DNA of 64,000 nucleotides from Cliona cf. orientalis (lineage: Eukaryota; Porifera; Demospongiae; Clionaida; Clionaidae), in NCBI GenBank assembly GCA_963930775.1, contig OZ005691.1, forward strand, positions 11,033,000 to 11,096,999, given 5' to 3'. Position 1 is the stretch's first letter. Each line of letters starts with the position of its first letter. A model generated the notes under the pieces. That model searched no databases. It saw only the letters and a list, made by a program, of their open reading frames with translations, and was not told the DNA's origin. The position numbers and the translations under genes were made by a program. This document shows, one piece after another, positions 1-64,000 of this stretch.

Positions 1-106
1 TCTAGGGAAGCATAGACTTGCATGGCCTCTGACATCCTGTCTTCCTTATAGTTACGGCATAGTATTGTACAGTTATAATTGTGCTTTTCACATCTTTCCT
101 ATGCAG

Positions 107-3100
107 CACAATCCAATATTTAGGATTTGGTCTCAGTGGTAGCAACTCTGCCACTTCTATGTTCAGAGCTGATGCTACCATAGCCTGGGTGGATGAGAAC
201 GGAATAGGACAGGCTCAAGATTATTACCTCAGCAACTATGTCCAGGTTTATTAATTTCAGCGAAGTATTTTCTTTATGACAATCACTGAATGTGATACCT
301 TATATATAGTGTCGTGGAGGATCAGGGGCGTGTCCTGACACGGTAGACACTACAACTGGAAGGGCCTGTACCAATGATGTTTCTGATGTGTCTGGTTTTG
401 TTCAAGATGGGCAACAGTGCATCTCATTCACTAGACCTTTCAATCCAAGTGAGTTACTAATCGCTACAGAGATCACCAAGCATTTTACAAAAAGATAATT
501 GTTTAATTTAATATACCGTACTCGTTCCTTTGTTTGCAGCTGACAGTGGGTCATGTGATCGTCCCATTGATCCAACCAATCAGAATCAGTACATTGTATG
601 GGGCATTGGTTCACTTGGAGAAACAGCCTTTCAACATCATACAAGAGCATCAAGTAAGCAAATTCTATACAAAATTTTAATCTCAGCTTGAGAAAACTTT
701 CTTATTCGAATAATAAACTTACCTTTGAAATGATGTATATATAGCTAACATTATTTTATGGAACAAAGCTGCTAACACTGTTCATACTCTGACCAATACT
801 CACGAGTTAATTCGACCCATAAATTATTAAGAGCTTATTTGATCCTTAAATAATTAATTTATAATAGGTACAGACTCTCCCCTTCACCTTGGGCGTGCCC
901 CGTCTGACAACTGCGCCAATGTCCAACTTTCATGCCAGCAGTGCGATGCTTTCCCTGCAAACAGAATCACTGCTCTAGAGGACGCTACATTTGTGGCTGT
1001 GATTGGACCTTCAGCTAATCCCAGAGGATACACTGGAATCACAGGTAAGTGTGTTTTGACTACATGAAAACCTATTTTGCAATTATATCCAATATAATAA
1101 TTATGGCACTTCGGGAAACTTTAGCAATCATTAATAATCATCATAGTCATGCATGTCTAAGACTGGTACAATTTTGGTCTTGAAGCAGTGAGTCCAGTGA
1201 TGCAATAAGCAATAAAATTAATCGGCTTTCATCATAATAATATTCTTATACAACATAATTCTGAATGCATCTTTATACGTAGTAATTATGGTATCTTTGC
1301 AATTATGCATGGGGGCTGAACGCATTAGCTACATGACTTGTATTATTATGACTTTGAACCATAAATTGCACGCATAGGTCAACCTGGCTGGGGTATTGCC
1401 TGGTACATCAACAATACCATCATCCCAGAGCTGGTAGTGGAGAGAGGGAGAACGTACACCTTCCTCGTTCACGGAGGCAATGTCTCTTCTGATGATGCAA
1501 ACTATCATCCCTTCTACATCACCGACTCTATGAATGGTGGAAGACTTCTTAACACTCCTCAACAAAGAATGGTAAGCCATATAGCATTAATATTTTAATT
1601 ACTGAAATAGCTTACTTTTGATATGCTATACAATGTTTAATAATTGCCTTTTTTGTTTGTATAGACTGAAACTGTTTATGCTGGATTCAATAATCAAGAC
1701 AATGTCACAGCTGGTGAGGGAGTTTAACTAGATTAGCAGCCTGTAACAGCCATGCAGCTGGGAGCATGCATCCAACTTCAAAGGCTGTAAATTGGGTATC
1801 AAGGACCATGAAAGCTATGCAGCATATCTATCTCTAATTCCACTAGATTAAGTGCATTCTAGGCCATGGAGCTCAAGGCGCATGTTATTAAAAAATTGGA
1901 GCCGTTCTTGCTAGCCAGGAAATGTGTCTCAAATAATATTAAAATTTTGTGAATTTCATTTTACAGTTGGTCCCCTGTGCGAATACAATGAGAACAGTGC
2001 GGCAGAGAGAGTGCGTCAGACTTGTGGGTCCTACAGTGACTATTTCAGCAGTTTGAACTTTGCTTGTCAAAGCAGAGAGCCAGGCAGACTGGTGTGGAGG
2101 CCAGATAATAACACACCTGATCTTGTCTACTATCAGGTGGGATTGACATCATGAATGCATGGTCATCTTCATACTTTCTGCTAAAGTCTTAGCAGGGGCT
2201 GATCCAGGGGGAGTGGATAGGGTGGCTAGCCACCCCACTTCACTAGTTTTTTTATGCAATGTAGCCACCCCATCAGCTACCTTCCATGCAAAATTTCACA
2301 CCACATCAGCACCTGCTTAGGATGTATAATATAGCTAATTTATAATGGTGGTGACTTTTGATTGCATAATATACAGTGTGCAACTCATCTCAATCTTGGT
2401 TGGCGTATACGAGTGATGGATCCCGACCCTGTCCCAACAACTGTCCCTGACTCAGAGCCTCCAACCACTCAGGCAGTATCAGAAGAAGAGATTATCACTG
2501 ATTCTGCTACTACTTCTAGTTCTACTGTGAATGAAATAATTGGTGAGTTTACTACTTCAACTACTGTTACTGCTGATGAAGAGCAGCTGGGGATTGGAAC
2601 TGCTTTTGATCAAGTTTCTGCCAATGGAGGAATGACCTTTAATGTTTTTCTCACAGGCCTGATAATTGCTGTGGCTTTGGCAATTCTCACTTCTTAGTAG
2701 AACAATCATGCAGTACTAAGTTAGAAACTATAAAATAGTACATTATCACAATTTTTTTTATTGTTCATTGATTATAATAATATTATGTTCTTGATGCCAT
2801 GGCTATCATGAAAATTTTCAGGAATTTACCCTTATGTCAGCTACTGATTAATTTCTTCAGATTTCACTGAATCAGATACACTACCCACTACATCAGATGA
2901 CGATCCACTTTCTACTGATACTGCTCCAACTACATCTACAAACTTAGACGACACTGATGACGTAGATAATATGCTTCCCACTACTGCCATGAACTCACCT
3001 TCTGACATAGAATCTTCTACTGATCATGTCATCTCTACTCAACCAATCTCTACTGATCATGAGGACACTATGTCTACTACCACCGACATGATTCAAACAG

Positions 3101-3627
3101 ATAGCACTGATATAGAAGAGACAACTGAACTTGATTTGCTAATGATAACCGCTATAGAAGCCACCACTGAATCAATCTTTACTGATCACGAGGAGACTAC
3201 CACTAACATGATGGATATGACACAAACAGAGAGCAATGATATACGAGAGACAACTGAACTTGATTCACTAATGACAACTTCTGTGGAAGCCACTACTCCA
3301 TTAATCTCTACTGATCAAGAAGATGCTACCAACGGTGATATGATGCAAACTGATAGCACTGATACACAAGAAACTACTGAAGATGATTTGCTACAAACAA
3401 CTATGGAAGAAGTACAGACCACTGAAGCTGATGTCACTCAGTTAGAAGGATCTGTCACTGAAGACGTTGATGGCGGCTTGAGCTTCACAGCTGATCATGA
3501 TGGTGAAAGTGAGAAGTTTGGAGTAGACCCTGATGAAGTATTTGCCACAGCTGGAGCAATGGTTATCAGTCCTATTGCAGGTCTAGTAATAGCACTGGCT
3601 GTTGCTATAGCTAACTTAAACCCTTAA
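107..3627 (+). CDS. Skeletor-like DOMON protein, 5' partial, with two alternative C-termini
   Basis: This is the 3' part of a gene whose start lies before the window. Exons by splice signal and phase are 107-245, 310-448, 540-653, 868-1044, 1378-1571, 1665-1713, 1967-2136 and 2377 onward. The protein has the second half of a DOMON domain (FRADATIAWVDENG) followed by the conserved Skeletor C-terminal region (GQPGWGIAWYIN, NYHPFYITDS, GGRLLNTPQQR, LVWRPDNNTPDLVYYQ). Reading on, the last exon ends at a stop at 2695-2697 after a hydrophobic tail. Alternatively a donor at 2543 splices in phase to 2861, giving a Thr/Asp/Glu-rich stalk with about three copies of a roughly 44-residue repeat and a different hydrophobic tail ending at 3627. 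Both tails end with almost no cytoplasmic residues, as in GPI-anchor signals or tail anchors. DOMON domains often bind haem or sugar; the role here is not known. The neighbour at 4257-13686 is a tandem paralogue. Confidence 0.85.
2189..2321. mobile_element. Short inverted-repeat element in a Skeletor-like intron
   Basis: The ends are imperfect inverted repeats: TAGCAGGGGCTGATCC on the left and, reversed, TAAGCAGGTGCTGATG on the right. The middle has paired tracts on the theme GGGTGGCTAGCCACCCC. A related half-element (GGCTAGCCACTTTATT to CAGAATCAGCCCC) lies at about 4851-4888. No coding capacity, so it is a MITE-like insertion. Confidence 0.55.
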
Positions 3628-4256
3628 CTCAAATTTAATAGCCGGTGTGATTTTATTGAATCCACTAGATTAATCATTGTAACATATTATACAATGTCAT
3701 AATTACCACAATGACACCTGAGCATGAATCAAATGATAAAAAAAGCCTTAAAGTTAGTGGTGTTATTAGATTATTAGATTGGAATTATTATAATTATACA
3801 TAGGATGTCCGTTCTATGTCATCTAGCTAGCTATGGACTAAACAAATGCAACTCATGGGGAAATATTGAGGATACCCCCTGGGGTCCTTTTTATATTGAG
3901 GTCATTATGCCCAATAATTAGCTATTATAGCTAGCTACTGTACATTAATACCTTCTATATTATGTTATACTGATCACTAAATCACAAATTCTGGCTCAAG
4001 AATAATTAAATAGCTGCATAATTCCCAAATAGTCTGCATCCTTACTGTTTCCTAATGTCCACGATACCCTATAAAATTGAAGCTTGCAGCAGATTCCATT
4101 CGGAAATGAAATACCGGAAATTGATATCCTCGTGCATCTCTGTGGGTGGGGCTACTAAAGCGCCTGCCGCTAGCGGTAGATAAAGCGTGCCGATGCGGAG
4201 GAGAAAAACCACAATTCACCTGGATCACCCAATTAACGAGACAAAGGAACGAGAAG
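3628..4256. other. Intergenic spacer between the two Skeletor-like genes
   Basis: About 630 bases of AT-rich DNA with no gene. It should hold the 3' end of the first Skeletor-like gene and the promoter of the second. I saw no clear TATA box close to the ATG at 4257. Confidence 0.6.
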
Positions 4257-13686
<9,430 letters not shown>

Positions 13687-14168
13687 GAAATTGAAACGAT
13701 AGCGGCTATAATTTTTGTGATCAGCTGAACATGTACCAAGGTTGATAGTTATTATTATTATTATTGTCTTATTGCTTAGTCCAAACATAGATATTATAGA
13801 CTATGTCTATGGTCCAAATTAGTGCTGAAGAAAAAATTATCGTAGGTACAAGTCATGGTCTCCACATGAGTCATGGGGCAGGGCCGGGGTTGTAGATCGA
13901 TAATGACAAAGCTCACTAGCTAGTTTATGTTTAGCTATAGCATGCATAATAATTATTATGGAGAATAATATTATTATTATTACAAATTATGTCATGTTGC
14001 GTACGCACTCTTAAGAAACTAAGAAATGTCCTCCAAGTAATTAAGTGATACCATTATACACTATTAGTATGCAATTACAAAATATTATTGTACATGTACA
14101 GAAATGATTATTAATTTTGTACAAAAATAAACAGCTTGCTAGCTATAATGACATGTAGGTACCAGTCC
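13687..14168. other. Spacer between two converging genes
   Basis: The Skeletor-like gene ends at 13686 on plus and the CD36-like gene ends at 14169 on minus. The 480 bases between hold AT-rich runs such as ATTATTATTATTATT and no open frame worth reporting. Confidence 0.7.
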
Positions 14169-16482
14169 TTATGAAGATTCTTGTTTGATGTAATCGCTTT
14201 CTGGCACATACTCAGAGTTCTCTGTTACAAGATCGTATTTCACGTCACCATCCTCAAGCTCATCCATATACTCCTGTTCCAACCCACCATTCTGATCTTG
14301 ATAATAAGTTCCCTCTGGATAACCTCCTTGATTGTTCTGGTTTCGATCGTAAGTATCGCTCCCCGGATCCGGATAAATCCCTTGATCACCCGCATGAGTA
14401 GGCTCAAAGTTAACGTGATCATCTTCATCATCTGACTCAAACGAATCATAGCCCGCTGCGTTAGTGTCGGCAGTGTTAGCTTGCTGGTCTTGATTTTGTG
14501 ATGGAACATTGTGTATGATGGTTATCGGAGCCACCACAGCCCCCCGCTCAGCTACATTGGCAAGCTCAGTGGCAGTACTGGTCTTTTTCTCTACAGAATA
14601 ACCTCGTGACTTGTGCAGTCGATAGATGAAGGAGATACAAGAAGAAAGGGATACCAGGAAACATATAGCAGCAATAGCAACTGTAGGAGTAATAGAGGGT
14701 TTTTATTTAATAATTTCTGCTCAAAAAGAACAGTGGTTAACATGCATAAATAGCTGGAGATAGCTAAAACTAGCATGTAACCTATAGAGATAAGTATGAG
14801 TAATGCTATAATAATAATACCAAATTTAATAAATTATTATTTATTGCCCATGCTTAGGTCTTAGTACGTGGGCAACATTGGTTATAGTTTTTGGTAATCT
14901 TGAATTCCACTATTAATGGTAACCTTCATGGAAACAATAATATTTATGGAAACAATGTTTCCTGTTTAGCTACCAAATATGAAACCACAATGTCATGTGC
15001 ATGTGTGCATGCATGTGGCTACAGTAAATTAAAAACAAACATAATATCATGCATGTATATCCCGTGCAATTAATTTTTATAAACAGCTATAGTCTGACTC
15101 AAGTTCCTTTTTTATAGTAGCTACCCACGGAAACTACAACATGCAACCATACGTAACAATATTGAAAATTTCAACTTACGTAGCACACCAAACATGACTC
15201 TAACGAGTGTTGAAAATAGGTTGATTTCACTCAGTCCATTGTCCATCAGAAAATCAACAAAGGACTGTGTCAGGACAGTGTGCTATTAGGGAGCAATAAT
15301 AATGCATAAGAGTCAAAAATGAACAATAGGGTCCAATGGTTGGTAAAGTACCTGGTTGATATAGAGCACTGGTAAGTACACAGTTCCATTGACATTTTCC
15401 AATTGCCTGTAATGGAAGAGAGCAAAAAAAATTTCAATTTTATAAACACTCGCCCATAACTCTTCACAAATGCTTGTACATTATACACACATGCACACGC
15501 ATTATGTACACACAAAAAATTGAATGGATCAGTTTTGTAGGATTAATTTGTTTCTAACTTACGATATATCTGAGGACTGGTTGACTTGAACGTTGATCTG
15601 AATTTGTATCTGTACTTGAACATTAGCACCAGTTATCGGCTCAACATCCAGAAATGATTCGTGTAGCTCTCTATTCGGCCTTAAACCATTCACCTTCTCC
15701 AATAAGATAGGATCTCCATCAAGAAAATGAGGCTTGCTACCAAATACGGGTACCACAGGGTCTTGAGTTGGTCCCAGGAAGAACAGTCCATCAGGATTGA
15801 AAGACCCCCATCTTGCGTTTTCGGGATTTGTGAAGGCACTTTGAAATGTTGAATTGACAAAAGTGAATCGAAATGCATCTACTCCCATTAGGTTCACAGT
15901 GTCGACGTGCACCAGTGTAAACGATCGAAAGGTGTCGTCCACAAATATCTCCACTTCCTCTCCCTCTTGAAGAAACGGGTGAAAAAATAGCCCCTCCGTT
16001 CCGTTAATGTCATTAGCTCCCATACCATTCGGCCAAACCATAAGTTCCTCAACGTTCCCCTGCCACTGCACATACTGTCCAATACTATTGATATCTCCAA
16101 CTCCAGTATTAATGGTGCTGGGTAGCGAGTTATTCGCCGAATTGTTGAGCTGTAGCGAGACGTCAGTCCTGGGATAGTTTAAATCGACAGCTCGCAGGAT
16201 TAAGTTAGAGTTGAGATCTTGGACTAGTTCGTCCGTGTAGTTAAATGCTAGTGCTGTGGCAGGTTGACAGATGTATAGTTCAGCGTCTGCTCGGTCGAGT
16301 ATCCGTTGAAGTACCCTCGCACCAACACCATCAACTATTGGTTGAAGTAATTCTGAATCACCGAGGATCATGGCAGTTTGAAGTTGTTGTACTGCAGCCT
16401 GCATAGTTATACACTTAGTTTACTCAACTGACTAAATTTTACACATTAGCACTGTTGATAGTTCTCCCTCAAGCTCTCTCCC

Positions 16483-16557
<75 letters not shown>

Positions 16558-18929
16558 CCTCCCCCCCTCTCTGTCTATCTCTATCTCTCTCTCTCTCCCT
16601 CTCTCTCTCTCTCTCCCCCTCTTTCTCTCCCTTGCCCCCTCTCTTTACCACAAGTGGAATGTTGACTGTGCAGATGGTATCTGTCTCTCTCAGGCCTGCT
16701 CCGCTGGTTTCTGGACTGAAGTTAAAAATTCTACTTTGATTGAATGTGAGCAGAGAACCATCTGCAGACGTATCCAGCACAGTCTTGATTCGAGTCTCCC
16801 TACACAACCACACAATCACAAGATTAATTTTTATAGTATGGAAGCTATCTATTACAAGTAAGTTAAAGCAATAGTGCACAACTACAAAAGGTCTCCACCA
16901 AAATTTAATACCACAGCATTGTTAATACACCCAGACCCTCCCGTATTATTCAGTATTGTTACTAGTTAATTACATGCTGGAGGGTCTCAGCCGTCTGTAT
17001 GTATATAAAAACAAGAGGACAAGGCTGAGGAATACCGATCGAATGATGCACCCCAGGACCTACTCATGATCAGTCTATCTTTACAACTTTCAGCTGGTGC
17101 AAAAAAGGGTAAGCACTTCATTAAAATGTCTATAGATTACAAAAACTATACATGTACAAGGTGTGGTATACGCATGATATTATGCGTTTATTCAAATATT
17201 TGGCCTATGGGGTTGATGCATTCATGCATCAAGATGATCAAGACGATTGAATCATATTATGGAATCAACATACTGAGTCTTAATGTATGTTTCATAGTTT
17301 AGGCTTTGTCAATGGAAATGCAAACAGACACACTGGGTGGGGCACAAATGGTTGCCAAGTTCTGACTCCGAGTATAGCTACCTAGTATAAACCATACCAG
17401 ATGTACTATAGGGGGAATAGCCAACTTCCATGGAGCACTTGGTAGTACTTGTTATTGTTAGTCATGAAACCAGTAAACATAGGCAGCTACACACACAATT
17501 ATTGGGAACTACATGCATGTACAGTTAAGGCCTAGTATAAACTATCATCGTAGCCTTGCCAAAAGGAAAAGGTATGAATATGTCAGCGAGACTTGTGGAA
17601 AGAATCCTATAGTATGCACCTCAAGTACTCAGACTATATTTGGTATTGTGTACTATAGCTGTGACTATACTTGGCATAAATTGTGCTGGACAATGTTATG
17701 ATATCAGAAATTGTTGACTACTAACTAGTAGTGTGCCCACTTCCAGTACACATGGAAATTGGGAAGCCTGAGAACTATAGGATGATCACTAGATGCAGGC
17801 ATGACTCATTGAGCAATACTCAAAATTACCCTTGAGATGACATTACATCCCTAATGATTACCTTATAGTTGGTGAGGATTACGGAAAATAGATAAATTTT
17901 AATAGTTAATCCTTTTTTTAATAGCTACTATAATTATGACAAATAATACTATAATACTATTAGTGGATTGATCGCGAGATTATCAGATTTCAATACTCAA
18001 ATTATTAAGTACACATAATAGGACTATATATCATGCCTTACCTGTAACTGTATGGTCCGATTTCGGTGAGATTCGGTTTCGCTCCATTCTGGAACTCCGC
18101 AGGGTTGGTCAGGTTGAAGAAGTAGATGTCCTTGAAGAGTGGTACTGTCGGACTCAGGAGCTGCTGGAATGTTGCACTCCCTGGTTGAACCACCACTCTC
18201 TGCACATGGGAGACAGAATTAGATATAAAAAAACACACTATATACTAGTTAGACACCGCTATTCCAAACAAGGAAAAAATTAATACCCGGCATTGCTCAC
18301 TTAAAGTTTAATATCAACAAGAGTTAAGAAATGGGGTCAAGTGGCATAAACGGCACCCAAATTTTCGCATGCTATTGTGACAGGGTTTTAGGTCACCGGT
18401 ATCTTCTATGCAGGCCTGTAGGCAGGGGGGGTGCAGGGGGGTGCACATGCACCCCGCTTTTTCAGCCTAATAATTGCATATCATTTCACAGAAGTTCTTA
18501 ATTGCATGAGCAATAGACTGAGGCAGCATGCTATCCTCTCTATCAACTTGATAAAACAACTGAGCAGTTGTGAGTACATTATAGTACCATACACATGTGC
18601 ACCCCCCTTTTAAAAAGTCTGGCTACGGGCCTGCTATGATTGAAAATTTTTGCGGTGCCGTTCTTGCCACTTGATCCGAAGAATGTATACTGAGCTACCT
18701 ATACATGAGATTGTAGCTATGCTGGTGTATACAATAGGTACGTTCTTAAGTTTCAGACACTATAAAAGCTCATACAATGCCACTACCTTACCTCCTCCAC
18801 TTGCGACTCAAGGATGACTGGAAAGACCAACATCAAGGCGACCGCAGATCCCACCAGGACGAGGCCAGTAATAAAACAGGATGACGTCAGACATAGCAAA
18901 CAGCAGTTACACTTGTTACAAGTACCCAT
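14169..18929 (-). CDS. CD36/SCARB family class B scavenger receptor, copy 1
   Basis: Exons in transcript order: 18929-18792, 18199-18042, 16799-16649, 16398-15563, 15406-15352, 15282-15180 and 14680-14169. They join in phase to about 650 residues. The N-terminus has a Cys-rich cytosolic stub (MGTCNKCNCC) and a transmembrane helix (FITGLVLVGSAVALMLVF). The ectodomain has the CD36 hallmarks VPLFKDIYFFNLTNP, IGPYSYRE and several Asn-X-Thr sites. A second membrane helix (AIAAICFLVSLSSCISFIY) is followed by an acidic tail of about 150 residues rich in Asp, Asn and Gln. That tail is long for this family, where only short cytosolic ends are usual. Members bind lipoproteins, lipids and microbial ligands at the plasma membrane or in lysosomes. 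The next gene upstream on the strand is a close tandem paralogue with matching intron phases but a shorter, different tail. Confidence 0.92.
14695..14815 (-). mobile_element. LINE 3'-end fragment in a CD36 intron
   Basis: On the minus strand it contains GGTTACATGCTAGTTTTAGC, CTCCAGCTA, CCACTGTTC and GAGCAGAAATTA, then AATAAAA. The same blocks in the same order follow a recognisable LINE ORF2 end at 63630-63737, so this is the 3' untranslated part of the same element family. Confidence 0.7.
16481..16640 (+). repeat. (CT)n/(GA)n microsatellite in a CD36 intron
   Basis: About 160 bases of CT-rich repeat with interruptions. On the gene strand it is GA-rich and begins within about 20 bases of the donor of the third exon. 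Confidence 0.95.
18410..18634. mobile_element. MITE-like element with GCAGGCC-GTAG ends
   Basis: The left end GCAGGCCTGTAGGCAG faces GGCTACGGGCCTGC on the right. Just inside lie GTGCACATGCACCCCGCTTTT and ACATGTGCACCCCCCTTTT blocks. It lies in the first intron of the CD36-like gene. Non-coding. Confidence 0.6.
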
Positions 18930-18978
18930 CTTCTATCTCTCTTTCAGTAGTTGTGTGTGACTCGAAAGAGATTGCGGC

Positions 18979-18986
18979 CTTTTATA
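18979..18986 (-). promoter_or_regulatory. TATA box of CD36-like copy 1
   Basis: TATAAAAG on the minus strand, followed by GCCGC, about 50 bases before the ATG. This spacing leaves room for a short leader. Confidence 0.65.
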
Positions 18987-19021
18987 CACCACCGTATTGA
19001 ACTTTGTACCGAGCGTGGTTC

Positions 19022-19033
19022 TGCGCATGCGCA
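19022..19033. promoter_or_regulatory. NRF1-like palindrome upstream of CD36-like copy 1
   Basis: TGCGCATGCGCA matches the nuclear respiratory factor 1 consensus and lies about 100 bases before the start codon. Equivalent sites precede CD36-like copy 2 and both death-fold/ankyrin genes. Confidence 0.55.
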
Positions 19034-20342
19034 TCTCCTAGAAAGCGCGCTATTTTTAATCGAGTCTGTGTATTGACTAGTTATTCTTGGAATAATGACA
19101 CCAAATATAGCAAACCACATCCCACGTTTTGGCTAGAATTGCAGAATTAATAGTTAATTTTTATCACAAGACTTAAGCTTGTAAACGGCTGCCCACTGAG
19201 ACTTCAGGCTAACTAGATTATCATCCATTTCCGTTGCCAACAGTCACACTGCAATCTTTACTATACACATGGTGCTACGGTAACAATGTTAGGTAATCCT
19301 TGACTGTACTAAGTATGCATCTCTATAGCTAACTAGCTGCTCTTAATTTTTGCCTATGTTCTGTAGGAAATGCCAAATATGATGTGATTAGGATGAACCA
19401 GCAGGAAGGAAAAGAAAGGGAGCTAGCCTATATGCTATGCTCAGAGTATCAATAAAACAACCATGTCAGTTGCCACACATATACTATGTCATAATATGAG
19501 AATTTGGCATGGAGTTGCCATCTTCTCTATAGTAGCAGTATCCTCCACAATTCTTGGAAAGTATGGTTCTGGATAAATTAGCTAATTATCCTGGCCAGCT
19601 ACGTAGACAGGGCCACTCCACCTCTTCCTTACGCTGGGTTATGATTATGCTCAAAACAATAGTCTGGAGAGGTCTAGTCCGCAGATTCTGCATGGATAGA
19701 CTCCAGCTCCTCCCCATGTAGCTAGGTCGTCTGATTGGGGCCGGGGGAGGGCCGGCGAGAGAAGGCCTGGAATCATTGTAATACATGTGTTGAATTATAA
19801 TATTAATTTATTTGACTTCTGGGGAATCGATTGTCAGAACCTCATGCGCAAAAGAATGCATTCATCCTCAATAATATAAGTCCTACACACCACATCATTT
19901 TAATTTCTTTGATATTGTTACAATTACAAAAATTAATGAACAATGATGAGATTAATTTCATTATGATAGGCACAGCGATGACTCAGTCTGGACTCTGAAG
20001 TTAAAATGATTGGTGATAATCGTAAAATTAATAATAATAATAAAAGACTCAGAAGCTAAGTGGGCTAATCCATAATGTTGACTTATGATTAGCCCCCCCG
20101 AATCTTGAAAATAGTATTTCATGAGCTATAGAAAATTAATATTTTTATTGGCAATTTGGTAGAGTATAATGCGTACTTTTCAGTCCATTTTTGAGTTTTT
20201 TAGACTGCAATTAGTTCGGGGTTAGCCTACTTTGCTTCTGAGCCAAAATTAATTATAATAATTATGAAGCAGCCAATGATTAATAATGCGTTATGCAATG
20301 AGTGTTGATTGGAAGAATAATTATTACACTGTTAGTGATAAG
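19034..20342. other. Spacer between the two CD36-like genes
   Basis: Upstream region of copy 1 and downstream region of copy 2. Apart from the inverted-repeat element at 20048-20242 I see no gene. A minus-strand reading frame at 19586-19786 has no family features. Confidence 0.6.
20048..20242. mobile_element. MITE-like element with CTCAGAAGC ends
   Basis: Left end CTCAGAAGCTAAGTGGGCTA faces TAGCCTACTTTGCTTCTGAG on the right. About 195 bases and non-coding. Confidence 0.75.
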
Positions 20343-23300
20343 CTACATTGTTGAGCTTTTATGCGTAGCTTTGGAGCCATTAATCCCATCAGTTCCATTT
20401 TTAACATCTGATTCAACGACACGTACAGCCACCTGCACTGGAGGGGGACGATTCCCTTGTGGTTGATGACTGCGACATGTTACACAGACACAAGCCACAC
20501 ACAAAAGTAGTGAAATGAAGATGCACACACAACCTACTGGAGCTGCAATTGAGAGGAAAAATGTGCACAGTAATAATGGACTATATCTAGCTGGAGTAGA
20601 GGGAGAAAATTGATCAGGACATGTTTGTATTATAATTATTATAATATTATATCCCTTTATGGCATTGCATATGAACACTAGGATAAGCTGCAGGGAATCA
20701 AACCTCAGAATTCCTAACTTGGCAAGTACAATAGTAAATGCATAAGCTTGGTCAGTTGGAATCAACAGTTACTTTTTAATCATAAATCATTTCCTAGTTT
20801 TAGGATGGGTTGTGCAAATACTCTGCATAGTATTGCTGGTGATAACTGGGGACAGGTCATTGTCAATGAAAATTAAAGTTTAATACATGTGCTACAAACT
20901 TCCATCACTTACTAAACACAAGAAACAGCACGTGGACAATCTTTGTGCTCTCGTTGAACTCCCTCAGTCCATTTTCCATCAGAAAGCTCACAAATGATGT
21001 AGTCAAATTTGTACGCTGCAGGATGCATTAATAAGAATTCAGGTATAGGCTCATTTTGCTTCCCAACACCTCCACCCCACCCCCCCGCCATTGCATACAC
21101 TTATCATCATAATTATACGAACCTGATCAATGTAGAGGATGGGAAAGTAGACAGTTCCATTAATGTTCCTCAGCTCACTGCAAACAATAGAATAGTTATT
21201 AATAAATACAACATCAAAAGGGGTGGCTGTACTTATTTGTCATGTTGTGCAATAATTATTATGCTGTAGGTTTGCCAAGTTAAATGGTTATAGTCGTTTG
21301 GCCCATCCCTCTATTTAAAAATGCCGCCAGCTCTGAATGCACTATACACTGACCATTCAGGTGTTAAAATTGGTACCTATAAAACTGATTTTAATGATTA
21401 ATAATTAAGGGGCACCCTTACATGTATGCACACAGAGCTACTTACTTGACCACTGTAGACTGGTTGACTTGTGCATTGATTTGAAGTTTAATCCTTACTT
21501 GAACGTTTGCACCAATACTTGGCTGGACATCAAGATAGGACTCATGTAGCTCTCTATTCGGCCTTAAACCATCCACCTTCTCCAACAAGGCAGGATCTCC
21601 GTCAAGAAAGTGAGGCATGCTGCCAAATACGGGTACCTCAGGGTCTTGAGTCGGTCCGAGATAAAAGAGTCCGTCTGGATTCCAAGAACCCCATCTTGCA
21701 TTTTCAGGATTCGTGAAAGCACTTTGGAATGTTGAGTTGACTATCGTGAATCGAAACGCTTCAATGCCCATAAGATTGATCGTATCGACATGTTTCAGCT
21801 TCAAAGAACGATATATATCGTCTACGAATATCTCTATCTCCTCGCCCTCTTGAAGAAATGGATGAAAGAAAAATCCTTCCGTTCCGTTAATGTCATTTGC
21901 TCCCATACCATTTGGCCACACCATAAGCTTCTCAACATTCCCCTGCCACTGGGTATATTGTCCAATACTATTGATACTCTTTGCCCCAGTATTGATGGTA
22001 CTGGGGAGGGAGTTATTTGCTGAATTATTGAACTGTATGGACACATGAGTCCTCGGATAACTAAGGTTGAACTCTTTCAAAACGAGGTCGGAATTAAGAC
22101 GCTGCACAAGATCATCTGAGTAGTTAAAGGCAAGATCTGTAGCATTTTGGCAGACATAAATCTGAGCACCAGCATCATTTATGATCTGTTGAAGGAGAGC
22201 TCCACCAACGCTCGCTAAATTGGTAAATTCACTCCTGAAAGCTTCCAACTGTGCAACAGCAGCCTGTGGGGAAAGAGATAATATTATTGGTACCATGGCA
22301 TGTGTAGTTACACCTGAGCTAAAGGCACTGACTGCATGATCCTAGCAGAAACTGACTTTTTGTGTACATAATATTATGTTAATTACTTACCACAATGGGT
22401 AGGTTAATGGTGCATACGGTATCCTTCTCAGAAAGGCCTTCACCGCTAGTCTCCGGGCTGAAGTGAAACAGTCGCGTTTGGTTGTATGTCAGCAGGGAAC
22501 TATCTTCAGACACATTTAGAACATTCTTTACACGAGTTTCCCTACGAGATCAGTCAAAATGCTAGTGATATTCATGCGAGGATTATGCTTTCATAAATAT
22601 ATTATGATTACTGCAGGCAGAAGCAAGGATTTACTGGGTGCTGATGCATCTTTGCAGGAATCTATTTCATGACTTACGTCAAGCGGGCTCAGTTATTAAT
22701 ACCATTTACAATATTTCCATGCTTCAAGTAATCCTATGTTGACTGTATCTTATGACGGTCTTGCAGTAAAATTAGATTGAACTGACAAGGCTTTATGAGC
22801 CACTCCCTGGTCAGAATCTCACATCAAAGACGACCAAGACCTGGGGCAGTGTCTGTATTATATTATGACTGTTATTGGAGTATAGTGTCTACGGGTCCAA
22901 CGACAGGCCTAGTCACAATAGCAATCATCAGTATGCAGGAAGAAAACTTGTATTGTGAGTATCATGTGCACCTATGCAGGACCTAGGTTAATTACTGACT
23001 TTGCATATTTTAGTGACTCTTATAATTACAAACAGCTCTATATACTAGGTCCAGATATTAAATGCATGACCTTTGTACTGATCACTGCTACCATAAAAAT
23101 CTTTTTTTTTCTATTGGACAGTGACAACTGAGGTTGCACTATAGACTCTAAATAGCTGAGTATCCCCATTCAGTCCACTAGTACATTGATTTCTGATCTC
23201 AGAACATCAATTTAAATTTGAGCATGTGACATTACCGTAGTGTCCGGATAAGCGCCCATGCCATGGGCACATATATAAGATCGAAAATCCCATGCATACG

Positions 23301-24732
23301 CTTGTATAGAAGCTGCTATGTGCACATGGGCACTTAGTATACCCAGGAGTGGGACACTATGGTACTTTAGATCATACATAGCTGTAAGGGGCCTTGTCCA
23401 AAGTCCTTGTGGAAAAATTAACGTCATTATGACGTTAACATTTTACCCCCCTCCCCCCCCTCTCTTAACGTCACAGCATTTCAGCATAGATTCAGTACTG
23501 AAACTCTGATTCTGCTCCATTTAGCCTACACAGTCGATATTCACTTGTATTCTACAGTGCTAGCTATGTCTTCATGGATTCATTGCATACCTGTGCTTCT
23601 TTAACAGTTTCTTGCTTGCCTGTAGCTACATGCACACTTTCAGCTAGGTAGTGCTGTCACAAAAATGCAAATTTTGACACTGCTGGAGGTGTGCCCAGAC
23701 TTGTTCAACCACAAGAATGCATAATCACAATTAAAGCTAAAATCTGCTGACAATGCAGTTGTAAAACGTCATGGACCAAGACCCCCTCCCCCCCTAACGT
23801 CATAATGACGTTAATTTTTCCATAAGGACTTTGGACAAGCCCCCTAACAAATATTGCAATTTGATTGGCTACTGACAGGTATTCTATATCTCATATATAG
23901 TCACCTACAAGCTTCTCATAGTCACCTACAAATTTTGCGGCCATGCATCTGGCTCTTAGCAATCCAAAACTAATGAACTGAATATTGCATAATAATTATT
24001 ATAATTTTTGCTTCTCACCTATAGCTATAGGGACCCACTTCTTTTACAATAGGTTTAGATCCATTCTGGAAGTCAGCTGGGTTGGTAAGATTGAAGAAGT
24101 AGATATCCTTAAAGAGCGGGACAGTTGGATTCAGAAGCTGTTTGTACGTCACACTTCCTGGCTTAATAACCAGCTCCTATACAATCCAATAAAAAAGTTC
24201 AGGAGCTAAAAATGTGAAAGGCTAGCTGTATGCAACTGCATGAAGTTATTGATGGGAGGTCTGCCGTAGTTCTAGCTAGTAGCTAATTAAGAACAGCGTG
24301 CAACATTGAAATGTGCGGATCAATCGGGACCTGATTTAGGAATCATCTCTCACACACTGGTACTACAGTAACTCATCAAGAGTGGCTCGCTAGCCATAGC
24401 ATGGGAGGCTAGCCATCCATCATGCATCTAGATCAACCTCTGTTGTTCAAAATTAATAATTATAATTTACAACAAATTGAATAATAATATAGTTTAATAA
24501 TTATTGTCCTTCACGCACAAAATTAGAGCCTATGCATGACATTGTATGTAATTTCATAGCTACTCACCTCCGTTACTCGTTTATCACGCATTGATGGAAA
24601 TATGCTGAAACGGACCGGCACTATTATGAGTAGCACCAGTCCCAGCAGTGCAAAGCAGAAGCTCAGCCACCCCAGGCAGCAGCTGGAGGCACTACACCAC
24701 CCACCACAACATCGCTTATTATCGGCACACAT
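20343..24732 (-). CDS. CD36/SCARB family class B scavenger receptor, copy 2
   Basis: Exons in transcript order: 24732-24568, 24176-24019, 22541-22391, 22263-21446, 21177-21123, 21015-20913 and 20542-20343, giving 549 residues. The N-terminal stub is rich in Cys (KRCCGGWCSASSCC) and may be palmitoylated; the membrane helix is FCFALLGLVLLIIVPVRF. The ectodomain has VPLFKDIYFFNLTNP, VGPYSYRE and a long stretch close to copy 1 (SANNSLPSTINTG in both). The second membrane helix is VGCVCIFISLLLCVACVCV, followed by a basic then polar tail of about 45 residues. Exon lengths 158, 151, 55 and 103 are identical to copy 1, which is strong evidence of tandem duplication. Only the first exon, the large exon and the cytosolic tail differ in length. 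I chose the ATG at 24732; the codon two triplets upstream is TTG. Confidence 0.92.
23232..23364. mobile_element. Short inverted-repeat element with ACCGTAGTGTCC ends
   Basis: ACCGTAGTGTCC on the left faces GGGACACTATGGTA on the right, and inner GCGCCCATG and CATGGGCAC blocks also pair. It lies in the second intron of CD36-like copy 2. Confidence 0.55.
23387..23845. mobile_element. Foldback MITE with 50-base terminal inverted repeats
   Basis: Arms of about 50 bases begin GGCCTTGTCCAAAGTCC on the left and GGGCTTGTCCAAAGTCC on the reverse strand at the right. Each arm ends in a nested palindrome AACGTCATTATGACGTTA. Few mismatches separate the arms, so the insertion is probably fairly recent. 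No coding capacity. Confidence 0.88.
23862..23970 (-). repeat. Second copy of the CTTGTAGGTGACTATGA repeat family
   Basis: Reverse complement of the block at 10500-10615, including the ACTGACAGGTAT flank and two TAGTCACCTACAA units, then CATCTGGCTCTTAGCAATCC. Confidence 0.7.
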
Positions 24733-24793
24733 TCTCAAAGTGAACGTGTTAGGCTCGATCGGGTGATATCGACAGTACCTGGAGTTTGAAGGG

Positions 24794-24801
24794 CCTTTAT
24801 A
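24794..24801 (-). promoter_or_regulatory. TATA box of CD36-like copy 2
   Basis: TATAAAGG followed by CCC on the minus strand about 62 bases before the ATG. It resembles TATAAAAGGCC in front of copy 1. An NRF1-like TGCGCATGCGTA lies at 24871-24882. Confidence 0.6.
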
Positions 24802-24882
24802 ATTAATTTTATAGGAAATGGTACTGATTATTAAACTATGACCCGCGCGATAGATTTAATTATTACTGACTGCGCATGCGTA

Positions 24883-25672
24883 CTACGATTGCACGCGGCG
24901 CTATTCATCATGACGTGGTTGTAAACATATTCAGCAGTCTCTCCTATGATATGATGCTCATAATGCAAGATTAGGATCAGAATATAGGTTATATATTGAC
25001 TCCAAGCATCGGCCATCTTAATTAACTTGAATCCTTGAAATCAAATTTTAATGTTGTAAAAAGGTATCAGTGAGAATCAGGCAACAATCACCATGTGTAT
25101 AAACACAGCAAGCAAAAGGGGAAAAAAATAGTGGCAAAAGAAAAGTGTAGGATATTATTATGATAATAATGGTGATCGTGATAAAAATAGAAATTGATCA
25201 TGACCATCACAAGAGGTCCAAAAGACAACAATTAATACCGTTTAATATAAGGAGAGTGGTATAATAATTATAATGAAGGGGGTTAGGGGGTAAAATAATA
25301 TTATAACAATGAGTGTGAAAACCTGTAAAAAATGAAGCATTAGTCGAAAAGCTGAGGTGTGGAAAGAGCAAGAGAAAGAAATTAGTTTGAAATTAATGTG
25401 GCTTGGTGTGAAAAACAAAGTAGGATGAGTGCAGAGAGAGAGAGAGAGAGAGACTGCAAGGAAAGAGGAGAGTGGTATGAGCAGTTACTATAATGTATGA
25501 AAAGAGATATTGGGTCTTTGAGTATAATACAAAAGCCAAACATATTAAGTCAATCAAGGTGGTGAGGTGATAGATTGCGATGAGACAGCATCCGTAAGGA
25601 AAGAGAAGAATCAGTGGTATAACATATGAAAAAGGGATACTGAGCGTTTGAGTGAATACAAAAGCAAATTAT
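24883..25672. other. Spacer with purine-rich repeats
   Basis: Lies between CD36-like copy 2 and the E2F 3' end. It has a (GA)n run near 25434-25453 and two loosely repeated blocks at about 25460-25560 and 25595-25690 on the theme GGAAAGAG, GTGGTAT, TATGAAAA, GAGGTGA. I see no gene. Confidence 0.6.
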
Positions 25673-25915
25673 TCAAGGAATTGAGGTGACAGACGGTGAT
25701 GAAAGAGCTGCGGTTGTTGGTTTCTTGATGTCGTAGAGGTCTAGGACACCCTCATGGTCGTCAAGGTGAAAGAAGTAGTCCTTCTCTCCAGGTGCGGGGG
25801 AGAGCTGGAGGACACCTGGCATTGGTTCTGGGTGGGTGGAGCAAAATTATTTAAGATCAGGAGAGGGAGAGAGAGAGAGGGGGGGGGGGGAAGTGAGAGA
25901 GAGGGAGAGAGGGGA

Positions 25916-25966
<51 letters not shown>

Positions 25967-28900
25967 GACGAAAGAGAGGGAGGGAGGGAGAGAGAGGGGG
26001 AGGGAGACTCAGAGAGAGGGAGAAAGAGAGAGAGGAGAGATACTTACTTCTTAGCAATGTTTCTTGAGCTTGTACAACCATTTCAGCTCTGGCAGTATCC
26101 TGCTGTGTGATTCCCTCCGTTTCCACTCTGGAACCGGAATCAGACTGAGAGTTCAAATTTGGAACCGGGTTCTCGGAATCAACCTCCATTGGTGTACCTT
26201 CAGTGGGTGTGGCTTGACCGACAACCATTGTTCTAGATGCAAAGGAATCACCAGTCTGATGTGCCGAAATATTCGTACTAGTAGATCCTGTAGTGATAAA
26301 AATTACTAGCATAGTATAAAGATGAAGAAAAATTGTTCAATTCTAAAAATCCTGAGCACAATAATTATGATACCGTATAGCTGGAAAATTTGGTGGGGAA
26401 TTAAATTTGGCGGTTTGATGGTCTATATGACAACCGCCAAATAAAAGTCCGCCAAAATTTCCTACTCGCATATATACGTATGGCAATCCAGTACCGAACC
26501 GTCAAATTTAAATCCGTTAATATTCTTTCAATAACGATTTTGGGTTCAACCGCCAAATTTAATTCCCGCCAATATTTCTGGCTATACGGTAATATTATAA
26601 TATTCTATCATTATTCAAAAGTTACACATGTACTTTAAACACAACTTCAGAGTCTGTGTCAATTACGTACCTCCTGTAGTCATGTGACTGTGACCATCAC
26701 CAACTGTCGCTATCGTTGATGACGTCGTCTCGCTGTCGTGTTCGGGAGGGTTGAGGACGTAGACACTGATTGGTCCAGCCGGGCTTCGAAGGTGCATACG
26801 ATACTTCCCCGTCTGCTGGTAGATAGAATGAGAGGAAAATTGTAATAAGTACCATGTCCAGTATAGCCAAGCCTTGCACCTTTGCATTAAAAAATTTTCG
26901 TCAACGGCCTTTTTCAACGAAAATTAAACATGCGAAATATTTTGTGTAACGTACGTCAATCTATACTTATTTTGGTCGCTAAAGTCTGGCAACAAAATTT
27001 GGACAAAATTTACAAGCAAAATATTTTACCGGCGAAAATATCCTGATCTACGGTACTTCATGAATCAATGCACAACACTGTCACACTCTAGCAATGGATA
27101 ACCTACCATTGTCCGCTCAGCTCTGAGGAAGGTACCTGCTGGAGCCTGGATAGCCATCACTGTTTCATCTGTAGCAAGTCAGAGGAGATGGTATATTCAA
27201 TCTTGAAATACTGGTATTGAATTCGTATCTCCCATCACCCCCCCCCCCCCCCCATCCCCGCAAGAAAACATTAAAAATTCAGTAGGTTTATCTTCTACTA
27301 TCAATCCCTAAATCTAAGGGGTAATCATCACTGTCTCATCTGTAGCATGTCAGAGAAGACGATATATTCATCACTAACCTTAAAATATCGAAATCGTATC
27401 TCCTATACTCCCCCCCCCCCCCCCCCCCATCCCTGCAAAAAAACTTAAAAATTTAGTAGGTTTATCTTTTACTACCAATCCTAAACCTAAGGGGTAATCA
27501 TCCCATTGCCTGCTGAGGCAAACCTAATCCCACGAAAATACACCACAGGTACCTTTGAATGTTGGTAATTTGCTGACATCATCATGAGTAATAAAGGCAA
27601 GGGTGGAACTAAAGGGAAGTCAAGGATGGACAAGTTACAAAATAATGGCTGAAAATATCCACAAGAATAGAGAGAGATAGACGGACAGAAGGAGGGAGGG
27701 AGAGAGAGAGAGGAAGGGAGGGAGGGAGGGGAGAGAGAGAGAAGGAAGGAGAGAGATCTTAAAGGATACTCATCACTGTATGTGTCGTCTGTGATGTTCT
27801 TGAGGCACTGTTTCATTCTCTGGCACTGTTCGTCTAGTTCCCTCTCCTCTCTCTCAATCTCTTCTTTATGCTGCCTCAGCTCTTCCAGCTTCACAACCAC
27901 ATCTCCGCTGTTGCCACTCTGACTAGCTCCCCTGCAAAAAATTAAATAATAATTATTAAGATTAGAAGAGGGAGAGAAAGAGAGAAGAAGGGAGAGAGAA
28001 AGAAAGAGGTGAGGATAAAATTTCTACTCACTTCCATTTGATAGTGTTCTTTGTCTCCTTCTCAATGAGCCCTATGCCCTCCAGCACGTTGGTGATGTCA
28101 TAGATACGTCGCTTCTGCTTTACATCCAGCATATCGGCAGCCTAAAATGTAAGTGTAGAGATTTTTGGTTAAATTTTGCTCCATGCAACACTAAAAAGCA
28201 AAGAATAGGCCATAGACTTAGTATAATTATTATAGATAAAAGCCAATGTTGCTTTTTCAACTCTACTCTTTGAGCAGCATGTATATTTGTTGGTAGTTGC
28301 CTAGCAACCAAAGTTTTTGTAGGCAATTTGCCGGCTATGGGAAGGGGTTGGATCATCATAAAGTAGGCCAATGATGAACAGAGGTCAACTACCAACAAAA
28401 TAGTTATGCATCTCATGCACCCCAATTACTGTCAGATAACTATTATACATTGTTGGTAGTTGCTTAGCAACCAAAGTTTTTATAGGCAATTTGCCGGCTA
28501 TGGGAAGGGGTTGGGTCATCATAAAGTAGGCCAATGATGAACAGAGGTCAACTACCAACAAAATAGTTATGCATCTCATGCACCCCAATTACTGTCAGAT
28601 AACTATTATACATTGTTGGTAGTTGCTTAGCAACCAAAGTTTTTATAGGCAATTTGCCGGCTATGGGAAGGGGTTGGGTCATCATAAAGTAGGCCAATGA
28701 TGAACAGAGGTCAACTACCAACAAAATAGTTATCTGCCAGTAATTGGGGTGCGTTCGACCATGCATCTCATGCACCCCAAATATTATCAAATAACTATTA
28801 TACATTGTAGGAGTAGGGGGGAGGTACCTGGCTATGTCACTATCCAAACTGAAACCCTTTGTGATGCTTACATGAATCTTAATTTAATTAAGTACTTGAG

Positions 28901-29531
28901 AGCCACTGCCTTTTATATAGCCTTTCATAGTTTCCACATTGGACCACTGACCAGCAGAAACACAATAAGAAATCGTGGAATTCAATTGTGTACTCACTGT
29001 AGGTGTGCACAATTACTGATTAGTGATAAGGTATCAAGGGAATTTCCCTGGGTTATGTTTACACTGAGCAAGCATTGGCCTAGCACCTGGTGTACTGAAA
29101 TTAATTTTACAAGGCGGCTGCACTCACAAAAGGTTGACAAAAATCGCGCCAAAGTGGCCAACAGTGTATCTAACACTTTACCATAACATCACAGCCAGTC
29201 CCATGATCGCCATATTTATAGGCTCAGCACATACAACACACCAAAAATGGGTTCTTTTATAAATTTTAACATGTTACCAGTAAAAGTTACAGATGTATCT
29301 AGCACCTGAGGGCAAAATATTATACCAATGATTTAAAAATTATCAAATTTATCCAGATATGCTTGTAGAAATATCGAAAGAACTGCATACCTTCTTTAAG
29401 TCGAGTACACCGCCTTCAGCTGCTTGAAGAAGATCGACAAATTTCGAAGTAAGTAGACCGAGCGATTTCTCGTGGCGCCCGCCGTGCGTTGGCGAGGTTC
29501 TACCGCCGTCCGCTGTCTCCGTGTCAGACAT
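25673..29531 (-). CDS. E2F4/5: E2F transcription factor, E2F4/5 type
   Basis: Exons in transcript order: 29531-29391, 28141-28032, 27931-27770, 27608-27553, 27168-27107, 26815-26671, 26287-26048 and 25827-25673, all in phase, 356 residues. The winged-helix DNA-binding domain includes [15 protein letters not shown] and the signature [19 protein letters not shown]. Then come a coiled coil ([21 protein letters not shown]), a marked-box region ([35 protein letters not shown]), a Gln/Ser/Thr linker, and the pocket-protein-binding motif [17 protein letters not shown] near the C-terminus. Length and the lack of an N-terminal cyclin-A region fit E2F4/5, which bind DNA with DP partners and recruit Rb-family proteins to cell-cycle promoters. 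The 56-base exon is short and only found through phase matching. Head to head with the L30 gene, sharing about 250 bases of promoter. Confidence 0.93.
25859..26040 (+). repeat. (GA)n microsatellite next to an E2F exon
   Basis: About 180 bases of GA, GGGA and a G run lie within 10 bases of the splice donor of the exon at 26048-26287. On the gene strand this is CT-rich and starts the intron. Confidence 0.95.
26371..26591. mobile_element. MITE with TACCGTATAGC ends
   Basis: The left arm TACCGTATAGCTGGAAAATT and on to GAATTAAATTTGGCGG is mirrored on the right as CCGCCAAATTTAATTC to GGCTATACGGTA. Further AACCGCCAAAT blocks repeat inside. The ends begin with TA, compatible with a TA target duplication as in Tc1/mariner or PIF-type MITEs. 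It lies in an E2F intron. Confidence 0.82.
27140..27500. repeat. Local duplication in an E2F intron, including an exon edge
   Basis: The segment TCACTGTTTCATCTGTAGCA and flanks at 27155-27300 reappears at about 27325-27490 (TCACTGTCTCATCTGTAGCA, GTCAGAG, GATATATTCA, a C homopolymer, CATCCC, TTCAGTAGGTTTATC). The first copy holds the start and splice acceptor of the exon 27107-27168; the second is a partial exon copy in the intron. Confidence 0.7.
28286..28812. repeat. Tandem array of a 163-base palindromic element, three copies
   Basis: Units start at 28288, 28451 and 28614, a constant 163-base period. Each begins TGTTGGTAGTTGC and ends its first part with GTCAACTACCAACAAAA, an inverted pair around a 115-base core. 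The spacer then holds GCACCCCAATTACTGTCAGATAACTATT. In the last copy the mirrored arm AATAGTTATCTGCCAGTAATT is also present, making a second hairpin missing from the first two copies. It sits in E2F intron 1. Confidence 0.85.
29144..29153 (-). promoter_or_regulatory. E2F-type site inside E2F intron 1
   Basis: TTTGGCGCGA on the minus strand matches the E2F consensus TTTSSCGC and is about 380 bases downstream of the E2F start codon. Many E2F genes control themselves, so autoregulation is a fair inference. Confidence 0.45.
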
Positions 29532-29783
29532 TTCAATACAGCGAGGAGGCTGAAAGATCGAAACGATCGAGCGAGATCGATCGTAGAAAGAGAGAGCTAT
29601 AGGGACACAGAAGCTGCTTTAGCTTTTTGAGTTTCACTCCAAGCCCGATCGGTGAATCTGATTGGTCAGCTCGGGCAGTTTAATCATGTGACCGCAGCTC
29701 CATTAAGAGCGCACCACGGAAGAAATTGCTGACAGTGCGATTTTTCTGCTGCACATGTGGGTTCTATTCTCTGCGTTCAGTAG
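29532..29783. promoter_or_regulatory. Bidirectional promoter of E2F and L30 genes
   Basis: About 250 bases separate the E2F ATG on minus from a donor-bearing leader exon of the L30 gene on plus. The stretch contains a CCAAT box (CTGATTGGTCAG, near 29658) and an E-box-like ATCATGTGAC near 29683. No TATA box is seen, as expected for a shared housekeeping promoter. Confidence 0.6.
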
Positions 29784-30099
29784 GTAAGCTAGAACAAAGT
29801 TGATACACTTATATGATTATGATATCTTACAACCGTACACAGGAGGGCAGATTTGTAAATGTTGCAAGCCTCGTTGCAGTGCAGACCTATTAAATATCTG
29901 CTGGATACCAGGCTCAGTAACTGACCGTTGATCTACCTACGTCTCGTTTTTCCTCACACTGTGAGTATGCATATGACTCGATAGTATCTATCACTATATC
30001 ATGGATGGTATCACATAAGTGTACTCATATGTGACTAAATATCTGAGTTGTCCAGTACATACCTTCTGTGTAACCCCCCCCCCCCCCCCACCCACCCAC

Positions 30100-30580
30100 C
30101 TCAGTCCTGTGAACCAGACCACTCCCTCCACAGTGCTGGATGTATTGTAGTCTCGTCCCCAGACCCCACCCTCGAGGAGGGAAAAGGGTCTGGTGAATTT
30201 GGACACAATCCTTGGGCCAGGGAAAGGAATTTGAGCGCTCCAATGAGATTGCAGCTTTAGCGTAGTCATATGACTCGCCAACCGCAGCGCTATTGCCTGC
30301 TGTATAAATTTGAATCGTCGGCCCGCGCGCCCATGACCGCCGACCAATCAGATCTAAGGTTTGTTTGACCACTGCCATGTCGGCGCGCGCCCACCGAGCC
30401 GGCCAAACCAAGGAAACGGTCCAAATTCACCAGACCCCTTTCCCCCTTTTTGGGGTGGGGTCTGGGCACGAGACTAGATGTATTGCATCACCCTCCCTCC
30501 GTTTGCTGGTGATGCAATACATCCAGTGCTGTGGAGAAAGTGCTCTGGTTCACGAGACTACCCACCCGCCCCCTCCCCGG
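30100..30580. mobile_element. Outer foldback element interrupted by a second element
   Basis: GTGAACCAGACCACTCCC and CCACAGTGCTGGATGTATTG on the left face CAATACATCCAGTGCTGTGG and CTCTGGTTCACGAGACTA on the right. The arms surround the insertion at 30148-30476, so this is an older palindromic element hit by a younger one. Confidence 0.7.
30148..30476. mobile_element. TAGTCTCG-ended foldback element with 9-base target duplication
   Basis: The ends are TAGTCTCGTCCCCAGACCC and, mirrored, GGGTCTGGGCACGAGACTA. The 9-base direct repeat GATGTATTG lies immediately outside both ends (30139-30147 and 30477-30485). A 9-base duplication with long terminal inverted repeats is typical of Mutator-like elements. 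Non-autonomous; the same ends occur at 43378-43724. Confidence 0.85.
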
Positions 30581-30683
30581 CAATCATGTAATAAAATTTA
30601 ATTATGATCATCGGTGCATGAATTATTGTCTTTCCTGTAGACTTTGTGACGTATTCCTCCAACTGGCAAAGGTTGGAGTAACT

Positions 30684-31046
30684 ATGGCAGGTCGCACCAG
30701 TCAGAAGGCCATCCCAATGTTACATGCTGTTACCCTGATACGCAGTGGCATAGGCAGACCTCACTGGCAGAAAAAGACACTGGAGATACTCAAACTCACA
30801 AAAATGCATAAAACTATGATTCATAAGAACACACCATCAGTCAATGGAATGCTGGCGTCTATAAAAGAGCTGATTAAAGTACAGCCGGTGGTGTTTAGAA
30901 CGGACATTGAGAATTCTCCCAGTGGTGGGCAGTTCCTCACTGATAGTGCAGAGTTCTTCATTGAGGAAAAGGAATTGGCAGATTTGTTAGAAAATCATAA
31001 GAACGAATATGAAACTTTTAATCAAGAATCAATACAATCTGCTTGA
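30684..31046 (+). CDS. MRPL30: Mitochondrial large-subunit ribosomal protein L30 (uL30m)
   Basis: A single coding exon of 120 residues follows a spliced 5' leader: donor after 29783, acceptor at 30640. The ATG at 30684 is the first after the acceptor. The core IGRPHWQKKTLEILKLTKMH and NTPSVNGMLASIKELIKV is the L30 fold: a Gly-Arg-Pro/Ser N-terminal strand, the Leu-x-Leu helix, then a His and the T-P-x-x-x-G-M turn before the second helix. The C-terminal extension (about residues 60-120) fits mitochondrial rather than cytosolic L7/L30. It would act in the mitoribosome large subunit. Two damaged copies downstream (34767-35471, 39511-39874) show this one to be the parent. Its leader intron has been invaded by nested palindromic elements. 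Confidence 0.8.
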   Translation: MAGRTSQKAIPMLHAVTLIRSGIGRPHWQKKTLEILKLTKMHKTMIHKNTPSVNGMLASIKELIKVQPVVFRTDIENSPSGGQFLTDSAEFFIEEKELADLLENHKNEYETFNQESIQSA

Positions 31047-31356
31047 CAAGTTGCATTATATATCACAAAAATTAGTCAAATTTAGTTTGCTAATACAATG
31101 TCATGGAACTACAATGCACAAATTTAATCACTGTTTTAGAAGCAACATAATACTAATACTATGAAGAGAAATAGTTAATTTCTTAATCACTGTTTCAGAA
31201 AGCAACTATGAAGAGAAATACTTAATTTGAAAAAATTTCTGGATCACACAAGCAGCAATATTTAATTACATTAACTTAACGAAAGAGTTCTGAACACAAC
31301 ATATAATATTATAATTATTATTATACTAAGTCTTATCATTAGCTGTGAAACCATGC

Positions 31357-34182
31357 TCAGTGTAAATTTCTGGTCTTGTGTTCAGGGTTTGCCCACAGAT
31401 AATGCATGGAATCATACTCTTTGTCCCACTGATTACCTTTACATCCAATGGAAAGTTTAAAGAAAGGATACACTTGTCTTCGTGCTTCATTAAACACCTG
31501 AACCCAATGACGATGTTCATTTGTAACACCATTAGTCGCTAGCATCAGCAGTGTGCAGTAACGTGCCCTGTGAGCTAAAGTCTGGAGAAAAAGTGTTAAA
31601 CCACCTGGAGTATAGGTATTCCAGCAAATATCTAGAGCTAGAATAGTATATCTTTCAGAATCTGTTACAGCAGGAGCAAGCAATTGCAACAAATCATCAT
31701 CAATGTTGCATCCATCGAGAAATAGTCGTGTCACTTTGCTGTACTTAAGAGCTTCACAGAAAAGTGACATTGCTCTCGGATTAGCAAACAGCTTTTTACT
31801 GCCACACAAATTAAGAGTCCCCATATCTCGGCTAGAACAAAGAAGCAATACCAAGTGGTGTACAATGGGAGAAGCATGTCTGGAGTAAAGATCTATATCG
31901 TTTATGCCCAGGTAGCCAAGTGAATTGGGTCTTACTAGCCCCTCAATGATGTACTTCATTGCAAGTTTGATATCCTCAATCATGAACCCACTAACTGTCA
32001 AAGCTAGCAAACCTGATTCTGACCTTAGCACTGTGCCAATTAAGTGAAGGGATTCCTTTGATAACCAAACATATGAAAGTTTCACAGATAGGTTGCGGGT
32101 TGGTATAGGTCTGCAAAGCTCTTGAGAGAGAGCCTTGATTTCCCTTGCTTTCAGTAGGCTACTGGACAAGTTAAGATAGACATGGGCAGTTTGTTCGTGA
32201 ATTAGCTCACAGGCACGCTTTACAAAGTAGCCAATAGATAAGCAATCAGTTGGGTACAAATCCATAAATAAGAACGGAATCTCTACACGAGGACTCCTAC
32301 CGTGCCGACCAAAGTCAGAAGCCAACATCACAGTATCTGTTATCACTTCAGGAGAAAAAGAAATATTGTGCTGTATCAACTCTTCCTTTTGAGACTCATA
32401 AATGCAGTTCATTAAGCCTAATAAACACCTTCTTTTATCATCCATTGGATTGTACGTACGGGCTGATCGCAATTTCTCGGCTACAGCATTCAAATCAAAC
32501 CGCTCCCGCACCACTTCAAACAGAAGGTCAACAATACGCTCTGGAACTGTTAGCTGAGTAAGACCGGCATAAAATGACAAGACAGCACTCAGAGGGTTTT
32601 GTTCGTACACTTGTTTGAAAGCAGAAATTTGATCACTTTCTTTCAATTGGGTGATATGAAAAGCAGCTAGAAATTCTTGTAAAGATAAATGCGGAAAAGC
32701 ATACAGATTTGTGGCACCAGATGCTGTCAGTTTGTGATGGATATTAAGAAATCCAAATGTATCATGTGATGTTGGGTTGATTCCTTTTGACTCAAGCACA
32801 GTTTGACTAACTAAACTATCCCTGTCTACGATACACTGATATGCTAGCTGTGATATTTTGCTGAGTGATTGATAAGTATCACTAGGAAGATCTTTCAAAA
32901 GATCACTGATATAATTAACCTGATGTGGAGTGCGAGAGTTTATATGCCGAAGAAGAAAATTGCACATCAACAGATTAAACAATCCCGTGCGGGTGGTAGG
33001 CAGATCTTCTTGCAGTACATCAAAGAGAAAAACTAGTATCACAGCATGTAAGGGGAGATAGCACAAACTAATAAGCTCAGGCTTCATTTCTAGTGCCTCC
33101 AATAACCTAGCTCGTTTGCTAGTATCTTGAATAGTTGCTTCAATAAATTCATCAAGTGATCTAAACCCCTTAACGATCACTTTCCCAGTGATGCAACCAG
33201 TCAGAATCTGATAAAAGAAAATTTCTGGATTGGGTCGCGAAGTAAGTAGAATACTAGCACTAGGTAACATCGACCTTCTTCCAGTACCTTGTACGAAATG
33301 GGATAAGAATGAACCCCTAACAAAAAGCTGTGGTGCTTCATCACATCCATCGAACAAGAAACAAACTCCTTTGCCACGTACATGTGCAATTGCACTAGCT
33401 ACAGCATCGCGCTTATCCTTATCGGGATGAGGGATCAAATCGGCCAGCTTTTCAGCAAAACGAACTTCCGTATCGCTGCAGGAAACATGAATAAGGAGCC
33501 TGATATCCGTAAATAGCCTACCAGCAGCCCATTCCTTGCAAGCATACCAACAAAGTGTTGTTTTTCCAGACCCAGCTAAGCCTTCAACTAATACTACTTT
33601 CCGTGGCGCCTTTTGATCACCAGCATCGAAAATGGATTTTAGAGGGAGTGGCTTTAGTGAATGAACTGACATGGGGGCATTCATCAGAACAGTCAAATAA
33701 ACAGGAGTATCATAAAGATCCAAATCAACATAACCAGCATAGCTAGTTAACAACGGCCACTGAAGTGATGAAGGATGGGGGACACCGGAGTAACAGTCAC
33801 ATAGATAATGATGGAAACTATTGATTATTACTGCTTGCTCGTCATCATACTTTTTTCCTGTACTACTAACAAGAATCTTCTTCAAAGCTTCGGCTGTGCC
33901 AGCTCTACCTTGTGAACAAAGAATACAAATAAGCTTACGATATGTAGCTTTACTGCCATTGCTCTCTTTCCACTTTCGCAGTGCTTCACGTCGCTGGAGC
34001 TTTGGGTTGTTCGGATTGCTATCGACTATATCCTTTTCTTCAACCTCACTAAGATCTAGGTAAGCTGCCAGTTCTTGCCAGTTGGTAATGTGTGAGGCAA
34101 TGTCGGATAAGTGGATATCGCTGACTGGGGAATCAAGAAGTGGTCTTGGCACGGCCTCACAAATTTCTTTGGCATTTGACAT
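31357..34182 (-). CDS. NLR receptor 1: death domain-NACHT-LRR
   Basis: A single exon of 941 residues. Residues 1-100 form a death-fold domain (YLDLSEVEEKDI and REALRKWKES are typical helices). NACHT follows: Walker A GLAGSGKTT at 201-209, Walker B GVCFLFDGCDEA at about 272-283, sensor ILLTSRP at 311-317 and the NLR signature HLSLQEFLAA at 498-507. Leucine-rich repeats cover about residues 690-890 (LNLCGSKKLF, RLFLDGCNIDDDLLQLLAP, ALDICWN). Such proteins are cytosolic sensors that oligomerise through NACHT and signal through the death fold; the ligand is unknown. It has two extra residues (QI) before LTGCITGKV relative to receptors 2 and 3. The start codon is the ATG conserved at the same place in all four copies. 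It is intact, so probably functional. Confidence 0.95.
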   Translation of the reverse strand: MSNAKEICEAVPRPLLDSPVSDIHLSDIASHITNWQELAAYLDLSEVEEKDIVDSNPNNPKLQRREALRKWKESNGSKATYRKLICILCSQGRAGTAEALKKILVSSTGKKYDDEQAVIINSFHHYLCDCYSGVPHPSSLQWPLLTSYAGYVDLDLYDTPVYLTVLMNAPMSVHSLKPLPLKSIFDAGDQKAPRKVVLVEGLAGSGKTTLCWYACKEWAAGRLFTDIRLLIHVSCSDTEVRFAEKLADLIPHPDKDKRDAVASAIAHVRGKGVCFLFDGCDEAPQLFVRGSFLSHFVQGTGRRSMLPSASILLTSRPNPEIFFYQILTGCITGKVIVKGFRSLDEFIEATIQDTSKRARLLEALEMKPELISLCYLPLHAVILVFLFDVLQEDLPTTRTGLFNLLMCNFLLRHINSRTPHQVNYISDLLKDLPSDTYQSLSKISQLAYQCIVDRDSLVSQTVLESKGINPTSHDTFGFLNIHHKLTASGATNLYAFPHLSLQEFLAAFHITQLKESDQISAFKQVYEQNPLSAVLSFYAGLTQLTVPERIVDLLFEVVRERFDLNAVAEKLRSARTYNPMDDKRRCLLGLMNCIYESQKEELIQHNISFSPEVITDTVMLASDFGRHGRSPRVEIPFLFMDLYPTDCLSIGYFVKRACELIHEQTAHVYLNLSSSLLKAREIKALSQELCRPIPTRNLSVKLSYVWLSKESLHLIGTVLRSESGLLALTVSGFMIEDIKLAMKYIIEGLVRPNSLGYLGINDIDLYSRHASPIVHHLVLLLCSSRDMGTLNLCGSKKLFANPRAMSLFCEALKYSKVTRLFLDGCNIDDDLLQLLAPAVTDSERYTILALDICWNTYTPGGLTLFLQTLAHRARYCTLLMLATNGVTNEHRHWVQVFNEARRQVYPFFKLSIGCKGNQWDKEYDSMHYLWANPEHKTRNLH

Positions 34183-34460
34183 ACCTAGCGATTGATTCCA
34201 ATTTCTGTCCTGCTCCTTTTGATATACCGAAGTACCTATTCATCAACAGAACCGGTATAAATATCATTATGGGAAATACCGCGATATGAACCCTAAACTT
34301 ACCAAGCTGCTCTGTTCAAATAGCTTAGCTTACGATGACGCAGCAATTATTGGGTCGAAGGTTAAAATGCAATGAGTATACGAGCCCCACCCACTCTGAC
34401 CGGACGACGATCTTTACCAAAGTGGTGATCTATGGCCAAACATGACTGCAGTGCCAACAA
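34183..34460 (-). promoter_or_regulatory. Conserved NLR upstream region
   Basis: The stretch upstream of receptor 1 recurs upstream of receptor 2 (38580-38840), receptor 3 (42949-43210) and receptor 4 (49160-49420). Shared blocks are CAATTTCTGTCCTGCTCC, GCAGCAATTATTGGGTC, AAGGTTAAAATGCAA, GAGCCCCACCCACTC and GACGATCTTTACCAAAG. GAGTGGGTGGGGCTC resembles a CACCC/Sp1-type box. Duplicated promoters imply the genes are expressed under similar control. Confidence 0.65.
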
Positions 34461-34705
34461 GCAGATTAAAACATGACGTTCTTTTGCACATGTTGCATTG
34501 GCACTACAGTTGCCTCGGCATTGCAACAAAATTAATAATAATGACAATTAATTTTAGTAGGTATATCACACATGCACACTTGCATGTGCAAACTCCAACT
34601 ATCCGAGTTATCAAGTTACCTTTCTGCATGTGTCATGCTTCACCCCCCCCCCCCCCCCCCCAACAATCATGAATTAGAATCCCAGTAATTATGCTGAATG
34701 ATCAT

Positions 34706-34780
34706 AATACGTCATGAGTCCGCAGGGAAGACAAATAAATAATTTATTTATTTGTCTTCCCTGCAGACTCATGACGTATT
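34706..34780. repeat. 75-base near-perfect palindrome
   Basis: Arms of 37 bases, AATACGTCATGAGTC then GCAGGGAAGACAAATAAAT, meet at the centre with one mismatch. The right arm contains the acceptor region of the broken L30 copy. The equivalent place in the other two copies is not palindromic, so the left arm is a local inverted duplication. Confidence 0.9.
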
Positions 34781-34842
34781 CCTCCAGCTGGCAGAGGTGG
34801 GAGCAGTTATGACGGGTCGCGATCGTGCCAGTCAGAAGGCCA

Positions 34843-35308
34843 TGTAACGACGCAAATGCGATCCCGATCCGTTCGCGATACGCCGGTACGTATACGCCGC
34901 CGCGATCGCTGGACGATATGGATGGGAGGGGCTGGGAGGTCAGGGGATGGGTTGCGAATGGTTAGCAGGGTTCAATGTGGGAGGTCTGGGGATGGGTTGC
35001 GAATGGTTAGCAGGGTTAGTCTCTAGGGTTTGCGCACGGTATACGTGGACTGGAGGGGCTGGGAGGTCTGGGGCTGGGTTGTGAATGGTTAGCAGGGTTA
35101 GTGTGGGAGGGGCTGGGTTGTGTAAGGTTTGTCTATATATAAAATAATTGAAATAACGGCTGCCAGCAGCAGCAACGGTGGTGGCCGAGTGGTTGGGCTC
35201 TTATGTATGGGACGCAATAGAGCGGGTTCAAATCTTGCCGTACACTTTGATTTTTTTTTTTCCCTGTCGATTTTTCAAGTGTTGATAGATCGCATTTGCG
35301 TCGTAACA
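34843..35308. mobile_element. DNA transposon with 21-base perfect ends and a tRNA-like core
   Basis: The terminal inverted repeats are perfect: TGTAACGACGCAAATGCGAT and one more base on the left, mirrored on the right. The interior has three or four direct repeats of GGTTAGCAGGGTT with GGGTTGCGAATGG and a tRNA-like region at about 35178-35247. Direct duplication of the flanks is imperfect (GGCCA on the left, GTGCCA on the right). Non-coding. Confidence 0.85.
35178..35247 (+). ncRNA. tRNA-derived pol III promoter region (SINE-like, not a working tRNA)
   Basis: TGGCCGAGTGG matches the internal A box of Leu/Ser tRNAs and GGGTTCAAATC matches the B box, about 35 bases apart. Flanking ACGGT and TTGCCGT could pair, but the anticodon arm is poor. 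I read it as a tRNA pseudogene or SINE head inside the transposon. Confidence 0.6.
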
Positions 35309-35768
35309 GGTGCCATCCCAATGCTGCATGCTGTTACCCCAATGGCGAGCAATAATTCCTCACTGATATAGTGCAGAGTTCTTTATTGAGGAAAAGGAAT
35401 TGGCAGATTTATTAGAAAATCATAAGAATGAACATGAAACTTTTAAACAAGAATCAGTACAATCTGTTTGATGAAATTATATTTTGAATAAAGTATTTAA
35501 TAACACAAGTTGAATAATAATTATGGCATCCAACTTTAAGTTAACTGTTCACAGAATGACTCACTATAATACAGTATCTATGAGTTGAAATGTCGGCAAA
35601 TTAACGTACAATTGCAACTGCATGAGCGATTCTCTTTGTCAAAAAGGGAATCACTCAGTTGTACATGACATAGTATAATAATAATAATATTATAAAAAAT
35701 ATAGACTGGTAAAAATTAATTATAATATCATTGTGAAGGTGCGTACATAAAAATACATGACATTATCA

Positions 35769-38579
35769 TTAATTGCCTGGGTCTCTTGCACGGTGTTTAG
35801 GGTCAGACAAAAGGTAACGCATAGATTTCACTTCTTTTTCCCATAGTCTGTTTTTACATCCAATGGTGAGATTTGGAAGAGCAAAAATGTCTCGTTTGAA
35901 ATTAAACTGATCAACTAAGGAGCGATGTTCGTCTAGAACCTCATCAGTTGATAGCACGACAAGATGGGTATGCCAAAACCACTCCACTAAAGTTTGGAGA
36001 AACTGAGTCAATCCGCTAGCGGTATAGCAGTTCCAACCAATGTCGAGGGCTTGTAACCTACTTCCTCCTACTACTGCAACAGCTAGTAGTTCTAGGTGAA
36101 GATCGTTAATGCCACAGCCATCCAGGAAGAGCCGCTGTAAGTTCTTATGGTACTTCAATGCTTCGCAAAAAAGCAGCATTACTTGTGGATTAGTAAATAC
36201 TCCAATACATCCGCATAAATTTAGAGTGGACAAATATTGCCCTGAATAGAGGAGTAACACTAAATGGTGTGCAATGGGGACAGGCACCCATATATCGTTA
36301 ATGGACAGGTAAGAAAGTGGGTTAGGATTTAGCCCTTCAATGATGTATTTCAAAGCAAGCTGTATGTCCTCTAACATGAAGCCACTAACTATAAGTCCGA
36401 ATACACCTGATACTGACATTAACACTGCTCGAATAGATTGAAGTGCTTGTTTCGTGAGAAAGTTGAGGTCTAACTTTAAACTCAGGTTTCGTCGATTTCG
36501 GATTGGTTTGCATAGCTCTTGAGAGAGTGCCTTAATTTCTTTATCCTTAAGCATACAGTGGGATAAATTAAGAACACAATAAGCAGAGCTCTGGATTAAT
36601 TCACAGGCATGTCTGGCAAAGTAGCCAATTGACAGGCAATCTGTAGGGTCAAGGATCATGTATGATAAAGCAAGCTCAATATGGGGATTCCTATTATGCT
36701 TATTGAAATCAGACGCTAAAACTACATCATCATCAACCATTTGTGGAGAAAATAAAATAATACGATTCATTAATTCCACACTTTTGGATTCATAAATACA
36801 ATTCATTAATGCCAAGATAAGTCTCCTCATATCATCTTCTGGCTTGTAAGAATCAGCTGATTGTAATTTGGCAACCACGGCATTTATATGCATCGGATTC
36901 TCCATCACGCGAAGAAGGAGATCACAAATTTCATTTGGAACACTAGTGAATCGGGTGAGACCAGCATAAAATGATAAAACGGAATTTAGGGGGTTTTGTT
37001 TGTACACTTTTTTGAAAGCAGCAATTTGATCACTTTCTTTCAACTGCGTGATATGAAAAGCAGCTAGAAATTCCTGCAAAGACAAATGCGGAAAAGCATA
37101 CAGATTTGTGGCACCAGATGCTGTAAGTTTGTGATGGATATTAAGGAATCCAAATGTATCATGTGATGTTGGGTTGATTCCTTTTGCCTCAAGCACAGTT
37201 TGACTAACTAAACTATGCCTGTCTATGATACACTGATATGCTAGCTGTGATATTTTGCGGAGTGATTGATATGTATCACTAGGAAGATCTTTCGAAAGAT
37301 CACTGATACAACTAACCTGATGTGGAGTACGGGACTTCATGTGCCGAAGAAGAAAATTGCGCACCAACGGATCAAACAAGCCTGTGCGGGTGGTGGGCAG
37401 ATTTTCTTGCAGGATATCAAAGAGAAAAACTAGTATCACAGCATGTAAGGGGAGATAGCACAAACTAACAAGCTCAGGCTTCATTTCTAGTGCCTCCAAT
37501 AACCTAGCTCGTTTGCTAGTTTCTTGAACGGTTGCTTCAATAAATTCATCAAGTGATCTAAACCCCTTAACGATCACTTTCCCAGTGATACAACCAGTCA
37601 GATAAAAGAAAATTTCTGGATTGGGTCGCGAAGTAAGTAGAATACTAGCACTAGGTAACATCGACCTTCTTCCAGTACCTTGTACAAAATGGGATAAGAA
37701 TGAACCCCTAACAAAAAGCTGTGGTGCTTCATCACATCCATCGAACAATAAACAGACTCCTTTGCCACGTACATGTGCAATTGCACCAGCTATAGCATCG
37801 CGCTTATCCCTATCAAGCTGAGGGATCAAATCAGCCAGCTTTTCAGCAAAGCGAACTTCCGTATCGCTGCAGGAAACATGAATAAGGAGCCTGATATCTG
37901 TAAAAAGCCTACCAGCAGCCCATTCCTTGCAAGCATACCAACAAAGTGTCGTTTTTCCAGACCCAGCTAAGCCTTCAACTAACACTACTTTCCGTGGTGC
38001 CTTCTGATTACCGGCATTGAAAATAGATTTTAGAGGCAGTGGCTTTAGTGAATGAACCGACATGGGGGCATTCATCAGAACGGTCAAAGAAACAGGAGCA
38101 TCATAAAGATCCAAATCGACATAACCAGCATAGCTAGTTAACAACGGCCACTGAAGTGATGAAGGATGGGCGACACCGGAGTAACAGTCACACAGATAAT
38201 GATGGAAACTATTGATCATTACTGCTTGCTCGTCGTCATACTTTTTTCCTGTACTACTAACAAGAATCTTCTTCAAAGCTTCGGCTGTGCCAGCTCTACC
38301 TTGTGAACTAAGGATGCAAATAAGCCTACGATACGTAGCTTTACTGCCGTTGCTCTCTTTCCACTTTCGTAGCGCTTCACGTCGCTGGAGCTTTGGGCTG
38401 TTTGGATTGCTATCGACTACATGTATGTCCTTTTCTTCAACTTCGCTCAGATCTAGGTAAGGTGCAAGCTCACGCCACTCAGTTATGTGTGAGGCAATGT
38501 CAGATAAGTGGATATCGCTGACCGGGGAATCAAGAAGTGGTCTTGGCACACCCTCACAAATTTCTTTGGCATTTGACAT
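35769..38579 (-). CDS. NLR receptor 2: death domain-NACHT-LRR
   Basis: A single exon of 936 residues with the same order as receptor 1: death fold (1-101, with two extra residues HV after EEKDI), Walker A GLAGSGKTT, Walker B GVCLLFDGCDEA, ILLTSRP, HLSLQEFLAA and LRRs. Up to about residue 510 it is nearly identical to receptor 1. Beyond that it is clearly more divergent (for example FTSVPNEICDLLLRVMENP and LDLNFLTKQALQSIRAV), while receptors 1 and 3 stay alike there. The likely cause is recombination or gene conversion between copies plus divergence of the ligand-facing half. Intact open frame. Confidence 0.95.
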   Translation of the reverse strand: MSNAKEICEGVPRPLLDSPVSDIHLSDIASHITEWRELAPYLDLSEVEEKDIHVVDSNPNSPKLQRREALRKWKESNGSKATYRRLICILSSQGRAGTAEALKKILVSSTGKKYDDEQAVMINSFHHYLCDCYSGVAHPSSLQWPLLTSYAGYVDLDLYDAPVSLTVLMNAPMSVHSLKPLPLKSIFNAGNQKAPRKVVLVEGLAGSGKTTLCWYACKEWAAGRLFTDIRLLIHVSCSDTEVRFAEKLADLIPQLDRDKRDAIAGAIAHVRGKGVCLLFDGCDEAPQLFVRGSFLSHFVQGTGRRSMLPSASILLTSRPNPEIFFYLTGCITGKVIVKGFRSLDEFIEATVQETSKRARLLEALEMKPELVSLCYLPLHAVILVFLFDILQENLPTTRTGLFDPLVRNFLLRHMKSRTPHQVSCISDLSKDLPSDTYQSLRKISQLAYQCIIDRHSLVSQTVLEAKGINPTSHDTFGFLNIHHKLTASGATNLYAFPHLSLQEFLAAFHITQLKESDQIAAFKKVYKQNPLNSVLSFYAGLTRFTSVPNEICDLLLRVMENPMHINAVVAKLQSADSYKPEDDMRRLILALMNCIYESKSVELMNRIILFSPQMVDDDVVLASDFNKHNRNPHIELALSYMILDPTDCLSIGYFARHACELIQSSAYCVLNLSHCMLKDKEIKALSQELCKPIRNRRNLSLKLDLNFLTKQALQSIRAVLMSVSGVFGLIVSGFMLEDIQLALKYIIEGLNPNPLSYLSINDIWVPVPIAHHLVLLLYSGQYLSTLNLCGCIGVFTNPQVMLLFCEALKYHKNLQRLFLDGCGINDLHLELLAVAVVGGSRLQALDIGWNCYTASGLTQFLQTLVEWFWHTHLVVLSTDEVLDEHRSLVDQFNFKRDIFALPNLTIGCKNRLWEKEVKSMRYLLSDPKHRARDPGN

Positions 38580-39510
38580 ACCTGGCGATTGAATTCAATT
38601 TCTGTCCTGATCCTTTTGATACACCGAAGTACCTATTCAGCAACAGAACAGGTATATTATTATGGAAAATACTGCGATATGGAGCCTAAAACTTACCAAG
38701 CTGCTCTGCTTAGCTTAGCTTAGTCAGCCAACGATGACGCAGCAATTATTGGGTCAAAGGTTAAAATGCAATGCGTATACGAGCCCCACCCACTCTGACC
38801 GGACGACGATCTTTACCAAAGTGGTGATCTATGACTGCCAACAAGCAGACGTTCTTTTGCACATGTAGCATTGGCACTACAGCTGCCTCGGCATTGCAAC
38901 AAAATTAATAATAATGATAATTTAGTAGGTGTGTCACGCATGAAAATTCAGTAGGTTTATCTTCTACTACCATGTACACTTGCATGTGCAAACTCCAAAT
39001 AGCCATGAAAAAAAAAATATTTAGTTTCTCAGGCCCGCCCGCATCATTTTTTTTTTTTTTTTTAATTAAGTGGGTGTGGTAATTTAATTATCGTCGTGCT
39101 TACCGCTCGATCTCTTTGGCTGGCTGTGCTTGAGCATCAGCCTTGATACTCTCTAGTAGGCATCTGATTTCTCAAAATCGCTTCTCTGATGGCTATGCTA
39201 TAACAAATTATAGATTAACTAAGACTTGCAAATTCCAGTTACTTTCAGCCAAACTTCAGCTCGAGGTAGGCCGTATATGGGCGTGGTTAAGGGTGGGCCA
39301 CGCCCCAAAAAATAAAAATAAAATAAAAAGCCGCCCGCCCGCATCATTTTTTGGCTGAAAAAGCCTGAGAAACTAAGAATTTTCTTTTCTTGGCCTTATC
39401 ACTTCTAATATCTTTCTGTGTAACGCTCCCCCCCCCCCACCAATCATGAATTAAAATCCCAGTTATTAGCTATGCTGAATGATCATAATTTATTTATTTG
39501 CCTCCTGGCA

Positions 39511-39874
39511 AATTCATGACGTATTCCTCCGGCTGGCAGGGGTTGGAGCAGCTATGGCAGGTCGAGCCAGTCAGAAGGCCATCCCAATGTTACATGTTGT
39601 TACCCTGATACGCAGTGGTATAGGCAGACCTCACTGGCAGAAAAAGACACTGGAGATAGCTACTCAAGCTCACAAAAATGCATAAAACTGTGATTCATAA
39701 GAACACTCCGTCAGTCAATGGAATGCTGGCGTCTATATAAAAGAGCTGATTAAAGTACAGCTAGTGGTGTTTAGAATGGACATTGAGAATTCTCCGAATG
39801 GTGGGCAGTTCCTCACTGGTAGTGCAGAGTTCTTCATTGAGGAAAAGGAATTGGCAGATTTATTAGAAAATTAA
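39511..39874 (+). pseudogene. Broken MRPL30 copy with frameshifts
   Basis: It keeps the leader, start and first 35 or so codons of the L30 gene (GGCAGACCTCACTGGCAG). A 4-base insertion after the codons for LE and a 2-base insertion in the GCGTCTATATAAAAGAGC part destroy the frame, and the last codons are lost. It lies at the same place relative to receptor 3 as the parent gene does to receptor 1, marking a duplicated unit. Confidence 0.85.
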
Positions 39875-40116
39875 TGCAAAACTTTAAATAGTCAGTACAG
39901 TCTAAGTTGCATTATCACAAAATTAAAATTAATAATTAATAAAATTAATTTGCTGTACACAATATCATGGAACTAGCTACAATTAAAATTATTAATCATC
40001 TTTTAAAACGTGTTATATTATACTTAGCTAGAAAAAGTTTAAATATTAAAATTAACAATTTCTGGATCACATAAGCAAATTAATAATCATGGGACATTAT
40101 AATTAGCTGCAAAACT

Positions 40117-42948
40117 CTAGTGTAAATTTCTGGAATTAAGCTCAGGGTTTGCCCTTAGATAACGCATAGAATCGCTATCTTTTTCCCACTGATCACCTTT
40201 ATATTCAATATGAAGTTCATAGTCAAAGGAAGGATGCACTCGTTTACGTACTGCATTGAATACTTGAACCCAAAAACGATGTTCATCCGTGACATCGTCA
40301 GTTTCTAGTATCAGCAGTGTGCAGTTATATGCCTTATTAGCCAATGTCCGGAGAAATTGTGTTAAACCAGCTGGAGTATAGGTATTCCACCAAATATCTA
40401 GAATTTGAATTACACATCCTTCAGAATCTGTTAGAGCAGGAGCAAGCAATTGCAACAAATGATCATCAATGTTACATCCATCGAGAAATAGTCGTGTCAG
40501 TTTACTGTACTTTAGACCTTCACAGAAAAGTGACATTGCTCTCGGATTGGCAAACAGTTTTTTACTGCCACACAAATTAAGAGACGTCAGACTTCGGCTA
40601 GAACAAAGAAGCAATACCAAGTGGTGTACAATGGGAGAAGCATGTCTGGATTCAAGATCTATATCGTTTATGCCCAGGTAGGTCAGTGAATTGGGTCTTA
40701 CAAGCCCCTCAATGATGTACTTCATTGCAAGTTTTATATCCTCAATCATAAACCCACTAACTGTCAAAGTTGATAAACCTGATTCTGACCTTAGCACTGT
40801 GCCAATTAAGTGAAGGGATTCGTTTGATAACCAAACATATGAAAGTTTCACAGATAGGTTGCGGGTTCGTATTGGTCTACAAAGCTCTTGAGAGAGAGCC
40901 TTAATTTCTCTCACTTTCAGTAGGCTGCCGGATAAGTCAAGGAAGATATGGGAATTTTCATCAATTATCTCACAGGCACGCCTTACAAAGTAGCTGATAG
41001 ATAAGCAATCAGTAGGGTACAAATCCATGTATAAGAATGGAATCTCTACACGAAGATTCTGACTATTAATACAATGACCAATGACAGAAGCCGGCATCAC
41101 ATTGACAATGTCTGGTACCACTTCTGGAGAAAAAGATATATTCTGCTGTATCAACTCTTCCTTTTGAGATTCATAAATGCAATTCATTAAACCTAAAAGA
41201 CACCTTCTTTTATCATCCATTGGATTGTATGTATCAGCTGATTGCAATTTCTCCACTACAGCATTCAAATTAAATTGATCCCGCATCACTTCGAACAGAA
41301 GGCCAACAATACGCTTTGGAACTTTCAGCTTAGTAAGACCGGCATAAAATGACAAAACAGAGCTCAGAGGGTTTTGCTTGTACACTTGCTTGAAAGTAGC
41401 AATTTGATCACTTTCTTTCAATTGCGTGATATGAAAAGCAGCTAGAAATTCCTGCAAAGATAAATGTGGAAAAGCATACAGATTTGTGGCACCAGATGCT
41501 GTAAATCTGTGATAGACATTAAGAAATCCAAACGTATCATGTGATGTTGGGTTGATTCCTTTTGACTCAAGCACAGTTTGACTAACTAAACTATCCCTGT
41601 CTACAATACACTGATATGCTAGCTGTGCTATTTTGCGGAGTGATTGATAAGTATCACTAGGAAGATCTTTCGAAAGATCATTGATACAACTAATTTGATG
41701 TGGAGTACGGGACTTCATGTGCCGAAGAAGAAAATTTCGCACCAATGGATCAAACAAGCCTGTGCGAGTGCTGGGCAAATCTTCTTGGAGAACATCAAAG
41801 AGAAAAACTAGTATTACAGCATGTAAGGGGAGATAGCACAAACTAATAAGCTCAGGCTTCATTTCTAATGCCTCCAATAACTTAACTCGCTTACTAGTTT
41901 CTTGAACAGTTGCTTCAATAAATTTGTTAAGAGATCTGAACCCCTTGACAATCACTTTCCCAGTGATACAACCAGTGAGATAAAAGAAGATTTCCAGACT
42001 GGGTCGCGAAGTAAGTAGAATACTAGCACTAGGTAACATCGATCTTTTTCCAGTACCTTGTATAAAACGGGATAAGAATGAACCCCTAATAAAAAGTTGT
42101 GGTGCTTCATCACATCCATCCAGCAAGAAACAAACTCCTTTGCCACGTGCTTGTGCAATTGCACCAGCTACAGCATCACGCCTATCCCTATCGGGATGAG
42201 GGATCAAATCAGCCAGCTTTGTAGCTGAGCGAACTTCCGCATCACAACAGGAAACATGAATGAGGAGCCTGATATCCGTAAAAAGCTTATCAGCAGCCCA
42301 TTCCTTGCAAGTATACCAACAAAGTGTCGTTTTTCCGGACCCAGCTAAGCCTTCAACTAACACTACTTTCCGTGGTGCCTTCTGATTACCAGCATTGAAA
42401 ACGGATTTTAGAGGCAGTGGCTTTAGTGAATGAATTGACGTGGGAGCATTCATCAGACTAGTCAATGAAATAGGAGCATCATAAAGATCCAAATCGACAT
42501 AACCAGCATAGCTAGTTAACAACGGCCACTGAAGTGATGAAGGATGGGGGATATCTGAGTAACAATCACACAGATAATGATGGAAACTATCAATTAAGAC
42601 TGCTTGTTCGTCATTCTTTTTTCCTATCCTGCTAACAAGAATCTTCTTCAAAGCTTCAGCTGTGCCAACTCTACCTTGTGAACAAAGGATGCAAATAAGC
42701 CTACGATACGTAGCTTTACTGCCGTTGCTCTCTTTCCACTTTCGCAGTGCTTCACGTCGCTGGAGCTTTGGGCGGTTTGGGTAGCTATCGACTATGTCCT
42801 TTTCTTCAGCCTCACTAAGATCTAGGTAAGGCGCCAGCTCTTGCCAGTTGGTAATGTGTGATGTAATGTCGGATAAGTGGGCATCGGTGACCGGGGAATC
42901 AAGAAGAGACCTCTGTACACCCTCACAAATTTCTTTGGCATTTGACAT
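40117..42948 (-). CDS. NLR receptor 3: death domain-NACHT-LRR
   Basis: A single exon of 943 residues. Death fold at about 1-100 (YLDLSEAEEKDIVDSYPN), Walker A GLAGSGKTT, Walker B GVCFLLDGCDEA, ILLTSRP, HLSLQEFLAA and C-terminal LRRs (LNLCGSKKLFANPRAMSLFC). The LRR half is closer to receptor 1 than to receptor 2. The death fold has the YPNRPKLQRREALRK and GVQRSLLDSPV variants that it shares with receptor 4 and not with 1 or 2. The patchwork suggests exchange between copies. Intact. Confidence 0.95.
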   Translation of the reverse strand: MSNAKEICEGVQRSLLDSPVTDAHLSDITSHITNWQELAPYLDLSEAEEKDIVDSYPNRPKLQRREALRKWKESNGSKATYRRLICILCSQGRVGTAEALKKILVSRIGKKNDEQAVLIDSFHHYLCDCYSDIPHPSSLQWPLLTSYAGYVDLDLYDAPISLTSLMNAPTSIHSLKPLPLKSVFNAGNQKAPRKVVLVEGLAGSGKTTLCWYTCKEWAADKLFTDIRLLIHVSCCDAEVRSATKLADLIPHPDRDRRDAVAGAIAQARGKGVCFLLDGCDEAPQLFIRGSFLSRFIQGTGKRSMLPSASILLTSRPSLEIFFYLTGCITGKVIVKGFRSLNKFIEATVQETSKRVKLLEALEMKPELISLCYLPLHAVILVFLFDVLQEDLPSTRTGLFDPLVRNFLLRHMKSRTPHQISCINDLSKDLPSDTYQSLRKIAQLAYQCIVDRDSLVSQTVLESKGINPTSHDTFGFLNVYHRFTASGATNLYAFPHLSLQEFLAAFHITQLKESDQIATFKQVYKQNPLSSVLSFYAGLTKLKVPKRIVGLLFEVMRDQFNLNAVVEKLQSADTYNPMDDKRRCLLGLMNCIYESQKEELIQQNISFSPEVVPDIVNVMPASVIGHCINSQNLRVEIPFLYMDLYPTDCLSISYFVRRACEIIDENSHIFLDLSGSLLKVREIKALSQELCRPIRTRNLSVKLSYVWLSNESLHLIGTVLRSESGLSTLTVSGFMIEDIKLAMKYIIEGLVRPNSLTYLGINDIDLESRHASPIVHHLVLLLCSSRSLTSLNLCGSKKLFANPRAMSLFCEGLKYSKLTRLFLDGCNIDDHLLQLLAPALTDSEGCVIQILDIWWNTYTPAGLTQFLRTLANKAYNCTLLILETDDVTDEHRFWVQVFNAVRKRVHPSFDYELHIEYKGDQWEKDSDSMRYLRANPELNSRNLH

Positions 42949-43377
42949 ACCTGGCGATTGATTTCAATTTCTGTCCTGCTCCTTTTAAAATGCCGAGGTA
43001 CCTATTCAGCAGTAGAATTGATAGCTATTATGGAAAATACGGCGACGATCTAGCGTAAAAACTTACCTATATACCTAGCTTAGCTTTAGCCATAAGCTTA
43101 GTCAGCAAACGATGACGCAGCAATTATTGGGTCAAAGGTTAAGATGCAACGCCTACGAGCCCCACCCACTCTGACCGGACGACGATCTTTACCAAAGCGG
43201 TGATTTATGGCCAACATGACTGCCAACACCCACACTAAAACGTGACGTTGTTTTGTAACATTGGCGCTACAATTCCCTCAGCATTGCGACAAAATTAGTA
43301 ATAATTTAGTAGGTATAAACTGAAACATAATTGATACATGGACAAGAATCCATTTCAAAATCATGATGGTTATTGTT

Positions 43378-43724
43378 TAGTCTCGCGCAGCCAGACTCTC
43401 TCTCAGGGAAAAGGGGGAGGGAGAGAGTCTGGTAAAGTGCTATACATCGAGTTGTCCCAGCGCCTCGTATGAGGCGCGACCAATCAGATTGCATCTTTAT
43501 GGCATTACATAGTTTGCGGTGGCGTATCCGACTATGAACGGACGAGATATCATTGCGCACGCGTGTTTATTCTCCGTTCACAATCGGATATGCCACCGCA
43601 AACTAAAGATGCAATCTGATTGGTCGCGCCTCGTACGAGGCGCTGGGACAACTTGATGTATAGCACTTTACCAGACTCTCTCCCTCCCCCTCCCGAGGTG
43701 TAAGAGTCTGGCTGCGCGAGACTA
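43378..43724. mobile_element. TAGTCTCG-ended foldback element with 9-base target duplication, second copy
   Basis: Arms of about 150 bases start TAGTCTCGCGCAGCCAGACTC and are mirrored by GAGTCTGGCTGCGCGAGACTA. The direct repeat GTTATTGTT lies immediately outside both ends (43369-43377 and 43725-43733). The inner arms (TTTGCGGTGGCGTATCCGA, GCATCTTTA, GCGCCTCGTA) also match closely. It shares its first 8 bases and target-site length with the element at 30148-30476 but the interior differs. Confidence 0.92.
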
Positions 43725-44159
43725 GTTATTGTTTAGTTGCAGATAAGTTATTCTGCTTAATCACAGAATAAATCAAGCTCTAATATAATGTATAATAGCT
43801 AGCTATGTACTTTATGATATTAAAGAGGATTGCACATAAAAAAATTAATGATATTATTCTGGGAGCAGATTCCTATCACTATAATAATACAAGAATCTGA
43901 TGAGAACTTGAAAGGGTTTTCAATATCATCTTATTCCTTTACATATTCATGTGGATTGTCTAATAATAGGATACTAAGGCTTTAGCTACATGTACAGGAC
44001 AGATGTAGGAATGAATTAACTTGCCGGTACCATTCTTTGATATTCATACTGGTTACATGATATATGAGCTGCAGATAGTGGGGGTTCTCCCAGGGGATCT
44101 CCCTCAAATACCATACCCAATACATGGAGTATAAAAGCACATCTGTTCCTCAACTATTG

Positions 44160-44558
44160 CATAGTTACCATGTTTTTGAAAATGGAAACCGGGACATTTG
44201 ACCACACCCACCATTTAAACCACACCCATCATTTAAACCGCACCCACTACCACTGTATAATCAATAATGATGAGACAGAACTGAACAGTGAAGAATGCAG
44301 TATAAATGTACAAGAACAAAAAGGTACCGAGTGTGGATAAGTATTGTCATGAAGTTAGTAGTCCAAGAGTTACTTTGAAGCTCTTTGGGACACTTGCACA
44401 CTAGTTGCCTTGTTGCTCTTTGACAGTAGCTCCTTTGGCAATTTGCTTTCATCTCATGTGCCACACCCCCAGTCTGGACTGCTCTACCGGGACATGACCG
44501 GGACAGGAGGCCAAATATCGGGACTGTCCCGGTCAAAACGGGACGGTTGGCAACTATG
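44160..44558. mobile_element. MITE with CATAGTTGCCAAC-type ends
   Basis: The left end CATAGTTACCATG and AACCGGGACATTTG faces CAAAACGGGACGGTTGGC and AACTATG on the right. CTATTG, with a further shared CA, flanks both ends, so the target duplication is 6-8 bases, fitting a hAT-like origin. Three CACACCCA repeats with CATTTAAAC lie near the left end. It ends about 50 bases before the TPR gene. Confidence 0.7.
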
Positions 44559-44608
44559 CTATTGCATGCATTAAAGGTAGCTATAATATAATATTCATTC
44601 AAACTAAA

Positions 44609-46034
44609 TGGCAGGGCGATTTGGTGGTGGTTTCACAGGAGGTATTCGTACTTTCTGGAGCTGTAACAAGACTGGTGCTATTCCACTTTTCTCAGCACCT
44701 AAGCAGCAATCCACGCCATTTCAACAGTCTGCTCTTTCGTGGGATTTCATACAGTATCATAGACCAACCTGCAAATGCCACAGCTGATCTCCAACAGGCA
44801 GAGCGAGTTGGAAGCGGACCCGAAAAGCTTGTTGCTCGATCACAGCTGTCTTTTATTCAAGGAAAGCAAGCTGAAGGTGTGAAAGCTTTAAAGGAAGCTA
44901 CCGATAAGTATCCCAATGATGGAATTGGTTGGTTTTGGTATGGCATGACGCTCAGCGATCATAAACAAGGACAGGATGCACTAAAACGAGCGATTGATCT
45001 GAGCTACAGTGATCGAAGCTCCCGAGTGTCATTTTCAGCTTGGACGGCAACATGCAGCCGCTGGAGACCATCAAAGAGCAATCACAGCTTATCGAACATG
45101 TCTCGAAGGAAATCCTTATCGAACTGTATGCCACATCTCGCTGGGATTTTCACTTTTCGAGACTGGGCAAACTCAGGATGCAAAGGAGTGCTTTCTAAAG
45201 GCTGTAGAACTAAATCCTGCCTTAACAGAAGCTAATCTCGGTCTAGCTAAAGTCTACAACAAAGAAGGAGATCAAATGCAAGCAAAAAAGCATTCAGATA
45301 TCTGGACTCAGTCGCAAAAAAGCCAAGATGAGCCCTCATATCAAGTGAGTGGTCGTTCAGAGCATAGTGGATCAGCAGATCGTGCAAGTGATGCTCTTGA
45401 TGCATTGATCGTGAGAGGACCAGGTGGTACACTAGCACAACATGGACAAAGTATGGTTCTTCAGACCTACCGCTTTGATCCTTTTCGTCCATCATTCGAA
45501 AACGACCCTTTAAAGCCAGACAGCAACGAGCGCAATAGCTTCATAGCTTCAACTTACCTGAAAACTACTCCTTTATCGGAAATGAAGCTGTACAGGCGAT
45601 ACGGAGGTGGCGCAGCAAAGGATGGTCGATGGTGGACCATACAGCCAACAATGGGACACACTGACCTGGCTGTACGTAAAGATTGGAATGATTTCAGTGA
45701 GGTTGGAGAGATTACAGTGCCATCAGGTATATACCTGCTTGAAGGACTCTGTAGGGAGCAGCCAGGACCCCCCTTTTCGCATACAAAGGAAAGCTTGCAG
45801 CGTCTTGAAAAAGCCAAAGCTGCAGCACCACCTGATAAAAAGCACCTTTTCGATCCCGTTTTTGATCTCGCTGATATACCAGTCGGTGGTGGATGGCAAG
45901 TTCTCATACCAAAGCCGGTTATTCAGCTTTTGATAAAAGCAAGTGAAGCAAAAAGTGAAAGGGAAAGGGATGCTCACATTAGTGAAGCAAAACAGGTTCA
46001 AGAGCAGTGCCTTCAAGACATGATTAATAGTTAA
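44609..46034 (+). pseudogene. TPR protein gene with NAD-binding-fold-like C-terminus, frame disrupted
   Basis: Two overlapping frames make one protein. Frame one (44621-45010) has TPR repeats (LLFRGISYSIIDQPANA, DGIGWFWYGMTLSDHKQG). Frame two (from about 45015 to the stop at 46032-46034) continues with TPRs (ECHFQLGRQHAAAGDHQRA, VCHISLGFSLFETGQT) and then a 200-residue domain with KLYRRYGGGAAKDGRWWTI and a terminal VGGGWQVLIPK. That pattern recalls ADP-ribosyltransferase or TNT-like NAD-dependent domains, but weakly. A one-base frame change near 45010-45020 separates the parts, and the first frame has no ATG; an ATG at 44608 is in another frame. No introns are visible, unlike most neighbours, so horizontal transfer from bacteria is possible. 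It could also be a live gene with a base error. A possible poly(A) signal AATAAA is at about 46074. Confidence 0.6.
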
Positions 46035-46369
46035 CGTTAGCTATATTATACTGTGGACAGACACATCCACTACAATAAAATTGTGCATAATACATCATAA
46101 TTATTATAATTATTAATGGTGATAGGATATTATAATACAGGATTTTATTATGCATCCCTATAAAATAATCATGATTTACAAGCTTTACGAAATGAGTTTA
46201 ATAAAGAGAAAGTCAAGTAGGACATGAACTGACATACAAAGAAAATGACAATACAAAAATCATGAATAATTAAGGTGTATGTGAATTTCATCACTATTAA
46301 TACAATGGTCATGTCATGTGTGCATTGGCTTCTAATTATTTACTGATGGGCCAAGTCAGTCAAAAAATG
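46035..46369. other. Spacer between converging genes
   Basis: The 3' ends of the TPR gene (plus) and receptor 4 (minus) face each other. AATAAA-type signals exist on both strands (near 46074 plus, 46142 minus). No other feature. Confidence 0.6.
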
Positions 46370-49159
46370 TTAGTGATGTTGAGTTCTTACAAGAAATTCT
46401 GGATTGAATATCAAGAAAAATTTCTTGCTTCTTTCTTCATCTCTTGAGCAAAGAGTATCTTTACATCCGATAACAAGATCATCCAACAATGGAAGGAAGT
46501 GTTTCCTGCGGGCATTGAATTCTTTAACTAATGAACGATGGTCATCATTCAGGACAGTATTAGTTGACAGTACAGTCAGGCCTGACCACATACACCTCCA
46601 ATTCAAAATCCTAAGAAATTCCGTTAAACCTTCAGCAGTGTAGGGATTCCAGCCAATGTCAAGAACACGTAATAAACACCCACCAACAAGAACAGTAGCT
46701 AAGTACGTCAGTGCCTCATCGTTAATTCCACAGCCGTCCAATAGCAGTCGATTGATTGTGGTATGCCTAAGTGCTGCACAGAACATTGCCACTGCTTTTG
46801 GATTTTTGAACACGTTAGCACTTCCAGCAAGATTAACCATAGTCAAGCAGTGACCACTAACTAATAGTAACACCAAATGATGTAAGACAGGTACAGCTAC
46901 ATTCAAGTCATTTATTGATATATAGTGACAACGGTGATAAGAAACAACACCCTCAATGATGTATTTAAGAGCAAGGTGCATATCATCTGTTAAAGATCCA
47001 TCAAATATCAGCCCACCAATAGCCGATCTTGAGTTGAAAATTATCTTAATTGAATGAAGGGCTTCAGTGGTTAATTGAATGCCAGAAATATTGAGGAAAA
47101 CGTTTGGTTTTTGTGCCCATTTGCGCAACTCGAAAGATAATGCTCTGATTTCTGGAGCCTCTATGAGACTATATGATAGCCTTAAATGGATAACCTCTGA
47201 ACCCAGCATCTGTGCACATGCAAGCCGAACGAAATATGCAATTGACAAACAGTCAGTGGGATAAAGAACCATGAAGGTCAAAGGAAGCTCTACATGTGAA
47301 AGATTCCTTCGAGTCGCTGAATTGGCCGAAGATAGCACTATTGTGTCTTGTAGCACGTGTCTTGGGGTAAGTGCAATGCAGCTAATCAGTGACTTTTTCT
47401 TGGTTTCATATAGGCAGTTCATAAGAGCTAAAACCTGGCGTCTAACATCGCATGCTGGATCAAATGTCCGTTGCAATTCTTGAACTACGCTAGAAAAATC
47501 AAGTTGCTTCTTTAGCACCTGAAGTAGGAATGTACAAGCCTTTTCAGACACTAATTTTGTTAGTCCAGCATAGAAAATCAAGATAGGACTAACTGGATTC
47601 TGATTATAGATCAGTTGAAAAGCTGAAAACTGATCCTGCTCACTTAGCTGTGTGATGTAGAAAGCTGCCAAGAACTCTTGCAGTGACAAGTGTGAAAATT
47701 TATAACACTTTGCAAGACCATACATAGTAACTTGCTGGTTAGACTGAAGAAAGCCAAAGGTATCGTGCAATATTGGATCGACTTCAGCCTGCTTAAGCAT
47801 ACTCTGTGTAAAGACAATATCTCTACTGATAAGAGACTGATAAGCTAATTTAGAAACTTTATACAATGCTGAATAGATATCAGCAGGGAGATCAGCAGAG
47901 AGGTCATGTATCCTAATAGCATCAATCTGGTATTCTGATCGTGCTTGCATATGCCGAATGAGAAAATTGCACACTAGGGGGTGGAATAGACCTGTGCGCG
48001 TAGTGGGCAAATTTGCTCCTAGGAAATCAAAGATATGAACGAATATCACAGCATGGAGGGGGAGATGGCACAGGCTATACAGCTCAGGTTTCATTTCCAG
48101 CGACTGAAACAACTGAGCTCTTTTCTTGCTGTCATCCGAAAAAACTCTCTTGATGTAATCATCAAGTGATTTGAACCCCTTGATAAGGATACGCCCAGTG
48201 GCGCACTTCATGAGATCAGATGGAATTCCTGGACGTGATGTCAACAAGAGAGTAGCAAAAGGAAGCATGGACCTTCTATCAGTGCCAGCTATAAACTGAA
48301 AGAAAAACGAGCTCCGGGAGAGTTGCTTCGCTTCGTCGCATGCATCAAGCAAAAAGCATACCCCCTTACCACGTGCATCAGCGATTGCCTTAGCAATGGA
48401 CCCTCTCATATCCTCACTAGGGTCAGGGATCAAATCCTCTAGTTTCCTAGCAGAATGGATGCCGATATCACTAAATGAGATGTGTATAATCAATCTCACA
48501 TCTTGAAACATATTGCCAGCAGCCCACTCTTTGCGAATATACCAGCACAATGTGGATTTTCCAACCCCTGCTATACCTTCGACAAATATAACCTTTCGCT
48601 TGGCAGTTTGATCACCAGCATCAAAGATACGTCCTATACAGAGTGGCCTAAGAGATTTATCATCCACAGTACGGCTACTCAGTAAAGGGGCATCAAATAG
48701 GTCTATTTCAACAAATTCTTGGTGTGCTAAGAATGGCCATTGTAGAAGGGAAGGATGTCTAAGGTTGGTATAGCAATCACAAAGGTATTTCCGGAAATTC
48801 TCCATCAAAGCCTGCGTATCATCTTGTGAAGTGCCTAGAGGCTGCACAAGAAGCTCTTTTAAGCTTTGTGCTGTACTTGCTCTACCCTGAGAACAGAGGA
48901 TGCAAATAAGCTTACGATACGTAGCTTTGTTGCCATTGCTCTCTTTCCACTTTCGTAGTGCTTCACGTCGCTGGAGCTTTGGGCGGTTTGGGTAGCTATC
49001 GACTATGTCCTTTTCTTCAACCTCACTAAGATCTAGGTAAGGTGCCAGTTCTTGCCAGTAGGTAATGTGTGAGGCAATATCAGATAAGTGGATATCACTG
49101 ACCGGGGAATCAAGAAGAGACCTCTGTACACCCTCACAAATTTCTTTGGCATTTGACAT
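46370..49159 (-). CDS. NLR receptor 4: death domain-NACHT-LRR, diverged body
   Basis: A single exon of 929 residues with a death fold at 1-95, Walker A GIAGVGKST, Walker B GVCFLLDACDEA, LLLTSRP, HLSLQEFLAAFYI and LRRs (VNLAGSANVFKNPKAVAMFC, RLLLDGCGINDEALTYLA). The death fold and the upstream region are almost identical to receptor 3, whereas from about residue 95 on only roughly half of residues match. The NACHT core differs at key-loop neighbours (AGVGKST instead of AGSGKTT) but keeps the catalytic Lys and Thr/Ser. It lacks an L30 copy in front, since the TPR gene and its element occupy that place. It may respond to a different ligand but feed into the same death-fold partner. Confidence 0.95.
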   Translation of the reverse strand: MSNAKEICEGVQRSLLDSPVSDIHLSDIASHITYWQELAPYLDLSEVEEKDIVDSYPNRPKLQRREALRKWKESNGNKATYRKLICILCSQGRASTAQSLKELLVQPLGTSQDDTQALMENFRKYLCDCYTNLRHPSLLQWPFLAHQEFVEIDLFDAPLLSSRTVDDKSLRPLCIGRIFDAGDQTAKRKVIFVEGIAGVGKSTLCWYIRKEWAAGNMFQDVRLIIHISFSDIGIHSARKLEDLIPDPSEDMRGSIAKAIADARGKGVCFLLDACDEAKQLSRSSFFFQFIAGTDRRSMLPFATLLLTSRPGIPSDLMKCATGRILIKGFKSLDDYIKRVFSDDSKKRAQLFQSLEMKPELYSLCHLPLHAVIFVHIFDFLGANLPTTRTGLFHPLVCNFLIRHMQARSEYQIDAIRIHDLSADLPADIYSALYKVSKLAYQSLISRDIVFTQSMLKQAEVDPILHDTFGFLQSNQQVTMYGLAKCYKFSHLSLQEFLAAFYITQLSEQDQFSAFQLIYNQNPVSPILIFYAGLTKLVSEKACTFLLQVLKKQLDFSSVVQELQRTFDPACDVRRQVLALMNCLYETKKKSLISCIALTPRHVLQDTIVLSSANSATRRNLSHVELPLTFMVLYPTDCLSIAYFVRLACAQMLGSEVIHLRLSYSLIEAPEIRALSFELRKWAQKPNVFLNISGIQLTTEALHSIKIIFNSRSAIGGLIFDGSLTDDMHLALKYIIEGVVSYHRCHYISINDLNVAVPVLHHLVLLLVSGHCLTMVNLAGSANVFKNPKAVAMFCAALRHTTINRLLLDGCGINDEALTYLATVLVGGCLLRVLDIGWNPYTAEGLTEFLRILNWRCMWSGLTVLSTNTVLNDDHRSLVKEFNARRKHFLPLLDDLVIGCKDTLCSRDEERSKKFFLIFNPEFLVRTQHH

Positions 49160-49641
49160 ACCTAGTGATTGATTTCAATTTCTATCCTGCTCCTTTTGAT
49201 AGCTAATATACGAAAGTACCTATTTAGTAGTAGAATAGGTATAAATATTATGGAAAATACCACAACATGGAGCTATGATCTAGCCTAAAACTTACCAAGC
49301 TGCACTTAGTCAGCAAACGATGACACAGCAATTACTGGGTCAAAGGTTAAGATGCAACGCGTACGAGCCCCACCCACTCCGACTGGATGACGATCTTTAC
49401 CAAAGCAATGATTTACTCTATCCTAGTATTGGGTAGGCACCCAGACTAAAACATGTCGTTTTTGTTATATTAGCACCGAAATAGCCTCAATCAGTAATAT
49501 TGATAATTAATTTAAATGTATTAAAGCAACAAATCTGATCACAGGGATTTCTATGGTACAAAATGAGAATAATTGGTATAAAGTTTGATTAAAGTGTATG
49601 AGGGGTCTGTCTTGCAATTAATCATCGAAGAATGGAATTTA
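49160..49641. other. Receptor 4 upstream region and oxidase 3' flank
   Basis: The first about 260 bases are the conserved NLR upstream blocks. The rest is AT-rich without features. Confidence 0.6.
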
Positions 49642-52075
49642 TTAAACGAGTCCCTCTTCATTACGAGCATAGAACTGGTAGGCTGCTCGTAGCCCTGACT
49701 CCAGAGCCCCCTGGATCCACCCGTTGCAGTACGACAAAGCCTCACCAGCAAAATACAGCTTATTCTCACCGGTTGGGTACATGAGCTGATGGGCCGTATT
49801 CCTGATCTGATATGGCTTCAACATACAGAAGGCCCCTTGAGCAGCCGGATCATTGTACCAGGACTGTACGCCACCAACTTCAAAATGATCTACTATCTCC
49901 GGGTGGATCTTTTGGATTTGATCAATAGCGACCTGGATAGCACTTTGCTTCGATTGAGCACCAAACAGCAATGCTTCCTGCTTCCAAGTGTACACCATTA
50001 GGATACCACGATCGGTATCTTGGTCTCCTGGCAATTTGGTGGGGTAATGGAGCTGGCTGATTGGTAGGTCGGTGAACGAGAACCCCCCGGTGATAAAGTG
50101 AGGATCCTTCTGCCAGAATCTCTCCTTGCATTGCAGCATGATCTTTGTAGAAGGGCAATAGTACACGTCTGCCATGCTGCCCGAGATGGAGGAGTTAAGC
50201 GGGGGCTGAAAGGTCAACTGGCGAATGATATTGAGCGGCAAAGTGACAATCGCTACATCTCCTCTGACCACGTTGCGTTGAGCGAGAGAAGTTGCAACGG
50301 GCAGCGTACCAAGAGAAGCATCCGTGGTGTAATGTACCGATACTTTGCTTCCTCGATACTCCACCTTCCAAGCTGTAGCTCCGAAACGTACCTCCTCGTA
50401 AAGACCTGCACTCCCTTGTTGCATGAATGCTCGAGGGAGGGATATCATTCCATCTCGGAACGTGTGCATGGGATCCTCCCACCAGTAACCAAGTGTGTCT
50501 CGAAGGATTTCACTGAGACTTGTACCGACTCCAGGCGTGTAGATGCGGGCTTGAAATGCAGTGATTGCATCGTGCGTCCAAGGTAGAAGATCCCTCAGTG
50601 GATTGAGTTGGATGTTCATTCCTGGTGTCCACAGTGGAATTTCTTGGTCAGGGTGATTGGCATCATACTCCTGCAGCTTCAGCTTGATTTGTTGGAAAGA
50701 GCTACGCAAGAAATCGTCAATGGAGAACTGGCTCCATCGCTTGATCCATACAAACCAATCAGCATAAGTTGGTCTGCCATCGGAAGCAAGAACGATGTTG
50801 TTCACTATTGGCTGCATTGTGACACCAAAGTAGGAATCTGGGATTGAAGAGGTAAAAAAATATTACACTGGCTATAACATTCAATTAGCTATAATAGCAA
50901 CATACAGTAACTAGGTTTTAAACTGCTCACCTATTCCTGAAATGCCATACTTTGTCTTGATTTCCTGAGTGAGAGCTTCGTCCCAAAGTGGCCAGACTGT
51001 AGAACAATGAGTTCCTGGTTCACTCTTCCACTCTGCAAAATAGTGACAACTTTGGATCTTAGTCAATGTCCGATATTGCCGACAGTTAGGAGATGCTTCT
51101 TACCTTCAACAGAGACCTTCTCTCCACCGAAGTAGTAGTATCCTTTCGAGATGACATTGTTGAAGTTTTGCACTGGGAGGTTGAAGCGCTGCCCATAGAA
51201 ATCCGTCAACCAGTGTTTGGAGTGGCCCACTGGACTACCATCAACACTACGACCAGTTCCAGGGATACGCATAGCACCAGCTGCAAGTGAAAATCATCAA
51301 ACCATTATTCTGCAGTAATAAAGGACATATCTGCATGTATGCATGCAGTTCATGATCATGCAATTCTTATCGCAGCCATATGCATACTCTTTTATGACTG
51401 GGACCTGTCAAGATTTAGCTATATTGTAGCACTAGTAAAGTTTGCATTTGCAAGCATGAGCTGCAAGATATTAAGTAGCTGCTGCTACTACTGCTATGTT
51501 CAACAAGCATTATTGAATTCAGTGCAATTATTTTAATTTGAGCACCAATGCATGCACATTATAATTATTATGCCTACATCATGTCAAAGCTTACCATCAG
51601 ACCAGAGACCAGGAAAGAAAAACTCATCAGCAAATGTCCTGATGCGTCCACCAACGCGATGCTGTGCCTCCAATATCTTCACCGTATGCCCAGCACGTGC
51701 AAGCTCATAGGCTGCCACAAGACCAGACATGCCGGCTCCGATGATCACGACCTCTTTGGGGGTTGATGTCGTCGTATTCTTGAATATCTCCACAGCCGCT
51801 TCAACTTGCTCCTTAGTCCAGTCCGGATTTTGCTCCGCACACTTCAGCTTCTTGTAAGCATAATTGAGACCAAACTCACCGATATCTTCGCAATAGAATG
51901 GTTTCAAGAGGTCTGTTTGCGAAATTGGTAGTGGCTCGCTGGTGTCTGGGTCTACTGCAGGCATGTCAGTGGGATAGAGATTCCCTGGCACATAGGCACG
52001 CACCCAGTCAGGTTCAGAACCAAGTCTGCGTGTATCTGTTCCATCATCCAAGTCTTTCTCAATGCGCAATGACAT
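49642..52075 (-). CDS. FAD-dependent L-amino-acid-oxidase-like flavin amine oxidase
   Basis: Exons in transcript order: 52075-51595, 51280-51104, 51032-50931 and 50837-49642, giving 651 residues. The FAD-binding motif VVIIGAGMSGLVAAYELARAGH is followed by LEAQHRVGGRIRTF, both hallmarks of the amine oxidase family. The C-terminal FAD contact is LYFAGEALSYCNGWIQGALESG. No secretion signal is seen at the ATG chosen (MSLRIEKD); a frame upstream lacks another ATG, but a missed 5' exon is possible. L-amino-acid oxidases deaminate amino acids to keto acids with release of ammonia and hydrogen peroxide, and in molluscs and fish they act as antimicrobial factors. The exact substrate cannot be read from the sequence. 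It lies head to tail with the NLR cluster. Confidence 0.88.
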
Positions 52076-53252
52076 CCTTTTCACAAAGATCAATAATTAA
52101 GCTCAACTGGCACAAACTAGTTACTTTTTCTCAATAATTTCTTGTGGCTACCTGACAGACTCAGGTTTTCAAGTGCTAAATGCCAAAGAAAATCCAAGTG
52201 TGTAGCTATTTATAATAAACTCCAAGGGTGTGGCTCAATTAACGTGCATGTAAGCAGTATAGTATATACATGTACATGATATTGCACAATGAATGGACAA
52301 GAACAGGAACTTAAATTTCATCCATGCACCCTAATCTATTTCATTACATGCATGTGCTGTGCAGGTGATCAGGAGCGTGCACCACTGCATGCATGGGTAA
52401 TTAAGACGGTCTCGGTATCGGTGAATGCAGTAGTTAAGTAGCAGATTTGGGAGATCAAGAATTTTATCACGAGAACAGCTGCTCTGTTGAAAAAAGTCAT
52501 TAATTTCTCAGGAGATTCAAATGGGCAAGACAGTACGAGAGACAAAACTATATAATTATGTTATGGGAATAATCAAGAATCGTGACACGTAATGTTAGTT
52601 ATGCCAGCTATTCATAATGGTTGAAATTCTCAAAATCATGGTAGCTAAAAATTGTATACATGTAGCTGTACATGTGGCTTGTAACTTAGCGTGGTACAGT
52701 GCTAGCAAATGCCTCAGGCCCGGTTTACATTTCACCGTTGAATAGAAACTTCCTGGCATCCGTTATGTTATGAGGCGACCTTGCAGGGTATATAATGATA
52801 ATATTATGGTCAAAACTTTACTATCTAGCAAGCAGGTGGCTTGAAATACGATGTTGTCCTACCTCAATTTGAACTCTGTGACTGAAAAGAAGCTTCTTTA
52901 AGTTATACGTATTAAATTTTATTATTTATTCATGCACGTGTACCCAGTAAAATTTGAACATTGGTTGTTAAAAGATCAATGTCATGTGCATCATGAGCTC
53001 CAAGTTCAATAGGCACAAGGTATATAAAATTATTATTGTCACTGCTTACAAAACCGAACGTAATAAAATAGAGTATTAATAATAACACACATGCATGGAC
53101 AATCATAAACAGCCTATAGATAAGCCCGAGGCAATTCCCAGCTTTCAATGTATAATATAATCTTGTTAAATCATAAAGTACTGTAGCTAGTGAAAATAAT
53201 GTCTCATATCTATGCAGTTATGCACGCACACTGAATTTCTCAGGGGACATCT
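52076..53252. other. Spacer upstream of the oxidase gene
   Basis: About 1.2 kb of AT-rich DNA. I see no convincing open frame, inverted repeat or RNA gene. Confidence 0.55.
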
Positions 53253-54761
53253 TTATTGTCCACTTTTAATATTTGCTTTCCAAAATCGAATCACCACTTC
53301 GTAAACCATGAAGATCGTTCTCAACACAAGCGCTACGAAAGAGATGATCTGAAAACAGAATGGCACAATGTCACATCAATAAAACTATGGCTTTACATTA
53401 TTATAGCACTATTATGTATGTACACACCAGAAATAAGATTTCTTATATAGACAGAATGTTATGCTAACCAAAACATGACATGTCATGTTCTCATTCCTAT
53501 TCGTGTGGCTAAAGAATTTAGAAAATCTGAAATGCGTGATGGGAGGGGATGGTGGCTATAAGCTAGGAAGAATTTAGTGCATACTTCATATAAATTTTAT
53601 GGAGCCCTTTGAAAAATACTGAAAATGCATGCTATTGAAAAATAGGAATATATATACTGAAAGACAAGAGAGCAGCTTGAAGGCACTGTAATAGCTTCAT
53701 AATTATAGTGTGCGTACGGATGTTCCTATGAGGAATTGGGAGGCTCTGTAGCAGTAGATCCCAGCAATAAGGTAAGACCCAGAGCTCTTCATAACCTCAC
53801 AATCTTTCTCACACAGTAAGAGTGTGTTAATGTACTCATTCCAGTCACTGGCTGCTATAGCAGAGATCATTCCAGCAGCACCGTAGCCACCAATCACAAG
53901 CATTCCAATGAAAATACTCTGCATGGAAGTATAATATTATTATGCAATACAAGGCTCTTAAACTATTTTTTGTGAATACTAGCATTGAAATGACACTCTT
54001 CTCAGTTGCTATCTGCATAGAAGCAAGCGAAGATCCTCAGCAGACAACATTAATAGTTTGGAAAACATTTGCTGATGTCTCATCTAGATGCTCTAGACTA
54101 AGTCACTTAAGCTTTGCCCTGAGGATTACTACCTATCTTTGTTTCAACACTACTATAGCACTAAGAAGATAGCTATACCCACTACCAATGTATACTCTTG
54201 CATGCCGGTATATATCATAACATTCATGCTTTAGATATTATGATATTACTTACAGCTTACCAAATAATTGATGATCCCGTGTATTTCACTGTCTGCAATA
54301 TTAGGGTGTCTAGCCTGACGCAGCCTCATCAGGGCCATTACGAAACATACTGGAGTGCTCAGCAAAGCTGACACTATCGCCATGATGATCACTGGTTTTC
54401 CCGTAGATGGGGCGGAGAGAAAGGTGTTGTTTGAAATGTACGACATAGAAGCATCAACTTGACTGAGAGAGGCACCTCCTACTCCACACACAACCATATT
54501 AACCACCTGCTCAATGAGTGGAAATATTAGTATAATTAAGTTTGAAACATTTTTCAGAAGCAACTGTACTGTAGATATCTACATAGGCATGATATTAATT
54601 AGTTTGGGAGGCATAGACCAATTTCTCAGCCTTGAAATCTTCTGAAATGGTACATTTGCTAGCCATGCATTTTGACTCATTAGCTAACTCACAATGTTAG
54701 TGATGGCTAAGATTGCCTCCATGGAGCGATGAACCGCTGTGAGATTAACTGACTGCTGCAT
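53253..54761 (-). CDS. Small four-pass membrane protein, MS4A/tetraspan-like
   Basis: Exons in transcript order: 54761-54693, 54506-54261, 53918-53718 and 53348-53253, all phase 0, 203 residues. Four hydrophobic segments can be seen: AILAITNIVVNMVVCGVGG, PVIIMAIVSALLSTPVCFVM, SIFIGMLVIGGYGAAGMISA and ISFVALVLRTIFMVYEVV. A loop between segments 3 and 4 carries two Cys (LLLCEKDCEVM). Length, four passes and the small loops fit the CD20/MS4A-like superfamily, but I recognise no decisive signature. The exon-by-exon layout follows the membrane segments. Confidence 0.7.
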
Positions 54762-54962
54762 GACCAACCTGGTAGCTAGTACTGCTATTACTACAAATTA
54801 TTGAGCTAACTTTTTTCAAACTTCAAATTCACTGCTTTATGTAGCTAGCTAAAGTATATTTTAACTCTGCAATCAGTATGACATTGTGTAATAATCATGA
54901 CCATTAATTTTCTCTAGAGACTTTGGCCATACAACACTAGTTTTTCCCACCGTTTTATAAAC

Positions 54963-55215
54963 ATATGTGACCCACTGTGAGAAAAGGGACCATTTGGGAC
55001 TTTGTGTTTGCCGTATGTAGCCTGTACTAGTATGCATAGAGTATAATGTATATTCTATAGGTGTATCCGCTGTATGTTGATGTCAATACCCTGATACAAG
55101 TATACTCACTACTACATTAAATTTGTAGAAAGCAAGTTGGACATTGTCATGATAAAAAATCGATCTTGTTTCATACTAACATGAATGGTCCCTTTTCTCA
55201 TAGCAGGTCACATAT
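54963..55215. mobile_element. MITE with ATATGTGACC ends
   Basis: Left arm ATATGTGACCCACTGTGAG followed by AAAAGGGACCATT is mirrored on the right as AATGGTCCCTTTTCTCATAG and CAGGTCACATAT. About 250 bases and non-coding. Confidence 0.85.
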
Positions 55216-55723
55216 TATCAGATTCTATTCCTGGCAATATAATAATACATGAAATGTTATAATAATATCATCGATAGCTGCTCCGCATAAACATATGGAT
55301 TGCATCATTAAAAATTTTATACAACTCATGACGTTAATGTTGTTTGTGCTAATTGAGTATTAGCTAAACATAATATTTATTATTGTCCACTTTCCAGACT
55401 GCCACAGTCACAGTAGGAAAAAATAAATTATTATACTTGTCACATAACCCTCCTATTATCTATGCTATAACTACATGACACGTACAAGAATCATGATTAG
55501 CTGATACACGTGCAGATACTAGAACCTCACACTCCATGCAGTGCATGCAAGACCGAGTGAGTAATGGGCAAATTTAAAGGAATATTAAATGTTGGCCAAG
55601 GACTACTCATAAGATTAGTGAATGCCTAAAGATAGGGGAATTTCACCTAAATAGCTCGGTTCAGAGAATTAAGCTTTAGGACAACTGCAATTGGCTGGGG
55701 GAGGGGGACGGATAGGGACAGTA

Positions 55724-55791
55724 TGCGCATGCGCGATAATGCATGCATGCACTAAGGTGTGGGCGGGGCTCAAGCAAGTTGCGCGTGCGCA
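55724..55791. promoter_or_regulatory. CpG promoter with two NRF1-like sites and a GC box
   Basis: TGCGCATGCGCG at 55724-55735 and TGCGCGTGCGCA at 55780-55791 match the NRF1 consensus, with GGGCGGGGC at about 55760 between them. They lie 70-137 bases before the start codon of the death-fold/ankyrin gene. Confidence 0.6.
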
Positions 55792-55860
55792 GTAGGTCCT
55801 CCGATCCTCCCACGTACGGTCGAACACATCCACCCCACATTTGCCTAGCTATATTGGAAA

Positions 55861-58800
55861 ATGGAGTCGTTAAACGAGGGTGGAAGTCGTGAAACTCAAA
55901 GTTGCACACCAGCAGACGTCTACTCTGCCCTCGTGGAAGCTAGATTAAACTGTAGCATTCGCGTATTCGGCTCTCAACTCGGACTAGACCCTCCCGATCT
56001 CGATGAAATTCAAGGCGACTCCGTTGACCCGCGACCGAAATTACTGCTAGTGCTGATAAAGTGCGCTGAAAGGGCCAGTACGCGTGACGATGAGCTGACA
56101 TGGAGCCGGATAGTTGATGTCTTAAGAAAACCAGCGCTGAAAGAGTATCGAATAGCTGGTGAATTAGAACAACAGTACCTGGAGAGGGGGAGGCAATTAT
56201 CGCTTTCCAGTTCACTTACTCTCTCGCCTCTCTCAGACTCTGCGTCTTCAACGGACTATGTTTGGCCTTCCCCAGCTCATAGCATGGAAATTGGTCAGCT
56301 AATACTTTTAATTAAGGGGCAACTATAATTATAAGTATAGTATACCTAAGGTTAAGGATGTGTGTCATAAAATTTAATATTAATTTTGTATTTTTCACGG
56401 CTGTTAAATTTTTGTGCATCGATGCATAGATGCTAATAGCTATGCTTTATAAGAAGAGGTTAGCCGGCTTGTATTGATACTCAATGATCTTTACCGTAAT
56501 CACTCATAATATTATTTTGTGCGCATGTACGTTGTCATCATCATTAAATTTAATTTTAATATCTGCAGACGAGCAATTTTCAATACCAGTTGCTGTGAAT
56601 ATGATACACGTTAACATAGAATGGAAGGAGCTGGGAAAAGAGCTTGGATTGTCTGCTTTTGATATCGAAGTCATTAATGGATACAACAGAGAGGAACACC
56701 GTCAGCGATTGATTGAGAAGTGGTATAATCTATCTGTAGACCAGGAATTTTCTCGAGAAAATCTTCGAAGCGCTATGAGGAAGGTATTCAGTAGAAGAGA
56801 ATCGAACGATTCTGAGAGGAGTATTCCATCAGCACCATCTTCACCCACAAGTACGATAATAATATTAGTGATTATGTGGCTTAGTACTAAATTTAATTAC
56901 GGAGGGGATGTTAGCTAGCAAGTTCATGCAATTATTGTACTGTAGTTACGATTTAAAGGATCAGATCGAGTAGGGGTACGTTAAGGGTCAGTTTTTGATT
57001 ATACATACATAGCTCATAATTAAAAGTGCCAACAGTTTTTATGTATGCGTGTGTGTATTGTTTCTTCATCTAAGCAGACATCGAAGCTCAACTTAAGGAT
57101 TTTAACAAACGGTTCGGACGACTGCAACGTGCAGCTCGGAAAGAATTGGAACTCAAACACCATACTGTGGAGCTGGTTAGAGAAGAGTTGATGACATTGC
57201 CACGACAAATTATGACGGAAAATTACAGCTTTATTAAGAATGCCACCAAGCCTAATGGAGTCTCTAAATTCACAGATCTAACGAATCTTTTTCAGCATCT
57301 ACATCTGCATTGTTGGAGTTTCTTTGAGTATAAGGTGCTTGAAGTCCTTATCGATAACAACTGTAGCGACGAACTAAGAGAAAGAATGGATAGCTATGTC
57401 AGTGATATTCAGACATTCAAGGAAAGAACATTAATCTCTGATTTTATTAAGCATGCAAGACACAGCTCCTATGGTCTACAGATGAAGAAAAAAAACGACA
57501 CCACAGACATTTAAGAATTTGACTACAAAACATAATATTGATGCAGACACTCACACACTTGCCGAGTTAGACAAATTTCGTTTGGAGACAGGCAATCGTG
57601 TCTGCTTGAGTCGCACATTGTCCGAATGTGCGTTTCAGTTGTACACGATAAAGTATGGAAGCATTATTGTCGAATGGATCTTTCCAGAAGAGCTTGCTGA
57701 TGATTTAATGAACTTTATCGAGAGTGACGATGGCAGGAAACTACTCGAGGAGTACTTTATCGAGAAAGTAATGATTGATGGGAAAACAGTACCCACAGTA
57801 AGTACTCCAATGTCACTATGATAGTTCAAATTTCGGGGTAGTCACTAAAAAGTGGTAGAGTGGTGTAACGATGCCCTATCAGCTCTTGATGTGTTTTTAA
57901 ACCACAAAAACCACACACATCCTGTGATATGATATTTAACCATGCACTGCATCATTCTTCAACTTTTTTTGTACATAAACTTTCATGTCCATATAAGATG
58001 TCATACATGATAGAATGCACAAATAGCACAATTACTGGCTAATACAAGTGAGCACCCATAAAAATGGTTATAAACAAGGGATATATAGCTATATACAATA
58101 CATGAGTAATTATGTACATTTCATGACTTGCTTCCCAGATATTCTTGTTCACTGCCATGAAAGCAGAGGACTGGGAAAGAATGAAAGAGCTGCTAGAGAA
58201 AGATTCTGACCTTGATGTCAATTCAATAGATGAGGTAACTTGAATACATGCTCAAATAATATATTTAAGGTCATACTTGCATGTACAATGTCATGTGTCA
58301 TGCATGATGTACCAAAAGATTAGATAATCAGATAGTAGTACATAGAGTTGGTCATGAGTACACAAAATTGTGGTGGTTTAAGCGTAACATACTAACATCC
58401 TGGAATTATCCACCACATGGGTAGATTATCACATAGCTACCTCATTCAAATGCCATAAAAATTTATTAATACTAGAAATGTTAACAATAATTCACCTCTG
58501 TGTGCACCTTTATAAGATAGATTCACAAAAATTTAATAATAGTGAAGCGAGCCCAGCTGCTGGTAAATTTATGCAACAGCTGTTGATTTAGTTACCGGCC
58601 TATGACAATGTACATTCTTATCTTAGACTACCTACCCCCTTAACACAGGAAACAGATCAAGTGTTCTTATTGAACACAGCTCAGAATGGAAAGATAGAGA
58701 TAGTTGAATTGTTGATAGGCAGAGGAGCTGATGTAGGTATCACTGACAAGGTATGTGAAAACTCAATGGAATCTCTCTAACAAGAATGTTCATGCAGGCT

Positions 58801-61294
58801 TGAAACATCCTTTAATCAGGATGTGACACCACCAGATTCTATTCCACAACAAATATTATTATGTTAATCTCCATGCAACCTATAATATAGGCCCCCATAC
58901 ACCACATTCTATTCCATAACAAAATTATATTAATCTCCATGCAACCTATAGCTATTAGGCCCCCATAATAGAGGGATATTACTCAGTCTAAATTGTGACC
59001 TTTTTTTTAATCGATTAGCGTCAGAGGACTGCATTGTTACTTGCAAGTCATGAGGGCCACCTCAACATTGTTAAACTACTTCTTAACAAGGATGCAAGAC
59101 AAAACCATCAAGATCAAGTAAGCTTAAGGGAGGAGTGAGAATGACTTGTCTCTGCTACTCTACTAGTGTGTTCAAAATGAACAACTATTATTGTACAACT
59201 GTAGTTTGGTTGGAGTCCCCTGATGTTGGCTAGCTACAGAGGTAATGTTGAGGTCGTGGAACTGTTGCTGGACTACGGCAGCGATGTCAACCTGACCACT
59301 CAGGTAGATAATTGATTTGGGCAAACACCGTAGCTACATAACTCAAAACCAATCATCTGATCTTATCATTTCTCGTGACATTACGCATAGGTAGGCTCAG
59401 AACATCATGTTAATTCCCCCTCCCCCAACTCCCCCTCTCTCTCTCTCCCTCCCTTCCTCTCTCTCTCTCTCTCTCCCTCTCTCTCTTTCTCTCCATAAAT
59501 TTATTAGTCTGCCATGGATACCAAATTTGGGATTACGATTATTGTGTGGTATGATTTTGTGTGTATATGGGTTGCCATTGGGTGGAGGAATTAAGCACTG
59601 CTTTCAAGTAATAGTTTCTATTCTGAACTACAGCAAGGTTGGACAGCTCTCCAGCGTTTGTGTCTCTACAACCAGACAAGGTATCCGTCAGCTAAATACA
59701 AGGTTTCTGAAAGGCGTGGTGAGATTGCTAAGCTATTGATCGACCATGGAACTGATATAAGGAAGATTGATAGTGTAGGTCATTGTATAAGTTAATAATA
59801 ATAATGTAATAATATCATAAAGAGCAACAATTAGGAAAAGAAAGATCTTTTCAATTTTGAATGAGCTACGACATTTTGTACACCTGTAGCAAGGACGAAC
59901 AGCCTTGATCGCTGCTAGTGACAGTGGATTTGCAGATATCGTGAAGTTATTACTGGAAAAAATCTCTGAATTTCCCGACGAAGAAAGACAGAAATACCTT
60001 GACCATGGGAATAATGTGAGTACTAAGAATAATAATTATGACACACTCAAATTTCACCCATCACACATGCACATAATATACTTTACTGCTACACAAAGAG
60101 CTAGCCCCCACTAGCAGGGACTATACCTATAATCTAAGATATAATATTTTATAATTTTGTGACTCTAACATCTTTCCATACCTACATGCCATGGAAATGT
60201 GATGTTTCTATACAGTACAATACCTTAGATATGCAACCGATCAAAATTACGTTCATTTTATACAGTTTTCATGGACGGCACTCATGTCAGCGTCGGAGAA
60301 AGGACACCCCGACGTTGTCAAGATTCTTATCGAGGCTGGAGCTTCACGCAGTCTCACCAAAAAAAAGGTACAAAAATTGACAATGTCATCACTTATTGCC
60401 CGTTTAAACAATCACTACCACTATAATATCAAAGCATAGAGATTGTATGGTATAGATGAGGCCTGGCTGTAATGCTCATGATTTGTGAATATGAGCAGCT
60501 GCAAAGAAGTCAAAGATTCCCTATAGTGTTGCCTGGGGATGAGACTATATATACTTACTACTAGTATATTATGTCATTGTTTTTAGGACGAGGTATCAGC
60601 ACTGCACATTGCCGTACAAAATGGTCACGTTGAGGTAGTCGAAGTTCTCACTCATAAAATGGACGAAGATGACCTAAATGCTCGTGATAACGTGAGACCA
60701 CTATCAACTAACTATGGTGAATCTGGTAGCTACTTTATGTTATTTTTGTAGTACGGTATGACCCCACTGATTTTGGCCACCAAGAAGAAGAGTGAGCAAC
60801 TGCTCAATGTGTTGATCCACGCTGGAGTTGATGTGGACGCTAAAGATGTACATTCAAAATTTAAATAGCTATGTTCCAACTGTAATCATGATACTCTTCA
60901 TTTACATAATGCAGAAAGACGATGAGATGACAGCACTCATGTTTGCAGTGAAAGTCGGTTCTCTTGATGTGGTGAAATTGCTCGTGGAAAAGAGTAACGC
61001 TGATTTATTTGCCGTAAATTCTGTAAGTACTACTGAATGAGGCTAATCCTTATTCCTGTTATTACAATCATGTCTTTCTCTGTGTACTCTTAAAACTGTG
61101 TTCATGCAGAGAAATGAAACAGTACTTGAGATGGCGAAGAATAGTTCAAAAGAGATTGAAGACTATTTATCTGAAAAGTGCAAAGTATGATCAATTATTA
61201 AAAACAATGCCATGCTCTAAGTTTATCTGTATTTTTATGTATCTTGCAGCAAGCTGAAGAAGAACAGCGAAGAAAAAAGGCTACAACAGCATAG
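55861..61294 (+). CDS. Death-fold/ankyrin repeat protein 1, with a frame break
   Basis: Exons: 55861-56293, 56569-56850, 57078-57797, 58139-58234, 58649-58750, 59019-59117, 59205-59303, 59634-59774, 59890-60015, 60266-60367, 60587-60691, 60752-60847, 60915-61022, 61110-61184 and 61250-61294, about 875 residues. Two death-fold domains come first (GSQLGLDPPDLDEI; WKELGKELGLSAFDIEVI), then an unrecognised central region of about 200 residues, then some ten ankyrin repeats, mostly one per phase-0 exon (for example TALLLASHEGHLNIVKLLL). A short charged tail ends the protein. The third exon is broken: a run of eight A at 57488-57495 puts the two halves in different frames, and the downstream frame fits the rest of the protein. 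A base error, polymorphism or recoding are all possible. The donor of exon 1 (gtcagc) is weak, so that border is less sure. Role: probably a cytosolic signalling adaptor; partner unknown. Confidence 0.78.
57488..57495 (+). other. A8 run at the frame break
   Basis: Upstream the frame reads KARHSSYGLQMKK-type sequence and meets a stop 20 bases later. Downstream, reading with one base skipped gives an uninterrupted 100-residue continuation (HTLAELDKFRLETGNR). Homopolymer runs are frequent places for base-count errors and also for ribosomal slippage. Confidence 0.85.
58810..58975 (+). repeat. Two-copy tandem repeat of about 75 bases
   Basis: The unit ATTCTATTCCAYAACAAA, then TTAATCTCCATGCAACCTATA, then GGCCCCCATA occurs twice in the intron before the exon at 59019. 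Confidence 0.75.
59418..59492 (+). repeat. CT-rich microsatellite in an ankyrin-gene intron
   Basis: CCCCCTCCCCC followed by CT repeats over about 75 bases. Low complexity. Confidence 0.9.
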
Positions 61295-61369
61295 CATAAC
61301 TATTGACATTGTTAGTAGACTGCTGATACTTTGTCATAATAATCAAGATGGGTGGAGCTAAGCTGATAC

Positions 61370-61381
61370 TGCGCACGCGCA
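61370..61381. promoter_or_regulatory. NRF1-like site before the second death-fold/ankyrin gene
   Basis: TGCGCACGCGCA lies between the ATG at 61348 and the in-frame ATG at 61423. By analogy with the paralogue, whose site lies 70 bases before its ATG, this favours 61423 as the true start. Confidence 0.5.
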
Positions 61382-61422
61382 AGAGTTCAGGTCACGATCG
61401 AGACGAAGATAGCGCGGCTAAC

Positions 61423-64000
61423 ATGGCATCCCCTCCTTCTCCACCAGCAGTCCGATCGATTGGAATTTTAACTCCTACGATCGAGTTGTCGTTCAAAAAT
61501 ATCCCTATTAATATCTCATCGAGTCTGCTGAGTAGAGGGCTGATTTCTGGACACGTTCATGAGAAAATACTCCTTGTTTCCCTCACAGAGACAGAAAAGG
61601 CCGCCATCTTGGTTCAAGCAGTGAAAAACACGATAAAAAGAGACCCAGAAAAGTTTGAAGATTTTCTTAAAGTTCTTTCGGAGCATAATGATACAATATC
61701 CGTGGAAACGGATCTGCGTTCAACCTGTCAAGGTTAGTCAGTAACCGTTATCGAATGTCTAGCTTCTTGTCAGCTGTCTACTTTACTTCCTCTTCAATTA
61801 TAGAAATCATTGCGAAAGAGAGTCAGACAGCACAAAATTCGAGCTCAAAAGATTCTTGTGCCGAGCCTACACCTAGTAAGCCCATATAGATATTGCTAAT
61901 TCCAAATCAGTTTCATGAAAGTATCATGCATTACACAGAACGACCTAAGCTGAGTGAACCACGGGGACGAATTCAAAGCTGTAAGTTCAAGCAGCCCAAT
62001 CATCAATAATTATTACAGCACACACTTGCATTAATTATGATAGCTCTCTCAGATGAACCTGACGTCTGTGAAGCAGCTGAAGTCCCCCATAGAAGATCAT
62101 CACTTAAAATTTCAAATCCTGTGATTGAAAACTATTCTGAGTTGGGGGATGATGATAAGGAGAACATCGCAAATCAAATTCAGAATTTGGCAGGTGTCAT
62201 TGACAAAAAGTTCCTGAAACTTGGAAATCTGGTTTTGCAGTCACTGGACGCTAGGAAAATTGAGCCAAAATTGCTCGTTAATACTTTGACCCAGTGTGAA
62301 GTTTACTCCACAGAGACGGAACGCAAAGAGAAGCTCTTCCAATTGCATAGCAGAGACCTAGCGGAGGCTAAGGATATTTACAGAATCTTTAGGATAATTT
62401 CTCCGTATTATTCCTGGTTCAATTATGAACTTTTCAAGAAAATAGTCAATACTCATGGCTCCGATGAAGATAAAAAGGATATGGAGCAGTATTGTCAAGA
62501 TTTCTCTGAGTACTGTCAGAGAATTCCATGCGTTGAATTTCAAGAGAATCGTTCAAAATCGTCACACAAAACAAAGATCAAGTTCAAACTGGATCTCGAC
62601 AAAAAATCGCTAAATCTCTACGAAATTAAGTGTATCCAGCGAAATATTGCGAGGATTTTGAAATTGCAATCAAGCGTGCTTGTCCTGAGTAGTATAGAGG
62701 ATGGCTGTATGGCGCTCGTGTTTCTGGTACCATCACATATTGCGGCACAATTGATAGCGATAGCAGTGGACGAGAAAGCTATACTATGCCAAGAAATAAA
62801 AATGATATCTGTCGACCAAGAGCAAGACCATCCTTATCAAGGAGTAAGTACTAAATTTTGATACCTTTAATATTAGCTACACTGATCTGTATTGATTTTT
62901 ACAGGAAAATGGACACAATCACCAAGAATATTTTGAATCTGCTAAACAGGGAGACTTAAAGAGAGTCCAAGCGTTGATCGAAGGAGGAATTGAAATCGAC
63001 ACTGTGGATGAGGTATCTCAATCTGGGTCACATGGCAGGGATATGCACACATTCATTACTGTGATAGATTCGATGACGTATTGTGATGGGTTTAGATATA
63101 ATATGAGGTATCCCAATCTAGTATAATCATTATGTGTGCATTTGAGTAATAATTGTGATAGTGTGCTTTTCTCAGAAAAACTATACTGCCTTACTCCATG
63201 CAAGTCATGAAGGCCACATCAATATTGTAACATTTCTTCTAGAAAAGGGCGCTAACAGCAACTGGCAAGCTGATGTAAGTGTATTATGGCAATGATGAGT
63301 AATCAATCATGACAATGATATTGTTTGTGTAGCAGTTGATCATGAGGTAGTGGTAAATAAATCTTTGTCATAATTGTGGTCAGACTGGAGGGGGGTGTAT
63401 ATATACATCCATCCATGGCATACCTTTTAAGATGGGATAATCTACCATAGGTTTGCATGAGCAGATATTATATGTAAAGGGGAACATCTGTTCAAAATTG
63501 TCAACAATTTGTGTGACTTTCCTGACATTCCGATCCATCGAAGAGACATTGTTTATGTCAACAGGCATACCAATCCCCGGCAGTTAGTCAACATCCAGGC
63601 TAGAACCAACCATGCAGTTTTATAATTCTTTCTTCCCAAAAACCATTGCTCTCTGGAACTCTCTTCCCTCATCACTTCTGTCATCTGTCTCCCTCAATTC
63701 TTTTAAATCAGGCCTCAGTCAGCATTTTAATTTTTAGCTCATTCTTATTTGCACTCACTCCCTCCATAGGTTACATGCTAGTTTTAGCTATCTCCAGCTA
63801 ATCATGTTAGCCACTGTTCTGTTTTTGAGCAGAAATTAATAAATAAAAGGGGGTATTATATTCCTCAAAACATTATGACACAAAAATTAATGTAGGCTAT
63901 GAATGTATGATAATAATTATTACTAGGACGGCTGGACAGCCTTGATACTGGCGAGCTATAGAGGCCACGTCAAAATCATTGAGTTGTTGCTGCAATCTAA
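61423..64000 (+). CDS. CARD/death-fold ankyrin repeat protein 2, 3' partial
   Basis: Exons: 61423-61732, 61804-61875, 61939-61980, 62053-62843, 62905-63012, 63176-63274 and 63927 to beyond the window. I start at ATG 61423 (MASPPSPP); an upstream in-frame ATG at 61348 is possible. The first exon encodes a helical death-fold, CARD-like domain (LLSRGLISGHVHEKILLV, TEKAAILVQAVKNTIK, FEDFLKVLSEHN). Exon 4 (263 codons) carries the central region shared with the neighbour (YYSWFNYELFKKIV, MEQYCQDFSEYCQRI, GCMALVFLVPSHIAAQL). Ankyrin repeats follow (YTALLHASHEGHINIVTFLL, GWTALILASYRGHVKIIELL). The two genes are tandem paralogues with the same exon plan: small phase-1 exons, one large exon, then phase-0 ankyrin exons. 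The window end cuts it within an ankyrin repeat. Confidence 0.85.
63560..63860 (+). mobile_element. LINE 3' end inserted in an ankyrin-gene intron
   Basis: At 63630-63737 a frame reads SFFPKTIALWNSLPSSLLSS and continues to SLNSFKSGLSQHFNF and a stop, the typical end of a non-LTR retrotransposon reverse transcriptase (W-N-S/N-L-P, then S-F-K). A further piece reading QARTNHAV lies just upstream in a shifted frame. The 3' untranslated part ends in AATAAATAAAA. Truncated and dead. The same tail is at 14695-14815 on minus. Confidence 0.85.

Follow-up and report, generated by a model that had tools for sequence, protein, structure and literature searches.

The analysed stretch of the Cliona cf. 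orientalis genome, 64,000 nucleotides of contig OZ005691.1 and referred to here as the window, carries on its plus strand two genes, gene 1 and gene 2, that share a two-part module. In gene 1 the module is placed between two other globular parts, with a Death domain before it and ankyrin repeats after it. In window coordinates, the features of the two genes are:

56613..56783, plus strand: gene 1 Death domain (Pfam Death, E = 0.0047, 17.5 bits, under the curated cut-off of 22.6)
57077..57460, plus strand: gene 1 part one, helical and perhaps death-effector-like (2e-20 in the first round with a family profile trained without the gene-1 copy; the span is that of the last round)
57488..57495, plus strand: gene 1 run of eight A, the site of a frame change
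57489..57722, plus strand: gene 1 part two, assigned to TRADD-N (2.9e-6 in the first round with a family profile trained without the gene-1 copy)
59890..61019, plus strand: gene 1 ankyrin repeats, spread over four frames (59890-59958, 60272-60352, 60596-60691 and 60924-61019; Pfam Ank above the curated cut-off, E = 2.8e-4 to 1.1e-6)
61350..61734, plus strand: gene 2 N-terminal exon-like frame, CARD-like by eye (a reading of the sequence alone)
62139..62525, plus strand: gene 2 part one, helical and perhaps death-effector-like (E = 1.2e-20, part-one HMM from 21 other members)
62586..62789, plus strand: gene 2 part two, assigned to TRADD-N (E = 9.1e-6, part-two HMM from 21 Pfam-confirmed TRADD-N members, none of them from the window)
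63182..63238, plus strand: gene 2 ankyrin-like motif downstream of the module (pattern scan, no Pfam scan)

The gene 1 Death domain scored 2.7e-13 with a Death profile of the family loci, the training set of which included the gene-1 domain itself. Six frames were taken into the Pfam Ank scan, and four of them scored above the curated cut-off. The fifth (58592-58777) was slightly under it, and the sixth, gene-2 frame 62896-63123, had neither an ankyrin match nor any other Pfam match. A Pfam scan of the gene-2 N-terminal frame found no death-fold match. The first-pass annotation had placed the module between death folds and ankyrins in both genes; this holds for gene 1, with Death below and Ank above the cut-off, while in gene 2 it is a reading by eye together with the motif.

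Splice-like borders, identified by eye, frame the module in each gene. In gene 1 an AG precedes 57078 and GTAAGT stands at 57798, giving an exon of ~57078-57797, and in gene 2 an AG precedes 62053 and GTAAGT stands at 62844, giving an exon of ~62053-62843. These borders agree with the outer limits of 57078..62843 originally given for the pair. A single frame (62010-62858) encodes both module parts in gene 2. In gene 1 the two parts are read in two different frames, 57074-57511 and 57486-57818, and the change falls at the run of eight A. Four Death-NACHT frames lie on the minus strand of the same window (31360-49171), which puts the gene pair in an innate-immune neighbourhood.

A diverged two-part module and its family in the genome

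Direct similarity between the gene 1 and gene 2 modules is slight and was detected in part one alone, with tblastn values of 5e-4 to 0.002 and a BLASTP value of 4e-6 from a single comparison, in keeping with the divergence already remarked on in the first-pass annotation. A joint alignment of three window frames misplaced gene-1 part two and was discarded. A profile seeded with gene 2, from which the gene-1 copy was kept out, recovered both gene-1 halves in its first round and in the right order, with values of 2e-20 for part one and 2.9e-6 for part two (E-values computed with Z = 100,000; the training set consisted of other copies in the same genome). Judged by this profile, the gene-1 match is far beyond chance, and the two stretches are present, homologous and built of the same parts in the same order, as had been proposed.

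The module belongs to a large family. Searching the 217-Mb genome with the gene-2 frame gave at least 144 match rows with E ≤ 10, at least 140 of which had E ≤ 1e-3; these rows include gene 2 itself and second pieces of single copies, and they are lower bounds, with 137 of 307 candidates scored. The gene-1 halves gave 141 rows (part one frame) and 72 rows (part two frame) at E 1 or better. From the family loci we cut 85 domains, each covering at least 150 profile positions, a number in which gene 2 is counted twice and L044, L047 and L049 are repeated places. Greedy thinning of this set left 27 domains at a 50% identity limit and 43 at 75%.

The surroundings of the module were followed across 79 family loci. 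A Death domain lies upstream in 34, an ankyrin motif lies downstream in 17, and 12 loci have both; as a control, an ankyrin motif on the other strand at the far side was found in none of the 79. The 79 loci include three repeated places as well as gene 2 itself, and the flanks extend for ~1.5 kb, so these counts are lower bounds.

Of 86 close pairs, a set that includes some repeats, the 40 with the highest similarity gave a median dN/dS of 0.22, indicating that the module is kept by purifying selection. We considered whether the gene-1 copy might nevertheless be a decaying remnant, given that its frame changes between part one and part two. This seems unlikely to us. The change sits at a run of eight A, and assembly errors are common at such runs. 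Both gene-1 halves are still recognisable by profile, and by eye the exon borders retain candidate splice sites. In the closest paralogue, L052, both halves lie in one 275-aa frame. Even if this one copy were decaying, that would have no bearing on the family, on which purifying selection acts.

Part two and the TRADD-N family

Pfam TRADD-like_N was matched by 13 of 35 part-two members, the best at 1.3e-8. The same model was found in 2 of 15 members, in one of four majority-consensus sequences and, above the cut-off, in 3 of 10 whole frames. Across the genome, this model (PF20694) gave 46 matches, 24 of them above the curated cut-off, one of which counts only together with its neighbours in its frame. 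Relatives of the window protein overlap 38 of the 46 matches and 22 of the 24 above the cut-off. Neither window copy matches TRADD-like_N alone in a Pfam scan of single window frames. The domain was missed earlier because single sequences fall short of the TRADD-like_N model; single sequences of the Cliona genome can miss a Pfam model even though the family as a whole passes it.

The window copies are linked to TRADD-N through their relatives. For this, an HMM was built from 21 part-two members of loci above the TRADD-like_N cut-off, none of them from the window, and applied to every one of the 1102 window frames that reach 30 residues, as well as to their reversals. Gene-2 part two was the best among all window frames (9.1e-6). 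Gene-1 part two began at 0.61, a value that one of the reversed frames surpassed (0.44). Iteration through the family, with the window copies kept out, brought it to 0.059, then 3.8e-7 and then 3.8e-11, while no reversed frame did better than 0.11 in any of the rounds. By profile, these results establish that part two, of ~70-75 residues, belongs to TRADD-N.

The residues conserved in part two agree with this assignment. A tiny residue followed by Ser, at times Cys, in the β2-β3 turn is described as the mark of the TRADD-N superfamily (PMC8195603), the fold of which is RRM-like α+β and for which that paper names entry 1F3V. The turn residue is Ser or Cys in all 35 part-two members (19 S, 16 C), and the residue before it is G in 25, N in 7, H in 2 and S in 1; the turn pair is GC in gene 2 and GS in gene 1. 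A P follows the part-two strand in 33 of 35 members. The motifs noticed on first reading in this half, an I-x-x-G core and a hydrophobic strand with P, recur across the family, with G before S/C in 25 and P after the strand in 33 of the 35, and in the alignment the I-x-x-G core is the β2-β3 turn of TRADD-N. The NCOA6_TRADD-N model was matched weakly by 2 of 35 part-two members (best, 0.02), and as PF13820 it had no match in the genome, where its controls likewise gave none. A PDB profile search with part two returned no chains, and hence reached no solved TRADD chain.

The first-pass annotation had proposed that the whole stretch, ~200 residues long, is a single undescribed domain, and had named a significant match to a known family as grounds for giving this up. 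The shared, diverged, two-part module is real and its parts keep their order. The parts also mostly occur together: among the 99 matches to the module, 81 cover both parts, 7 stop before profile position 150 and 5 start after position 100, numbers that include repeats and in which frame and locus edges cut some matches. Single window frames, moreover, gave no Pfam match for the module. Part two alone, however, is TRADD-N by both Pfam TRADD-like_N and the HMM of confirmed members, a match found at the level of the family and carried to the window copies by profile, and TRADD-N is described elsewhere without part one (PMC8195603). We therefore reject a single new domain of ~200 residues, which we regard as extremely improbable.

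Part one, the helical half

Part one comprises ~125 residues and is helical as judged by its sequence pattern. In 33 of the 36 members an F stands close to the start. The tyrosines picked out on first reading hold across the family, in an N-Y pair (31 of 36) and in M-x-x-Y (34 of 36), but the W reported with them is not general: its column has 25 F, 8 Y, 1 W, 1 T and 1 C, and the gene-1 W sits two places earlier relative to gene 2.

We lean slightly toward part one being a diverged death-effector-like domain, which would make the pair the DED-TRADD-N dyad of Kaur et al., an arrangement already in print (PMC8195603). Consistent with this, DED matches fall in one register directly before TRADD-N in diverged frames at L087 (4.5e-4), L088 (0.0022) and L020 (0.054). 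All three are under the Pfam cut-off of 35.9 bits, the best scores being 20.8 bits for L087 and 18.6 bits for L088, and these two loci were picked because a genome DED search had touched both places. In L087 it is in the place directly before TRADD-N that Pfam reads a DED; the family profile covers just the end of part one there (positions 109-196), so an ordinary DED may stand in its stead and L087 need not be a bridge. The profile comparisons with 30 DED matches of the same genome, 25 of them above the Pfam cut-off, also point weakly toward a relation: no shuffle of 60 reached the global score at either of two trims, and 0, 0 and 1 of 80 reached the local score at three trims.

It is also quite possible that part one has no relation to the death fold and represents a new helical domain, which accompanies TRADD-N as a spacer or with an interaction surface of its own. 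Pfam found no recurrent family over the 36 part-one members, with DED matched by 1 of 36 at 0.028, and none of the four majority-consensus sequences matched DED. A comparison of the part-one profile with 10 DEDs gave no support, its score being equalled or bettered by at least 10 of 60 shuffles, and HH-suite gave a probability of 1-10% for part one against the 30 DEDs. L086 carries two ordinary DEDs followed by the start of part one, which shows the two to be distinct from part one. A domain unrelated to the death fold is harder to reconcile with the same-register DED matches, below the cut-off as they are, and with the shuffle results against 30 DEDs. The comparison itself has low power: part one showed no similarity to the Death domains of the family loci, yet the same test also missed the relation between DED and Death, true relatives that failed to find each other. 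A death-effector-like domain is our marginally favored reading of this half.

Matches of part one to solved structures are, in our judgement, long-helix look-alikes. With a 15-member profile, four PDB chains of Enkurin were matched over a long helical stretch (E = 9.8e-4 to 4e-3); Enkurin did not recur among the 17 chains obtained with the 36-member part one, of which the best were Gemin5 (0.0085) and Vipp1/PspA (0.011), and was rejected. The viral and the bacterial/archaeal collections, which may lack records close to the genome of the window, gave 42 and 36 pattern matches, none of which was confirmed.

A proposed immune adaptor and its known relatives

Taken together, we consider it highly probable that the stretch consists of two domains, a helical one of ~125 residues that is perhaps death-effector-like and diverged, followed by a TRADD-N domain of ~70-75 residues, and that these are flanked in gene 1 by a Death domain and ankyrin repeats, and in gene 2 by a CARD-like frame and an ankyrin motif, within lineage-expanded immune adaptors. 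Each gene most likely encodes an intracellular immune adaptor. We speculate that the ankyrin repeats would serve for sensing or partner binding, with a ligand or another protein as their target. TRADD-N would use the face that bears the conserved Ser/Cys to contact its neighbours and would either keep them inactive or bridge them, and on a signal it would release the death folds to recruit partners by like-with-like binding. This scheme follows the proposal of Kaur et al. 2021 that TRADD-N lies where a constant part meets a variable one and holds both neighbours inactive, until a signal reconfigures its interface, with the Ser as a switch, and the death folds then recruit (PMC8195603).

An arrangement of another kind is found on contig C14, where loci hold TRADD-N modules in tandem, with six match rows in one uninterrupted frame of 3059 aa and five in one of 2127 aa. 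This is unlike TRADD-N in general, which is described as usually single copy and sited between other globular parts (PMC8195603). It could be that part one is an undescribed helical adaptor, a death-fold branch of its own or a new fold, that occurs mostly with TRADD-N, and that the pair, multiplied head to tail in giant frames, forms a multivalent scaffold unlike the single-copy proteins in print; we regard this as doubtful.

For the two-domain adaptor that we favor, the consequence is that a formerly nameless stretch in two genes becomes a named signalling domain within a very large adaptor family. Genes of this family sit in a stretch of the genome that also holds NLR-type genes.

Three known systems resemble these genes. 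Vertebrate TRADD, likewise an adaptor, combines TRADD-N with a death fold, and its turn Ser is described as contacting TRAF2 (PMC8195603). It differs in that its Death domain is C-terminal (PMC8195603), and the Cliona part-two profile found no link to solved TRADD chains in the PDB. The DED-TRADD-N dyads of bivalves, amphioxus and cnidarians are alike in having a helical adaptor directly N-terminal to TRADD-N (PMC8195603), whereas Cliona part one is only weakly DED-like and is set beside the dyads by their published description. The third system, the NCOA6-clade TRADD-N proteins (PF20694) of the sponge Amphimedon, differs in that the portion of the published text drawn on here names no separate helical part one, which was perhaps counted as a death-like domain (PMC8195603), and in that the NCOA6 model matches Cliona members weakly (2 of 35, best 0.02). 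In both sponges the turn is Ser/Cys and the family is greatly expanded, to 357 proteins in Amphimedon (PMC8195603). Most architectural types there carry one to three death-like domains N-terminal to TRADD-N, and ankyrin repeats are among the commonest of their variable C-termini (PMC8195603). The order of death-like domains, TRADD-N and ankyrins was thus already described for Amphimedon in 2021, and the two window genes are further members.

Module copies in tandem and across a frame change

On contig C14 of the 217-Mb genome, four loci (L071, L073, L075 and L079, at approximately 4.8-5.9 and 7.7-7.9 Mb) hold long uninterrupted frames, the longest of 3702 aa, within which copies of the module (helical part one plus TRADD-N part two) follow each other head-to-tail with a repeat period of approximately 660-700 bp. 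Two of the frames are as follows:

C14, 3059-aa frame, six module match rows (4810193-4814050)
C14, 2127-aa frame, five module match rows (5012262-5015660)

In gene 1 of the window, the frame switches at a run of eight A residues (57488-57495), which may reflect an assembly error or a real frameshift.

Variant N-termini

At L086 (contig C10, approximately 848 kb), two ordinary DEDs precede the start of module part one in a single frame, and the next frame carries the remainder of the module. By eye, the N-terminal halves of three other loci (L016, L018 and L019) are CARD-like, as is the N-terminal exon-like frame of gene 2 (window 61350-61734, plus strand). Pfam gave no name to any of these four regions, and they may represent another diverged death fold.

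Death-fold families and neighboring NLR-type genes

The death-fold families of this genome are very large. Genome-wide, Pfam Death returned 1292 first-look candidates, and all 150 that were scored exceeded the cut-off, giving a count of at least 150; DED and CARD had 75 and 84 matches, respectively (E 0.1 or better). The module genes also adjoin four long single frames in the window:

31360-34236, minus strand, Death and NACHT (Pfam)
35772-38591, minus strand, Death and NACHT (Pfam)
40120-42960, minus strand, Death and NACHT (Pfam)
46373-49171, minus strand, Death and NACHT (Pfam)

Death and NACHT exceed the Pfam cut-offs in every one of the four, each with a weaker match to NLRC4_HD2, and these neighbors of the module genes are NLR-type genes.
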